A stretch of 64,000 bases of DNA from Agathobacter sp. (lineage in GTDB: Bacteria > Bacillota > Clostridia > Lachnospirales > Lachnospiraceae), in assembly GCA_022772675.1 (NCBI GenBank), contig JALEZW010000060.1, positions 62,001 through 126,000 on the forward strand. The letters run 5' to 3'. Of the stretch, positions 1-64,000 are shown piece after piece. The position numbers were made by a program, and so were the translations under genes. Numbering within the stretch: position 1 is the stretch's first letter; each line of letters opens with the position of its first letter. Below the pieces are notes generated by a model that made no database searches, was not told the DNA's origin, and saw only the letters and a list, made by a program, of their open reading frames with translations.

Positions 1-291
1 AAACTGCTCTAAAATGCGTTCTTTCTGGATATCCTCCATTGCCAGGACAAGTGTATCTTCTGTCAGATCCTCCTCTGTCAGCTGTCTGGAAACATAGTTT
101 TCCATATTGATGCCGTTACTGATTAAAACAGCCTCTGCCTTCTGGTTCATTGGCTCCTGAAACTGGACCACCAGTCCCCGTGACAGGATTTCTACCGGAT
201 GTTTCAGGGAAAAATCACTGAGAATCCCTGCTGCCATTGCCTCACGGCAGGTGCCTGTCTGGGCAACAAATATAATCTTGTTATATGCCAT
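1..291 (-). CDS. Low-molecular-weight protein-tyrosine-phosphatase-like protein, catalytic Cys missing (partial)
   Basis: The first 97 residues are visible; the gene runs off the left edge. The N-terminus (KIIFV, then the phosphate-binding loop, then MAAGIL) and the later SRQLTEEDL and LVLAMEDIQ segments align with LMW phosphatases such as the protein arginine phosphatase YwlE. In that family the loop is C-x5-R-S. Here it reads A-Q-T-G-T-C-R-E, so the nucleophilic first Cys is Ala and the Ser after Arg is Glu; only the second Cys and the Arg remain. It starts 3 bases after the Sua5 stop, so the two are co-transcribed, the order known for ywlC-ywlE in Firmicutes. It is probably not an active phosphatase. 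The acid Asp lies outside the window. Confidence 0.8.
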   Translation of the reverse strand, partial: MAYNKIIFVAQTGTCREAMAAGILSDFSLKHPVEILSRGLVVQFQEPMNQKAEAVLISNGINMENYVSRQLTEEDLTEDTLVLAMEDIQKERILEQF

Positions 292-294
292 AGT

Positions 295-1353
295 CTATTC
301 TCCTGCATGTATCACTGTGTGCCCTGCTGCCTTTAATAGTCTGTTCATAATAGCCTGTCCAATACGTGGAGTCCGGAAAGATTCAGAATAAATTGCATCT
401 ACATTTAACTCATCACATTCTCTCAGAACGTGGTAAAGGTGCTGCGCAATCGCATCTTCATCGGCTCGGCGGCCCATGGAAAGTATGACATCAGCCCTGT
501 AATGGGAACGGGTTTCATCCGTTGCGATAACTGCCACCTTCTGGCCTTTGGACTGCTTCTCCTGTGAGAGCCGGTTAATTTCAGATACCACCGCCTCCTG
601 CTCCCCATCCACAATCACCATGTCCGCTTTGGGGGCATAGTGCTTGTACTTCATGCCCGGAGCCTTCGGTTTTCTCGTGTCATCTGCGGCAATGATGCCG
701 GGATCCATGATAACCTCCTCCCCCAGAACATTAGAAAGCATCTGCGGGGTGATGTATCCGGGACGTAAGACCATAGGCTTTGACTCTGTCAGGTCAATAA
801 TCGTGGATTCAATTCCGATGCCCACAGGTCCGCCGTCCAGTATCATTGCGATTTTCCCATTTAAATCCTCCGCTACATGGGCAGCTTCCGTGGGACTGGG
901 CCGTCCGGAGGTATTGGCACTGGGGGCGGCAATGAGGCAGCCGCTTTTTCGGATAAGGTCTAATGCCACCGGATGGTTCGGCATACGAACGGCTACGGTA
1001 TCCATACCACCTGTAGTTGCAGAAGGTACCGTGTCCTTTTTCCAGACAATCATGGTAAGGGGCCCCGGCCAGAAAGCATCTGCAAGCTTTTGGGCAGCTG
1101 CAGGAATCTCCCGGGCAACACGATCCATGTCGGAAAAATCAGCTATATGAACAATCAGCGGGTTGTCGGAGGGACGCCCTTTTGCCTGATAAATTTTTTG
1201 AGCGGCTTCCGGACGCAGGGCATCTCCCCCAAGTCCATATACGGTTTCTGTTGGGAATGCCACCAACTCGCCCTCCGCAATCAGGCGTCCTGCCTCCTCC
1301 ATAATTGTTTCATCAATCTGCAAGGGATTGATTTGTTTCATTTTGGTCTTCAT
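295..1353 (-). CDS. sua5: L-threonylcarbamoyladenylate synthase (Sua5/YrdC/YciO family)
   Basis: Makes threonylcarbamoyl-AMP from threonine, bicarbonate and ATP, the first step of t6A37 modification of ANN-decoding tRNAs, in the cytoplasm. The 352-aa protein has the YrdC domain at about residues 12-210, with family signatures FPTETVYGLGGDA, KGRPSDNPLIVHI and PSANTSGRPSPT. A C-terminal Sua5 domain (about 235-345) makes it the long, two-domain form. The start is the first ATG of MKTKMKQ; the second Met, four codons on, is possible, and no strong Shine-Dalgarno separates them. A TTGACA-N18-TATAAT promoter lies just upstream. The phosphatase-like gene follows directly. Confidence 0.93.
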   Translation of the reverse strand: MKTKMKQINPLQIDETIMEEAGRLIAEGELVAFPTETVYGLGGDALRPEAAQKIYQAKGRPSDNPLIVHIADFSDMDRVAREIPAAAQKLADAFWPGPLTMIVWKKDTVPSATTGGMDTVAVRMPNHPVALDLIRKSGCLIAAPSANTSGRPSPTEAAHVAEDLNGKIAMILDGGPVGIGIESTIIDLTESKPMVLRPGYITPQMLSNVLGEEVIMDPGIIAADDTRKPKAPGMKYKHYAPKADMVIVDGEQEAVVSEINRLSQEKQSKGQKVAVIATDETRSHYRADVILSMGRRADEDAIAQHLYHVLRECDELNVDAIYSESFRTPRIGQAIMNRLLKAAGHTVIHAGE

Positions 1354-1391
1354 ATTATTAACACTATTCTTTCCGCTATTTTATCGTATGT

Positions 1392-1421
1392 ATTATAGTC
1401 CACTGACAGGGAGGTTGTCAA
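1392..1421 (-). promoter_or_regulatory. Sigma-A type promoter of sua5
   Basis: Read on the minus strand: TTGACA (1416-1421), 18-bp spacer, TATAAT (1392-1397). Both boxes match the consensus. It lies 39 bases upstream of the sua5 ATG. Confidence 0.75.
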
Positions 1422-1492
1422 TGCAGGTCGGGTTTTCTATAAGGCTTTATTAAGCTATTTTGATAATTCGTAGTAAAAAGTTTGTAATTTTA

Positions 1493-1522
1493 TAGACAAA
1501 ATGACGAAGAAAGAGTTATAAT
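1493..1522 (+). promoter_or_regulatory. Candidate promoter of the ATP synthase operon
   Basis: TAGACA (1493-1498), 18-bp spacer, TATAAT (1517-1522). The -10 ends only 6 bases before the first ATG (1529), so a transcript from here would be leaderless or nearly so. Confidence 0.6.
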
Positions 1523-1528
1523 ACATAA

Positions 1529-1786
1529 ATGATGACAAAAAAAGACTATAAATCCGTGATGCGGACACTGACCGTTGTATTTCAGTTTGGCCTCAGCATG
1601 CTGGTTCCCATTTTCATGTGCAGCATTGCCGGGATATGGATTGGAGATGCAACCGGAATCAAATGGATGATGATTCCATTTTTCTTCGTGGGTGCATTGG
1701 CAGGCTTTACGAATATTTATAAGACTGCAAGGAAACTATACAATCAGGAAGAAAAGGACAGAGAACATGTTAAAAAGACTAAATGA
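1529..1786 (+). CDS. AtpZ/AtpI family membrane protein
   Basis: An 85-aa protein with two predicted membrane helices (about residues 13-35 and 45-65) and a charged C-terminus. Proteins of this AtpZ/AtpI (F0F1-ATPase subunit) type precede atpI-atpB in many Firmicutes. They are proposed to act in c-ring assembly or in Mg2+/Ca2+ supply to the ATP synthase. It is the first gene of the atp operon and overlaps the next gene by 20 bases. No Shine-Dalgarno precedes the tandem ATG-ATG at 1529/1532, and the TATAAT box is immediately upstream. Translation may start on a leaderless message or at an internal Met (1559). Confidence 0.8.
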   Translation: MMTKKDYKSVMRTLTVVFQFGLSMLVPIFMCSIAGIWIGDATGIKWMMIPFFFVGALAGFTNIYKTARKLYNQEEKDREHVKKTK

Positions 1787-2180
1787 TGCGCTGCCGGGAC
1801 TTGTTGCCGGGATTGTGTTTTACGGAACTGCTGTGGAACTGCTGGGCGTGTGGTTTGTGAAAGACAAAATTGCATTTTCCATCGGACTGTGGTTTGGAAT
1901 CGCAGTAGCCATTGGAATGGCCATTAACCTTGCGTCGGTGCTCTGGGACTCTGTGACACTGGGAGATACCAAAAATGCCAGCCGCAGAATTATCGCCAAA
2001 TCCATACTTCGTTACCTTGTGGTGGTAGTTCTGTTTTTTATATTTGCTTATTTTCAAATCGGAAATCTGATTGCTGCAATCTTCGGACTGCTGGGACTGA
2101 AGATTGGGGCATATATTCAGCCCGTGCTGGAAAAGGTAAAAGTAAAGCTAAAACATAAACAGGAGGAGGTGACTATGTGA
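1767..2180 (+). CDS. atpI: ATP synthase subunit I (AtpI-like)
   Basis: A 137-aa protein with four predicted membrane helices (starting near residues 9, 33, 75 and 95) and a basic tail. Position between the AtpZ-like gene and atpB, with this topology, identifies it as the AtpI-type accessory protein of F-type ATP synthases, which aids c-ring assembly. The ATG at 1767 is preferred because AGGAAGAAAAGGA lies just upstream; the open frame extends further 5' but inside the previous gene. Its stop overlaps the atpB start (GTGA). Confidence 0.8.
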   Translation: MLKRLNDALPGLVAGIVFYGTAVELLGVWFVKDKIAFSIGLWFGIAVAIGMAINLASVLWDSVTLGDTKNASRRIIAKSILRYLVVVVLFFIFAYFQIGNLIAAIFGLLGLKIGAYIQPVLEKVKVKLKHKQEEVTM

Positions 2181-2905
2181 ATCAGGGAATTCTATTATCA
2201 GGCGACATCGACTTTATGATCCATGGATTGTTTTCCATTAAAATCTTTGGGCAGAAAGTCTGGATCACCGACAGCCATGTATGTATTTTGATCGTCATGG
2301 CAGTCATGCTGGTTTTTGCAATCATTGCGAACCGCAAGTTAAAGCATGCGACGGATAAACCGGATGGGTTTCAGAATATAATAGAATTGATTGTCGAGAT
2401 GCTGGATGGAATGGTACAAAGTACCATGGGACAATGGGCACCAAAATTTGTCAACTACATCAGCACGATCTTTATTTTTATTCTGATGAGTAATATTTCC
2501 GGATTGTTCGGGCTGCGTCCGCCGACAGCGGATTACGGTACCACGCTGGCACTTGCGCTGATTACATTCTTTATGATTCACTACAACCAGGTAAAACACC
2601 AGAGTGCAAAAGAAATCTGGAAGGGAATGTGCTCGCCGCTGCCGCCATGGCTGCCAATCTGGGCACCAATCAATATTATCAGTGAGATTGCGGTTCCGAT
2701 TTCACTTTCCCTGCGACTGTTTGCGAACGTATTGTCCGGGACAGTCATCATGGCACTGGTATACGGACTGCTGGGAATCATTGCTACGGCATGGCCGGCT
2801 GTGCTGCACGTATACTTTGATCTTTTCTCCGGAGCCATTCAGACCTATGTGTTCTGCATGCTTACCATGACCTATGTTTCACAGGCATGTGACGGAGATT
2901 CTTAA
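2177..2905 (+). CDS. atpB: F1F0 ATP synthase subunit a
   Basis: Stator subunit of the membrane F0 sector, forming the two half-channels that deliver ions to the c ring. The 242-aa protein has 5-6 hydrophobic helices. The family signature is PISLSLRLFANVLSG, containing the essential Arg that faces the c-ring carboxylate. It uses a GTG start (2177) behind AGGAGGAGGTGACTAT and overlaps atpI by four bases. Given the Na+ signature in subunit c, the ion carried is probably Na+. Confidence 0.95.
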   Translation: MNQGILLSGDIDFMIHGLFSIKIFGQKVWITDSHVCILIVMAVMLVFAIIANRKLKHATDKPDGFQNIIELIVEMLDGMVQSTMGQWAPKFVNYISTIFIFILMSNISGLFGLRPPTADYGTTLALALITFFMIHYNQVKHQSAKEIWKGMCSPLPPWLPIWAPINIISEIAVPISLSLRLFANVLSGTVIMALVYGLLGIIATAWPAVLHVYFDLFSGAIQTYVFCMLTMTYVSQACDGDS

Positions 2906-2925
2906 AATTACATTATATTTACTAG

Positions 2926-3192
<267 letters not shown>

Positions 3193-3228
3193 AAGAGGAG
3201 CAAATCCAAAGGAAAGGAGAGCAAATGA

Positions 3229-3743
3229 GTGTTAGCTTCACAGAATTTTTTATTTAACCTGGATCCACAGCTGCTCTTTGACGCTGCATTACTGGCAATT
3301 GCAGTATTTTTCCTTTATCTGCTGATGTCCTATCTGCTCTTTAATCCTGCACGGAAGCTGCTAAAAGACCGGCAGGACCGTATTGCGGCCGAAATTGATG
3401 ATGCGAATGCGGACAAAGAAAGCGCGGCTGCGCTCAAGGCAGAATATGAGGCGAAATTAAAAGAAGTAGACAAAGAAGCAGAGGCAATTCTCTCGGAAGC
3501 AAGACAGAAGGCACTCCAGAACCAGAGCCGTATTGTAAATGAGGCAAAGGAGGAGGCTGCCCGTATTATTAAGCATGCCGAGGAAGAAGCAGAGCTTGAG
3601 AAAAAGCATGCAATGGATGATATGAAGCAGGAGATGATTACGGTGGCATCCCTGATGGCACAGAAGGTTATGGCTGCTTCCATCAACACAGAGATTCAGA
3701 GCACACTGGTGGATGAGACATTGAGAGAGATGGGTGAATCGAC

Positions 3744-3756
<13 letters not shown>
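3229..3756 (+). CDS. atpF: F1F0 ATP synthase subunit b
   Basis: Peripheral stalk subunit linking F0 to F1. The 175-aa protein has one N-terminal membrane helix (about residues 16-37), then a long charged coiled coil rich in Ala, Glu and Lys (about 45-160), typical of b subunits. The start is GTG at 3229 after GGAAAGGAG; an ATG four bases earlier is in another frame and closes after ten codons. The 3' end overlaps atpH by 13 bases. Confidence 0.94.
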
Positions 3757-5806
<2,050 letters not shown>

Positions 5807-5820
5807 GCAGGTGATAAGAC

Positions 5821-8087
<2,267 letters not shown>

Positions 8088-8167
8088 ATCAGATGCTGTC
8101 ACTGCCTGCGTAATAGCATTTGGACAGCGGATGAGAAAGGACAGATGGACGGAAAGGAGTCTGGGAA

Positions 8168-8581
8168 ATGGCAGAAACGGATAAAAAATTTGATGTGGAG
8201 ATCATCACGCCGGATCGAGTCTTTTTTAAAGGCGAGGCTGACATGCTGGAATTCAACACTAGCTGTGGAGAGATCGGCGTTTTCAAAGACCATATTCCGC
8301 TTACCACAGTGTTAGAACCGGGACTTGTGACCATTCACAGGGACGGGGAACAGCAGGTGGCAGCAGTACATGCCGGTTTTGCCGAAATATTAGGCGATAA
8401 GGTGACACTTCTGGCGGAAGTGGCAGAATGGCCGGATGAGATTGATGTGGGACGTGCCGAAGCGGCAAAGGAGCGTGCAGAGGAGAGAATCAGAAACCGA
8501 AGCGCAGACCTGGATTTAAAGCGTGCAGAGTTTGCGCTGCATAAGGCATTGACACGTATCAATCTGGCGAATTACAAATAA
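8168..8581 (+). CDS. atpC: F1F0 ATP synthase subunit epsilon
   Basis: The 137-aa epsilon subunit: an N-terminal beta sandwich (about 1-88; FDVEIITPDRVFFKGEADML, then GEIGVFKDHIPLTT) and a C-terminal two-helix domain (about 90-137) that inhibits F1. Last gene of the operon, 80 bases after atpD behind GGAAAGGAG, followed by a hairpin terminator. Confidence 0.95.
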   Translation: MAETDKKFDVEIITPDRVFFKGEADMLEFNTSCGEIGVFKDHIPLTTVLEPGLVTIHRDGEQQVAAVHAGFAEILGDKVTLLAEVAEWPDEIDVGRAEAAKERAEERIRNRSADLDLKRAEFALHKALTRINLANYK

Positions 8582-8594
8582 ACAGTATGATATA

Positions 8595-8640
8595 AAATGA
8601 GCTGACAAACTTTGCGGGGAGTCGGCTCATTTAATTATAG
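8595..8640 (+). terminator. Rho-independent terminator of the atp operon
   Basis: Arms 8595-8606 and 8621-8632 (AAATGAGCTGAC against GTCGGCTCATTT) pair over 12 bp with one G-U, around a 14-nt loop. The T-rich tail is weak (TTTAATTAT). Confidence 0.7.
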
Positions 8641-8735
8641 AGTTTTAAGAAAATAAATAAGCAAAATTTGTAATAAAATTGTGAAATGTGGTGAAAAAAA
8701 TTATAAAAATTTTTTTTATTTGGAAAATATGTGAA

Positions 8736-8764
8736 TTGTTAAATTCCTGTGAACGTGCTATTAT
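8736..8764 (+). promoter_or_regulatory. Promoter of the exopolysaccharide module
   Basis: TTGTTA (8736-8741), 17-bp spacer, TATTAT (8759-8764), in an AT-rich upstream region. The GGAGG of the first gene starts at 8776, so the 5' leader would be very short. Confidence 0.65.
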
Positions 8765-8785
8765 ATACCATAGTTGGAGGATAAT

Positions 8786-9487
8786 ATGTCAATCGATTTT
8801 CACACACACATACTTCCGGGGGTTGATGACGGGAGCAGAAATGTTGAGATATCCCTTGCAATGCTGGAGGAAGAAAGCCGGCAGGACGTTGATAAAATTG
8901 TACTGACCCCGCATTTTTATGCCCATAGAGATTCTGTAGAGGATTTTCTGCAGCGGAGAGAACACAGTTTTAAGAAATTAAGAAATGCTCTTGCCGAAAA
9001 GGAGAAGACCCCGCAACTGTATGCGGGAGCAGAGGTATACTATTTTCAGGGAATTGGGGATGCAGATATGGTTCCCGGCTTATGCGTAGAAGGAACGAAT
9101 ACCTTGCTTCTTGAAATGCCCTTTGCCCAATGGAATAAGGAAATAGTTTCAGATGTGGAGAAATTGGTTAAGAAGCAGAAGCTTAGAGTTGTGATTGCAC
9201 ATATTGAGCGCTATTATGAATTTCAGAAAAACAAAGAATTCTGGGAGAAAGTAATGGCTCTTCCATTACATAAGCAGATGAATGCAGGGGCATTCCTGGA
9301 TTGGAGGAGACGCCGGAAAGCATTTCATTTGATAGATGAGGCTGGAACCGTGATTCTGGGAAGCGATTGCCATAATATGGATGGCAGACATCCAAATCTT
9401 GCAGAAGGCAGAACGGTAATTGCAAAAAAAAAGGGTGAAAGCTTTTTGTTACAGTCAGATAGTTTAGCGGAGGAATTGCTGCAATGA
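8786..9487 (+). CDS. CpsB/CapC-family Mn2+-dependent protein tyrosine phosphatase (PHP fold)
   Basis: Dephosphorylates the tyrosine-rich tail of the CpsD kinase and so controls capsule or exopolysaccharide polymerisation. The 233-aa protein shows the PHP metal ligands: IDFHTHILPGVDDGS at the N-terminus, LTPHFY, GAEVYY, IAHIERY and GSDCHN near the C-terminus. The ATG at 8786 lies 5 bases after GGAGG; a TTG 12 bases upstream is in frame but lies inside the ribosome binding site. First gene of a CpsB-LCP-CpsC-CpsD operon; its stop overlaps the next start (ATGA). Confidence 0.9.
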   Translation: MSIDFHTHILPGVDDGSRNVEISLAMLEEESRQDVDKIVLTPHFYAHRDSVEDFLQRREHSFKKLRNALAEKEKTPQLYAGAEVYYFQGIGDADMVPGLCVEGTNTLLLEMPFAQWNKEIVSDVEKLVKKQKLRVVIAHIERYYEFQKNKEFWEKVMALPLHKQMNAGAFLDWRRRRKAFHLIDEAGTVILGSDCHNMDGRHPNLAEGRTVIAKKKGESFLLQSDSLAEELLQ

Positions 9488-10533
9488 GAGAAAAACACAG
9501 AGCTGTACATGCAGTTTTTGAGTTCCTATTGGCTCTTATTATCATTGCTGCCATTTATTTTGTTATCCGCTTTTTTGAACAGCGTGATGCCCGTACAGAA
9601 AGACTTGCAAAAGAGACAGAAACGGAGTATACTTGGAATGATTTCCCAGATGAGACTGTAAAGATTAAGCTTGGGAAAAAAAAGTATATTTTCAGTCATC
9701 CGGTAAAAACTTATCTGTTTATGGGAACGGATAAGAGTGGGAATGAGGAAGGCATTGGAGAAGAGTTTCAAGGGGCCATGGCAGATACCCTGATGCTGGT
9801 TGTGATTGATGATCAGGAGAAAAGCTATGGTATTCTTCAGTTGAACCGTGATACCATAACAGATGTTCCGATGCTTTTGCATGACGGTACTTCCTATGCC
9901 AGCTGTGAAGAACAGCTGTGTACAGCCCACTGGTATGGAAAGGATAAGAAAGCCTGCTGTGAGAACACTGTCAATACAGTTTCGAAAATGCTTGGAGGGA
10001 TTCCTATTGATGGATATTATGCTTTACAGATGGAGGCAATGCCGGTTTTAAACCACGAGGTTGGCGGAGTGACCGTTACACTCGAGGACGATATGACAAA
10101 TCTGGATCCTGAAATGAAAAAGGGAGCCACCATTAAGCTTACAGATAAACAGGCTGAAATACTATTACATTCCCGATATGATATGAAGGATGACCGAAAT
10201 ACAGAGCGGATGCGCAGGCAGAGACTTTTTCTTTCCGCATTCTTAAAGATTATGAAAGAACGGAATGCGCAGGACGTGAATAATACGATTGAGCTCTATG
10301 ACAGACTGCGGGAATATGCCACAGAGGGGATAGATATTAACGAACTCACTTCTACTCTGCAGAGTATGAATGGGTATACTGATAAAGGAATTATTACCAT
10401 TGACGGAGAATCCAAAATTGGAACAAAACTTCGTGATGGAAAGGAACACTGGGAGTTTTATATGGATGAGGACTCGTTAGACTCTGCCATGCATACCTTA
10501 TATCCCTTAGTGTTACAGAAAGGAAAGAAATAA
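9484..10533 (+). CDS. LytR-CpsA-Psr (LCP) family cell-wall glycopolymer ligase
   Basis: LCP enzymes move lipid-linked glycopolymers to peptidoglycan outside the membrane. The 349-aa protein has a short cytoplasmic N-terminus, one membrane helix (about residues 14-30) and an extracellular LCP domain. Visible signatures are LFMGTDKSG, MADTLMLVVID with the metal-binding Asp, LNRDTITDV with the catalytic-region Arg and Asp, and HSRYDMKDDRNTERMRRQR with conserved Arg. It probably anchors the polysaccharide made under the neighbouring CpsBCD control. Confidence 0.88.
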   Translation: MREKHRAVHAVFEFLLALIIIAAIYFVIRFFEQRDARTERLAKETETEYTWNDFPDETVKIKLGKKKYIFSHPVKTYLFMGTDKSGNEEGIGEEFQGAMADTLMLVVIDDQEKSYGILQLNRDTITDVPMLLHDGTSYASCEEQLCTAHWYGKDKKACCENTVNTVSKMLGGIPIDGYYALQMEAMPVLNHEVGGVTVTLEDDMTNLDPEMKKGATIKLTDKQAEILLHSRYDMKDDRNTERMRRQRLFLSAFLKIMKERNAQDVNNTIELYDRLREYATEGIDINELTSTLQSMNGYTDKGIITIDGESKIGTKLRDGKEHWEFYMDEDSLDSAMHTLYPLVLQKGKK

Positions 10534-10536
10534 CAA

Positions 10537-11319
10537 ATGAACCAGGAAAACCAACTGATAGAGCAGAATGATGAGACCGAGATTGACCTGCTTGAAATAT
10601 ATTATTTATTAAAGGCAAAGCTGAAATGGTTGATTCTTGCTTTTGCGATTGGCGGATTGATTGCCGGGTCCATTACCTATTATCTGATTACACCGAAGTA
10701 TACTGCTACGGCGAAAATCTATATGGTTCCGTCTTCCAAGGGAAGTGTGCTGGATTTGTCAGATTTTAATATGGGAACATCACTTTCCCAGGACTATTCA
10801 GAATTAATTAAGATACGTCCGGTCATCAATGAAGTCATTGATAAGCTTGACCTGGACATGGAGTATGAGGACTTACTGAAACAGATTACCATAGAGACCA
10901 TTGGAGATACCAGAATTCTTGCAGTATCTGTAGAGGATACAGATCCTAAAATGGCAGAGCGGATTGTAAACCAGCTCGCAGAGACTGCAGTTACCTATAT
11001 CCCGAAAGTTATGGATACATCTGCTCCCAATATTGCAGAGCATGCGGTGGTGCCGAAGAAAATGAGTTCGCCGAATCTTGCAAAAAATACCATTATTGGT
11101 GCAATTCTTGCTATGATTCTGGTGGCTGCCGGATTGATTGTTAGAATGCTTATGGATGACAGCGTAAAGACGGCAGAGGATGTGGAAAAAGAGTTTGGCA
11201 TTATGCCATTTACTGTTATACCGGAGGGCGATATTGCAGAAATTTCTGATGCAGTAGAGAAGCCGGATAAGAAAAAAAGAAAACAGATGAGAAGAAATCA
11301 GAAAAGGAAAGAAAAGTAA
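10537..11319 (+). CDS. Polysaccharide chain-length/kinase-activator protein (Wzz/CpsC/YveK family)
   Basis: The 260-aa membrane adaptor that activates the CpsD kinase and sets polymer length. It has the usual plan: a cytoplasmic EIDLLEIYYLLKAKLKW segment, first membrane helix (about 31-52), then an extracellular Wzz domain (YYLITPKYTATAKIYM). A second helix is at about 188-206, followed by a basic cytoplasmic tail that contacts the kinase. Four bases after the LCP gene; its stop overlaps the CpsD start by one base. Confidence 0.9.
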   Translation: MNQENQLIEQNDETEIDLLEIYYLLKAKLKWLILAFAIGGLIAGSITYYLITPKYTATAKIYMVPSSKGSVLDLSDFNMGTSLSQDYSELIKIRPVINEVIDKLDLDMEYEDLLKQITIETIGDTRILAVSVEDTDPKMAERIVNQLAETAVTYIPKVMDTSAPNIAEHAVVPKKMSSPNLAKNTIIGAILAMILVAAGLIVRMLMDDSVKTAEDVEKEFGIMPFTVIPEGDIAEISDAVEKPDKKKRKQMRRNQKRKEK

Positions 11320-12101
11320 TGGAATTCACCCCGAAAAACAGTGCAAAAATTCAGAATATGCCAAAACTTCCTTACGCCATTGAAGAGGCAATGAACCGTC
11401 TTCGTGTTAACATCAGTTTTCTTGGCAGCGATATAAAGAGAATATTAGTAGTTTCTACTATGCCGGATGAGGGCAAGAGCTTTATTGCCATGCAGTTGTG
11501 GCGCCAGATGGCGGAAGCAGGGGTCAAAAGTATACTGCTGGATTTAGACCTGCGTAAAAGTGTTATGGTGGATAAGTATCAGATTAAGCAGGAAAAAGAT
11601 AAAAAGATTCTGGGGGCTTCCTACTATTTGGCAAATGATGTGCCTTTAGAAGATTGTGTACTCCGGACAGATATTGGAAATGGAGATTTGCTTCCGAATG
11701 TGGAAAATGTCGTGAATCCATCCATGCTTCTGGAGGGACGGAAATTGGCAGATACCTTTAAGGTTTTAGATGAAAATTACCGATATACATTTGTAGATGC
11801 ACCACCATTGAATTTGGTGGCTGATGGAGAAAAGATTGGTTCTCTTTGCGATGGAGCCCTTTTGGTGGTTCGGGCAGGTGAGACACCTAAGGCGATGGTC
11901 AAAAATTCCATCCGTCAGCTGGAAAGAGCAGATTGTCCTGTGCTTGGGATTGCATTGAGCCGTGCACAGGGTGGTGCCGGGGGCTACTATTATAAGAAAT
12001 ATGGCAGCTATTATGGAAAGCACTACGGAAAGTACTATGGTAAATACGGAAAATATGGTGATTACTATAGTGATGGCTATTATGGATCAGGCAGTAAATA
12101 A
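11319..12101 (+). CDS. CpsD/CapB-family bacterial tyrosine kinase with an extended Tyr-rich tail
   Basis: BY-kinase that autophosphorylates on C-terminal tyrosines when bound to CpsC. 260 aa. The P-loop is STMPDEGKS (46-54), the Walker A' motif is ILLDLDLRKS (about 72-81), and Walker B-like FVDAPP follows. Residues 218-260 are low-complexity Gly/Tyr/Lys with 15 tyrosines in YGK and YYG units, longer than the four-tyrosine cluster of streptococcal CpsD. The phosphatase at 8786 is its predicted antagonist. Confidence 0.9.
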   Translation: MEFTPKNSAKIQNMPKLPYAIEEAMNRLRVNISFLGSDIKRILVVSTMPDEGKSFIAMQLWRQMAEAGVKSILLDLDLRKSVMVDKYQIKQEKDKKILGASYYLANDVPLEDCVLRTDIGNGDLLPNVENVVNPSMLLEGRKLADTFKVLDENYRYTFVDAPPLNLVADGEKIGSLCDGALLVVRAGETPKAMVKNSIRQLERADCPVLGIALSRAQGGAGGYYYKKYGSYYGKHYGKYYGKYGKYGDYYSDGYYGSGSK

Positions 12102-12173
12102 TACCGGTGATTCCCCACGGTGCTCCGCGAGGTTCACATAGAAACAAAATAATAGGGAAAGGAGGATTATCCA

Positions 12174-12725
12174 ATGAACAAGTTAGTTAAGAAGGTGCTG
12201 GCAGGTGTAATTGCTGGAACAATGATGCTTGGTTCTGTTTGCACAGCATTTGCTGCAACAGGATCTGCAACAGAGGCTCCGGCTCCGGAGAAACATGAGG
12301 CAGTTAAGGCTGAGAATGGTTCTAAGGTAAATACTTCAGCTAGCGGAAAGGCTACTGTTACATCCATTAAGAAGACTAATAAGAAGGAAGTATCCATTTC
12401 TTCTAAAGTTGTGGTTGATGGTGTAAAGTATACAGTAACCAAAATTGAAGCAAAGACATTTGCTAATGCTCCAAAGGCTACAAAGGTTACTCTGCCAAGC
12501 ACAATCACAAGCTTAGGCGCACAGGCATTTACAGGTGCTAAGTCTTTAAAGACAATTGTCATCAAGTCTACAAAGGCCGTAAAGGTAAATAAGGACGCAT
12601 TCAAGGGTGTTAACACCAAGAAAATGACAATTAAAGTTACTTCTATGTCTAAGAAGGAACTGAAAGCTTTTAAGAAGCAGCTCAAGAAAGCTGGATTCAA
12701 GGGAACAGTTAAGCTGGTTAAATAA
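12174..12725 (+). CDS. Small secreted leucine-rich-repeat protein (BspA/LRR_5-like)
   Basis: A 183-aa protein with a clear Sec signal peptide; the hydrophobic core ends in AFA and cleavage is expected after residue 27. The mature part begins with a Pro/Glu/Lys linker, then two or three LRR_5-type units (KVTLPSTITSLGAQAFTGAKSLKTIVI) as in BspA-like surface proteins, and ends Lys-rich. It has a perfect AAAGGAGG site and its own terminator. It follows the CpsD gene by 72 bases, so it may be expressed with the polysaccharide genes. Function unknown; a cell-surface or matrix role is inferred. Confidence 0.8.
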   Translation: MNKLVKKVLAGVIAGTMMLGSVCTAFAATGSATEAPAPEKHEAVKAENGSKVNTSASGKATVTSIKKTNKKEVSISSKVVVDGVKYTVTKIEAKTFANAPKATKVTLPSTITSLGAQAFTGAKSLKTIVIKSTKAVKVNKDAFKGVNTKKMTIKVTSMSKKELKAFKKQLKKAGFKGTVKLVK

Positions 12726-12759
12726 TCTTCTTACATACTCTTGAAACAAAAAGAATTAA

Positions 12760-12797
12760 GGGTGCAGCAGGAAAAATCCTGCTGTGCCCTTATTTTG
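12760..12797 (+). terminator. Terminator after the LRR protein gene
   Basis: Stem 12760-12772 with 12777-12789 (GGGTGCAGCAGGA against TCCTGCTGTGCCC, two G-U pairs), AAAA loop, then TTATTTTG. Confidence 0.85.
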
Positions 12798-12893
12798 TAT
12801 AGAAGGAGTGCAAAGAAATCCTTATCCTATATTATTTTCCGGTTGTATCGGTAACTTAATTTATATATTGTATATCATGAGAAAATTGAGTGA

Positions 12894-12922
12894 TTGAAAT
12901 TGCTTTTCAGACATGATACAAT
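12894..12922 (+). promoter_or_regulatory. Promoter upstream of the BlaI-like gene
   Basis: TTGAAA (12894-12899), 17-bp spacer, TACAAT (12917-12922). It leaves a leader of about 100 bases before the ATG at 13027. Confidence 0.6.
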
Positions 12923-13026
12923 AAAATAAATCAAGTTTACAGCCGGTAATTGCTAAGTTTTATCAGAAATTTTTGTAATTTGGCGACTGTATGACTCAAA
13001 AGATATCATATATATCGGAGGAATAT

Positions 13027-13440
13027 ATGAAGAATAAGGAATATCTAACAGTAAGACAAGAAGAACTGATGAATTTTCTATGGCGGGTCAATGAACCGAT
13101 GACAGCCAATGAAATGGCGGAAAAATTGGAAACCGAAGGCTGGAATAATGTAACACTTTTTAAGACTGTGCAGTCATTGACAAATGACGGGTATCTGGAT
13201 GTGGTGGGTTTGGAAAAGACAGTGAAAACCTATGCACGTAAGCTGTCTCCGGCAATCTCGAAAAATGATTATTATGCATCTGTGCTGAAAAAAAGAGGTG
13301 TTGACAGTAGTTCAATTGGAACGATTACAGCCGTCTTGATTGGGGCAGATAAAAAAAGTCCGGAGGAGAAGGATGCGGCCGTAATTGCCGAACTGGAAAG
13401 AATCATAAGTCGGATTAGGCAGAAAGAATGTGTGATATAA
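13027..13440 (+). CDS. BlaI/MecI/CopY-family winged-helix repressor
   Basis: A 137-aa DNA-binding protein. EYLTVRQEELMNFLWRVNEPMTANEMAEKL and the recognition-helix region NNVTLFKTVQSLTNDGYL match the winged helix of BlaI/MecI. The C-terminus is a helical dimerisation segment. The ATG at 13027 follows CGGAGG by five bases; an upstream in-frame ATG at 12991 lacks a site. No BlaR1-type sensor is adjacent, unlike the second BlaI gene at 51822. Its target is unknown; neighbours are envelope genes. Confidence 0.82.
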   Translation: MKNKEYLTVRQEELMNFLWRVNEPMTANEMAEKLETEGWNNVTLFKTVQSLTNDGYLDVVGLEKTVKTYARKLSPAISKNDYYASVLKKRGVDSSSIGTITAVLIGADKKSPEEKDAAVIAELERIISRIRQKECVI

Positions 13441-13471
13441 GTCTGCTGATATTTAAGAGAAAAGTATGAAG

Positions 13472-13502
13472 AACCGGTGTGTGAACACCGGTTTTGTTTT
13501 TT
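13472..13502 (+). terminator. Terminator after the BlaI-like gene
   Basis: Perfect 9-bp stem AACCGGTGT (13472-13480) and ACACCGGTT (13485-13493), GTGA loop, followed by TTGTTTTTTCC. Confidence 0.92.
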
Positions 13503-13570
13503 CCTTTATAAAGCAGGCAGGATGATTTCCGGGATAATATGAAAATATGTGCTTGTAACCTGTGTTAAAG

Positions 13571-14128
13571 ATGTCTATAATATTTTATATGTGGTATGAA
13601 ATTTTGAAACAGGTTATGTTCGATATGCAGCAGCCAATCGGTTATATACCCTGTGCAATTGTGATCGTTATACTCGCATTTTCCATATTTTCAATTGTTT
13701 TTAATAACAAGGAGAAAAAAACGGCAGTTTTATACTTTTATCGAATATTATTTGCTGTTTACGTTCTGGTTGTCGTACAGCTGGCATTTTTTTCCAGAGA
13801 ACCGGGATCCAGGGATGGGGTGAACCTTGTTCTTTTGTCTACCTGGGGGGACAATGTATATACCCATGCATTTTTTGTGGAAAACATACTGATGTTTGTT
13901 CCCTTTGGAATCCTTGTACCGCTGTGTTTTTCTTGGATGCGGCCAATGCTAAGATGCATTCTTTGCGGTTGCAGCTGTTCGATTGTATTGGAATTATGCC
14001 AGTTATGGACAAAACGGGGCTTCTGTGAGTTGGATGACGTACTGACGAATACAGTTGGAGTATTTTGTGGCTGCATAATTTTGCGGCTGCTGGAGAGACT
14101 GGTAGGGGATGGCCGGAGAAAATCCTGA
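13571..14128 (+). CDS. VanZ-like family membrane protein
   Basis: About 185 aa with five predicted membrane helices. The signature of the VanZ-like family is visible: NLVLLSTW, then HAFFVENILMFVPFGILVPL, then CQLWTKRGFCELDDVLTNTVGVFCG. VanZ gives low-level teicoplanin resistance in enterococci; most homologues have no known role. No Shine-Dalgarno precedes the possible starts (GTG 13562, ATG 13571, ATG 13589), so the start is uncertain. It lies upstream of glf and may be transcribed with it. Confidence 0.75.
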   Translation: MSIIFYMWYEILKQVMFDMQQPIGYIPCAIVIVILAFSIFSIVFNNKEKKTAVLYFYRILFAVYVLVVVQLAFFSREPGSRDGVNLVLLSTWGDNVYTHAFFVENILMFVPFGILVPLCFSWMRPMLRCILCGCSCSIVLELCQLWTKRGFCELDDVLTNTVGVFCGCIILRLLERLVGDGRRKS

Positions 14129-14186
14129 TTTAGGGCTTTGGAATCAGCATATCAGAAAACAGGAAAGCGTTTGAAAGGAAAAAAAT

Positions 14187-15308
14187 ATGAAATATGATTA
14201 TCTTGTTGTAGGCGCAGGACTTTATGGAGCAGTATTTGCCCATGAGGCGAAAAAGAAGGGAAAGTCAGTTCTTGTGATTGATAAGCGGCCGCACATTGCA
14301 GGAAATGTGTACACGGAGGATGTGGAAAAAATTCACGTCCATAAATATGGTGCGCATATTTTTCATACGAATAATAAGAAAGTTTGGGATTATATAACCC
14401 GGTTTGCGGAGTTCAACCGTTTTACGAATTCGCCGGTAGCAAATTATAAGGGGGAGCTGTATTCCCTGCCTTTTAATATGTATACATTCAATAAAATGTG
14501 GAATGTCACTACTCCACAGGAAGCTGCAGCAAAGATTGAAGAACAGAGGAAAGCCGCTGGAATCACAGAACCAAAGAATCTGGAAGAGCAGGCTGTCAGT
14601 CTGGTTGGAACAGATATCTACGAAAAACTGGTGAAAGGCTATACGCAAAAGCAGTGGGGAAGAGAATGCTCAGAACTTCCTGCATTTATTATTAAGCGAC
14701 TGCCGGTGCGGCTGACATTTGATAATAATTATTTTAATGCCCTTTATCAGGGAATCCCCAAGGGGGGCTATACGAAAATGGTCGCAAAGATTCTGGAGGG
14801 CATTGAAGTCCGGCTTGGGACAGACTATCTGGAGAATAAGGAAGAATTAGATTTACTGGCGGAAAAGGTTGTCTATACAGGTCCAATTGATGCTTATTTT
14901 GAGTATCGTTTGGGCGCGTTAGAATATCGTTCTGTCCGATTTGAAACAGAAGTGCTGGATACCCCGAATTTTCAGGGAAATGCTGCCGTGAACTATACAG
15001 ATGTGGAGACTCCGTGGACGAGGATCATTGAGCACAAATGGTTTGAATTTGGAAAAGATGATGAGGGAAATGATATACCTAAAACTGTGATTTCCCGGGA
15101 ATATAGTTCTGAGTGGAAAGTGGGGGATGAACCCTATTATCCGGTCAATGATGAAAAAAATGGTTTACTGTATGAGAAATACAGAGAACTTGCAGCGCAG
15201 GAAAAAAATGTGATTTTTGGCGGCAGATTGGGCGAGTATAAGTATTATGACATGGATGCGGTGATTGCAGCGGCACTGGAAATGAGCGAAAAAGAACTGG
15301 GGAATTAG
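14187..15308 (+). CDS. glf: UDP-galactopyranose mutase
   Basis: Flavoenzyme converting UDP-galactopyranose to UDP-galactofuranose for cell-surface glycans, cytoplasmic. 373 aa. The N-terminal FAD-binding motif is YLVVGAGLYGAVFAHEA, followed by the family motifs HKYGAHIFHTNNKKVWDYI and KGYTQKQWGRECSELP. The C-terminal FAD-contact region FGGRLGEYKYYDMDAV is complete. It has an AAAGGAAAAAAAT-type site upstream. It fits with the polysaccharide genes 2-6 kb upstream. Confidence 0.95.
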   Translation: MKYDYLVVGAGLYGAVFAHEAKKKGKSVLVIDKRPHIAGNVYTEDVEKIHVHKYGAHIFHTNNKKVWDYITRFAEFNRFTNSPVANYKGELYSLPFNMYTFNKMWNVTTPQEAAAKIEEQRKAAGITEPKNLEEQAVSLVGTDIYEKLVKGYTQKQWGRECSELPAFIIKRLPVRLTFDNNYFNALYQGIPKGGYTKMVAKILEGIEVRLGTDYLENKEELDLLAEKVVYTGPIDAYFEYRLGALEYRSVRFETEVLDTPNFQGNAAVNYTDVETPWTRIIEHKWFEFGKDDEGNDIPKTVISREYSSEWKVGDEPYYPVNDEKNGLLYEKYRELAAQEKNVIFGGRLGEYKYYDMDAVIAAALEMSEKELGN

Positions 15309-15359
15309 ACGGTACATATTGTTGGGATTTTGTAAAGAAATGGTGTTTTTTTTAAACAT

Positions 15360-15398
15360 AAAAGCAGTCTGAAAATAAATGTATTTTCGACTGCTTTT
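15360..15398. terminator. Hairpin between convergent glf and the FliD-like gene
   Basis: Arms AAAAGCAGTC (15360-15369) and GACTGCTTTT (15389-15398), plus an inner stem GAAAATA/TATTTTC with AATG loop and a single bulged T. It is symmetric enough to act on both strands. A second small hairpin CCCAC-TGC-GTGGG (15428-15440) lies just past the stop of the minus-strand gene. Confidence 0.7.
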
Positions 15399-15455
15399 AC
15401 ATTTCCTGTGGGGCAACAAGGAATCCTCCCACTGCGTGGGCCCCTCCTTATTGCA

Positions 15456-16757
15456 TTACACATACTGGTCCAGCATCATTCCGGAGTAGATGGAAGTGAT
15501 GTATGGGGTTGCAAAATTATGCCCCGGGTTTTTATATGCGATAACAATTTTATTGACATAGTTCATCGGGTTGATGGAGATAGATTCTGCTTTTTTCCCG
15601 ATGGCATCCCGGAATTTGGACAGCATTTCAAAGGTAGCCTTATCATTCTCCGGGGTGACAGATTTCCGGAAAAGATCGCGGTCAATGGTGATGGTTCCGT
15701 TATTATCACGGACAAGTCCGATTTCCTGCAGAGATTTAGAGTCAGCACCGGCAATTGATAATAGTTCTGCCTGCAGCCTGCTTCCTGCACTTGCACCGGT
15801 ATCTGCATATTTGGATGCAATGGACAGGATGGAGTTATAGGAATCTATCAGCGTCTGTACGTTGTCTGCGATGGCATCAGCGTTTGCCTTGAATCCAATG
15901 TTTACCGCTTCGCTGCTGTTGGTTGGGGCCTTTAATGTCAGCTCAAACACCTGATTGATAGAGAAGGTGTTCGTCAGTGAGGAGTGAGGAATTCCATTGA
16001 GGGTGAAAGCGGAATTATGTGCTTTCTCGGTAATTCGCGAAATTCCAAGTGTATCCATAATTTCTATAGAACCGGAAGCTGCATCCGGTGCTATGGAAAA
16101 TAACTCGGTCTCATTTTCCGAGAGGCCTGTCTGAAGAGAAGTCAGTGAAAGTGCACTGGATCCTTTTCCGTCAGAAAGGATATCTGCCCTGATTCCCAGA
16201 TTGGAATTATTAACCAGCTTTGCAAGTTTAGTGATTACATCCAGATTGGACTCATCCGAACTAATGGTGTATTGAAATTCATATGCGGCTCCCGGTGTAT
16301 TTAAGTCAAAAGAGTAGGAGCCGGGGCGCATGGTCAGTATATTATCTTTCAGGTAATTTCCAGTGTTTACCTGAGGGCTGGCAAGATGCTTTACTTCGAT
16401 ATCAAAGCTGTCCGTATGATTTTCCTCATTGCCATCGCCGATATAGCAAACATCTACTTTGTCAGGATCGGATGAGGTGGCAACCCGTTTTTTGAAAGAA
16501 TTTTCAAAGGAGCCATACTGATCGGACAGAGATGCCACAACATTTTGGACCAAGCGCGCGCTCTCCTTGATGTCGATTGCATATTTCTTGGCATCTGTCA
16601 GATTCGGAATCTTATAAAGAGGGGAATCCTTATTTACTTTGACAATCTGATTGTAAATTTTGCGCAGATCACTTTTTTTATGGGAGTCATAGCGGGATGC
16701 GCCTTTTTTTCCATAGGTTGTGATATAATACGCGTAGGCATTATCAATACGTGACAT
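15456..16757 (-). CDS. FliD-like flagellar filament-capping protein homologue (orphan)
   Basis: A 433-aa protein. The middle and C-terminal parts resemble FliD (HAP2). They include FDIEVKHLASPQVNTGNYL, a segment of the form SSDESNLDVITKLAKLVNNS, the NAFTLNGIPHSSLTN-FSI core, and the terminal SILSIASKYADTGASAGSRLQAELLSIAGADSKSLQEIGL and DGTITID-type segment. The N-terminal 100 residues are not typical of flagellar caps, and no flagellar gene lies nearby. It may be a surface or adhesion protein derived from FliD. It has its own promoter and a strong GGAGGGG site. Confidence 0.7.
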   Translation of the reverse strand: MSRIDNAYAYYITTYGKKGASRYDSHKKSDLRKIYNQIVKVNKDSPLYKIPNLTDAKKYAIDIKESARLVQNVVASLSDQYGSFENSFKKRVATSSDPDKVDVCYIGDGNEENHTDSFDIEVKHLASPQVNTGNYLKDNILTMRPGSYSFDLNTPGAAYEFQYTISSDESNLDVITKLAKLVNNSNLGIRADILSDGKGSSALSLTSLQTGLSENETELFSIAPDAASGSIEIMDTLGISRITEKAHNSAFTLNGIPHSSLTNTFSINQVFELTLKAPTNSSEAVNIGFKANADAIADNVQTLIDSYNSILSIASKYADTGASAGSRLQAELLSIAGADSKSLQEIGLVRDNNGTITIDRDLFRKSVTPENDKATFEMLSKFRDAIGKKAESISINPMNYVNKIVIAYKNPGHNFATPYITSIYSGMMLDQYV

Positions 16758-16820
16758 GTGAAGTCCCCTCCTTTCTTCCCTGAATCGGGGATTTATTTAT
16801 AAATCCATTTATACACATAT

Positions 16821-16849
16821 ATTATATCGTGACTTTTGTGTTTTTTCAA
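16821..16849 (-). promoter_or_regulatory. Promoter of the FliD-like gene
   Basis: Minus strand: TTGAAA (16844-16849), 17-bp spacer, TATAAT (16821-16826). This is a sigma-A type, not the TAAA-N15-GCCGATAA form of flagellar sigma-D promoters. Confidence 0.75.
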
Positions 16850-16943
16850 TACCTACATAAATGAAATAATGGAAATTATATACTATATATAGGAAAGAAG
16901 CGGGATAAAGGAATAGGAAAGTGATGGAATAGAGAAAAAAGTG

Positions 16944-16972
16944 TTGACGAAGACCGGTATTTATGATATATT
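16944..16972 (+). promoter_or_regulatory. Promoter of rpmG-secE-nusG-rplKA
   Basis: TTGACG (16944-16949), 17-bp spacer, TATATT (16967-16972). Confidence 0.75.
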
Positions 16973-17050
16973 AGGAAAGCTTGGAAGTAGGTCTTTTTTT
17001 TTATGCCTTTTTTTAGGCGGGACAAACAAAGAAAAACGGAGGTGGAAGTT

Positions 17051-17200
17051 GTGCGTACAAAGATTACATTAGCCTGCACAGAATGTCAGCGTCGTAACTA
17101 CAATATGACAAAGGACAAGAAGACTCATCCGGACAGAATGGAAACCAAAAAGTACTGTAGATTCTGCAGAAAGCATACAGTGCATAAGGAAACCAAATAG
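17051..17200 (+). CDS. rpmG: 50S ribosomal protein L33, zinc-binding form
   Basis: A 49-aa protein starting at GTG 17051 behind GGAGGTGG. It keeps both Cys pairs (CTEC and CRFC), so it is the zinc-ribbon (C+) type. A longer open frame runs upstream, but family start and ribosome binding site fix the GTG. It heads the secE-nusG-rplKA transcript, a common clostridial order. Confidence 0.93.
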
Positions 17201-17224
17201 TCCGCAGAGCAAAGGAGTTATGAA

Positions 17225-17440
17225 ATGGGACAGACAGAAAATGTTGAAAAAACTCCAAAGACAAGCTGGTTTGAAGGAGTTAAGGCGGAGTTCCGAAAGA
17301 TCATCTGGCCGGACCAGAAATCAGTAGTCAGACAGACAATTGCAGTGATTGTTACATCTGTTATCGTCGGTCTTATCATCGCACTTCTGGATTGGGCAAT
17401 CCAGTATGGCGTGAATTTCCTTGTTGATTTACATTTATAA
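17225..17440 (+). CDS. secE: Preprotein translocase subunit SecE
   Basis: A 71-aa single-pass subunit that clamps SecY in the membrane translocon. The cytoplasmic amphipathic helix WFEGVKAEFRKIIWPDQKSV is the SecE signature; the membrane helix is at about 38-62. It lies 24 bases after rpmG behind AAAGGAG. Confidence 0.95.
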   Translation: MGQTENVEKTPKTSWFEGVKAEFRKIIWPDQKSVVRQTIAVIVTSVIVGLIIALLDWAIQYGVNFLVDLHL

Positions 17441-17457
17441 TGGAGGCAAAGTGATTT

Positions 17458-17976
17458 ATGGCTGAGGCGCAGTGGTATGTAGTTCATACCTATTCAGGTT
17501 ATGAGAACAAAGTCAAAGCGAATCTTGACAAGACAATTGAGAACAGACATCTGGAAGATCAGATTCTTGAAGTCCGCGTCCCTCTTGAAGAAGTGACAGA
17601 GGTTAAGAACGGGGTCAAGAAACAGGTTTCAAAGAAAATGTTCCCGGGTTATGTACTGATTCATATGTATATGAATGATGATACCTGGTATGTTGTCCGC
17701 AATACTCGTGGTGTGACTGGGTTCGTTGGTCCGGGAAGCAAGCCGGTGCCACTCACGGATGCCGAAATGAGACCGCTTGGAATTAAGACGGAAAATGTTG
17801 TTGTGGATTTCGAGGAAGGCGACATGATTGTTGTAATCGGAGGTGTCTGGAAGGATACTTGCGGGGTAATTACTGCTATGAACCACAATAAACAGACAGT
17901 TACGATCAATGTAGATCTGTTCGGCCGCGAAACGCCGGTAGAAGTAAGTTTCGCAGATGTAAAGAAAATGAATTAA
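17458..17976 (+). CDS. nusG: Transcription termination/antitermination factor NusG
   Basis: A 172-aa RNA polymerase-associated factor. The NGN domain (about 1-110; [38 protein letters not shown]) is followed by a C-terminal KOW domain (about 120-172; [19 protein letters not shown]). It has the standard gene position before rplK. Confidence 0.97.
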
Positions 17977-17989
17977 GGAGGCAATTCCA

Positions 17990-18415
17990 ATGGCAAAGAA
18001 AGTAGAAGGATACATTAAGCTGCAGATTCCTGCTGGAAAGGCAACACCTGCTCCTCCAGTTGGACCGGCTCTTGGACAGCACGGCGTAAACATCGTGGAG
18101 TTTACAAAGCAGTTTAACGCAAAGACAGCCGATCAGGGCGACTTAATCATCCCTGTAGTTATTACTGTATATGCAGACAGAAGCTTTAGCTTTATCACTA
18201 AGACTCCTCCTGCACCGGTTCTGATTAAGAAAGCCTGCAAGATTAAGTCAGGCTCCGGCGAACCAAATAAGACAAAGGTTGCTAAGATCACAAAGGCTCA
18301 GGTTAAGGAAATCGCTGAGACAAAGATGCCTGACCTGAATGCAGCAACAATTGAGGCTGCTATGAGCATGATCGAGGGAACAGCAAGATCTATGGGCGTT
18401 GAGGTCGTAGACTAA
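17990..18415 (+). CDS. rplK: 50S ribosomal protein L11
   Basis: A 141-aa protein of the GTPase-associated centre that binds 23S r[24 protein letters not shown] is the conserved N-terminal signature, and the C-terminal RNA-binding domain is complete. AAGGAGG lies 13 bases after nusG. A 277-base structured spacer separates it from rplA. Confidence 0.98.
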
Positions 18416-18692
18416 TAGTATTGCAATGAAAGTGGGAGGGCATTTCCTACCCGATAAGATACCTTTTCCCGATGGAAAGGGCTGGGTCATAAGCGGTTGT
18501 CATATATTGTGGAACAATATATGACCTACGCACCGCACAATGCCGCAGGCATTTTGAAATGTGCGCGTGCTCATTCAGCAAGCTGACAGCTTATGACAAT
18601 TACCTATTTTCCTGGCGGAAAAAGGCTGGGTCACAAGCAATCAGTCAGCAAGCTGACAGCTTATGACATATACCACAAGGAGGTTTATATTC
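18416..18692 (+). promoter_or_regulatory. Repeat-rich structured spacer between rplK and rplA
   Basis: There is no ORF here. It contains a perfect 12-bp hairpin with GGA loop (18499-18510 / 18514-18525). A 24-bp exact direct repeat lies at 18575-18598 and 18645-18668, each carrying the palindrome TCAGC-AA-GCTGA. A near-copy pair GGCTGGGTCATAAGC (18480-18494) / GGCTGGGTCACAAGC (18624-18638) is also present. GTCATAAGC (18486-18494) can pair with GCTTATGAC (18589-18597). The role is unknown; RNA processing or differential expression of L1 are options. Confidence 0.6.
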
Positions 18693-19388
18693 ATGAAAAA
18701 AGGAAAGAAATATCAGAACGCTGTAAAAGCATATGATAGATCTGCTCAGTACGATGTTGCTGAGGCAATTGATATCGTAAAGAAGAATGCTACAGCGAAA
18801 TTCGATGAGACAATCGAGCTTCATCTTAGAACGGGCTGCGATGGACGTCATGCAGAGCAGCAGATCCGTGGTGCGGTAGTACTGCCACACGGAACAGGTA
18901 AGACAGTTAAGGTATTGGTTTTCGCAAAGGGAACTAAGGTAGACGAGGCACAGGCAGCAGGAGCTGACTACGTTGGTGGAGAGGAATTAATTCCGAAGAT
19001 TCAGAACGAGGGATGGTTAGACTTCGATGTTGTTGTTGCTACACCGGATATGATGGGTGTTGTTGGTCGTTTAGGACGTGTCCTTGGACCGAAGGGCTTG
19101 ATGCCAAACCCGAAGGCTGGTACAGTTACAATGGACGTTACCAAAGCTGTTAATGATATCAAAGCCGGTAAGATTGAGTATCGTTTGGACAAAACAAACA
19201 TTATCCACGTGCCAGTTGGAAAGGCTTCATTCACAAGCGAGCAGTTAAATGACAACTTCCAGTCTCTTATGGCAGCAATCAATAAGGCTAAGCCTTCAAG
19301 CTTAAAGGGCCAGTACATTAAGAGCGCAGTATTAACCTCTACAATGGGACCTGGTGTAAAGCTTAACGTTGTAAAGATTGCACAGTAA
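18693..19388 (+). CDS. rplA: 50S ribosomal protein L1
   Basis: A 231-aa L1-stalk protein; in many bacteria also a translational repressor of its own operon. The start is the ATG at 18693 after AAGGAGGTTTATATTC. The central signature [16 protein letters not shown] is present. Confidence 0.97.
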
Positions 19389-19402
19389 TAGATTGATGTG
19401 AT

Positions 19403-19458
19403 ATTTCCTTCTGGGTCGGGAGAACTGTGAAAGACAGTTTCCGGATGCAGAAGGAAAT
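19403..19458 (+). promoter_or_regulatory. Long hairpin after rplA
   Basis: Perfect 11-bp outer stem ATTTCCTTCTG (19403-19413) / CAGAAGGAAAT (19448-19458) with an inner stem AACTGT/ACAGTT around GAAAG. No T-tract follows, so it is more likely a processing or 3'-protecting structure than a terminator. Confidence 0.55.
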
Positions 19459-19539
19459 GAATTACCGTATAATACGGATCAGACTTACTCAAGCAAATTG
19501 CGGAAAAGACTTGACAACCGCAAAAACACATATTATAAT

Positions 19540-19640
19540 AAGCAAGCATATTGCCGAAGACAGTAGGTGATTCCTGTCGTATATTGCAAAGCAATGTATG
19601 ACAAAAATCGTAACCGTAGTACCTACCGAGGAAATTTGAT
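19540..19640 (+). ncRNA. Ribosomal protein L10 leader
   Basis: The conserved tail CGTAACCGTAGTACCTACCGAGG (from 19609) pairs with the upstream ACAGTAGGTG (19560-19569), the L10-leader fold that binds the L10(L12)4 complex and controls rplJL. A 12-bp hairpin (19576-19587 / 19591-19602) sits between the arms. Boundaries are approximate. Confidence 0.75.
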
Positions 19641-19718
19641 AATATTCATTCCTGTTTTGTGTTGAAAAGCATACAGACAGGACATATGACAGCAGTTGTA
19701 TGATTTTTAGAGAATATT

Positions 19719-19750
19719 ACCCCTCAGTCGTCCGGCGGAGGGGTTTTATA
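19719..19750 (+). terminator. Attenuator before rplJ
   Basis: ACCCCTC (19719-19725) pairs with GAGGGGT (19738-19744), followed by TTTATAAT. It lies between the L10 leader and rplJ, where the leader can decide read-through. Confidence 0.65.
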
Positions 19751-19795
19751 ATACCTCAAGCTATATGCGAAATAAAATAAGGAGGTAAATGAATC

Positions 19796-20332
19796 GTGGC
19801 AAAGGTAGAATTAAAGCAGCCGATCGTTGATGAGATTTCAGAAACCATCAAAGGCGCACAGTCACTTGTTGTAGTTGACTACCGCGGACTTACAGTTGCC
19901 GAGGATACCCAGCTTCGTAAGAAATTAAGAGAAGCAGGCGTTTCTTACAAGGTATATAAAAATACTTTGGTGAACCGTGCAATCGCAGGAACGGAATTCG
20001 AGAGCTTAAAAGATGTTCTGGAAGGACCGAATGCTTTTGCTGTATCTGCAGATGACGCAACAGCACCTGCCAGAGTACTGGCAGAGTTCGCTAAGACAGC
20101 ACCGAATCTTGAAATCAAGGCCGGCGTTGTAGAGGGAACTTTCTATGATGCAGATGGAATGAAAGCTATTTCCAGCATCCCCAGCAGAGAAGTCCTTCTT
20201 TCCAAGTTACTTGGAAGCTTACAGTCACCTATTACAAATCTTGCTCGCGTTCTTAACCAGATCGCAGAGAAAGGTGGCGCAGATGCAGCAGCACCTGCAG
20301 AGGAAGCACCAGCCGAGACAGTGGCTGAATAA
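19796..20332 (+). CDS. rplJ: 50S ribosomal protein L10
   Basis: A 178-aa base of the L7/L12 stalk. Motifs VVVDYRGLTVAEDTQLRK and YKVYKNTLVNRA are typical. It starts at GTG 19796 after AAGGAGGTAAATGAATC; the ATG seven bases earlier is out of frame and closes quickly. The Ala/Glu/Pro-rich C-terminus is a common clostridial extension. Confidence 0.96.
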   Translation: MAKVELKQPIVDEISETIKGAQSLVVVDYRGLTVAEDTQLRKKLREAGVSYKVYKNTLVNRAIAGTEFESLKDVLEGPNAFAVSADDATAPARVLAEFAKTAPNLEIKAGVVEGTFYDADGMKAISSIPSREVLLSKLLGSLQSPITNLARVLNQIAEKGGADAAAPAEEAPAETVAE

Positions 20333-20390
20333 AATAGCGTAATTATTAAGACGCAGATTATGATTAAATTTTAATATGGAGGAAAATATC

Positions 20391-20765
20391 ATGGCAAAGT
20401 TGACAACAGAAGAGTTTATCGCTGCTATCAAAGAGTTAAGCGTATTAGAGTTAAATGACCTGGTAAAGGCATGTGAAGAAGAGTTTGGTGTATCTGCAGC
20501 AGCAGGTGTTGTAGTTGCAGCAGCAGGCGGAGACGGCGCAGCAGCTGAGGAGAAGACAGAGTTCGACGTAGAGTTAACAGAAGTTGGACCAAACAAGGTT
20601 AAGGTTATCAAGGTTGTTCGTGAGGTAACCGGTCTTGGACTTAAGGAAGCTAAGGATGTTGTAGACGGTGCTCCTAAGATCGTTAAGGAGCAGGCTGACA
20701 AGGCTACAGCTGATGACATTAAGGCAAAACTCGAAGCAGAAGGCGCAAAGGTTACTTTAAAATAG
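20391..20765 (+). CDS. rplL: 50S ribosomal protein L7/L12
   Basis: A 124-aa stalk protein that recruits translation GTPases. N-terminal dimerisation domain, Ala-rich hinge (about 38-52), then a C-terminal domain with [27 protein letters not shown]. The ATG at 20391 follows GGAGG; an earlier in-frame ATG contains the ribosome binding site itself. Confidence 0.97.
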
Positions 20766-20766
20766 T

Positions 20767-20912
20767 CGGATTGGCTACGAGCGGAGTAAAAGAAAAAAGG
20801 GAACCTCGTGACAAATTTATTTGTCTAAGAGGCTCCCTTTTTTCTTTTAATGCGCGACAGCCGGAGCGCGCGAGGGAACGAAGTTCCCGAGTCTCCGCTC
20901 GAAGGCAATCCG
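20767..20912. repeat. Nested inverted-repeat element downstream of rplL
   Basis: A 20-bp outer inverted repeat (20767-20786 and 20893-20912, two mismatches) encloses the rplL terminator, a GC-rich segment and a perfect hairpin GGGAAC-GAA-GTTCCC (20874-20888). A similar plan follows tuf. Confidence 0.7.
20788..20848 (+). terminator. Strong terminator of rplJL
   Basis: AAAAGAAAAAAGGGA pairs with TCCCTTTTTTCTTTT, continued by CCTC/GAGG and an inner GACAAA-TTTA-TTTGTC. The stem is nearly continuous over about 27 bp with the T-tract in the right arm. Confidence 0.93.
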
Positions 20913-20949
20913 ACGGAAGGGGGGTATCCTTAAAAAATAAAATCCCCTC

Positions 20950-20978
20950 TTGCATTTTCCATCCATTTATTGTATAGT
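20950..20978 (+). promoter_or_regulatory. Promoter of rpoBC
   Basis: TTGCAT (20950-20955), 17-bp spacer, TATAGT (20973-20978), leaving a leader of about 85 bases. rpoBC is thus separated from rplJL by a terminator and has its own promoter. Confidence 0.75.
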
Positions 20979-21069
20979 ATAAGTTGCACTATTGTGGTGC
21001 ACTAGGCATTTCCATGCTCTTTTTTAGGGAAAAAACTAGATTGAAATAAAAACGAGAGGTGAAACGTCA

Positions 21070-24000
21070 ATGGAGAAAAACAGAATACGTCCAGTCAAGG
21101 CTGGAAAAGGTTTGCGTATGAGCTACTCGAGACAGAAAGAAGTTCTGCAGATGCCAAATCTGATCGAAGTCCAGAAGAATTCCTATCAGTGGTTTCTGGA
21201 TGAAGGTTTAAAAGAGGCATTTGCGGATATTTCCCCTATTACAGACTATAGTGGTCATTTGAGTCTTGAGTTTGTTGACTTTACATTATGCGAAGATGAT
21301 GTAAAGTATACAATCCCGGAGTGTAAAGAAAGGGATGCAACATATGCAGCTCCTTTGAAGGTCAAGGTTAGACTGCATAACAAAGAGACAGATGAGATTA
21401 ATGAGCATGAGATTTTCATGGGAGATCTGCCTCTTATGACAGAGACCGGAACATTCGTGATCAACGGTGCTGAGCGTGTTATCGTCAGCCAGTTGGTACG
21501 TTCCCCTGGTATCTATTACGGGATTGCTCATGATAAAGTGGGTAAGACCCTTTATTCGTGTACCGTAATTCCCAACCGCGGTGCCTGGCTTGAGTATGAG
21601 ACTGACTCCAATGACGTTTTCAGTGTAAGAGTAGATAGAACCCGTAAAGTGCCGATTACCGTATTTATCCGTGCACTTGGAGTGGGTACCAACCAGCAGA
21701 TTATTGATTTGTTCGGCGAAGAACCGAAAATCCTTGCATCTTTGCAGAAGGATCCGTCTATCACAGAGCGTGAGCCCCAGGGAAGCTATGAAGCTGGTCT
21801 TTTGGAATTATATAAGAAAATCCGTCCGGGGGAGCCTCTTTCCGTAGAAAGCGCAGAGAGCCTGATTTCCGCCATGTTCTTTGACCCGAGAAGATATGAT
21901 CTGGCAAAGGTGGGACGGTATAAGTTTAATAAGAAACTGATGCTTAAGAACCGTATCAATGGACAGGTTTTGGCCGAGGATGTTCTGGATCCAACAACAG
22001 GTGAAGTGATCGCAGAGGCAGGAACCATGGTTGACCGGGATCTGGCTGATCAGATTCAGAATGCAGCTGTTCCGGCTGTATTTATCCAGACTGAGACGCG
22101 CAACGTAAAGGTTCTCTCCTCCATGATGGTTGATATTAAAGCCTGGATTCCGGAAATTGAGGATCCGAGAGAAATCGGTGTGACAGAGCTTGTTTACTAT
22201 CCGGTACTTCAGCAGATTCTGGAAGAAAATGAGACTTTGGAAGAATGCATTGAGGCCGTTAAGAGAAACATTCATGACCTGATACCGAAACATATTACAA
22301 AAGAGGATATCTTCGCGTCCATCAACTATAATATGCATTTGGAGTGGGGGATTGGAACGGATGATGATATCGACCACTTAGGAAACCGTCGTATCCGTGC
22401 TGTCGGGGAACTGTTACAGAACCAGTACCGAATTGGTTTATCCCGTTTGGAGAGAGTTGTACGTGAGCGTATGACAACACAGGATCTGGAGGGAATCTCT
22501 CCACAGAGCCTGATTAATATTAAGCCGGTAACTGCTGCAGTAAAGGAATTCTTTGGGTCTTCCCAGCTGTCCCAGTTTATGGATCAGAATAACCCGCTTG
22601 GTGAGTTGACTCATAAAAGGCGTCTTTCCGCATTGGGACCTGGTGGTCTTTCCAGAGACCGTGCCGGATTTGAGGTCCGGGACGTTCATTACTCCCATTA
22701 TGGACGTATGTGCCCAATTGAGACGCCTGAAGGACCGAACATCGGTCTTATCAACTCTCTGGCATGTTATGCAAGAATTAATGAGTACGGATTTGTTGAG
22801 GCACCGTACCGTAAAATTGATAAGTCAGATAAGGACAACCCACGTGTTACGGATGAGGTTGTATATATGACTGCAGATGAGGAAGATAATTATCATGTAG
22901 CGCAGGCCAACGAAAAACTGGATGAGGATGGACACTTTGTGCGTAATTCCGTATCCGGTCGTTACCGTGAAGAGACTCAGGAGTATGACAAGACCGCATT
23001 TGATTACATGGATGTATCTCCTAAGATGGTGTTCTCTGTTGCTACGGCACTTATCCCGTTCTTGCAGAATGACGATGCAAACCGGGCTCTGATGGGATCC
23101 AACATGCAGCGTCAGGCAGTACCGCTCCTTACCACGGAGGCCCCGGTTGTGGGAACCGGTATGGAGACTAAGACCGCAGTGGATTCCGGCGTCTGTGTTG
23201 TGGCAAAAGAGGCCGGAGTTGTTGAGAGCTCCGAGTCCAACCGCATTGTAGTTCGTGAGGAGGATGGAAACCGCAGAGAATATATTCTGACCAAGTTTGC
23301 ACGAAGCAACCAGTCCAACTGCTATAATCAAAGACCAATCGTTTTCAAGGGACAGAAGGTGGAAAAGGGTGAAGTCATTGCAGACGGTCCTTCCACATCC
23401 AATGGAGAGCTTGCCCTTGGAAAGAACCCGCTGATTGGTTTCATGACATGGGAGGGTTATAATTACGAGGATGCGGTTCTTTTAAGTGAGCGTCTGGTTG
23501 AATATGATGTGTATACATCTGTTCATATTGAAGAATATGAAGTAGAATCCCGTGACACGAAACTCGGACCGGAGGAAATTACAAGAGATGTTCCGGGTGT
23601 CGGTGATGATGCATTAAAGGATCTGGATGAGCGTGGTATTATCCGCGTGGGTGCAGAGGTTCGTGCCGGAGATATTCTGGTAGGAAAGGTTACACCCAAG
23701 GGTGAAACCGAGCTGACCGCAGAGGAGAGACTTCTTCGTGCTATTTTCGGAGAGAAAGCCCGCGAGGTTCGTGATACTTCCCTTAAGGTTCCCCACGGTG
23801 CATATGGTATTGTTGTGGATGCAAAAGTATTTACCCGTGAGAATGGTGACGAACTTTCACCGGGAGTGAATGAGGCTGTTCGAATTTATATTGCACAGAA
23901 ACGTAAGATTTCCGTTGGCGATAAGATGGCCGGACGACATGGTAACAAGGGTGTGGTTTCCCGTGTATTGCCAGTGGAGGATATGCCATACCTGCCCAAC

Positions 24001-25020
24001 GGACGTCCATTGGATATCGTATTAAATCCGCTGGGTGTGCCGTCCCGAATGAATATCGGTCAGGTCCTTGAGATTCATTTAAGTCTTGCTGCAAAGGCAC
24101 TTGGATTTAACATTGAGACACCGGTATTTGACGGTGCAAAGGAAATTGATATCCAGGATACTCTGGAACTTGCAAATGATTATGTAAATCTTCCGTTTGA
24201 CAAGGAAGAGGCTGCAGATCCGGAGTGGAAGGAAGATACAGAAATCTTCTATGAAAAATATAAGGATACTCTCCGCGAAGATGTTATGGATTATCTGTCT
24301 GAAAACCGTGCCCACAGAAGCCTGTGGAAGGGCGTTCCGATTTCCAGAGATGGAAAGGTACAGCTCCGGGATGGCCGTACCGGCGAGTGCTTCGATGGAA
24401 AGGTAACAATTGGACACATGCATTACCTGAAACTGCATCACCTGGTTGACGATAAGATCCATGCACGTTCTACAGGTCCTTACTCTTTAGTTACCCAGCA
24501 GCCGCTTGGTGGTAAAGCTCAGTTTGGTGGTCAGCGTTTCGGAGAGATGGAGGTTTGGGCACTGGAAGCATACGGTGCTGCATATACACTGCAGGAAATC
24601 CTGACGGTTAAGTCGGATGATGTTGTAGGACGTGTGAAGACCTATGAGGCAATCATTAAGGGGGAGAATATCCCTGAGCCTGGTATTCCGGAGTCCTTTA
24701 AAGTTCTCTTAAAAGAGTTACAGTCTCTGGGACTGGATGTAAAAGTACTTGACGAGGATAGAAACGAGGTTGAATTAATCGAGACCAGTGAGTACGGCAA
24801 TACCGATATTAATGCAATCATTGGAAACGATAAGGATTTCGCCTTTGAAGACAGTGAGTCTTTTGAAAAACATGGATTCACCAAGCAGGAGTTTGATGCG
24901 GAAAACGAGGAACTGGTCAACATTGAGGCAGATGAGGATGCCGAGGAGGATGATGACTTCGGAGATGCGGAGGATTTTTTTGATGACGCAGAAGAAATTC
25001 TTGATGATGACGAAGAATAA
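21070..25020 (+). CDS. rpoB: DNA-directed RNA polymerase subunit beta
   Basis: 1316 aa. The rifampicin region [34 protein letters not shown] keeps the residues equivalent to E. coli D516, H526 and S531, so it looks rifampicin-sensitive; the E. coli S522 position is Gly. The [15 protein letters not shown] and [28 protein letters not shown] motifs are intact. The last about 60 residues form an acidic tail common in Lachnospiraceae. The start follows GAGAGGTGAAACGTCA. Confidence 0.98.
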
Positions 25021-25040
25021 TGGGGAAGGAGTGTCATACA

Positions 25041-28000
25041 ATGCCAGAAACAAATAATAAGGACATGAATCAGGCAATGCAGTTCGATGCCATCCAGATT
25101 GGACTGGCATCTCCTGAGAAAATCCGGGAGTGGTCCCATGGCGAAGTAAAAAAACCTGAGACTATCAATTACAGAACCTTAAAGCCTGAGAAGGATGGAC
25201 TGTTCTGTGAGAAAATTTTCGGACCCACAAAGGACTGGGAATGTCATTGTGGTAAATATAAGAAAATCCGTTATAAAGGCGTTGTCTGCGACCGCTGTGG
25301 TGTAGAAATTACGAAATCCAGCGTCCGCAGAGAGCGTATGGGACACATTGAGCTGGCAGCTCCTGTTTCCCATATCTGGTATTTCAAGGGGATTCCATCC
25401 CGTATGGGACTGATCCTTGATTTATCACCTCGCGTGCTTGAGCGTGTACTGTATTTTGCATCCTATATTGTACTGGATGCAGGAGATACTTCTCTTGCAT
25501 ATAAGCAGATTCTTTCCGAGGCTGAGTATCAGGAAGCCAGAGAACAGTACGGAAATGCATTCCGTGTAGGAATGGGGGCCGAGGCTGTTCTGGAGCTGTT
25601 ACAGGCGATTGATCTGGAGAAAGATTCTGCAGAGCTTAAGGCTGAACTGGAGAATGCAACCGGTCAGAAGCGGGCGCGTATTATTAAGCGTCTTGAGGTC
25701 GTTGAGGCTTTCCGTGAGTCAGGAAATAAACCGGAGTGGATGATCATGACAGTAATTCCTGTCATTCCACCGGATTTGCGACCAATGGTTCAGCTGGATG
25801 GAGGCCGTTTTGCCACATCTGATTTAAATGATTTATACAGAAGAATTATTAACCGTAATAACCGTTTAAGAAGACTGCTGGATTTAGGTGCTCCGGATAT
25901 CATTGTCCGCAACGAAAAACGTATGCTGCAGGAGGCTGTGGATGCCCTTATCGATAACGGCCGTCGCGGCCGTCCGGTTACAGGACCCGGAAACAGAGCA
26001 CTCAAGTCCCTGTCAGATATGTTAAAGGGTAAGGGCGGCCGTTTCCGTCAGAACCTGTTAGGAAAGCGTGTCGATTATTCCGGCCGTTCCGTTATCTGTG
26101 TAGAGCCAAAGCTTAAAATATATCAGTGTGGTCTGCCAAAGGAAATGGCAATCGAGCTGTTTAAGCCTTTCGTAATGAAGGAACTTGCAGCAAAAGGTAT
26201 TGCGCATAATATCAAGAGTGCAAAGAAGATGGTAGAGAGACTTCAGCCGGAGGTTTGGGATGTGCTTGAGGAAGTAATCAAAGAACATCCGGTTATGCTG
26301 AACCGTGCTCCTACACTGCACAGACTTGGTATTCAGGCATTCGAGCCGATTCTGGTAGAAGGTAAGGCTATTAAGCTGCATCCTCTGGTATGTACCGCAT
26401 TTAATGCCGATTTCGATGGAGACCAGATGGCTGTGCATCTCCCACTTTCTGTAGAGGCGCAGGCAGAGTGCCGTTTTATGCTCTTATCACCGAACAACCT
26501 GTTAAAACCGTCTGATGGTGGACTGGTAGCCGTTCCTTCCCAGGATATGGTCCTTGGTGTTTACTATCTGACTATGCACAAGCTTGCTGATTACCAGGAT
26601 AAAGAGGGTGCTGTTGCAGTTTCTGATAAGGTATATAATGACCTTGAGGAATTAAAGGCAGCAACTATTCCGGATCCGGAAACCGGCAAGAGTGAGGTGG
26701 GCTTATATGATCTGATCTGGTTTGAAGATACAACGGATAATAACCGCCGTGTTCTTTGTAAACCAATGGATCTTTTTGGATATCATTTTGGCAGTATGAA
26801 TCAGGCATTGCTCGCTTACGAAAATGGTGAGATTACCCTCCATCAGAACATTTATGTATACCGTAAGGCAGTAATGGAAGATGGAACGGAAGTTTCCGGT
26901 TTTATAAAGACGACACTGGGACTTTTGATTTTTAATGAAATTATCCCGCAGGATCTTGGATTTGTGGACAGAAGCAAGCCGGAAAATGTGCTGAAGCTGG
27001 AAGTGGATTTCCATGTTGGAAAGAAACAGATTAAGCAGATTCTTGAGAAAGTAATCAATATTCATGGCGCAACCAAGACCGCAGAGGTTCTGGATGATGT
27101 TAAGGCTATGGGTTACGGATATTCTACCCGCGCAGCCATGACGGTATCCATTTCCGATATGACGGTGCCGCCACAGAAGCCGCAGATGATTGAAGAGGCT
27201 CAGAACACCGTTGACCGCATCACGAAACAGTATAAACGTGGTCTTATTACAGAGGAAGAGCGTTATAAGGAAGTGGTAGAAACCTGGAAAGAGACCGATG
27301 ATGAACTTACCACAGCGCTTCTGACCGGGTTGGATAAATATAACAACATTTTCATGATGGCTGACTCCGGAGCCCGTGGTTCCGATAAGCAGATCAAACA
27401 GCTTGCAGGTATGCGAGGACTTATGGCTGATACAACCGGTAGAACCATCGAGCTGCCAATTAAGTCAAACTTCCGTGAAGGTCTTGATGTATTGGAGTAC
27501 TTCATGTCTGCCCATGGAGCCCGTAAGGGACTTTCTGATACGGCTCTGCGTACCGCCGACAGTGGATACCTCACCAGACGTCTGGTTGATGTTTCCCAGC
27601 ACATGATCGTCCGCGAGTCTGACTGCTGTGCTGGAAAGAACCGCGAGATTCCGGGAATGGTTGTAAAGGCATTTATGGAAGGCAAGGAGGAAATCGAAAG
27701 CCTGGAAGAAAGAATTACAGGTCGTTTCGCCTGTGAGACTATTTGCGATAAGGATGGAAATGTTATTGTAAAGGCAAACCATATGATTACGCCCCGCCGT
27801 GCAGCGGCTGTTGTAACGAAAGGTGTGGATGAAAAAGGTGAGCCAATTACAAGTGTAAAGATTCGTACGATTCTTACCTGCCGTTCCCATATGGGAGTCT
27901 GTGCAAAGTGCTATGGATCCAACATGGCAACCGGCCAGGCAGTCCAGGTAGGTGAAGCGATTGGTATCATTGCAGCACAGTCCATTGGTGAGCCGGGTAC

Positions 28001-28916
28001 ACAGCTTACCATGAGAACCTTCCATACCGGAGGTGTTGCAGGTAACGATATTACCCAGGGTCTTCCCCGTGTCGAGGAAATCTTTGAGGCGCGTAAGCCG
28101 AAGGGACTTGCAATCATTACCGAGTTTGGCGGTGTTGCCACCATTAAGGATACAAAGAAGAAGAGGGAAGTTATTGTAACCAGTCAGGAAACCGGTGAGA
28201 CAAAGGCTTATCTGATTCCTTATGGCTCCCGTATTAAGATTATGGATGGCGCAGTTCTTGAAGCAGGTGATGAGCTGACAGAAGGTTCTGTAAATCCGCA
28301 TGATATCTTAAAAATTAAGGGTGTCCGTGCCGTTCAGGATTACATGCTTCGTGAAGTACAGCGTGTTTATCGTCTGCAGGGTGTAGAAATCAACGATAAG
28401 CATATTGAGGTTATTGTTCGCCAGATGCTTCAGAAAATTCGTGTAGAGGATAACGGAGATTCGGATCTTTTACCTGGAAGCATGGTAGATTCCCTTGACT
28501 TCATGGAGTTAAATGAGCAGTTAGAGGAAGAGGGCAAGACTCCGGCAGTTGGTTCCCAGGTTTTACTTGGAATCACAAAGGCATCCCTTGCAACGAATTC
28601 CTTCCTGTCTGCGGCATCTTTCCAGGAGACCACCAAGGTTCTTACAGAGGCTGCAATCAAGGGTAAGATTGATCCATTGATCGGTATGAAAGAAAATGTT
28701 ATCATTGGTAAGCTGATTCCGGCTGGAACAGGTATGAAGAGATATCGTAATATCAAACTGGACAGTGATATTAATGAGGAAGAAGAGCTTTCCTTTGATG
28801 ATCTGGAGGATTTCTCCATGGAAGAGGAGGAAGAACTGATTCCAACCGTAACAGTTCCGGATGGAACAGATTTGTCGGCCCTTAGTATTATGAGTGGAGA
28901 AACAACGGAAGAATAG
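25041..28916 (+). CDS. rpoC: DNA-directed RNA polymerase subunit beta'
   Basis: 1291 aa. The N-terminal zinc finger ([20 protein letters not shown]), the catalytic [16 protein letters not shown] with the Mg-binding aspartates (about residue 455), and the second zinc-site [13 protein letters not shown] are all present. The ATG at 25041 is chosen because GGGGAAGGAG lies ten bases upstream; an in-frame ATG at 25020 overlapping the rpoB stop includes that site. Confidence 0.98.
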
Positions 28917-28941
28917 AATAAAAACATATGATTTTGTAAAA

Positions 28942-28976
28942 AAGAGAGTCGCAGGTTACTGCGGCTCTCTTGAATT
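28942..28976 (+). terminator. Terminator of rpoBC
   Basis: 13-bp stem 28942-28954 / 28959-28971 (AAGAGAGTCGCAG with CTGCGGCTCTCTT, one G-U), GTTA loop, then GAATTT. Confidence 0.8.
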
Positions 28977-29045
28977 TAAAGAATATGTAATTGGGGATTT
29001 TCTTCTGCTGATTCTTGCCTGTTGTTGTTTTCTTTTTGAAAATGC

Positions 29046-29074
29046 TTGACAAATGGCTCGTAAATTTATATAAT
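29046..29074 (+). promoter_or_regulatory. Consensus promoter of the str operon
   Basis: Exact TTGACA (29046-29051), 17-bp spacer, exact TATAAT (29069-29074). It is the only perfect consensus promoter seen in the window. Confidence 0.9.
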
Positions 29075-29130
29075 ATTTTAGCGTGCATTGTGAGAGCATG
29101 CAAAAGATAAGATTACAGGAGGTGAAAATA

Positions 29131-29550
29131 ATGCCAACATTCAACCAGTTAGTAAGAAAAGGACGTCAGACTACTGTAAAGAAGTCTACAGCACCTGCAC
29201 TTCAGAGAAGCTTTAACTCTCTGCAGAAGAAGCCAATCAATACTTCTTCTCCACAGAAGAGGGGTGTTTGTACAGCTGTTAAGACAGCAACTCCTAAGAA
29301 ACCTAACTCAGCTCTTCGTAAGATCGCCAGAGTTCGTCTTTCTAACGGAATTGAAGTTACATCTTATATTCCGGGAGAGGGACACAACTTACAGGAGCAT
29401 AGCGTTGTTCTGATTCGTGGTGGCCGTGTTAAGGATTTACCTGGTACACGTTACCATATTATCCGTGGTACATTAGATACCGCCGGTGTTGCGAACAGAA
29501 AGCAGGCACGTTCTAAGTACGGTGCCAAGAGACCAAAGGCAGCTAAATAA
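29131..29550 (+). CDS. rpsL: 30S ribosomal protein S12
   Basis: A 139-aa decoding-centre protein. [11 protein letters not shown] and [13 protein letters not shown] are intact, with the lysines whose change gives streptomycin resistance still present. The ATG at 29131 follows AGGAGGTGAAAATA; a longer open frame upstream has no site. Confidence 0.97.
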
Positions 29551-30278
<728 letters not shown>

Positions 30279-30320
30279 TTTCTATCAGGGATTCGATTAT
30301 AAAATTAGGAGGAAAAAATC

Positions 30321-32435
30321 TTGGCTGGAAGAGAATATCCACTTGAGAGAACCAGAAATATCGGAATTATGGCTCATATCGATGCTGGTAAGACAACATT
30401 AACAGAGCGTATTCTTTATTACACTGGTGTAAATTACAAAATCGGTGATACTCATGAAGGTACTGCTACCATGGACTGGATGGAACAGGAGCAGGAACGT
30501 GGTATCACAATTACTTCAGCCGCTACAACCTGTCACTGGACACAGGAAGAGTTCACCAAGCCAAAGCCTGGTGCACTTGAGCATCGTATCAACATTATCG
30601 ATACTCCTGGACACGTAGACTTTACGGTTGAGGTAGAGCGTTCACTCCGTGTATTGGACGGTGCCGTTGGTGTTTTCTGTGCAAAGGGTGGTGTTGAGCC
30701 GCAGTCAGAAAATGTATGGCGTCAGGCTGATACCTACAATGTACCGCGTATGGCATTCATCAATAAGATGGATATCTTAGGTGCAAACTTCTACGGAGCT
30801 GTTGAACAGATCCGTACAAGATTAGGAAAGAACGCAATCGTTCTCCAGTTACCAATCGGTAAAGAGGACGATTTCAAGGGAATCATCGACCTGTTCGAAA
30901 TGAAAGCATATATCTACAATGATGAGAAGGGTGACGATATCACAGTTACCGATGATCTTGGAGATATGAAAGAGCAGGCAGAGGAATATCGTACAGAACT
31001 GATTGAGAAAATCTGTGAGTTAGACGATGATCTTATGATGCAGTACCTTGAAGGCGAAGAACCATCTGTTGACGAGATGAAGAAGGTTCTTCGTAAAGCA
31101 ACATGTGAGTGTACTGCAGTACCTGTTTGCTGTGGTTCCGCATACAGAAACAAGGGTGTTCAGAAATTATTGGATGCAATTATTGAGTATATGCCGGCTC
31201 CAACCGACATCCCGGCAATCAAGGGTGTGGATCTGGATGGCAATGAGGTTGAGAGACATTCTTCTGATGAAGAGCCTTTCGCTGCACTTGCATTTAAGAT
31301 TATGGCTGATCCATTCGTAGGAAAGCTTGCTTACTTCCGTGTTTATTCCGGAACATGTAAGTCTGGTTCTTACGTATTAAATGCAACTAAGGATAAGAAG
31401 GAGCGTGTTGGACGTATTCTTCAGATGCATGCAAATAAGCGTGCAGAGCTGGATATCGTTTACTCCGGAGATATCGCTGCAGCAGTTGGATTTAAGTTTA
31501 CAACTACCGGTGATACCATCTGTGATGAGCAGCATCCGGTAATCCTTGAGTCTATGGAGTTCCCGGAGCCGGTTATCGAGCTCGCAATCGAGCCAAAGAC
31601 AAAGGCTGGTCAGGGCAAGTTAGGAGAAGCTTTAGCGAAGCTTGCTGAGGAGGATCCGACATTCCGTGCACATACAGACCAGGAAACAGGTCAGACTATT
31701 ATCGCTGGAATGGGAGAGTTACATCTGGAGATTATCGTAGACCGTCTGCTTCGTGAGTTTAAAGTAGAGGCAAACGTAGGTGCTCCACAGGTAGCTTACA
31801 AAGAGACATTTACAAAGCCTGTTGATCAGGAATACAAATATGCAAAGCAGTCCGGTGGACGTGGACAGTACGGACACTGTAAGGTGCGTTTCGAGCCGAT
31901 GGATGCCAACGGAGAGGAACTGTTCAAGTTTGATTCTGAGGTTGTCGGCGGTGCTATTCCAAAGGAATATATCCCGGCTATCGGAGAGGGTATCGAGGAG
32001 GCTACAAAGGCTGGTTCCCTTGGCGGATTCCCGGTTGTAGGTATCCACGCTACTGTATATGATGGATCTTATCATGAAGTCGATTCATCCGAGATGGCAT
32101 TCCATATTGCTGGATCCATGTGTTTCAAGGAGGCTATGGCAAAAGCAGCTCCGGTTCTTCTTGAGCCAATTATGAAGGTTGAAGTTACCATGCCTGAGGA
32201 ATATATGGGAGATGTTATCGGTGATATCAATTCCCGTCGTGGACGTATCGAGGGAATGGATGATCTGGGCGGCGGAAAAATTGTGCATGCATATGTTCCG
32301 CTTGCAGAAATGTTCGGATATTCCACAGACTTACGTTCCAAGACACAGGGTCGTGGAAACTACTCTATGTTCTTCGAGAAGTATGAGCCGGTACCAAAGA
32401 ATGTACAGGACAAGCTGCTTGCAAAGTCAAAGTAA
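30321..32435 (+). CDS. fusA: Elongation factor G
   Basis: 704-aa translocation GTPase. G1 [10 protein letters not shown]2 region with [12 protein letters not shown]3 DTPGHVDF and G4 NKMD are visible, then domains II-V. It uses a TTG start (30321) behind TTAGGAGG, an unusual initiator for so highly expressed a gene. It is complete. Confidence 0.98.
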
Positions 32436-32446
32436 TTAAAAATGAG

Positions 32447-32475
32447 TGCAATTCCCCGAAAATCGGGGAATTGCA
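32447..32475 (+). promoter_or_regulatory. Perfect hairpin between fusA and tuf
   Basis: 13-bp perfect stem TGCAATTCCCCGA / TCGGGGAATTGCA with an AAA loop. No T-tract follows, so it is more likely a 3'-end stabiliser or partial terminator for fusA. Confidence 0.6.
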
Positions 32476-32486
32476 ATGAAAAAAGC

Positions 32487-32515
32487 TTGAAAAAGCATAG
32501 ATTATTAGATATAAT
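32487..32515 (+). promoter_or_regulatory. Internal promoter of tuf
   Basis: TTGAAA (32487-32492), 17-bp spacer, TATAAT (32510-32515), giving tuf an independent transcript inside the str operon. Confidence 0.75.
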
Positions 32516-32594
32516 CTAATCAGTCGGTTATAAACCAATAACAACAAAACCAAGCCCTGGTAATGGGCATAAAAATGAAGGAGGACTTTTCAAA

Positions 32595-33782
32595 ATGGCA
32601 AAGGCTAAATTTGAAAGAACAAAGGCGCATTGTAATATTGGTACCATTGGTCACGTAGATCATGGTAAAACAACTTTAACAGCTGCTATCACTAAAGTAT
32701 TAGCAGAGAGAGTTCCTGGAAACGCTAAGGTAGATTTCGAGAATATCGATAAGGCTCCGGAAGAGAGAGAGCGTGGTATCACAATTTCTACTGCACACGT
32801 TGAGTACCAGACAGAGAAGAGACATTACGCACACGTTGACTGTCCTGGACATGCTGACTACGTTAAGAACATGATTACTGGTGCAGCTCAGATGGATGGT
32901 GCTATCCTTGTTGTAGCTGCTACTGATGGTGTTATGGCTCAGACAAAGGAGCATATCCTTCTGTCTCGTCAGGTAGGTGTACCTTACATCATCGTATTCT
33001 TAAATAAGTGCGATATGGTTGACGATCCAGAGCTCATCGAGTTAGTTGAGATGGAAGTTACTGAGCAGCTTGAAGAGTATGGTTTCAATGACTGCCCAAT
33101 CATCAAGGGTTCTGCTCTTAAGGCTCTTGAGGATCCAAACGGCGAGTGGGGAGACAAGATCATGGAGCTTATGGATACTGTTGATTCTTATATCCCGGAT
33201 CCAGAGCGTGATACTGATAAGCCATTCCTTATGCCAGTCGAGGACGTATTTACAATTACCGGTCGTGGTACTGTAGCAACTGGTAGAGTAGAGCGTGGTA
33301 CCTTACACCTGAATGAGGAGTTAGAGATCCTCGGTGTTAAGGATGATGTTCAGAAGACTGTTGTAACCGGTATCGAGATGTTCCGTAAGCAGTTAGACGA
33401 GGCTATGGCTGGTGATAACATCGGTGCATTACTTCGTGGTATCAACCGTGACCAGATCGTTCGTGGACAGGTTCTTGCTAAGCCAGGTACTGTTACCTGC
33501 CATCACAAGTTTACCGCTCAGGTTTACGTATTAACTAAGGACGAAGGTGGACGTCATACTCCATTCTTCAATAACTATCGTCCACAGTTCTACTTCAGAA
33601 CAACTGACGTTACAGGTGTTTGTGAGCTTCCGGAAGGAACAGAGATGTGTATGCCTGGTGATAACGTAGAGATGACTATCGAGCTGATTCACCCGGTAGC
33701 TATGGAGCAGGGTCTTACATTCGCTATCCGCGAGGGTGGACGTACAGTAGGTTCTGGACGTGTAGCAACTGTCATCGAGTAA
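32595..33782 (+). CDS. tuf: Elongation factor Tu
   Basis: 395-aa aminoacyl-tRNA carrier GTPase. [26 protein letters not shown] and NKCD are all present, and domains II and III are complete. AAGGAGGACTTTTCAAA precedes the ATG. It has its own promoter and a strong terminator downstream. Confidence 0.98.
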
Positions 33783-33802
33783 TTTGCGCGTAAGCAATGA
33801 GG

Positions 33803-33931
33803 TAAGCGCCGGTTAAGGTGATAATAATAGGGACTCCAAGTTTACTTGGAAGTCCCTATTTTATTGCCTTTGCGGGCATTTAGCGAATGCCCGCGACCGA
33901 GGAAATGCGGAGCATTTTCGAGGGGCGCTTA
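33803..33931. repeat. Nested inverted-repeat element downstream of tuf
   Basis: Outer arms TAAGCGCC (33803-33810) and GGCGCTTA (33924-33931) enclose the tuf terminator, a perfect hairpin GCGGGCATT-TAGCG-AATGCCCGC (33872-33894) and GAAATGC-GGA-GCATTTTC. It has the same plan as the element after rplL. The 80 bases beyond it (to 34013) hold no supported gene. Confidence 0.6.
33826..33866 (+). terminator. Terminator of tuf
   Basis: AATAGGGACTCCAAG (33826-33840) pairs with CTTGGAAGTCCCTATT (33845-33860) with one bulged base, TTTA loop, then TTATTG. Confidence 0.9.
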
Positions 33932-34013
33932 TCGGTCTTTCGGAGATTTCTTGGGAGCCTTTTTACGTCTGTGTAACAGTGCAAATGTGGTCAGCGGTGC
34001 CAAAACGGTGCCA

Positions 34014-34052
34014 GAAAACAAAACCTCCAACGAATTCAGCTATCCGTTGGAG
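34014..34052 (-). terminator. Terminator of the DUF3800 gene
   Basis: Minus strand: CTCCAACG / CGTTGGAG (34045-34052 and 34025-34032) with a 12-nt loop, followed by GTTTTGTTTTC. Confidence 0.75.
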
Positions 34053-34057
34053 ATAAT

Positions 34058-34739
34058 TTATAGTAATTTCTTCTTTATATGTTTCAAGTAGTTCTTTTTG
34101 AAGTCTCTGATATTATCAAAAAACTCCATTTCTGAACGGCTAAATGAATTGGTATCAGCCTTTTCAGCAAGAAGTTCCATCGTACAAATAAGGTCTGCAA
34201 TTTGAAACAACTTATAATCCACAGGTTTCACTTTGCGGAATTCAACATGAGTATATAGCGTACTGAATACCGATATGAGAATTTTGGTGAGTTCGATTTG
34301 TCCGTTGTCATAGTAGATAATAACTTTATCAAAACTATTCCAAAAGCCTTCGTTGTTTCGCAGTACATCAGCCAGAGCTTTTGATACTTTTGAAGTCGTT
34401 GTGATGACATCAGGGCATTCACTTTTTCTTTACCTTGATGCAGGAATACTGAAAATCAAGTCTACGTGCAAAGTTGAATAAGGCATTGAACAGGCGTTTT
34501 CTTTCCTCTACTAAATCATTAGAATACACGGATTCACGTCTTATCAGTGGACCTGTATGGATAGCGTGATGCTGGTATCCTAGATTGGATAAATGAGAAT
34601 CGAAGCCCTTTATATTTTCTGAGATATCAATATTCTGATTATGCAATATCATAGAAACCAAGTAGTAGGGAGCGTGGATTTCGTAAGGACCAAAGTCCCC
34701 GGACTCGTCTATGAATACGCTAAGTACCTTTTCTGACAT
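34058..34739 (-). pseudogene. DUF3800 domain protein, frameshifted
   Basis: The ATG at 34739 opens MSEKVLSVFIDESGDFGPYE, the RNase H-like N-terminal motif of DUF3800. The frame stops at 34419 after KVKKK. The next frame at once continues with SECPDVITTTSKVSKALADVL, then a segment with VIIYYDNGQIELTKIL and the family C-terminus VEFRKVKPVDYKLFQIADLICTMELL, ending at 34058. Removing one A from the AAAAA run near 34425 restores about 226 residues. It has its own promoter, leader RNA and terminator. DUF3800 genes are common in mobile or defence-type loci; activity is unknown. Confidence 0.85.
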
Positions 34740-34852
34740 ACAATCATCCTTTTGTAACAATTTTGAGTATGAAAATGGCGGGGAAATTCCCCGCCGCTCG
34801 GTGGACCAGGGTCTTTCGACCAGCCCAAAATCAGCCACCGCTGATTTATTAT
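34740..34852 (-). ncRNA. Structured leader RNA upstream of DUF3800 (candidate DUF3800 RNA motif)
   Basis: On the minus strand the roughly 110-base leader holds three consecutive hairpins. They are AAATCAGC-GGTG-GCTGATTT (34847-34828), GGTC-GAAA-GACC (34821-34810, a GNRA loop) and GGCGGGG-AATTT-CCCCGCC (34795-34777). It then runs to the AAAGGATG site of the gene. Structured RNAs preceding DUF3800 genes have been described as the DUF3800-I to -X motifs. Which class this belongs to, if any, cannot be judged by eye. Confidence 0.6.
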
Positions 34853-34858
34853 ATGTTC

Positions 34859-34887
34859 ATTATAAGCGAAATATTCAAGAAAGTCAA
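34859..34887 (-). promoter_or_regulatory. Promoter of the DUF3800 leader/gene
   Basis: Minus strand: TTGACT (34882-34887), 17-bp spacer, TATAAT (34859-34864). A start near 34852 puts the first hairpin almost at the 5' end. Confidence 0.8.
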
Positions 34888-35241
34888 TTACCACCCTTTA
34901 ATCTGTTTTATCTGTTCTGCCCGTTCGGGATCTCTGTGATACTGCAGCTTGAATTGTATCGTTTCCACCACTTCTTTTCTGGCTTCGTCATCCAACTGGT
35001 AAAAGGAAGTCAGTAAATTATCCACATCCGGCATACTGTTTTTCCCGAAAAGATAAATAAGCGGGTACATGGAATTTTTTAAATACGTTTTTACCCGATT
35101 TCCGTCAAGAGCACCAATCAATCCATTTGGTAATGTAGGATATATTTCTTCTTCTGTGATTGCACCGGAAAAGGGGCTGGCGGAGCATATCTCATTCACG
35201 TCAATTTCTAATTCATTTGCCAGTCTAAGTGCAAAGTCAAA
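34888..35241 (-). pseudogene. Remnant ORF of unknown function, apparently 5'-truncated
   Basis: An open frame of about 117 residues follows a stop at 35239-35241: FDFALRLANELEIDVNEIC..., ending DPERAEQIKQIKGW. The only candidate starts (GTG 35199 and none upstream) lack a ribosome binding site. The opening phrase looks like the inside of a longer protein; similarity to the tail of XRE-type regulators is only a guess. It ends just upstream of the DUF3800 promoter. Confidence 0.4.
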
Positions 35242-35261
35242 TCAGATATTATAGTATGAAA

Positions 35262-35803
35262 TTACTCTTGCTTTTTACTGGTAAAAATAAGAGACTGCTG
35301 GCGCACATATGGTATTGCAATCAGTGCCGGATATAGCACTGCAGAAATAATCAGGCCGCCAACCCCCTGAATGATATTAGCAGGAATACTTGCAGCAGCA
35401 CCTTTCCCATACATAAAATATTCGCAGATAAAGTATCCACCGGCAACAAAGACAATATCAATCACACCACCAAGCAGTACAGAGATATATCTGGTTTTGC
35501 TGTTTTTTCCAATTGCGCGGAAAATAAGACCGGTGCACAGAGCAATCAGCCCCTTGATCACAAAGGTAATTGGCACGTAGACAAAATATCCGCCAATGAG
35601 ATCCGCCATGGCAGAGCCGATTCCGGCTGCGAAAATCCCCATACGGGACCTAAAATTGCACCGGAGAGAATCACAATGGCATCACCCGGATGGATGTAAC
35701 CGCTGGTGCCCGGTGTGGGGATTTTGATGATCATGGTGGCAACGCATGCCAGTGCAGCAAATAGAGCCGTCATAATGATTTTTCTTAATTTTTCATTTGT
35801 CAT
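35262..35803 (-). pseudogene. ECF transporter S component, frameshifted
   Basis: Membrane substrate-binding subunit of an energy-coupling factor vitamin transporter. Start ATG 35803 behind AGGAAAG: MTNEKLRKIIMTALFAALACV, then IKIPTPGTSGYIHPGDAIVIL and GAILGPVWGF. The frame is then lost, while the other frame continues exactly with FAAGIGSAMADLIGGYFVYVPITFVIKG to the end. Adding one T to the TTTT run near 35635 restores about 180 residues with six helices. Substrate unknown; no riboswitch was recognised upstream. Confidence 0.85.
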
Positions 35804-35917
35804 AACTTCTTTCCTCATTTCTTTTTGATTTCTATCGTTTCAGTGAAACCCTGTTTTCTTCAATATACAACAGAAGTGGACTCTATTAAAGAACCAGAAT
35901 TGTATAAAATAATAAGA

Positions 35918-37237
35918 TCAGAATATGGAATTCAAAGTGTTTGTGGACAAGGTACTCTTTGTTGCCCCATGTGCCCCAAATGCCTGCTCGCTGTATCGTG
36001 CCTTTTCATAGGCATCGTGAAGCTCCTCCATGCCGGCAGAATCCGACAGTGCTGCATTCTGCTCTAACTCCGAGGGGGTGGCCCACAGGCTGGGCTGCCC
36101 CTTTGTGGCCTTAAGGATTATTCTGCGGTAACGTCTGCGAATCTGCTGGCTGGCGGACAGATGTTTCTTGTGCCCGGAGAGGGTGAAGAACCGCTGGGAC
36201 CTGTCACCGTGATCCGGTTTCAGAAAGACAACCTCGTCCTCTTCCTCCACGGAAAAATCTTTTCCGAAACGTCGAATGCCGCGGATAATGGTAACAATCA
36301 CCGTAAAGACGATCAGAACGGAAAGAATATAGCCCAGTATTCGGGCGAGGGTGAGAATCCATTTAGGGTCATCCTTCTGCTGGATATCCAGTGCCTCCCG
36401 AAAATCAATACCGGCACCGCCTGCCGGTGTGGATTCCGGGGGTTGTTCCTCTACCGTTTTTTCAATGTGCAGAAGTGGCTTGTCGGTAGTAAAATCAGGT
36501 TCAAATTCCCGGCCATACAAAAGCGATGGAAGGAGAAACAAAAACAAAAGCAAAGCACCAATGATTCCAATCAGGCGGTGAATCTGATGCATGGCAGCCA
36601 CCGGAAGGCTGGCAACGCGCCGATTCTGCCGCACATACTCATAGAGTGCGCTAATATAATGGTATCCTATGCATATAAATATATCTGCAAACAGGATGGC
36701 GAACATAATATACAGATAGGTGGTAAAATGCAGCAGCATTCCCGGAATGTACAGGAGGGTAAACCAGACCCAGTGGTAGGGCTTAGGACAACTTAACAGG
36801 CAGGGAATCTCCCGCTCTTTAAGTTCGAAGGGCTCGCTGTCACCGTGCACTTCAAGGAATTCCCGTTTCCTATTGCCATATACTGCCTTTGTATGGGCGT
36901 GGATGCCGAACACAAACAGAGAAAAGATGGCAGTCAGTACGGCACACACCTGTCCGCTGGTTTTGCCGAAGCCTCCCCAGAGACAGGCGGTAAAAGCCGT
37001 GGCAGCGGTACAAAGAATGCCGCCTGCCATAAAAAGAAACGCATTTGGGATGCGCTGCAGCAGAACCCAGCTTAGGATGATAGGGATAATCATGAGGACA
37101 CCTGCAGTGGAAATACGAAAGAACGCGGTGCCCTTAAAAAGGAGAAGGCTCGCAAAAAGCGGATAAATTCCGGCGAAAAGCAACAGCGAATGAAACCACG
37201 GCAGGATATCTAAAAGAAAAGGACGTTTATATTTCAT
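35918..37237 (-). CDS. Membrane protein with C-terminal DUF4129-like domain
   Basis: A 439-aa protein with about nine hydrophobic segments, an extracytoplasmic Pro/Glu-rich loop (about 262-285), another helix (about 300-325) and a cytoplasmic tail. The tail, with SLWATPSELEQNAALSDSAGMEELHDAYEKARYSEQ, matches the DUF4129 pattern seen in transglutaminase/MoxR-DUF58 operons. Third gene of the moxR operon; its ATG overlaps the DUF58 stop. Function unknown; an envelope-stress or surface-protein maturation role is inferred. Confidence 0.7.
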   Translation of the reverse strand: MKYKRPFLLDILPWFHSLLLFAGIYPLFASLLLFKGTAFFRISTAGVLMIIPIILSWVLLQRIPNAFLFMAGGILCTAATAFTACLWGGFGKTSGQVCAVLTAIFSLFVFGIHAHTKAVYGNRKREFLEVHGDSEPFELKEREIPCLLSCPKPYHWVWFTLLYIPGMLLHFTTYLYIMFAILFADIFICIGYHYISALYEYVRQNRRVASLPVAAMHQIHRLIGIIGALLLFLFLLPSLLYGREFEPDFTTDKPLLHIEKTVEEQPPESTPAGGAGIDFREALDIQQKDDPKWILTLARILGYILSVLIVFTVIVTIIRGIRRFGKDFSVEEEDEVVFLKPDHGDRSQRFFTLSGHKKHLSASQQIRRRYRRIILKATKGQPSLWATPSELEQNAALSDSAGMEELHDAYEKARYSEQAFGAHGATKSTLSTNTLNSIF

Positions 37238-38355
37238 AGCTCAACCTCCCAGAAAATAGTTTGGACAAAGGGCAGCGTAATGTCCGGCTGCCGGGTGTAG
37301 GGGGACTTGGGAATAATCCACAGTACCGGGCTTGATGCAGTGGCAAGCCCGCCAACGCTTCGGATAATTTCTTCATCCGTGTTTTTGGATATGAACACAT
37401 GCATCTGTTTCTTCTGCTTGGACAGTTCAATCGAGTCCAGCAGCTTTGTGCAGGAAACCGTATACCCGTTAATGCAGGCAAGCTGTTGGTTTAATTCTGA
37501 CATGTGGGAGCCGTTGGCAGGGAGCTCCACTGGGGATAACTGCGTTTTTTCAGAACCTACAGCTGCATTGCTGTAAAGTACAAGAGGCATGCGTGCAGCC
37601 ACAAGACGGGCGGCAAGAGAGGAGACAATGCGGATGGTTTCCTCCAGAAGTGCTTCCTCTTTCCGGATATGGGAGTCCTCCATGTCAAAAATAAGATTCA
37701 GATCAAGGCTGGTAGTGGAGTCGAACTGGTTAACCAGAGGGGTACCCATCCGCATCGTGGCTTTCCAGTTTATGTGGTTCATGGGATCAGTGGGCTGGTA
37801 TTCCCGGATGCCGGAAAACTCGAAAGGATCCGGGAAAAGTTTATTCTGCACGAGAATAGCCCCGCTGATTGCTGTCGTAATAATATTCAGGCGCTTGGTG
37901 TCAATCTGTGCAGGGTAAACGTAAAGCATCGTGCTCTGGGGAACCGTGGCATAGTCCAGTGGCCGGAAGAAAAAGTCGTAGGCTTTCAGATCCGCCTGCC
38001 GGATCTCATAGCAGCCCCTCTTTTTACCGGTAAAGGAGAGGGTGCGGGTAACCTGTTGATGAAACAGAAAGGAAAAAACATCACGTTTGTAGGTCTGGTC
38101 TGAGACACCGCTGTTTTGGACAGATTCTCCGGTAAAGGCAAGATGCCGGCTCATGGCAATACGCACTTCAAGAGCAGGGAGGGGAATCCATTTGTCGTTT
38201 GTGACTATCTCCTGAAGGGCGCAGCTGTCCCCCTCATAAATATAGCGGTCCCGGAAACGCAGTTCGACGGAAAGGCCCTGCTGCCACATGCGGCGTATCA
38301 GTATGGTCTGAAGAATCCAGGCAAGAGCCAATCCAAGCAATAAAATCCAATACAT
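37234..38355 (-). CDS. DUF58 domain-containing protein
   Basis: A 373-aa protein with an N-terminal membrane segment (about 1-20). The DUF58 core is seen at PDPFEFSGIREYQPTDPMNHINWKATMRMGTPLVNQF (about 197-233). A von Willebrand A-like C-terminal half follows. It lies between moxR and the DUF4129-like gene, the usual MoxR-DUF58 partnership, which acts as a chaperone-like module for membrane or cell-surface complexes. Confidence 0.88.
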   Translation of the reverse strand: MYWILLLGLALAWILQTILIRRMWQQGLSVELRFRDRYIYEGDSCALQEIVTNDKWIPLPALEVRIAMSRHLAFTGESVQNSGVSDQTYKRDVFSFLFHQQVTRTLSFTGKKRGCYEIRQADLKAYDFFFRPLDYATVPQSTMLYVYPAQIDTKRLNIITTAISGAILVQNKLFPDPFEFSGIREYQPTDPMNHINWKATMRMGTPLVNQFDSTTSLDLNLIFDMEDSHIRKEEALLEETIRIVSSLAARLVAARMPLVLYSNAAVGSEKTQLSPVELPANGSHMSELNQQLACINGYTVSCTKLLDSIELSKQKKQMHVFISKNTDEEIIRSVGGLATASSPVLWIIPKSPYTRQPDITLPFVQTIFWEVEL

Positions 38356-38366
38356 AGGCTACCTCG

Positions 38367-39311
38367 CTAGTGTTTTGTCCAGTCCTCGGTGGGTACGGTT
38401 ACAGAATTTAAAATGTCAGTAACCGCCTGGCGTGCGGCGGCTGAGGCATCAAAGGATACATTCATGGTCATGCGGTGGGCAAGAACAGGAAGCGCAACCG
38501 TCTTGATATCCTCAGGCACTACGAATTCACGACCGCAGACCATGGCATAGCCCTGGGCTGCGCGGACAAAGGCAAGAGTTCCACGGGGACTGACTCCGCT
38601 TGCAATTTTCGGGGTGTTTCGGGTGGTCTGGATGATGTTCACCATGTAGTCAAGCAGATCCGGATGGACATAGATTTCCCGGCACTGCTGCTGCAATGAT
38701 ACAATCTCTGTGCGGGTGCATACGGCAGATATGGTTTCCAGAGGTTCATCCTTTAGATAGCGGCTGACAAGTGCCAGTTCTTTCCGGGTATCTAACGGTT
38801 CCATGGAAAGCTGCATGAGAAAACGGTCCATCTGTGCTTCCGGCAGAGGAAAGGTTCCAAGGCTTTCTAGAGAATTCTGTGTGGCAATTACAAAAAAAGG
38901 ATCGGACAGAGGATGGGTAATGCCATCCACCGTAATCTGATGTTCTGCCATGCACTCTAAGAGGCTGCTCTGGGTTTTGGGGGTGGCCCGGTTGATTTCA
39001 TCGGCCAGAAGAATATTGCAGAATGCAGGTCCTTCTGCAAATATGAATTCTCCGGTTTTGGCATCGAGACGGCTTAATCCTACCACATCGGATGGAAGAA
39101 GGTCCGGTGTGAACTGGATTCGCCCGAAATCAGCATCCATAGAGCGGGCAAGGGATTTTGCCAGCATGGTCTTGCCGGTTCCCGGAACATCTTCAAGAAG
39201 GACATGTCCCCCTGCCAGCAGGGAGGCAAGAAGCAGATCGATGGTCTTGTCATTTCCGATCATTATTTTTTTGATGTTGTCTTTGATTGTCTGTAGTATT
39301 GTAATATCCAT
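38367..39311 (-). CDS. MoxR-family AAA+ ATPase
   Basis: A 314-aa ATPase. Walker A is LLEDVPGTGKTMLAKSLA, Walker B LLADEINRATPKTQSSLLECM, sensor VIATQNSLESLGTFPLPEAQMDRF; the C-terminal lid domain is complete. The ATG at 39311 follows ACAGGAGGAGACT; an upstream ATG at 39341 would include that site. First gene of the three-gene minus-strand operon. Confidence 0.93.
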   Translation of the reverse strand: MDITILQTIKDNIKKIMIGNDKTIDLLLASLLAGGHVLLEDVPGTGKTMLAKSLARSMDADFGRIQFTPDLLPSDVVGLSRLDAKTGEFIFAEGPAFCNILLADEINRATPKTQSSLLECMAEHQITVDGITHPLSDPFFVIATQNSLESLGTFPLPEAQMDRFLMQLSMEPLDTRKELALVSRYLKDEPLETISAVCTRTEIVSLQQQCREIYVHPDLLDYMVNIIQTTRNTPKIASGVSPRGTLAFVRAAQGYAMVCGREFVVPEDIKTVALPVLAHRMTMNVSFDASAAARQAVTDILNSVTVPTEDWTKH

Positions 39312-39357
39312 AGTCTCCTCCTGTAAAAACCTTATATGCATTCCATGACTTAACTTG

Positions 39358-39386
39358 ATTATACATGCTTTTCAGCCGGCTGACAA
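39358..39386 (-). promoter_or_regulatory. Promoter of the moxR operon
   Basis: Minus strand: TTGTCA (39381-39386), 17-bp spacer, TATAAT (39358-39363). Confidence 0.75.
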
Positions 39387-39401
39387 ATAAAAGATGATGT
39401 G

Positions 39402-39469
39402 TGAAAAAAATACAAAAGGCCCGATATATCTCCTCTTAGATGGAGGATACCGGACCTTTTCTTTTTTTC
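39402..39469 (-). terminator. Hairpin terminator of the 50-aa gene, near bidirectional
   Basis: AAAAGG...CCTTTT outer stem (39414-39460) with an inner TATCTCC/GGAGGATA stem. A T-tract follows on both strands (GTATTTTTTTC on minus; CTTTTTTTC on plus). Confidence 0.75.
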
Positions 39470-39494
39470 AATGCGTATGAAAGCCTGATTTTGC

Positions 39495-39647
39495 CTACAG
39501 CAGTACTTTTGATTTATGTTTTAGCAGTCTTGCTCCGCTGATAATCAACAGAATACCGGAAGCAACTCCTGTGACAAGTACGCAGGTGCCGATGACGAGG
39601 TTCGATACCCCTGAGGCTCCTAAAGCCTTGTACAATTTTTCATTCAT
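39495..39647 (-). CDS. 50-aa small membrane protein
   Basis: ATG at 39647 behind a perfect AAGGAGGTTTTTCT. The product starts MNEKLYKALGASGVSNLVIG, contains one hydrophobic segment (about 16-39; VLVTGVASGILLIISGARLL) and ends KHKSKVLL. It stands alone between the moxR operon and trpS with its own terminator and a palindrome upstream. I do not recognise its family; ribosome binding site, length and composition support a real gene. Confidence 0.75.
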   Translation of the reverse strand: MNEKLYKALGASGVSNLVIGTCVLVTGVASGILLIISGARLLKHKSKVLL

Positions 39648-39689
39648 AGAAAAACCTCCTTATATGAAGTAGAATCGTTCATATTTTAT

Positions 39690-39709
39690 TGTTACTAATT
39701 ACAGTAACA
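39690..39709. promoter_or_regulatory. Candidate operator palindrome
   Basis: TGTTACT-AATTAC-AGTAACA, 7-bp perfect arms, between the divergent 50-aa gene and trpS. AT-rich promoter-like sequence surrounds it. The regulator is unknown. Confidence 0.45.
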
Positions 39710-39820
39710 TTTTATAATCATTTTAACACAACATCCGTTGACATTGCAACGGGGATTTGCTACAGTTTAAGGTAAGTCATAATGAAAGAGATTCAGATAT
39801 CAGGAGGTATTAAGATAGAG

Positions 39821-40912
39821 ATGGCAAAAATTATTTTGACAGGTGACCGTCCTACTGGAAGATTACACGTAGGACATTATGCAGGTTCCCTGAAAAGAAG
39901 GGTAGAATTACAGAATTCGGGAGAATTTGATAAAATATTTATCATGATTGCAGATGCGCAGGCACTTACCGACAACTTTGACAATCCGGAGAAGGTAAGG
40001 CAGAACATTATCGAGGTGGCGTTAGATTATCTGTCTGTAGGCTTAGACCCGGAAAAGTCCACCTTGTTCGTACAGTCACAGATTTCGGAACTGACGGAGC
40101 TGACTTTCTTTTATTCCGATCTGGTAACCGTATCCAGGCTGCAGAGAAATCCTACCGTTAAGTCTGAGATTCAGATGCGTAATTTCGAGGCAAGCATTCC
40201 GGTAGGTTTTTTTACCTATCCCATTAGTCAGGCAGCGGATATTACGGCCTTTAAAGCCACAACGGTTCCGGTGGGAGAGGATCAGCTTCCGATGATTGAA
40301 CAGACCAGGGAGATTGTCCGTAAGTTTAACTCCATTTACGATGAGGTTCTGGTGGAACCGGAAGTGTTACTTCCTGACAACACAGCATGCATGCGCCTTC
40401 CGGGCATTGATGGCAAGCAGAAGATGAGTAAATCCCTTGGCAACTGCATCTATCTTGCGGACAGTGAGGAAGAGGTTAAGAAGAAGATCATGAGTATGTA
40501 TACGGATCCCACCCATATTCAGATTTCCGATCCCGGACATATTGAGGGAAACTGTGTATTTACCTATCTGGATGCCTTCAGCAGACCGGAACATTTTGAA
40601 GAGTATCTTCCGGAGTATCAGAATCTGGATGAGTTAAAGGAACACTATCAAAAGGGAGGCCTTGGGGATGTTAAGATTAAGAAATTCTTAAACAATGTGA
40701 TGCAGGAGGAACTGGCTCCCATCCGCGCAAGAAGAGCCGAGTTTGAAAAAGATATACCTGCAGTATATGATATTCTGAAAAAGGGAAGTGATGCAGCCCG
40801 GGAGGTAGCGGCACAGACCTTATCGGAAGTAAAGCGCGCCATGAAGATCAATTACTTTGACGACGAAGAACTGATTCGTGTACAGAGTGAAAAGTATATG
40901 GGAAAAGCATGA
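39821..40912 (+). CDS. trpS: Tryptophanyl-tRNA synthetase
   Basis: A 363-aa class I synthetase that charges tRNA-Trp. The HIGH-type motif is [17 protein letters not shown]; the KMSKS loop is [11 protein letters not shown]. The start [13 protein letters not shown] (39821) matches the family and follows AGGAGG by 13 bases. An in-frame ATG at 39782 would add 13 residues. No T-box leader was seen in the 120-base upstream region. Confidence 0.95.
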
Positions 40913-40977
40913 GGGCGGAGTTTATATGTAAACGACAGGACATAATTTAAGATTTCTTTAATTCATACCGTCATGTC

Positions 40978-41006
40978 TTTACACCTTTCAAAGAAGAGGG
41001 TATATT
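40978..41006 (+). promoter_or_regulatory. Promoter of the DUF4358-MBOAT-DHHW cluster
   Basis: TTTACA (40978-40983), 17-bp spacer, TATATT (41001-41006). Confidence 0.6.
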
Positions 41007-41080
41007 AAAGTAAGAATTTGAGTAAGATGAAATATAGAAATGATGACATGGAATATCTGGGAAAGGACATGGTGAAACAG

Positions 41081-41539
41081 ATGAAGAAGAAATCATTTTT
41101 TCCGGCGTTACTGATGGCAGGGGCACTTTTTCTTAGCGGATGCGGAGGCTCTGTGAAAACAATTGATGCGGATGCGCTGGCAAAGACCCTTGCGACGGAA
41201 ATCACATATGATGATACTCTGCAGGAACTGAGTGATGATGAAGTATCCATGTATATCGACCTGCCGGAAGGAGTGGATTCAGTCATGTACATGGGCAGCG
41301 GTTCCACAGCGGAGGAAGTTGGTGTATTTACAGCAGAGGATGCAGATACTGCCAAGTCTGCCATGGAGAATATACAGAGTTTTCTGGATGATCAGGCGGA
41401 TTCCTTCAGGGATTATACACCTGAGGAGACTAAGAGGATTGGAAATGCTGTTTTGGAACAGAAAGGACCCTACGTTATTCTCTGCGTATCGGGAGACTCT
41501 GAGCAGGCAAAAGAAATTATAGAAAAGGCGTTTAAATAA
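41081..41539 (+). CDS. DUF4358-like lipoprotein
   Basis: About 152 aa with a lipoprotein signal: KKK, hydrophobic core, then LFLSGCGG, so lipidation is expected on Cys20. The mature part carries DTLQELSDDEVSMYIDLPEGVDSVMYMGSGSTAEEVGVF and a C-terminal DYTPEETKRIGNAVLEQKGPYVILCVSGD, the DUF4358 pattern. Upstream in-frame starts exist (41018, 41027, 41069) and the true start is uncertain. Directly upstream of the MBOAT gene; probably part of the same surface module. Confidence 0.75.
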   Translation: MKKKSFFPALLMAGALFLSGCGGSVKTIDADALAKTLATEITYDDTLQELSDDEVSMYIDLPEGVDSVMYMGSGSTAEEVGVFTAEDADTAKSAMENIQSFLDDQADSFRDYTPEETKRIGNAVLEQKGPYVILCVSGDSEQAKEIIEKAFK

Positions 41540-41540
41540 T

Positions 41541-42977
41541 ATGGTTTTTAGTAGTTTTGTATTTTTACTTGTGTTTCTGCCGATTGTTTTGCTGCTTTAT
41601 TATATCTGCCCGGGCAGAATCAGAAATCTGCTGCTTTTAATTGCGAGTCTGATTTTTTATGCCTGGGGAGAGCCCGTCTATGTTCTGATTATGGTATTTT
41701 CCATATTTTTTGACTATGTAAATGGACGGCTGATTGAGCATTTTAAGAATAAAAACTGTCCGGGGAAGGCAAAAGCGGCACTGGTCATTGATATGTGCGG
41801 TAACCTTGCCATCCTCGGGTTTTTTAAGTACGCAGACTTTTTTATCGGAAATCTGAATACTATTACAGGAGCGGGAATTTCCCTTCTGCATATTGCACTG
41901 CCTATTGGAATTTCATTTTATACTTTCCAGACCATGTCTTACACCATTGATGTCTATCGTGGTGTAGTACCGGCACAGCATAACATCCTGACCTTTGCAA
42001 CCTATGTGACACTGTTTCCGCAGCTGATTGCAGGGCCGATTGTGCAGTATAAGACGGTGGAGAAGGAACTGACAGAGCGAAAAGTGACACTGACGGATTT
42101 CTCAGAGGGAGCCTTCCGTTTTTCTGTGGGGCTGGCCAAAAAAGTTTTGCTGGCAAATCAGATTGGAAGCCTGTGGGATACGATTTCCCGGCTGAATCAG
42201 ATGTCGGTTGCCACTGCATGGCTGGGGGCTGTGGCATATACCTTCCAGATTTACTTTGATTTCTCCGGGTATTCGGACATGGCAATCGGACTGGGGCGGA
42301 TGTTTGGTTTCCATTTTCTGGAGAACTTTAATTTTCCATATATGTCAAAAACGATAACGGAATTCTGGAGACGCTGGCATATTTCGTTAAGTTCCTGGTT
42401 CCGCGAATACGTGTACATTCCCCTGGGAGGAAACAGGAAAGGACTTGCCCGTCAGCTGATCAATATCATGATTGTCTGGATGCTGACCGGTCTGTGGCAC
42501 GGGGCAAACTGGAACTTCGTGCTCTGGGGCATTTATTATGGTGTGCTTTTAATGATAGAAAAGCTGTTTTTGTTAAAGTGGCTGGAAAAACTGCCGGACT
42601 GGGTGGGACATATCTATACCCTGTTTCTGGTGGTAATTGGCTGGACGATTTTTGCACAGACGAATCTGCAGCAGCTGGGAGCATATCTGAAAACCATGTT
42701 CGGATTCGGACACGCAGCCCTTGTGGATTCGGATTTCCTGTATTTTGTGGCCACGAATGCAGTCCTTCTGGCAGCTCTGGTCATCTGTTCCATTGACTTT
42801 TGTGCTTTTAGGAACCGTCGTTTACCGGAAAAAGAAAGAAGTACTGTTTATGAAGCAGTTGAGAAGTCTAAGGGTTGGACGATTGTAAAGCCGGTAATTA
42901 TGCTTGTGCTTCTGGTGGTATCATTTGCGTTTCTGGTAGGCGACAGCTACAATCCGTTTTTATATTTCCGTTTTTAG
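41541..42977 (+). CDS. MBOAT-family membrane O-acyltransferase (AlgI/DltB-like)
   Basis: A 478-aa protein with about eleven membrane helices that moves acyl (usually acetyl) groups across the membrane to surface glycans. MBOAT signatures: FPQLIAGPIVQYKTV, FQIYFDFSGYSDMAIGLGRMFGF, and FWRRWHISLSSWFREYVYIPLGGN. The catalytic-region His is in MLTGLWHGANWNF. It is followed by two DHHW proteins of AlgJ/AlgX type, the usual partners for extracytoplasmic O-acetylation. Confidence 0.93.
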   Translation: MVFSSFVFLLVFLPIVLLLYYICPGRIRNLLLLIASLIFYAWGEPVYVLIMVFSIFFDYVNGRLIEHFKNKNCPGKAKAALVIDMCGNLAILGFFKYADFFIGNLNTITGAGISLLHIALPIGISFYTFQTMSYTIDVYRGVVPAQHNILTFATYVTLFPQLIAGPIVQYKTVEKELTERKVTLTDFSEGAFRFSVGLAKKVLLANQIGSLWDTISRLNQMSVATAWLGAVAYTFQIYFDFSGYSDMAIGLGRMFGFHFLENFNFPYMSKTITEFWRRWHISLSSWFREYVYIPLGGNRKGLARQLINIMIVWMLTGLWHGANWNFVLWGIYYGVLLMIEKLFLLKWLEKLPDWVGHIYTLFLVVIGWTIFAQTNLQQLGAYLKTMFGFGHAALVDSDFLYFVATNAVLLAALVICSIDFCAFRNRRLPEKERSTVYEAVEKSKGWTIVKPVIMLVLLVVSFAFLVGDSYNPFLYFRF

Positions 42978-42990
42978 GAGGCAGGAAGAG

Positions 42991-44157
42991 TTGAAAAAAA
43001 TAAGAATTGGGATTGTTATAATATTTGCAGCATTTATCGCATTTATATCGGGAGGCAGCCTGATCGCGAAGGACCGTGAATTTTCGCCTAACGAGAACCG
43101 GTATCTGGCAGAGCCCCCGGAACTTTCCGTGGATAATCTGCTAAGCGGAAAATTTCAGGAGGATCTGGAGACTTATTTAAATGATCAGATTTGTGGCAGG
43201 GACAGCTGGATTACCATCAAAACAGGTATTCAGAAGGCATGCCGTGATACGGATATCGGCGGTGCCTATGTGGGAAAAGATGGCTATGATTTTGAAAAGA
43301 TCACACCGGAGGACGTGGATGAAAAGCTGATTGACCGCAATGTAAAGGCAGTGCAGGAGTATTTTGAGTCTGCAGCATCCATAACCGGCGAGGAGCATCT
43401 GTCTTTTCTGCTGGTACCGTCATCAGGGCTGATATTGGAGGATAAACTTCCGAAAAATGCAAGACTGTTTGATCAGAAAACCTATATGGATCAGATTGAG
43501 GCATCCCTTACCGGATGCCGGGTAGTAGATGTGCGGAAAGAATTAAGTGCCCATAAGGATGATGAAATTTACTATCGCACGGATCATCACTGGACCAGTG
43601 AGGGTGCTTATCTGGCTTATGAAAAGTGGTGTGAGAGTACCGGAAATGAGTATACACCTTTGGAAGACTTGCAAGAGAATATCGTTACGAATCAGTTTCG
43701 GGGAAGCCTCTATTCCAAAATACTGGATGCGGATTCTGCCTATGACAGTATCCGGATCTATGGGAAACCGGGAGGAAAGCCTTTTGGAAGTGAAGACTTA
43801 AGAGTTGCGATTAATGGGAAGAAGACGATGGATTCCTGTTATGATGAGGAAAAGTTAAAGGAAAAGGATAAGTACAAATACTTTTTTGGTGATAACTATG
43901 GAGAGGTACAGATTGTATCCGGGAAGGCACCGGAGGAGACAGGAAATATTCTGGTCATCAAGGATTCCTTTGCCAACACCTTTGTACCTTTTCTGACGCA
44001 GAATTATCATAAGATTTATATGATTGACCTTCGGTTTTATAGTGGAGATATGAAAGAATATCTGAAGGAAAATCAGATTACGGATGTACTGGTATTGTAT
44101 AATATTACCAATTTTATTTCGGACAGGAATATTTATAAGCTGACAGGTGGAATATAA
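42991..44157 (+). CDS. DHHW-family (AlgJ/AlgX-like SGNH) protein
   Basis: A 388-aa protein with one N-terminal membrane anchor (about 5-24) and an extracytoplasmic SGNH-type domain. The name-giving motif is YYRTDHHWTSEGAYLAYEKW (about 191-210); ILVIKDSFANTFVPFL carries the likely catalytic Ser. It starts at TTG 42991 behind TAGGAGGCAGGAAGAG, 13 bases after the MBOAT gene. Predicted to complete acetyl transfer to a surface polymer. Confidence 0.85.
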   Translation: MKKIRIGIVIIFAAFIAFISGGSLIAKDREFSPNENRYLAEPPELSVDNLLSGKFQEDLETYLNDQICGRDSWITIKTGIQKACRDTDIGGAYVGKDGYDFEKITPEDVDEKLIDRNVKAVQEYFESAASITGEEHLSFLLVPSSGLILEDKLPKNARLFDQKTYMDQIEASLTGCRVVDVRKELSAHKDDEIYYRTDHHWTSEGAYLAYEKWCESTGNEYTPLEDLQENIVTNQFRGSLYSKILDADSAYDSIRIYGKPGGKPFGSEDLRVAINGKKTMDSCYDEEKLKEKDKYKYFFGDNYGEVQIVSGKAPEETGNILVIKDSFANTFVPFLTQNYHKIYMIDLRFYSGDMKEYLKENQITDVLVLYNITNFISDRNIYKLTGGI

Positions 44158-44219
44158 ATCAGAATTACAGTTTACATTTTAGATGTGGTGGAATAATAAC
44201 GAGTTAGGGAGATTAGAAC

Positions 44220-45317
44220 ATGAATTATAGACGGGTAAGTGCAACGCTTCTTTCGGCAGTGCTTGCAATAGGCACGTTGGCCGGATGCGGGGCACAGAAA
44301 CAGAAAGAGACAACTGAGAAAGTTTCCGAAAATACACAGCAGACGACAGAAAAAGTAAAAGATACAGAAAGCACGGAGACCCTGGCGGAGGAGACCGCAA
44401 AATATCCGGAGATACAGACTGATGATAAAATAAAAGATTACCAAAGTGTGGTAACCGTGGGAGATACAGCTTTCGAACTCTATACATATCTGGATAAAAC
44501 GGCAGACGATTATGCAAAGAGCATTAACACAGTAGCAGATAATCTTAAGGGAAAGGCGGATGTATATGATTTGGTAATCCCCCTTAGTTCTGAGATTATC
44601 TTTCCGGATAATTTGAGAAATCAGATTACGTCCTCTGACCAGCATGAAGCCATGCAGAAGATTCAGGAAAAAATGGATGAAAACGTGAAGAATGTAGATA
44701 TTTATGATGTGCTGATGCAGCATAGAAATGAGTATGTATATTACCGTACGGATCATCACTGGACTACCCTTGGTGCGTACTATGCATACCAGAAGTTCTG
44801 CGAGGCAAAGGGAATAGAACCGAAAAAAATTGAGGACTATGAGACAAAAGAATTTGACGGATTTCTCGGTTCCTTTTATAATGATACAGGAGATGACAAG
44901 TTAAAGAAAAATCCGGATACGGTTACAGCCTATTATCCGAAGGCAGACAGTATCTGTCATGTAAATGCATCGGATGGAACCAAGTACGACTGGCCGGTCA
45001 TTTATGATGTTTCCAATTATGGAGCGGGATTGAAATACAGCGCATTTATTGCCAGTGATAATCCTTTTACCGAGATAGAAAACAAGGAGTTGAGTGACAA
45101 CAGTGCCTGCGTGGTGGTAAAAGAATCCTTCGGAAATGCATTTATCCCGTTTCTGGTAGACCATTATCAGAAAATCTACGTGGTTGATTACCGCTACTGG
45201 ACAGGAAGTATCAGTAAACTGGCTGAGGAAAAGAAAGTACAGGATGTATTATTTTTAAATAATTTATCTATGATAAGAAATAAAAGTCTGGTAGGAAAGC
45301 TGCACAGAGTGCTGTAG
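44220..45317 (+). CDS. DHHW-family lipoprotein
   Basis: A 365-aa second copy of the DHHW protein, with a lipoprotein signal (LAIGTLAGCGAQ, Cys23) and a Thr/Glu/Lys linker (about 25-65). It keeps YYRTDHHWTTLGAYYAYQKF and VVVKESFGNAFIPFL, aligned with the upstream gene. The membrane helix is thus replaced by a lipid anchor. The pair probably arose by duplication and may act on different acceptors. Confidence 0.82.
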   Translation: MNYRRVSATLLSAVLAIGTLAGCGAQKQKETTEKVSENTQQTTEKVKDTESTETLAEETAKYPEIQTDDKIKDYQSVVTVGDTAFELYTYLDKTADDYAKSINTVADNLKGKADVYDLVIPLSSEIIFPDNLRNQITSSDQHEAMQKIQEKMDENVKNVDIYDVLMQHRNEYVYYRTDHHWTTLGAYYAYQKFCEAKGIEPKKIEDYETKEFDGFLGSFYNDTGDDKLKKNPDTVTAYYPKADSICHVNASDGTKYDWPVIYDVSNYGAGLKYSAFIASDNPFTEIENKELSDNSACVVVKESFGNAFIPFLVDHYQKIYVVDYRYWTGSISKLAEEKKVQDVLFLNNLSMIRNKSLVGKLHRVL

Positions 45318-45378
45318 AAGACTTTGGGTGTAAAAGGCTGGCAGGGACAGTAATAAGAAAAAGAGAGGAGGAGAACCG

Positions 45379-46320
45379 GTGGTTAAGTATTACAGGACAG
45401 ATGACCGCAAGATTCATGAAGAACGGACGATTCAGGATGGGGTATGGGTGCAGATGGTGAACCCCAGCGTGGCAGAAGGACAGATGATTGCAGACAGGCT
45501 GGGGATTGATATAGAAGACCTTCTTGCCGCACTGGATGAGGAAGAAAGCTCCCGTATTGAGCTGGAGGACGGATATACGCTGATACTGGTGGATATTCCA
45601 TCCATTGAGATTCGACATGAGAAAGAATCCTATACCACAATTCCTCTCGGTATTATTCTTACGGCTGATGAGATTATTACGGTATGTACGGAAGATACCC
45701 CGGTTCTGCAGGCATTTTTAAATAACCGTGTTCGTGAGTTCAGTACCAAAAAGAAACTGCGTTTTGTCTATCAGATTCTGTACCGGATTGCCGTTATCTA
45801 TCAGAGTGATCTGCGCATCATTGATAAAATGCGTACCGAAATCGAGGAACGTGTCGGGGATGATACAGAGGAAGTGGATCTGATTGCCTTACATGAACTG
45901 GAATCCACACTTGTATATTTTGCCACATCCCTTCGGGCAAACGGGGTGGTGCTGGACCGGTTGACCAGATACAAGCGGCTAGAGCAGTATCCGGAGGATA
46001 AGGAATTACTGGATGATGTAATTGTCGAAAATAAGCAGGCAATTGAGATGACTGGAATTTACCGTGATATTATCAATGGTACCCGGGAATTGTTATCCTC
46101 TGTCATTGACAACCGTATGAACAGTATCATGAAATCCCTGACGGTCATCACACTTATCATGGCCATTCCTACAGTTGTGTCCGGACTTTATGGCATGAAT
46201 GTTTCTTCCAAATGGGTACCGCTTGCAAATGCGGCACACGGATTTGGAATTATCTGCGGAATTACTATCATTATCTGTATTCTGATTCTTCTGCTTTTGC
46301 GGAAGAAGAAAATACTGTAG
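45379..46320 (+). CDS. CorA-family magnesium/divalent-cation channel
   Basis: A 313-aa protein: N-terminal cytoplasmic domain, long coiled helix (about 150-245), then two C-terminal membrane helices around the selectivity motif YGMNV (about 275), and a basic end. It starts at GTG 45379 behind AGAGGAGGAGAACCG. It may be transcribed on its own or with the DHHW gene 61 bases upstream. Confidence 0.93.
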   Translation: MVKYYRTDDRKIHEERTIQDGVWVQMVNPSVAEGQMIADRLGIDIEDLLAALDEEESSRIELEDGYTLILVDIPSIEIRHEKESYTTIPLGIILTADEIITVCTEDTPVLQAFLNNRVREFSTKKKLRFVYQILYRIAVIYQSDLRIIDKMRTEIEERVGDDTEEVDLIALHELESTLVYFATSLRANGVVLDRLTRYKRLEQYPEDKELLDDVIVENKQAIEMTGIYRDIINGTRELLSSVIDNRMNSIMKSLTVITLIMAIPTVVSGLYGMNVSSKWVPLANAAHGFGIICGITIIICILILLLLRKKKIL

Positions 46321-46322
46321 GG

Positions 46323-47171
46323 CTATTGTCTTCGGTACTTAAGCGGTGACATTCCAAAGCTTTTCTTAAAGGTGCGGATAAAATAGCTCACGTTGGAAAA
46401 ACCGCACTGCAGTGCAAGCTCTGTGATAGGAAGTGAGGTTGTTTCTAACAAATGCCTGGCATGGGACAGCCGCAGATAGTTTACATACTGGGATAATGTC
46501 AGATGAAAATGTTCCTTAAAATACCTGGATATATATTTTTCAGAAAGATGAAAATGTTCTGACAGTTCCTTGAGGGAAATAGGTCTGCAGTAATTCTGCT
46601 GGAGGAATGAGAGCAGTTCTTTCTGGATTCCCTGCGAGTTTCCCTTTTCCGTATGGTTTACCAGATTATTTTTTACAAGTAACTGAATAAATTGAAGGAG
46701 CAGAATGCGGGTGCCTATTTGATCGGGGTATCCGCTTTTTTCGTTTTCAGCAATGAGCTGTTCCAGCAGAAAGCACAGGGAATCATGCACAGTTCCTTCC
46801 GGAATTTCCGTTTCCAACAACATATTGTGATTCCGCAGCGGGGCCATCAGTTCTTTTTCGAAGGCATCGTCTGTCTGAAAAGAGATAAATTCCAGCGGAA
46901 AAAGCAGGGTAAAATAGTCCACTGGCAGGACATTGGATCCCATCAGGTGAAGCTGCCCGGGATTGACCAGAAAAATCGACTGGTCATCTGCGGTATATTC
47001 CTTTCCTTCAATTACAATGGAAAGAGGTGCCTTTCGGACATAAATGATTTCCAGTTCATCGTGCCAGTGAATCGGAAACTGAAAGGCATGCGGTACATGA
47101 CAAATATGATATTGGGTAAAGGGAAAATTTTTGGTGCCGTGGGGGCGGTTCTCTTTTAATTCCAGGTACAT
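46323..47171 (-). CDS. AraC-family transcriptional regulator
   Basis: A 282-aa protein with an N-terminal cupin-like sensor (about 10-150; HWHDELEIIYVRKAPLSIVIEGKEY) and a C-terminal pair of HTH motifs (about 185-282). The latter contain ISLKELSEHFHLSEKYISRYFKEHF and the signature ALQCGFSNVSYFIRTFKKSFGMSPLKYRRQ. It is divergent from the MATE gene across 156 bases and is likely to control it. The cupin sensor resembles those for sugars, so a carbohydrate ligand is possible. Confidence 0.88.
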   Translation of the reverse strand: MYLELKENRPHGTKNFPFTQYHICHVPHAFQFPIHWHDELEIIYVRKAPLSIVIEGKEYTADDQSIFLVNPGQLHLMGSNVLPVDYFTLLFPLEFISFQTDDAFEKELMAPLRNHNMLLETEIPEGTVHDSLCFLLEQLIAENEKSGYPDQIGTRILLLQFIQLLVKNNLVNHTEKGNSQGIQKELLSFLQQNYCRPISLKELSEHFHLSEKYISRYFKEHFHLTLSQYVNYLRLSHARHLLETTSLPITELALQCGFSNVSYFIRTFKKSFGMSPLKYRRQ

Positions 47172-47327
47172 AAGTTCCTCCTTGGGAAGTTTTTAATTAT
47201 CAGTTACAATTATTATACTTGAAAAGTAGAAAAAGTGCAATTTTATGTAGATATACTGCAAGTTTTTATTTGTAAATGGGAGTAAAATGAATAAAGGAAA
47301 TAACAGGAACAAGGGGAGGGAACAATC

Positions 47328-48662
47328 ATGGAAGAGAATCAGAAAACATTAACGCAGCTTTTTATTCCCATCTGTTTAGAAACATTATTATACATGCTGG
47401 CAGGCATGGTGGATACCTTAATGCTTTCATCGGTTGGCGACCAGGCAGTGGGAGCAGTAGGAACAGCAAATACCTATATCGGGATTTTCATTATCATGTT
47501 TTCCATTATTTCATCCGGAATGGTAGCAGTTATGACGCAGAATATCGGTGCCGGCAGACCGGGTGTTGCCTATCAGGCAAGACAGTTGGGACTTGCATTT
47601 AACGCTGTACTTGGAATTCTGATGTCCTTTTTTTTATTTTTCTGTTCGGGAACGATTCTCTCTGTGGTAGGAATTGCAGATGCACTTCGCGCGCCGGCAG
47701 AAACTTACCTTAAAATTGTTGGAGGCAGCTGTATTTTAAATGCATTGATTCCGATTTTTTCCAGCTATATGCGCGCCTTTGGTTTTACAAAGGAACCGTT
47801 GTATGCAACAGTAACCGGCAATGTGATCAATCTGATCTTAAATGCCTTTTTTCTGTTTTCCCTGCGTATGGGCGTAAAGGGGGTTGCAATTGCTACTGTA
47901 ATTTCCCGTGTGATCAATCTGGTTATGGTCGCTGCAATGGCGTCTGTTCTGGTAAAGGCAAAACAGAATCCGGAACGGATGTCAAACAGAAGCGTTCTGT
48001 TTCAGATTATAAAAATCGGATTTCCATCTGCCTGTGAGACGGCATTATATAACATTGCAATGACACTGGTGATCCGCTTTTTAAATAAGATGGATGCCCA
48101 GGGACTGAATGTAACGGCGCGCTCCTATGCGATGCAGATTACCAATTTTTCCTACTGCGTGGGTGCCGCACTGGCGCAGGCCAATGCCATTATGACAGGC
48201 TGGAGGATTGGTGCCAGGCAATTTGAAGAATGTGACCGTGGTACGAGAAAAGCGGCAATCATCGGTGTGATTGTTGCAGCCTGTATGGAAGCTGTGATTG
48301 CACTTTGTTCCGGCTGGATTATGCGGCTGTTTACGGATGATCCACAGATGATAGCACTGGTTGGAAAACTTCTTTTCATTGATATCGTTCTGGAAATGGG
48401 AAGGGTTATGAATCTGGTGTATGGAAATGCGCTTAAAACCAGCGGAGATGCTGTATTTCCGGTTGTGATGGGAGCTGTATTCATGTTCTTGTGCGCAGTG
48501 GGAGGCACATGGCTTTTTGGTGTGAAATTAGGACTTCTGGCGGTTGGTACCTACATAGGTCTTGCCAGTGACGAATGTGTCAGGGCTGTGGGCATGTATT
48601 TACGCTGGCGAAGCGGCAAGTGGAAGGAAAAAAGGTTGATTGAGGAGGATATGTTGAAATAA
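47328..48662 (+). CDS. MATE-family multidrug efflux transporter
   Basis: A 444-aa protein with twelve predicted helices in two repeated halves. The N-terminal segment LFIPICLETLLYMLAGMVDTLMLSSVGDQAVGAVG is typical of NorM/DinF-type antiporters driven by Na+ or H+. It lies opposite the AraC gene, starting behind GGGGAGGGAACAATC. Substrate unknown. Confidence 0.9.
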   Translation: MEENQKTLTQLFIPICLETLLYMLAGMVDTLMLSSVGDQAVGAVGTANTYIGIFIIMFSIISSGMVAVMTQNIGAGRPGVAYQARQLGLAFNAVLGILMSFFLFFCSGTILSVVGIADALRAPAETYLKIVGGSCILNALIPIFSSYMRAFGFTKEPLYATVTGNVINLILNAFFLFSLRMGVKGVAIATVISRVINLVMVAAMASVLVKAKQNPERMSNRSVLFQIIKIGFPSACETALYNIAMTLVIRFLNKMDAQGLNVTARSYAMQITNFSYCVGAALAQANAIMTGWRIGARQFEECDRGTRKAAIIGVIVAACMEAVIALCSGWIMRLFTDDPQMIALVGKLLFIDIVLEMGRVMNLVYGNALKTSGDAVFPVVMGAVFMFLCAVGGTWLFGVKLGLLAVGTYIGLASDECVRAVGMYLRWRSGKWKEKRLIEEDMLK

Positions 48663-48701
48663 AAGTCAATCGTAAAAGTCAATTATAAAATGAAATTTAC
48701 C

Positions 48702-48730
48702 TTGCACTCACTGGATTCCTGTGGTATTCT
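48702..48730 (+). promoter_or_regulatory. Candidate promoter of the alanine/glycine symporter gene
   Basis: TTGCAC (48702-48707), 17-bp spacer, TATTCT (48725-48730). An AATAC-GTTAAA-GTATT inverted repeat lies between it and the gene, a possible operator. A duplicated AAAAGTCAAT lies just upstream (48661-48682). Confidence 0.5.
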
Positions 48731-48779
48731 GTTTAATGTTGATTTAATACGTTAAAGTATTATTACCTGAAAGGAGACG

Positions 48780-50504
48780 ATGAAAATGAAAACATTATCG
48801 GATATTCTAGTGAGGATTGACGATTTTGTATGGGGACCGGTCATGCTGGTTCTTCTGGTTGGAACCGGAATTTTTCTCACAATCCGGACGAAGGCACTGT
48901 GCTGGAGAAATCTTCCGTATGCATTGAAAAGTGTGTTGAGCAAAGAGGCCCGTCAGAAGAAGGGAAAAGGGGATGTATCGCCGTTTTCGGCATTGACGAC
49001 AGCTCTTGCAGCCACCATCGGTACCGGTAATATTGTAGGTGTGGCAACAGCCATGGTTTCCGGAGGTCCGGGAGCATTAGTCTGGATGTGGATTTCCGCA
49101 GCCTTTGGCCTGACATCCAAATTCAGCGAGTGTATGCTGGCTATTAAATATCGTGAGGTAAACGAAAAAGGTGAGATGTCGGGCGGACCGATGTACACCA
49201 TGAAAAAGGGCTTTAAGAATAAAAAAGCCGGTGCCGTGCTGGGCTGGCTTTTTGCATTGTTTGCTGTGATTGCATCCTTTGGTATTGGGAATCTGACTCA
49301 GGGAAATTCCATTTCTTCTGCCTTACATGCCACATTCGGAGTTCCTACCTGGGTAACAGGAATTGTAATTACAATTCTTGCCATGTTAATAATTTTAGGC
49401 GGGATTAAGTCTATTTCCAAAGTATCCCAGGTGGTTGTGCCGGTGATGGCTCTATTTTACATAGTAGCCGGAATTATCATCATTTTTGGAAATATCAGAA
49501 ATGTGCCGGCGGGTGTTGTCATGATTTTTAAAATGGCATTCTCCCTTCAGGCAGTGGGCGGAGGACTCTGTGGAAGTCTTGTGGCTTCCATGATGAATGC
49601 CATGCGTTTCGGTGTTGCCCGGGGTGTATTTTCCAATGAGGCCGGTATGGGGTCTGCAGCAATTACAGCAGCTGCTGCATCCACAAACGATCCGGTCCGT
49701 CAGGGCTATATCAACATGACGGGAACTTTCTGGGATACCATTGTGGTATGTACCATTACAGGACTGTGTATTGCAAGCTCCGGTGTGCTTGGAACTACGG
49801 AAACAGCTTCCTCCGGAAGTTATGCCTATGAGGCGCAGGAGACAGATGCTGCAGGACTTTCTTTCACTCTGGCAGATGGAGATAAAACTACGACTACCAG
49901 TTACGATGTTACAGATGTTTCCTATGATGGAAAAAATCAGAAACTTGTGATGACTCTTGCAAAGGGGGATGAGAAAACGCTTCTGACCAAAGAGGAAAAA
50001 ATAGAAAATGCAGCGGATACAGAATTCTCACAGAATATGGATTCTTACCTGCCGGGTACATGGAAGGATGATTCCGGCAATGAATATATCCTTTCCAGGG
50101 ACGGTACGCTGGAATACCGTGAACTTTTAGTCGGTTCTGCCCTTACCATTGCAGCGTTTAAGACGGTTCTGGGGCAGCCGGGAGCATGGCTGGTCTGCAT
50201 TGCCATCGCACTGTTTGCCTTCTCCACAATCCTTGGCTGGGAGTATCATGGGGAAAAAGCTTTCGAGTATCTGTTTCAGACCCATAAATTTAATATGGTT
50301 TATCGGATTCTTTTTTCCCTGGTGGTATATCTCGGTGCAACCACAACACTTAAGATTGCATGGAACTTCTCCGATATTGCCAATGCTCTGATGGCGATTC
50401 CCAACCTCATCTGCCTTCTGGCATTAAGTGGTGTGATTGTGGAGGAGATGAACCGCTATCAGAAAGTGATTGAAGCAGAGAAGGCAGCGAAGAAGACGAA
50501 ATAA
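48780..50504 (+). CDS. Alanine/glycine:cation symporter family protein with large insertion
   Basis: A 574-aa AGCS transporter; family members are usually about 450-480 aa. The core is clear: PFSALTTALAATIGTGNIVGVATAMVSGGPGALVWMW, then GGPMYTMKKG, then ARGVFSNEAGMGSAAITAAAA, and the last helices with FAFSTILGWEYHGEKAFEYLF. About 100 extra polar residues (about 340-443) sit in an external loop late in the protein. Coupling is probably to Na+, in keeping with the Na+-type ATP synthase. Confidence 0.9.
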   Translation: MKMKTLSDILVRIDDFVWGPVMLVLLVGTGIFLTIRTKALCWRNLPYALKSVLSKEARQKKGKGDVSPFSALTTALAATIGTGNIVGVATAMVSGGPGALVWMWISAAFGLTSKFSECMLAIKYREVNEKGEMSGGPMYTMKKGFKNKKAGAVLGWLFALFAVIASFGIGNLTQGNSISSALHATFGVPTWVTGIVITILAMLIILGGIKSISKVSQVVVPVMALFYIVAGIIIIFGNIRNVPAGVVMIFKMAFSLQAVGGGLCGSLVASMMNAMRFGVARGVFSNEAGMGSAAITAAAASTNDPVRQGYINMTGTFWDTIVVCTITGLCIASSGVLGTTETASSGSYAYEAQETDAAGLSFTLADGDKTTTTSYDVTDVSYDGKNQKLVMTLAKGDEKTLLTKEEKIENAADTEFSQNMDSYLPGTWKDDSGNEYILSRDGTLEYRELLVGSALTIAAFKTVLGQPGAWLVCIAIALFAFSTILGWEYHGEKAFEYLFQTHKFNMVYRILFSLVVYLGATTTLKIAWNFSDIANALMAIPNLICLLALSGVIVEEMNRYQKVIEAEKAAKKTK

Positions 50505-50533
50505 AATTTTGAATCGATATATGAGGAACCAAT

Positions 50534-51415
50534 TTATTTCTGGAATCTACCGCTTGCCCCGCATGGTAACACGAGTCCATTGGAGGAAACCGGAAGTCCA
50601 ATTTCATCAGCGTTGATGGTGCCGTGGTATTTGCCCAAAACGGTATTCATCATATAGGACAGTACAGCAGGCTGCAGTCCTGTGGTGTAGGAATTGATCA
50701 GGAAAAATAATGGTTCATCCGTGAGAATCTGACTGCAGAGCTGTACCAGCGGATAAACGCAGTCCTCAATTTTCCAGATTTCCCCCTTCGGCCCCCGTCC
50801 GTAGGATGGGGGATCCATGATGATGGCATCGTAGTGGTTGCCCCGGCGGATTTCCCGCTCCACAAATTTCACGCAGTCATCCACCAGCCAGCGGATCGGT
50901 GCGCCACCAAGTCCGGAGGAAAGAGCATTTTCCTTCGCCCAGGTCACCATGCCCTTAGAGGCATCCACATGGGTTACCTGCGCACCCGCTGCCGCTGCTG
51001 CACAGGTGGCACCTCCGGTATAGGCAAAGAGGTTTAAGACCTTAACGTTATGTCCTTTATTCACTTCATCCTGAATCAGTTTCGAAAACCAGTCCCAGTT
51101 TGCAGCCTGCTCCGGAAAAAGCCCCGTGTGCTTGAAGCTGAAGGGCTTTAAGTGGAAGGTCAGTTCCTTCTTAATAGGAAGAGAGTAGTGAATCTGCCAT
51201 TCCTTCGGCAGGTCAAAAAACTCCCATTCCCCGCCGCCCTTTGAGCTGCGATGGTAATGGCCGTTCATTTTCTTCCAGCCCTTTTCTGATTTCGGGGTGT
51301 CCCAGATGACCTGTGGGTCCGGACGTACCAGAAGATATTTCCCCCATCGCTCCAGCTTTTCGCCTTTGGAGCAGTCAATTACTTCATAATCATTCCATCT
51401 ATTAGCTAACCACAT
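50534..51415 (-). CDS. SAM-dependent methyltransferase, RlmI/RlmK-like
   Basis: A 293-aa class I methyltransferase. The SAM-binding motif is KVLNLFAYTGGATCAAAAAGAQVTHVDASKGMVTWAKENA; the catalytic-type motif is DAIIMDPPSYGRGPKGE. These match the rRNA (cytosine-5 or guanine-N2) methyltransferases, but the N-terminal PUA domain is absent. The ATG at 51415 follows AAGGAG by 9 bases; an earlier ATG at 51445 exists. The end of the broken antitoxin frame overlaps its start. Confidence 0.87.
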   Translation of the reverse strand: MWLANRWNDYEVIDCSKGEKLERWGKYLLVRPDPQVIWDTPKSEKGWKKMNGHYHRSSKGGGEWEFFDLPKEWQIHYSLPIKKELTFHLKPFSFKHTGLFPEQAANWDWFSKLIQDEVNKGHNVKVLNLFAYTGGATCAAAAAGAQVTHVDASKGMVTWAKENALSSGLGGAPIRWLVDDCVKFVEREIRRGNHYDAIIMDPPSYGRGPKGEIWKIEDCVYPLVQLCSQILTDEPLFFLINSYTTGLQPAVLSYMMNTVLGKYHGTINADEIGLPVSSNGLVLPCGASGRFQK

Positions 51416-51668
51416 TTTTGTGTACTCCTTTTTCATGGACAACATCTTTTCCTTCCTTGTGCTGCCGGATGGAAGTCATCAGATGCTCATAATTTTACTG
51501 ATTGCTGACAAGATGCAGTGTTTCCATTAAACTGTCATAGGAACTTTGAGACATGATGACCATGTTTTCATCTTTCCGTGTGACAATGAGTGTTTCTTTG
51601 TCTTCGGCAACGCGGTCAAAATAGCCTTTCATGTTGTAGCGGAAATTTGCATAATTTACTGCCAGCAT
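51402..51668 (-). pseudogene. Phd/YefM-family antitoxin interrupted by an in-frame stop, no toxin partner
   Basis: The ATG at 51668 lies behind a perfect CTAGGAGGAAATTTT. The first 57 residues (MLAVNYANFRYNMKGYFDRV, then ETLIVTRKDENMVIMSQSSYDSLMETL) are a Phd/YefM DNA-binding half. A TAA (51495-51497) ends it. The same frame then continues NYEHLMTSIRQHKEGKDVVHEK to a TAA at 51402, giving the full family length of 88 residues with one internal stop. The lost part is the toxin-binding tail. Next comes a methyltransferase, not a RelE/YoeB toxin. The 57-aa product could still bind DNA. Confidence 0.85.
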
Positions 51669-51703
51669 AAAATTTCCTCCTAGTTCTGCTTTCTGTACTA
51701 AAT

Positions 51704-51732
51704 ATTATATGGTGCGATTTTCTGTACGTCAA
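51704..51732 (-). promoter_or_regulatory. Promoter of the antitoxin-methyltransferase unit
   Basis: Minus strand: TTGACG (51727-51732), 17-bp spacer, TATAAT (51704-51709). GTACAGAAA occurs twice, once in the spacer and once after the -10, as expected for a self-bound antitoxin promoter. Confidence 0.75.
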
Positions 51733-51750
51733 TAGCATGAACAAAAGACC

Positions 51751-51779
51751 TTGCAAATATTTCATTCGTCTATTATAAT
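51751..51779 (+). promoter_or_regulatory. Promoter of the BlaI-BlaR1-ABC operon
   Basis: TTGCAA (51751-51756), 17-bp spacer, TATAAT (51774-51779). The -10 box lies inside the first operator palindrome. Confidence 0.8.
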
Positions 51780-51800
51780 AGATACGACTATTGAAATAGA
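51769..51800. promoter_or_regulatory. Paired BlaI-type operators
   Basis: TCTATT-AT-AATAGA (51769-51782, perfect palindrome) and ACTATT-GA-AATAGA (51787-51800), centres 18 bp apart. They cover the -10 and the predicted transcription start, so binding would block transcription. Confidence 0.7.
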
Positions 51801-51821
51801 CAGATAAAAGGAGGAGAACAA

Positions 51822-52208
51822 ATGGATTTTTTAACAGGAGAATTAAGTACTTGTGAGTCAATGATTATGAAGGTAATCTGGGATGCACAGGAGGATATTG
51901 CAGTACAGGAACTTATCCGGGAACTGGGTATCCGTTTCGATAAGCATTATGCCCGGACAACAGTAGTCACCTTTTTGCACAAGATGGCGGAGAAGGGGTA
52001 TGTGAGTACCTACCGGAAAGGAAAGGCGGCTTTTGTTCATGCCGAAAAGAGTGAGAAAGATTACAAAAATAAACTGCTGCGGGAACAGACAGACTTCTGG
52101 TTCGGGGGAAAACCATCAAAACTGATTGCTTCCCTCTGTGAATCCCGGAAATTGTCAAAAGAGGAGATTAGCAAAATAAAGGAGCTGCTTGCGGATGTGG
52201 ATGAGTGA
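51822..52208 (+). CDS. BlaI/MecI/CopY-family repressor
   Basis: A 128-aa winged-helix repressor; BlaI-type proteins are inactivated by proteolysis after their BlaR1 partner senses a signal. ELSTCESMIMKVIWDAQEDIAVQELIREL and the helix KHYARTTVVTFLHKMAEKGYVSTYRKGK are the signature; the rest is a helical dimer domain. AAAGGAGGAGAACAA precedes the ATG. It overlaps the BlaR1-like gene by 14 bases. Confidence 0.9.
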   Translation: MDFLTGELSTCESMIMKVIWDAQEDIAVQELIRELGIRFDKHYARTTVVTFLHKMAEKGYVSTYRKGKAAFVHAEKSEKDYKNKLLREQTDFWFGGKPSKLIASLCESRKLSKEEISKIKELLADVDE

Positions 52209-53529
52209 TATCATGTATGCCCTTTGCTTTACAACTGTAACAGGAACTGTGGTGACGGTTGTATGGTTTATGATGGCGGGAGTTCTTGAACGTTTAGGCT
52301 TTTTGAATATTACATATCATCTGCTGAAGTTTCTGCTGTGCTTCTGGATTGTTCCGATTGCATACGGAATTTTATGCAGTTTAAATTCTTGGGGATATCG
52401 GTGGTATGGATGCCTTTTTGAACCAACGCCCGTTATACTTCGGCTGACACAGATTTTTCTTGGAGTCTGGGGAGTGGGGTTAGTCCTTGGAGCAGGATTC
52501 TACATGGTGGAGAGAATCCGGTTGAAAAGGCTCCTTGCAGTATTAAAACCCTGCAGGGAGACCTGGATGCAGGAGTTGTTTACAGATGTCTGTGGAGAAT
52601 TGGGGATTTCTCCGGCAAAGGTGTCCCTGCAGCAGTCAGAAGGGGAGGCAATTCCTATGGTTGTTGGAGTCGCACATCCGAAAGTTATACTTCCGGTAAA
52701 AGAGTATGGGAAAGAAGAACTTCGCATTATATTCCTGCATGAACTGACACATGTCAGGCATAAGGATCTACTGTTCAAGCACCTCGTACTCATAGTGGCA
52801 TCATTGCAGGCCTTTAATCCGATAGTGTGGTGGTATGTTCATTTAGTGGATGTCTGGAGTGAATATGCCTGTGACGAATCTGTCTGCCGCAGGATAGGCA
52901 AAGTGAAAGAGTATTACGAAGTGCTGATGCAGATGGCGGTAAAAAACTCCCGGATTTCGGGAGTGGCAGCCGGTCTGTTAGAAAGGAAGAGTAAAATGAG
53001 AAGAAGAATTGAGCATGTAAAGAAAACTTTCAGGGCAAAGAAAAAATCAAAAGTATTGGCTGCGTTAGTGACGGGGTGTATCTTTTTAGTAAGTACAGGA
53101 ACCGTCTGCATGGCATCTGTGGCACTGGCGGATGGAGTAAATGCTGTTACGCGGCAGACAGAGGTTTACATAGAAGATGAAGGGAAAGAATTAGTTGAGT
53201 ATGTGGAACCGGCTTCGGTGGAGGAACATGTTCGGGTTGTATCTGCCGAAGATGATGCACAGATAAGTCTGTTGGACAATGGGAGTGTGAATGTTTCATG
53301 GAGTATATCGTCAGGAACTTTGAAAAAAGGGACTTCGTTTCGTGCCGAAAAGGGACAGTCTGTTATTATTGGATTAGGGATTAGTCCTAAAGATAAGAAG
53401 ATAAAGGTAGGATTAATACAACCGGATGGAACTTATCGTTATGTAATTTCAGATAACGCAATTGCACATGTTTTTGAAATTAATCAAAGTGGCTATTATT
53501 GTTTTTTGTTAAGAATGATAACAATTTAA
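52195..53529 (+). CDS. BlaR1/MecR1-like M56 family metallopeptidase
   Basis: A 444-aa membrane sensor-protease. Four N-terminal helices carry the cytoplasmic zinc protease; the zinc motif is FLHELTHVRHKDLL (HExxH), with the distant ligand in EYACDESVCRRIG. A fifth helix (about 285-305) precedes a C-terminal extracellular segment of about 130 residues. That segment has no serine beta-lactamase-like domain, so the signal is not a covalently bound beta-lactam. The start is ATG 52195 behind AAAGGAG; TTG 52189 and ATG 52201 are alternatives. Confidence 0.88.
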   Translation: MWMSDIMYALCFTTVTGTVVTVVWFMMAGVLERLGFLNITYHLLKFLLCFWIVPIAYGILCSLNSWGYRWYGCLFEPTPVILRLTQIFLGVWGVGLVLGAGFYMVERIRLKRLLAVLKPCRETWMQELFTDVCGELGISPAKVSLQQSEGEAIPMVVGVAHPKVILPVKEYGKEELRIIFLHELTHVRHKDLLFKHLVLIVASLQAFNPIVWWYVHLVDVWSEYACDESVCRRIGKVKEYYEVLMQMAVKNSRISGVAAGLLERKSKMRRRIEHVKKTFRAKKKSKVLAALVTGCIFLVSTGTVCMASVALADGVNAVTRQTEVYIEDEGKELVEYVEPASVEEHVRVVSAEDDAQISLLDNGSVNVSWSISSGTLKKGTSFRAEKGQSVIIGLGISPKDKKIKVGLIQPDGTYRYVISDNAIAHVFEINQSGYYCFLLRMITI

Positions 53530-53558
53530 CGGTTAGGGTTGAGGGGAGTTACGCACTT

Positions 53559-54095
53559 TTGGGTGGAATCCTGTTGGTGCTGATTTATGCTGTTATTGTA
53601 GGGGTTGCTGAGCTGGGGATTACATACAATCCCTTTTTGCGGGATGTGGTTGAGTATTATACGAATACAGAATCTTACAAAGTAAGTTATAACGCATCTA
53701 TTCGCTGGGGACGTCATATCCTGTGTGATTCGCTTAATTATGTAGCGTGGAGGCTGCTGGGATGTGTACAATTTTTTGGTATGGGGGTATTGTATGGGGC
53801 AATTTCAGGAGTAATTGCTTTTATGACGAGTAATCGTGTTCTGGTATATGCAGCACCGGTTCTGATTTTGGGACTGTGGGAAAAATGGCTTTATGCAGTC
53901 ATTCTGCTGTTTCAAAAGAATGAGATGGTTACGGAGACACTTCGGTATTTCTTTATTAAACCCTATGTTGGGAGTTTTGGATATTTGATTTTATATGGAT
54001 TTCTGGTGTTCCTTATTGTTTTGGTACTATGCATCGCAAAAGTACTGGAACCGAAAATTATGGAACGGTATCGGGAAGGAGGAAGTGAACGGTGA
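53559..54095 (+). CDS. Hypothetical membrane protein, ABC-2 permease-like
   Basis: About 178 aa with four or five membrane helices. The open frame extends back to a TTG at 53499 inside the BlaR1-like gene, but those codons have no ribosome binding site. TTG 53559 follows GAGGGGAG and removes the polar lead-in. Setting between BlaR1 and another permease, in an operon ending in an ABC ATPase, makes it a transporter subunit. It is shorter than usual ABC-2 permeases, so an N-terminal loss is possible. Confidence 0.6.
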   Translation: MGGILLVLIYAVIVGVAELGITYNPFLRDVVEYYTNTESYKVSYNASIRWGRHILCDSLNYVAWRLLGCVQFFGMGVLYGAISGVIAFMTSNRVLVYAAPVLILGLWEKWLYAVILLFQKNEMVTETLRYFFIKPYVGSFGYLILYGFLVFLIVLVLCIAKVLEPKIMERYREGGSER

Positions 54096-55000
54096 TCAGA
54101 GAACAGCTTAAAAGCACAATTCAAAAACCGTCGGTCTGTGTCAAAATGGCATTGATTACAGCACTTTTTATCCCGTCATTGTTGGAACAGATTGATATTA
54201 CAACTACATATGCAGAAAGTTTTGGGGATCGTGGCAATATGACCGTAATTGTACTTCTGATTCATATCTTTAACTATTTTGCGTATTATATGGATATTTT
54301 TTTCGTGGGGTTTCTGCTGTTGATTCCGGATATTGTGAAGGATGAGTATCTGGAAAGAAAGAGTATCATGTGCTGTGGGACACGAAAAACTGCCGGGCAG
54401 TGTGCAGTCATCAGAATTTTAAGTTTTACCATACTGTATGTCCTCTGGTTCGTGGTCCTGACAGTCGTGATAGGCGGAGTGGGACTTCGGGATTTCTCCC
54501 TTGAATGGCCAAAGTTTCTTCAGATTATGCAGAGAAAAATTCAAATGCAGGGTATGTATGCAACGGGGGTTGTTAATTTGCCCATCGGAACACTGGAGTA
54601 TCCGACAGTGGTAGTTTTTGCCCTGATGCTGCTTCGGAGCGTGCTGGGCTTTATTTTTCTCGGGTTATTGGCATATCTGGTTATACAGTTAACGGGAAAA
54701 ACACAGTGGGGGCTTGGCACAATTTTAATTCTGGTTACGGTGACAGCTTTTATCAATAACTGGGGTGGCATTTTTAGTTATTGCGATGCTTCTAAGCCCA
54801 AGGGACAACAAAAGGTGTACTTGGATGTAATCAAGGGAACTATTCTGCCACTTTTTACTTCACGCAGAGTGACAGATGATTTCATGCCATGGATGAAGTT
54901 TGGAATTGCAGCAGGGGCAGTCCTTAGCGTTCTGACAGCTTTGGGAATTATACTTTATTATAGGAAAGGGGATTTGGGTGATGCAGATCGAGATGAATAA
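54092..55000 (+). CDS. ABC transporter permease-like membrane protein
   Basis: A 302-aa protein with six predicted helices and a large external loop (about 140-180). It starts at GTG 54092, overlapping the previous stop. No strong family motif was recognised. The ATPase gene overlaps its end by 20 bases, so both permeases and the ATPase are translationally linked. Export or detoxification of an envelope-active peptide is inferred from the BlaI/BlaR1 control. Confidence 0.7.
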   Translation: MIREQLKSTIQKPSVCVKMALITALFIPSLLEQIDITTTYAESFGDRGNMTVIVLLIHIFNYFAYYMDIFFVGFLLLIPDIVKDEYLERKSIMCCGTRKTAGQCAVIRILSFTILYVLWFVVLTVVIGGVGLRDFSLEWPKFLQIMQRKIQMQGMYATGVVNLPIGTLEYPTVVVFALMLLRSVLGFIFLGLLAYLVIQLTGKTQWGLGTILILVTVTAFINNWGGIFSYCDASKPKGQQKVYLDVIKGTILPLFTSRRVTDDFMPWMKFGIAAGAVLSVLTALGIILYYRKGDLGDADRDE

Positions 55001-55619
55001 TGTTAATAAAACCGTGAAGGGAATACCGCTCCTGACAGATATTTCTCTGACCATGGATTCCGGAAAAATCTATGGCTTTACCGGGGACAATGGAAGTGGA
55101 AAAACAGTACTGTTCAAGGTACTGCTCGGGTTGATGAAGAAGACCTCCGGAACAATTCTTATAGATGGAGAGGAACAAAAGGATTTGATGCAGGATGTGG
55201 GATTTATCATTGAGCGTCCGGAATATATTCCATATTATTCCGCATACAAAAACCTGGAAATAATTGCAGCGTACCGTAAGCGGGCGGACAGGGAGCGGAT
55301 ACGCACGGTTCTGGAAATGTTCGGACTGAATCCGGATGACAAAAAGCAGGTGGGAAAGTATTCTCTGGGAATGAAACAGAAGCTTGCCCTTGCCATGGCA
55401 TTTCTTGAGAACCCGAAAATTCTTATTCTGGATGAACCCTTAAGCGCACTGGATGCAGATTCTGTTACCGATGCAAGGCAGCGGATTTTAGAAGAGAAGG
55501 AGCATGGGAAGCTGGTGCTGGTTGCCTCCCATTATGCAGAGGATATCCGTTCACTGTGCGATGAGGTTTTCAGAATGAAAGATGGTAAAATTGTGGAAAC
55601 CAACAGTTCATGTGGATGA
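54981..55619 (+). CDS. ABC transporter ATP-binding protein
   Basis: A 212-aa ATPase. Walker A GDNGSGKTVLFKVL, Q-loop-region DVGFIIERPEYIP, signature YSLGMKQKLALAMAFL, Walker B ILILDEPLSALD and switch His in VASHYAEDI are all present. The variant signature SLGMKQ is typical of bacitracin- and lantibiotic-type exporters. ATG 54981 is chosen over the adjacent GTG 54978. Last gene of the operon. Confidence 0.92.
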   Translation: MQIEMNNVNKTVKGIPLLTDISLTMDSGKIYGFTGDNGSGKTVLFKVLLGLMKKTSGTILIDGEEQKDLMQDVGFIIERPEYIPYYSAYKNLEIIAAYRKRADRERIRTVLEMFGLNPDDKKQVGKYSLGMKQKLALAMAFLENPKILILDEPLSALDADSVTDARQRILEEKEHGKLVLVASHYAEDIRSLCDEVFRMKDGKIVETNSSCG

Positions 55620-55724
55620 GAAAATTTTATATCTTTTTCGTAACAGATTATGGGCTGAGTAACGGATATTTTTATATTGCAGATTGACTTAATTAAGGGC
55701 AGCCGGCAATTTCATTGCTGGTAA

Positions 55725-56049
55725 TGGGCATATACAGAAGAAATAAGTATGTACTGCCCATTATTCTGCTGAATACGTTTAAAGTTTCTCCTGAAATGGG
55801 CATATATAGTATGGATTGATGTACTCTGCCCATATTTATGAAAGAATTTCAAATTTCTATTGGCAGATGGACATATTTGGGGCAGAGATGAGAGATATCA
55901 TCCATATATGCCCAATTTAGAGCAGGAAGTCTACATGTGAGGGGATGTAATTGGGCAGTGGTGGTAATTAAATCATGCATATGACCATATAAGGAATATA
56001 TCATGCGTAATAATGGGCAGGTCACCGTCCGTTTGACAAATGGTTGCTA
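55725..56049. repeat. 36-nt hairpin units, family A (five units)
   Basis: Units at 55725-55760, 55797-55832, 55879-55914, 55952-55987 and 56014-56049, each 36 nt. Ends are TGGGCA and TGCCCA, one mismatch in the third and fourth, right arm poor in the fifth. Interiors differ. The first two fit best reversed, so that every unit reads TGGGCAG...ATATGCCCA. Gaps are 36, 46, 37 and 26 nt. Confidence 0.7.
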
Positions 56050-56282
56050 TTCACAGTCCATGGGCGTTACTGAGTTCTTTCACCTTACTGTTTTGTCACT
56101 CACGTAACATGAAATTAGATTTTCAAAACGCCTCTAAACCATTGATTTATGGGGCCCGGCTGCTAGAGGGTTTTGAACCAGAGCTTAAGTGGCATCACGC
56201 ACATAACCATGAAGATATTTCGCGGATATTGATATTCAAAAGTACGGGAAAGCCACTTCGAACCAGATATCTTCAGAAAAAT

Positions 56283-56512
56283 GGGACATATAGACATTTT
56301 TTGCTTCCCTATGTCCCCCAACCACCCAAATGGAAGTGCAGATCGGTCATGAGGGGATATATAGGGTGATTTTCGGTGCCGGATGTCCCACTTTCCCGAA
56401 AAATCGGGACATGGCGAAAGGATTTTTGTTGTATATGTCCCCAGGCACAAAATTTAGGGGAAAAATCAAGGAAAATGGGACATAGGGATAAGATTTTTCA
56501 TCTATATGTCCC
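56283..56512. repeat. 36-nt hairpin units, family B (four units)
   Basis: Units at 56283-56317 (35 nt), 56354-56389, 56406-56441 and 56477-56512. Ends are GGGACAT and ATGTCCC; the second has GGGATAT on the left. The last three share an ATTTT core in the middle. Gaps are 36, 16 and 35 nt. End sequence and length relate them to family A. Confidence 0.7.
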
Positions 56513-56620
56513 AGTCAGAGAATATGTCTATTTCTCAATTGGGATTTTATTTATGGTTTTGCGAATGTATGGGGCGGGGGCTGGACAGATATAAAAACAG
56601 ATAAAAAATTAAAAAAGTTC

Positions 56621-56649
56621 TTGCTTTTTTGGTAAAGACCATGTATAAT
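56621..56649 (+). promoter_or_regulatory. Promoter of the S10-spc operon
   Basis: TTGCTT (56621-56626), 17-bp spacer, TATAAT (56644-56649), giving a 5' leader of about 370 bases. Confidence 0.8.
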
Positions 56650-56654
56650 ATGCA

Positions 56655-57024
56655 TTGCTGTGGCATGATAGCAATGAAGCGTGAGGTTGCTGCCTTCGTG
56701 GCAGGTTTTCCGTGGAGCGAATGTCAAGTTAGGAAACTGACGACAAGTCACTGTACAAACAACATGGTCTACCAGAGGTAGAAACAACGTGTGAAGAACT
56801 GCGAGGGATGCGCAGGAGAGAGCGTATCACTTTGCCGAGATAGGGGCGATAAGGAATCCGGTGCAAGCGCCACCTTACCGCAAGGGTCATAAGGAATCTG
56901 TCGCAAGCGACCACCCTTATGACAGGCGATGCATCGGAGATGCACCGCAAGGACACACACGGGAATGTGTACAGTCACCGCTTGTCGTACTATTCAAAAG
57001 TGCGAAAAGGAGGCGACTTTTTTT
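56655..57024 (+). promoter_or_regulatory. S10 operon 5' leader, structured
   Basis: It holds a series of hairpins. Two tandem similar ones carry GCAAGCG cores: 56848-56877, and 56887-56922 with perfect TCATAAGG / CCTTATGA arms. Then come TGCATC-GGA-GATGCA (56931-56945) and ACACA...TGTGT (56954-56969). A ribosomal-protein-binding leader is expected before rpsJ (L4 in E. coli and some Bacilli), but which protein binds here is unknown. Confidence 0.55.
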
Positions 57025-57342
57025 ATGGCAAGTCAAGTAATGAGAATCACTCTCAAGGCATATGATCACGAATTAGTTGATTCATCTGCTAAGAAAATCA
57101 TCGAAACTGTAAAGAAGAACGGATCACAGGTGAGCGGACCAGTGCCGCTTCCAACTAAGAAGGAAGTTGTTACAATTCTTAGAGCAACTCACAAGTATAA
57201 GGATTCCCGTGAGCAGTTCGAGCAGAGAACTCATAAGAGACTGATTGATATCGTTACACCGACTCAGAAGACAGTTGATGCTTTATCCCGTCTTGAGATG
57301 CCGGCCGGTGTTTACATCGATATCAAGATGAAACAGAAGTAA
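57025..57342 (+). CDS. rpsJ: 30S ribosomal protein S10
   Basis: A 105-aa protein, also a partner of NusB/NusG in antitermination. The S10 core begins [20 protein letters not shown], preceded by MASQV. The ATG at 57025 follows AAAGGAGGCGAC; the longer open frame upstream runs through leader hairpins and is rejected. First gene of the S10 operon. Confidence 0.96.
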
Positions 57343-57547
57343 TGTAATTGTGTAAATCCTGAATTGTTTATATACATTCTAGGATGAACGGTTCCGCTAC
57401 TCCGCAGCATAAGCGTAAGTCGGGCATGAAGCGTTCCGCTGTAGAAGGTGTTAAGTTTTCGCAGAAAACTTAACATGTAGCGTTGGTCCATTTGCCGAAG
57501 GCAAATTCTGCATGGGCTGATGTTCAAGATAAAACAGGAGGTTAAAA
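57343..57547 (+). promoter_or_regulatory. Hairpin-rich spacer between rpsJ and rplC
   Basis: 205 bases without an ORF. Two perfect hairpins: GTTAAGTTTTC-GCA-GAAAACTTAAC (57450-57474) and ATTTGCC-GAA-GGCAAAT (57490-57506). Neither has a T-tract, so transcription should pass through. Confidence 0.55.
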
Positions 57548-58231
57548 ATGAAGAAAGCGATTTTAGCAACAAAAGTCGGAATGACACAGATCTTCAATGC
57601 AGACGGCGTATTAGTGCCGGTTACTGTATTACAGGCTGGTCCATGCGTTGTTACTCAGATCAAGACAGTTGAGAATGATGGTTACAGCGCAGTTCAGGTT
57701 GGTTTTACTGACAAGAAAGAAAAGATTGTCAATAAAGATGCCAACGGAAAGAAAGAAGTTCGCAACAGACATGGTGTAAACAAGGCTGAGATGGGCCATT
57801 TCGCCAAGGCTGGTGTATCAGGTAAGAGATATGTTCGTGAGTTCAAGTTTGAGAACGCAGACGAATATAAGCTGGCAGATGAAATCAAGGCTGACATCTT
57901 CGCAGAAGGAGATAAGGTTGATGTAACTGCTATTTCAAAAGGTAAAGGCTTTCAGGGTGCTATTAAGAGATTAGGCCAGCACAGAGGACCTATGGCTCAT
58001 GGTTCCAAGTTCCATCGTCATCAGGGTTCCAACGGTGCATGTTCTTCTCCAAGCCGTGTATTCAAGGGAAAAGGAATGCCCGGACACATGGGAAGCGTAA
58101 AGGTTACAACTCAGAATCTTGAGGTTGTAAGAGTTGACGCAGAGAACAACTTACTGTTAATCAAAGGTGCTGTTCCGGGAGCGAAGAAAGCTCTCATTAC
58201 AGTAAAAGAAACCGTAAAGGCCGCTAAATAG
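57548..58231 (+). CDS. rplC: 50S ribosomal protein L3
   Basis: A 227-aa protein near the peptidyl transferase centre. It starts [20 protein letters not shown]; the loop signature [18 protein letters not shown] and [11 protein letters not shown] are conserved. AGGAGGTTAAAA precedes the ATG. Confidence 0.97.
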
Positions 58232-58260
58232 TACAGGAATAAGAAAGGAGGAACTTTACG

Positions 58261-58881
58261 ATGGCTAAAGTAGCTGTTTACAATATGGAAGGCAAAGAAG
58301 TCGATTCTATCGAATTAAGCGATTCCATTTTCGGCGTAGAAATCAATGAGCATTTAGTTCATATGGCTGTGCTTCAGCAGCTTGCAAATAAGCGTCAGGG
58401 AACTCAGAAAGCAAAGACACGTTCTGAAGTTCGCGGCGGTGGAAGAAAACCATGGAGACAGAAGGGAACCGGTCATGCAAGACAGGGATCTACAAGAGCT
58501 CCACAGTGGACCGGTGGTGGAATGGTATTTGCTCCGGTACCGAGAGATTACTCTTTCAAACTGAATAAGAAAGAGAAGAGAGCAGCTTTAAAGTCTGTCC
58601 TTACTTCTAAAGTAGCAGATGGAAAATTCATCGTAGTGGATGAGTTAAAGCTGGATGAAATTAAGACAAAGAAGTTCGTTCAGGTTCTGAACAACCTTAA
58701 GGTTGAGAAGGCACTCGTTGTATTAAATGATATGGATACAAACGTAATCAAATCAGCAGCAAATCTTCCGACTGTTAAGACTGCCCAGACTAACGAACTG
58801 AATGTATTTGATGCATTAAAGTATGATACAGTAGTGGCTACAAAGGCTGCTGTTGCAACAATCGAGGAGGTGTATGCATAA
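58261..58881 (+). CDS. rplD: 50S ribosomal protein L4
   Basis: 206 aa. The exit-tunnel loop is intact: [29 protein letters not shown]. In E. coli L4 represses the S10 operon. 29 bases after rplC behind AAAGGAGG; its stop overlaps the rplW ATG by one base. Confidence 0.97.
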
Positions 58882-59180
58882 TGGCAAACGTACAGTATTA
58901 TGATGTAATCCTCAAACCGGTAGTAACTGAGAAGAGCATGACTGCAATGGGCGAAAAGAAGTATACATTTCTTGTTCATCCGGATGCAAATAAGACCATG
59001 ATCAAAGAAGCAGTTGAGAGAATGTTCGAAGGAACAAAGGTTGCCAAGGTTAATACCATGAACTGCGAAGGCAAGAATAAGAGACGCGGTATGGTAACAG
59101 GCAAGACTGCAAAGACAAAGAAGGCTATCGTTCAGCTGACAGAGGACAGCAAGGACATTGAAATTTTCAGTGGACTTTAA
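58881..59180 (+). CDS. rplW: 50S ribosomal protein L23
   Basis: A 99-aa protein at the tunnel exit, docking site for trigger factor and [35 protein letters not shown] is typical. One-base overlap with rplD. Confidence 0.96.
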
Positions 59181-59311
59181 TATTTAGGAGATAGCAGTTA
59201 AACGACAGGCGGGAAGCCCTGCTTGAAGAAAACTCCGCAGGCAGGCGCATATGCCATGCATGAGTGCATGACAATAGTCGTGATAATGAAAACGTTGAAA
59301 GGAGAAAAACA
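59181..59311 (+). promoter_or_regulatory. Spacer between rplW and rplB with hairpins
   Basis: 131 bases. CATGCA-TGAG-TGCATG (59253-59268) is the clearest hairpin. An in-frame ATG at 59264 could extend rplB, but it lies in the hairpin without a ribosome binding site. Confidence 0.4.
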
Positions 59312-60154
59312 ATGGGAATCAAATCATATAACCCATATACACCTTCCAGAAGAAATATGACCGGTTCTGATTTCTCTGAGATTACAAAGAAAAAACCTGA
59401 GAAATCACTTACAACTTCTATTAAGAAGAATGCCGGCCGTAATAATCAGGGAAAAATTACAGTTAGACACCATGGTGGTGAAAACAAGAGAAAATACAGA
59501 ATCATCGATTTCAAGAGAAATAAAGATGGGATTCCTGCAAAGGTAATCGGAATCGAGTATGATCCTAACAGAACAGCAAACATTGCACTGATCTGCTATG
59601 CAGACGGTCAGAAGGCATATATCCTTGCTCCTGCCGGATTAACAGACGGCATGGTAGTTATGAACGGACCGGAAGCAGAAGTAAGAGTTGGAAACTGCCT
59701 GCCACTTGAGAATATCCCGGTTGGTACACAGATTCATAACATCGAGCTTTTACCGGGCAAGGGTGGACAGATGGTTCGTTCCGCAGGTCTTTCTGCACAG
59801 CTCATGGCAAAAGAAGGAAAGTATGCAACACTTCGTCTTCCTTCCGGTGAGATGAGAATGGTTCCGATTCAGTGTAGAGCAACAGTTGGTGTTGTAGGAA
59901 ATGGTGACCACAACCTTGTAAATATTGGTAAGGCTGGACGTAAGCGTCACATGGGTGTTCGTCCGACAGTTCGTGGATCCGTTATGAACCCGAATGACCA
60001 TCCACACGGTGGTGGTGAAGGTAAGGCTCCGGTAGGACGTCCGGGACCATGTACACCATGGGGCAAGCCTGCACTTGGTTTAAAGACCAGAAAGAAGAAC
60101 AAGCAGTCTAATAAGCTTATCGTAAGAAGAAGAGACGGTAAAGCGATCAAATAA
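59312..60154 (+). CDS. rplB: 50S ribosomal protein L2
   Basis: A 280-aa primary 23S-binding protein needed for subunit joining and peptidyl transfer. Conserved [16 protein letters not shown] and the C-terminal [31 protein letters not shown] with the essential His. ATG 59312 follows GAAAGGAGAAAAACA. Confidence 0.98.
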
Positions 60155-60170
60155 TTAGGAGGTTGAAGAA

Positions 60171-60452
60171 ATGGCACGTTCACTTAAAAAAGGACCGTTT
60201 GCTGATGAAAGCTTACTCAAAAAGGTAGATGCAATGAACGCTTCCGGTGACAAGTCAGTTATTAAGACTTGGTCCCGCCGTTCCACAATTTTCCCTTCCT
60301 TCGTTGGACACACATTTGCTGTTCATGACGGAAGAAAGCATGTACCGGTATATGTAACAGAAGATATGGTTGGACATAAACTCGGTGAGTTCGTTGCAAC
60401 AAGAACTTACAGAGGACATGGAAAAGACGAGAAGAAATCAGGCGTAAGATAA
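60171..60452 (+). CDS. rpsS: 30S ribosomal protein S19
   Basis: 93 aa. [19 protein letters not shown] and [34 protein letters not shown] are the S19 signature. 16 bases after rplB behind TAGGAGG. Confidence 0.97.
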
Positions 60453-60477
60453 TAATTAGTGAAAGGAGGTTTCATCC

Positions 60478-60864
60478 ATGGCAAAAGGACATAGATCCCA
60501 GATCAAGAGAGAGAGAAACGAAGTAAAGGACAACAGACCTTCAGCTAAGTTATCTTATGCTAGAGTGTCCGTACAGAAAGCATGCTTCGTATTAGATGCA
60601 ATTCGCGGTAAGGACGTTGCAACAGCACTTGCAATCGTATCCTACAATCCGAGATATGCTTCAAGCGTAATAGAGAAATTATTAAAATCAGCCATCGCTA
60701 ATGCTGAGAATAACAACGGAATGAAAGCAGAAAACCTTTATGTGGCAGAGTGCTACGCAAATAAGGGACCAACAATGAAGAGAATTCATCCGAGAGCACA
60801 GGGTAGAGCTTACAGAATCGAGAAGAGAATGAGCCACATTACAATCGTGCTTGATGAAAGATAG
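60478..60864 (+). CDS. rplV: 50S ribosomal protein L22
   Basis: A 128-aa protein lining the exit tunnel. The beta-hairpin region GPTMKRIHPRAQGRAYRIEKRMSHITIVL is intact, without the changes known for macrolide resistance. GAAAGGAGG precedes the ATG. Confidence 0.96.
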   Translation: MAKGHRSQIKRERNEVKDNRPSAKLSYARVSVQKACFVLDAIRGKDVATALAIVSYNPRYASSVIEKLLKSAIANAENNNGMKAENLYVAECYANKGPTMKRIHPRAQGRAYRIEKRMSHITIVLDER

Positions 60865-60873
60865 GAGGCAATC

Positions 60874-61530
60874 ATGGGACAGAAAGTTAATCCTCATGGC
60901 TTAAGAGTCGGCGTTATCAAAGACTGGGATTCTAAATGGTATGCAGATGGCGATTTCGCTGATTACTTAGTGGAAGATTACAATATCAGAACATTTTTAA
61001 AGAAAAAGTTATATGCAGCCGGTGTTTCTAAGATTGAGATCGAGAGAGCATCTGACCGCGTTAAGGTTATCATTTATACTGCTAAGCCGGGTATCGTAAT
61101 CGGTAAGGGCGGTGCTGAGATCGAGAAGATCAAGGCAGAAGTTCAGAAGCTTACAGATAAGAAGTTGGTAGTAGATATCAAAGAGGTTAAGAGACCGGAC
61201 CGTGATGCACAGCTGGTAGCTGAGAACATTGCATTACAGCTTGAGAACCGTGTTTCTTTCCGTAGAGCAATGAAGTCCTGCATGGGCCGTGCAATGAAGA
61301 GCGGTGCAAAGGGAATTAAGACTTCCTGCTCCGGACGTCTTGGCGGTGCCGATATGGCTCGTACAGAGTTCTACTCTGACGGTACGATTCCGCTTCAGAC
61401 ACTTCGTGCAGATATCGATTATGGATTCGCTGAGGCTGATACCACATACGGCAAGGTTGGCGTAAAGGTATGGATCTACAAAGGCGAAGTACTTCCTAAG
61501 AAGGGTAATAAGGAAGGAGGAGCTCAGTAA
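60874..61530 (+). CDS. rpsC: 30S ribosomal protein S3
   Basis: 218 aa with the KH domain ([22 protein letters not shown]) and the C-terminal domain with [32 protein letters not shown]. It lies 9 bases after rplV behind GATAGGAGG and forms the mRNA entry site with S4 and S5. Confidence 0.97.
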
Positions 61531-61532
61531 TT

Positions 61533-61970
61533 ATGTTAATGCCAAAGAGAGTAAAACATCGTAAACAGTTCCGTGGTTCCATGGCTGGAAAGGCTACAAG
61601 AGGAAATAAGATCACATACGGTGAGTATGGTATCGTAGCATTAGAGCCATGCTGGATTAAAGCAAACCAGATTGAGGCAGCCCGTGTCGCTATGACAAGA
61701 TACGTAAAGCGTGGTGGTAAGATCTGGATCAAGATTTTCCCGGAGAAGCCTGTAACACATAAGCCTCTGGGTGTTCGAATGGGTAAAGGAAAAGGTGCCC
61801 TTGAGTATTGGGTAGCTGTTGTAAAACCAGGTAGAGTATTATTTGAAATCTCCGGTGTTCCGGAAGACGTAGCTAAAGAAGCTTTACGTCTTGCTACACA
61901 TAAATTACCTTGCAAATGTAAAGTAGTTTCACGTGCAGATTTAGAAGGCGGTGAGTCAAATGAAAACTAG
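61533..61970 (+). CDS. rplP: 50S ribosomal protein L16
   Basis: 145 aa. [25 protein letters not shown] and [31 protein letters not shown] are the L16 signature. It starts 2 bases after rpsC; the GGAAGGAGGAG inside rpsC serves as ribosome binding site. It overlaps rpmC by 11 bases. Confidence 0.97.
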
Positions 61971-62169
61971 TGCATATTTAGAAGAATTAAAGTCACTTAC
62001 TGTTGCAGATTTACAGGCTCAGTTAGTAGATGCGAAAAAGGAACTTTTCAATTTAAGATTCCAGAATGCAACCAATCAGTTAGATAACACAGCCAGAATT
62101 AAGGAAGTTCGCAAGAATATTGCTAGAATTCAGACTGTTATCACCGAAAAAGCTAGCGTTGCTGAATAA
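61960..62169 (+). CDS. rpmC: 50S ribosomal protein L29
   Basis: A 69-aa helical-hairpin protein at the tunnel exit: [34 protein letters not shown], then [21 protein letters not shown] 61960 is preferred; an in-frame GTG at 61951 is the ribosome binding region (GGCGGTGAG). Confidence 0.95.
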
Positions 62170-62202
62170 TTTCCAATTCTATAAAGAAAGGAGACTTCGG
62201 TC

Positions 62203-62460
62203 GTGGAAGAAAGAAATCTTAGAAAAACACGTGTAGGTGTTGTTGTAAGTGACAAGATGGATAAGACAATCGTTGTAGCTGTAAGAAACAACGAGAGACA
62301 TCCTCTGTACAACAAGATCGTTAAAAAGACTTATAAGTTAAAGGCTCATGACGAGAACAATGATGCTAAGATCGGTGATACCGTCAGAGTTATGGAAACA
62401 AGACCATTATCTAAAGACAAGAGATGGAGACTTGTAGAAATTATGGAAAGAGCAAAATAA
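62203..62460 (+). CDS. rpsQ: 30S ribosomal protein S17
   Basis: An 85-aa OB-fold protein. [24 protein letters not shown] and [21 protein letters not shown] are conserved. It starts at GTG 62203 after AAAGGAGACTTCGGTC. Confidence 0.96.
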
Positions 62461-62478
62461 TAGAAGGAGGCTACAAGC

Positions 62479-62847
62479 ATGGTACAGCAGGAAAGCAGAC
62501 TCAGAGTTGCGGACAATACTGGCGCGAAAGAGTTACTTGTTATCCGCGTAATGGGTGGATCTACCAGAAGATATGCGAACATTGGTGATGTCATCGTTGC
62601 AACTGTTAAAGATGCAACACCAGGCGGTGTTGTTAAAAAGGGCGATGTTGTCAAGGCCGTAGTTGTTCGTTCAGTAAAGGGTGCCCGTCGTAAAGATGGT
62701 TCCTATATTAAGTTTGATGAGAACGCAGCAGTTATTATCAAGGACGACAAGACTCCGAGAGGAACCCGTATCTTTGGACCAGTAGCTCGTGAGCTTCGTG
62801 AGAAGCAGTTCATGAAGATTGTTTCTCTGGCTCCGGAAGTATTATAG
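62479..62847 (+). CDS. rplN: 50S ribosomal protein L14
   Basis: A 122-aa protein near the factor-binding site. It starts [39 protein letters not shown] and the C-terminal [23 protein letters not shown] are complete. GAAGGAGG precedes the ATG. Confidence 0.97.
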
Positions 62848-62858
62848 GAGGAACGAAG

Positions 62859-63170
62859 ATGGCAAGTATGAAGATCAAAAAAGGCGATATGGTAAAAGTT
62901 ATTGCCGGAAGAGATAAGGATAAAGAGGGCAAGGTTATTGCCGTAAACAGAAAGAAAAATACACTCCTCGTTGAAGGCGTTAACATGGTTACCAAGCATG
63001 CAAAGCCAAGCATGGCAAACCAGCAGGGCGGAATCATCCATCAGGAAGCACCGATTGATGCATCCAATGTTATGTATCTTCACAAGGGTCAGGCTACCCG
63101 CGTAGGTTTCAAGATGGACGGAGACAAGAAAGTCCGTTACGCTAAATCAACAGGCGATGTTATCGATTAA
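62859..63170 (+). CDS. rplX: 50S ribosomal protein L24
   Basis: A 103-aa assembly initiator with an N-terminal KOW motif ([28 protein letters not shown]). ATAGGAGGAACGAAG precedes the ATG, overlapping the rplN stop region by ribosome binding site only. Confidence 0.96.
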
Positions 63171-63192
63171 TTGAAGAGAGGAGGAAAAAACA

Positions 63193-63732
63193 TTGAGTAG
63201 ACTGAAAGAACAGTACGAAAATGAGATCAAAGATGCAATGATCAAAAAGTTCGGTTACAAGAATCCAATGGAGGTTCCGAAGCTTGACAAGATCGTAGTT
63301 AACATGGGAGTTGGTGAGGCTAAGGAGAACGCAAAGGTTCTTGAGGCAGCTGTAAAGGATATGGAGACTATTACCGGTCAGAAGGCTGTTACAACAAAGG
63401 CTAAGAAGGCAATCGCAAACTTCAAGATCAGAGAGAATATGCCAATCGGATGTAAGGTTACCTTACGTGGTGAGAAGATGTATGAGTTCGCTGATCGTCT
63501 GATCAACCTTGCATTACCGCGTGTACGTGACTTCCGTGGTGTAAATCCGAACGCATTTGACGGACGTGGAAATTACGCACTTGGTATCAAAGAGCAGATT
63601 ATCTTCCCTGAGATTGAGTATGACAAGGTAGATAAGGTTCGCGGTATGGATATTATTTTTGTCACAACTGCAAAGACAGATGAAGAGGCACGTGAGTTAT
63701 TAACTCTGTTCAATATGCCATTCGCAAAGTAA
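63193..63732 (+). CDS. rplE: 50S ribosomal protein L5
   Basis: A 179-aa 5S rRNA-binding protein: [19 protein letters not shown], then [32 protein letters not shown]. It uses a TTG start (63193) behind GAGGAGGAAAAAACA. Confidence 0.97.
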
Positions 63733-63748
63733 TCAGGAGGGAATTTTA

Positions 63749-63934
63749 ATGGCTAAGACAAGTATGAAAGTAAAACAGCAGCGTAAACCGAAATTCTCTA
63801 CTAGAGAATACACACGTTGCAGAATTTGTGGACGTCCACATTCAGTTTTAAGAAAATACGGAATCTGTAGAGTATGTTTCCGTGAGTTAGCTTATAAAGG
63901 TCAGATCCCAGGGGTTAAGAAGGCATCCTGGTAA
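63749..63934 (+). CDS. rpsN: 30S ribosomal protein S14, zinc type (type Z)
   Basis: A 61-aa short S14 with both Cys pairs of the zinc ribbon: [20 protein letters not shown]. The C-terminus is [18 protein letters not shown]. The longer zinc-free paralogue is not in this window. Confidence 0.97.
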
Positions 63935-63958
63935 AACGAAAAGGAGGAAATATACATC

Positions 63959-64000
63959 ATGGTAACAAGTGATCCAATCGCAGATATGCTTACAAGAATT
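63959..64000 (+). CDS. rpsH: 30S ribosomal protein S8 (partial)
   Basis: The first 14 codons, MVTSDPIADMLTRI, match the S8 N-terminus. AAAGGAGGAAATATACATC precedes the ATG. The gene continues past the right edge, in the usual spc order after rpsN. Confidence 0.92.
   Translation, partial: MVTSDPIADMLTRI

Follow-up and report, generated by a model that had tools for sequence, protein, structure and literature searches.

Two arrays of inverted-end units in the window, the 64-kb stretch of DNA analysed here (contig C1 of genome G000, positions 62001–126000; G000:C1:62001-126000), are probably non-autonomous, nuclease-less copies of palindromic arrays that are each specific to a nuclease, in a system working like REP/RAYT with an unrelated enzyme. 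By sequence comparison, window array B is assigned to the type found beside a G000 nuclease gene on contig C20, and window array A to the type found beside a nuclease gene of a relative (G022:C249).

Arrays and units in the window

Eight units of about 36 nt were present in the window, four in each of the arrays A (55725–55987) and B (56283–56512), both located between a gene resembling an ABC transporter ATPase (named by eye; ending at 55619) and the S10 leader (56666–56746; RF03136). The outward arm of A and B units extends as CATATA or CATATG, so that a unit has a direction, given below as right-facing or left-facing.

55725–55760, + strand: family A unit 1, right-facing, with the TGGGCATATA arm leading; perfect 6-nt arms TGGGCA/TGCCCA
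55797–55832, + strand: family A unit 2, right-facing; perfect 6-nt arms; 72 nt after A unit 1
55879–55914, − strand: family A unit 3, left-facing; one arm base changed; 82 nt after A unit 2; ends in ATATATGCCCA
55952–55987, − strand: family A unit 4, left-facing; one arm base changed; 73 nt after A unit 3; ends in CATATGACCA
56283–56317, + strand: family B unit 1, right-facing, with the GGGACATATAG arm leading; perfect 7-nt arms GGGACAT/ATGTCCC
56354–56389, + strand: family B unit 2, right-facing; one base changed in the left arm; 71 nt after B unit 1; its counterpart on contig C3 is intact
56406–56441, − strand: family B unit 3, left-facing; perfect 7-nt arms; 52 nt after B unit 2
56477–56512, − strand: family B unit 4, left-facing; perfect 7-nt arms; 71 nt after B unit 3
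56211–56562, unstranded: stretch of array B with copies elsewhere in G000, one of 78% identity on C3 and a shorter one of 71% on C29

The initial annotation had counted nine units; eight were borne out, while a fifth A unit near 56014 had no right arm at the expected distance. The arrays of inverted-end units that it described were confirmed, shuffling of the surrounding sequence did not reproduce their perfect-arm units, and A units do occur in both orientations (units 1 and 2 right-facing, units 3 and 4 left-facing). Its statement that the interiors mostly differ was partly right, but overlooked the continuation of the outward arm.

In 1000 dinucleotide shuffles of the region 55600–56600, scored for units of 33–38 nt, the mean number of units with a perfect 7-nt arm starting with GGG was 0.007 vs. 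three observed, and none of the shuffles reached three. For perfect 6-nt arms starting with GGG, the shuffle mean was 0.034 vs. three observed, a number reached by one shuffle in 1000. Perfect 7-nt arms of any kind numbered 10 (in overlapping frames) compared to a shuffle mean of 0.62, and no shuffle reached 10. The remainder of the 64-kb window held no GGG-starting units of the same kind.

A unit consists of two inverted half-sites of about 7 nt and is not a conserved RNA hairpin. Across 34 arrays comprising 163 units, pairing beside the arms, both inside and outside, was similar to that of units reshuffled within their own array: the first inner position was paired in a fraction of 0.61 vs. 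0.60 after reshuffling and the other ten positions differed by −0.06 to +0.04, a result that concerns non-arm positions only, as the arms had been preselected as perfect. At gathering score, Rfam matched only the S10 leader over window positions 50000–58000, and nothing on the arrays. Among the 15 B and 6 A loci scored for direction, 10 had units facing both ways, always with the right-facing ones first. Outside these two families, several arrays were one-directional and some were mixed (L132, L196, L204, and L128; direction assigned by similarity only), so that the order of right-facing before left-facing units is no general rule.

Two further stretches of the window were noted near the arrays. 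A GGTTTTGCGAATGTATGGGG tail at 56555–56596, just past array B, recurs at six other listed places in G000 and also behind some dispersed arrays of genome G018; it is probably another dispersed repeat. Downstream of the S10 gene, at 57440–57500, a stretch ending in GCGTTGGTCCATTTGCCGAAG resembles left-flank repeats of the G018 copies L295, L299, and L306.

Unit spacing

The spacings of the units, about 52, 62, 72, and 82 bp, correspond roughly to whole helical turns. At the nuclease loci described below, centre spacings clustered at 51–54, 62–63, 71–73, and 81–83 bp. Counting one value per locus and spacing class and dropping values above 170 bp, the spacings (n = 64) had a best period of 10.5 (R 0.53), and none of 2000 uniform sets reached this R. 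Because multiples of 53 could drive such a periodicity, the test was repeated on spacings of 56–100 bp only (n = 20), which gave a best period of 10.55 and an R of 0.63, reached by 18 of 2000 uniform sets. All spacings up to 100 bp (n = 44) gave a best period of 9.9 and an R of 0.65 (0 of 2000). The period is thus not sharply fixed, as the best value varies between subsets, and the probabilities are inexact, since the loci share ancestry.

A putative nuclease family beside the arrays

In G018, two GGGACAT arrays flank an ORF of 273 aa, and its best homologues in G000 (74% identity) and G027 (58%), from a search of eight genomes, likewise lie beside GGGACAT arrays. The solo protein of about 270 aa has an N-terminal half of its own and carries the E-D-E motifs RSKSE, PDF, and WEH. 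In an alignment of 77 proteins (13 of 90 shorter than 200 aa having been dropped), the E of RSKSE, the D of PDF, and the E of WEH were 99–100% conserved, with a histidine (that of WEH) at the position of the (D/E)xK lysine of PD-(D/E)XK nucleases. Sequence searches of Pfam, NCBIfam, and PDB gave no match for the protein of about 270 aa. A homologous domain with 39% identity to the solo protein was modelled (pLDDT 86.6) with a restriction-endonuclease-like core fold (alpha-beta-beta-beta-alpha-beta); its structural matches were restriction-endonuclease-like folds, although Foldseek alone returned none at an E-value of 0.001 or better. The model and the active-site-like residues point to a putative nuclease of restriction-endonuclease-like fold.

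A profile built from ten members detected the family in 30 of the 62 genomes of the genus group (E 1e-10) and in 78 of 392 genomes of the order (E 1e-25), corresponding to 34 of 173 genera, within Lachnospiraceae and a second family of that order. A genome often carries several divergent copies, some with stop codons; the two members found in G000 lie on C20, with B arms, and on C72, with CGGGCGA arms. Eight plasmid records matched the nuclease query, none covering 80% of it, as did three phage records, among which an unannotated fecal contig of 4.2 kb covered 82% at 29% identity and had no array.

Viral contigs contained 10 relatives (L090–L099) in which the nuclease domain ends large helicase-like proteins. 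Only the C-terminal domain was matched in each case, within frames 747–1143 aa long that were mostly cut by the locus edge. Two scans with a single protein yielded no relative. The GGGACATATA pattern occurred in 16 viral stretches, always as a single unit except in L185, which had two.

Arrays of various arm sequences adjoin genes of this nuclease family. Besides the GGGACAT loci, more distant homologues adjoin arrays with TGGGCGAC, CGGGTCTG, CGGGCGA, or TGGGCGC arms. Each locus was scored by the maximum number of non-overlapping units of 26–44 nt with a common exact 6-mer arm within flanks of about 1.5 kb, incomplete gene copies included. At least three such units were found at 34 of 90 nuclease loci and at least two at 50 of 90 (21 and 33 of 63 in one set, 13 and 17 of 27 in the other). 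The test was negative at the other 40 of 90, including the homologues at G027:C5 and in G016, which have no clear array alongside. Of 93 independent controls, none reached three units and five reached two. These comprised 35 stretches (14 taken within the window, 13 on the same contigs, and eight Y1-transposase loci), of which none reached three and two reached two, and 58 of a set of 60 hpf and S10 loci; in the full set of 60, two loci reached at least three and five at least two, and the former two, namely the window array itself and the nuclease locus of G018, were left out.

The arms differ between nucleases and are alike where the nucleases are alike. Among the 34 arrays, 27 arm hexamers occur, some of which are one arm read in a shifted or complementary frame, and over the 31 loci with at least three units and an aligned protein, nuclease identity correlated modestly with arm similarity (Mantel r 0.27; 0 of 5000 permutations). 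The close pairs L192/L196 and L188/L189 scored as unlike owing to a complementary-frame reading of the arm. The nuclease gene at G022:C249 is flanked by TGGGCATATACAG units, the array type of window family A. No A-type nuclease was found in G000, whose assembly is 91% complete, and the A arrays of this genome therefore look orphaned. The initial annotation had seen no cas gene nearby, which is right as far as could be seen by eye in the ORF list for 48000–64000, although an unrelated nuclease family does adjoin the same repeats elsewhere in G000.

Dispersal of the two families

Both families are dispersed over G000 and its relatives. A search with the end motifs, as proposed in the initial annotation, found copies of each in G000 and in related genomes, contrary to its refuting condition of few or no further copies. 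The B motif GGGACAT-N18..28-ATGTCCC occurred as 20 units genome-wide in G000 (none in the backwards control) and was present in 12 of 60 genomes, with 19 units in G027, 10 in G018, and one in each of the other nine. G027 is Roseburia faecis M72, and the positions of its B units agree with NZ_CVRR01000003.1 and NZ_CVRR01000009.1. The C3 and C29 copies of the four-unit B module of the window lie in other gene neighbourhoods. A TGGGACATATA pattern matched 13 stretches in genome_contigs, from R. faecis, one Lachnospiraceae contig, and for the most part unrelated phyla, where the matches look like chance.

For family A, the short motif TGGGCA-N18..32-TGCCCA is by itself near chance, with 14 units in G000 vs. 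11 in the backwards control. With the inner TATA included (TGGGCATATA-N14..24-TGCCCA), five units were found in G000, and the control gave none in 62 of 62 genomes. This longer motif was present in 8 of 62 genomes, with 12 units each in G018 and G022 and one to two in each of five others. Two further A arrays in G022 have the order right-right-left-left with spacings of 81, 52, and 81.

Each of the 12 A units of G018 has a place of its own; four have the same sequence to the letter, and a further four deviate by one to two bases. As read from the alignment, a full four-unit module of about 230 nt is present at seven of these places and a shortened one at four, and one (L300) is a single unit. 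The module starts with TTTGGGCATATA and ends with CATATGTCCAA or a variant, which amounts to terminal inverted ends as in a transposon or MITE. The left flank is distinct in L300–L303 and wholly or partly shared in the other eight copies, so the module border rests on these four; no target-site duplication was seen by eye at them.

Other arm types also occur in G018. The G018 module at L295–L304 mixes the arm types GGGCATA, GGGCGTG, GGGATGT, and GGACATA, with some units lacking matching ends, perhaps through recombination between families. Near family B units on G018:C69 (L055, 708–886), a third arm type, TGGGCGC/GCGCCCA, forms an array with a period of 72 nt, and arms of this type also border a cut nuclease gene on G018:C54 (L089).

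Locus history

Comparison of occupied and empty junctions between an ABC-F gene and hpf shows gain or loss of the nuclease locus. Of 30 hpf loci, 16 have ABC-F no more than 1.5 kb upstream of hpf, at a distance of about 110 bp in G062 and G005. In G018, two arrays and a nuclease gene stand between ABC-F and hpf, and the nuclease gene has this position also in G000 and in G027 (the C5 copy); its presence there in three species points to an old locus rather than to frequent movement. In five of six relatives (G062, G005, G080, G010, and G027), a methyltransferase gene is found close to the leader upstream of S10, where nothing matches the ABC or BlaR genes, and the sixth (G033) has a distant BlaR match only; pattern searches of these stretches in the six relatives gave no A or B units. 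In the window, genes resembling, by eye, an ABC transporter and a pair of the BlaR/MecI kind occupy 51822–55619 upstream of S10, and are absent there in five of the six relatives.

Proposed mechanism and comparison with known systems

According to the reading that we favour, in which the window arrays are nuclease-less copies of nuclease-specific arrays, many nuclease genes carry their own array, with an arm sequence particular to the lineage. Nuclease subunits would bind the inverted arms of double-stranded DNA, and several helically phased units would be brought together. Nicking or cutting at the arrays may then lead to copying or recombination to new places and to tandem amplification, and the whole would be a selfish or domesticated nuclease-repeat system. 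A nuclease together with its DNA sites is the simplest account: the symmetric arms suggest a symmetric protein, the helical phasing suggests double-stranded DNA as the substrate, the match of arms to nuclease lineage suggests direct recognition, and the inverted outer ends and dispersed copies suggest mobility.

The closest model is provided by REP/BIME sequences and TnpA-REP (RAYT) in "REPtrons", described as short intergenic palindromes of which some lie beside a nuclease-type gene and others are dispersed, with repeat types pairing with different enzymes (PMC8266576). The arrays share with that description dispersed intergenic palindromic units, in part concentrated beside a nuclease-type gene, and types that vary with the enzyme. 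They differ in the enzyme, which is no Y1/HUH protein, in consisting of pairs of inverted arms about 36 nt long in helically spaced arrays instead of GTAG-preceded hairpins, and in a copy number of tens instead of hundreds. By eye, no GTAG tetranucleotide precedes the A and B units. A RAYT/REP system acting through a Y1 transposase was rejected on a search with PF01797, which had no matches in G000 or G018 and matched fragments only in G027.

TIGR-Tas arrays are stem-loop arrays with palindromes around short variable stretches (PMC12045711), in which a protein with a Nop domain accompanies an array that acts as RNA. The likeness is one of outline only, namely one protein gene adjoining tandem units with palindromic parts and variable interiors; here, in contrast, the arms are constant within a locus, units occur in both directions, and Pfam matches of ten family members up to an E-value of 0.1 included no Nop domain. 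CRISPR-Cas differs in that only arms of about 7 nt are constant here, in both directions, without identical direct repeats separated by unique spacers. Homing endonucleases (compared here were those of the Vsr-like EDxHD kind, such as I-Bth0305I) are not known to carry arrays of their own sites, and here intact arrays are kept at many places of one genome. With respect to Tn7-like ends and TnsA, the difference is that the array itself is the dispersed element.

Alternative explanations

The arrays could be operators or decoys, bound by the nuclease or another protein that controls the nuclease gene or is thereby held inactive, with the scattered arrays as remnants or extra sinks; we consider this unlikely. 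An array lies just upstream of the nuclease gene at several loci (e.g., G000:C20, G000:C72, and G062:C70) and helical phasing would suit cooperative binding, but arrays elsewhere lie downstream (G027:C9, G018:C33, and G035) or on both sides (G018:C3 and G442), and near-identical nuclease-less copies at many places need a way to spread. Still less probable is a role of the nuclease as an anti-phage effector, with arrays that mark or protect host DNA or hold the enzyme until infection. Such a role draws on the C-terminal domain, which matches the PADLOC candidates PDC-S68 in 10 of 10 proteins and PDC-S69 in 9 of 10. This nuclease domain is, however, all that the match covers, at the end of models of mostly about 1200 aa (289 aa for PDC-S69), compared to a solo protein of about 270 aa with its own N-terminal half, and array-only loci are scattered among ordinary genes, an arrangement hardly suggestive of a defence operon.

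We attach very little probability to transcription of the arrays into RNAs, either hairpin RNAs or guides as in TIGR-Tas and CRISPR, with the nuclease as effector. The 36-nt units with symmetric ends, the A and T runs that border some A units, and the resemblance to the palindromic TIGR arrays (PMC12045711) would fit, yet pairing beyond the arms was close to that of reshuffled units, both unit directions occur within one A or B array, the units are helically phased, and neither an Rfam match over the arrays nor a Nop domain in the ten proteins was found. Among the options named in the initial annotation, a processed RNA therefore fits poorly, given this lack of extra pairing, the two directions per array, the helical spacing, and the Rfam result, while binding sites belonging to a dispersed DNA family that is probably mobile fit best. 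Ordinary intergenic repeats, whether bidirectional terminators or REP-like palindromes, that came to lie near nuclease genes by accident are equally hard to credit. Intergenic the repeats are, as 13 of the 14 array or unit loci checked in G000 overlap no ORF of 120 aa or more; against an accidental association stand the frequency of at least three shared-arm units at nuclease loci (34 of 90 vs. 0 of 93 controls), the correlation between arms and nucleases, and the absence of a Y1 transposase match in G000. As a main role for the arrays, bidirectional termination is unlikely, with long loops and four units in both directions per array, despite the A and T runs beside some A units.

Implications

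The arrays and nucleases could well constitute, at about even chances in our estimation, a distinct class of bacterial selfish DNA, in which a single restriction-fold nuclease maintains and spreads its own arrays of phased half-sites with no recognised transposase or guide RNA, and of which many lineages with differing sites evolved side by side in gut Lachnospiraceae. No description of such a nuclease-repeat system was found in the open-access literature searched; relative to that literature, this may be an undescribed enzyme-and-repeat system that spreads like selfish DNA. If so, co-evolution of a nuclease with dispersed palindromic repeats would be known for two unrelated types of enzyme, and a class of intergenic repeats found in a major group of human gut bacteria would be explained. 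The numerous natural pairings of nuclease and arm would lend themselves to studying how a restriction-fold enzyme shifts its DNA specificity.
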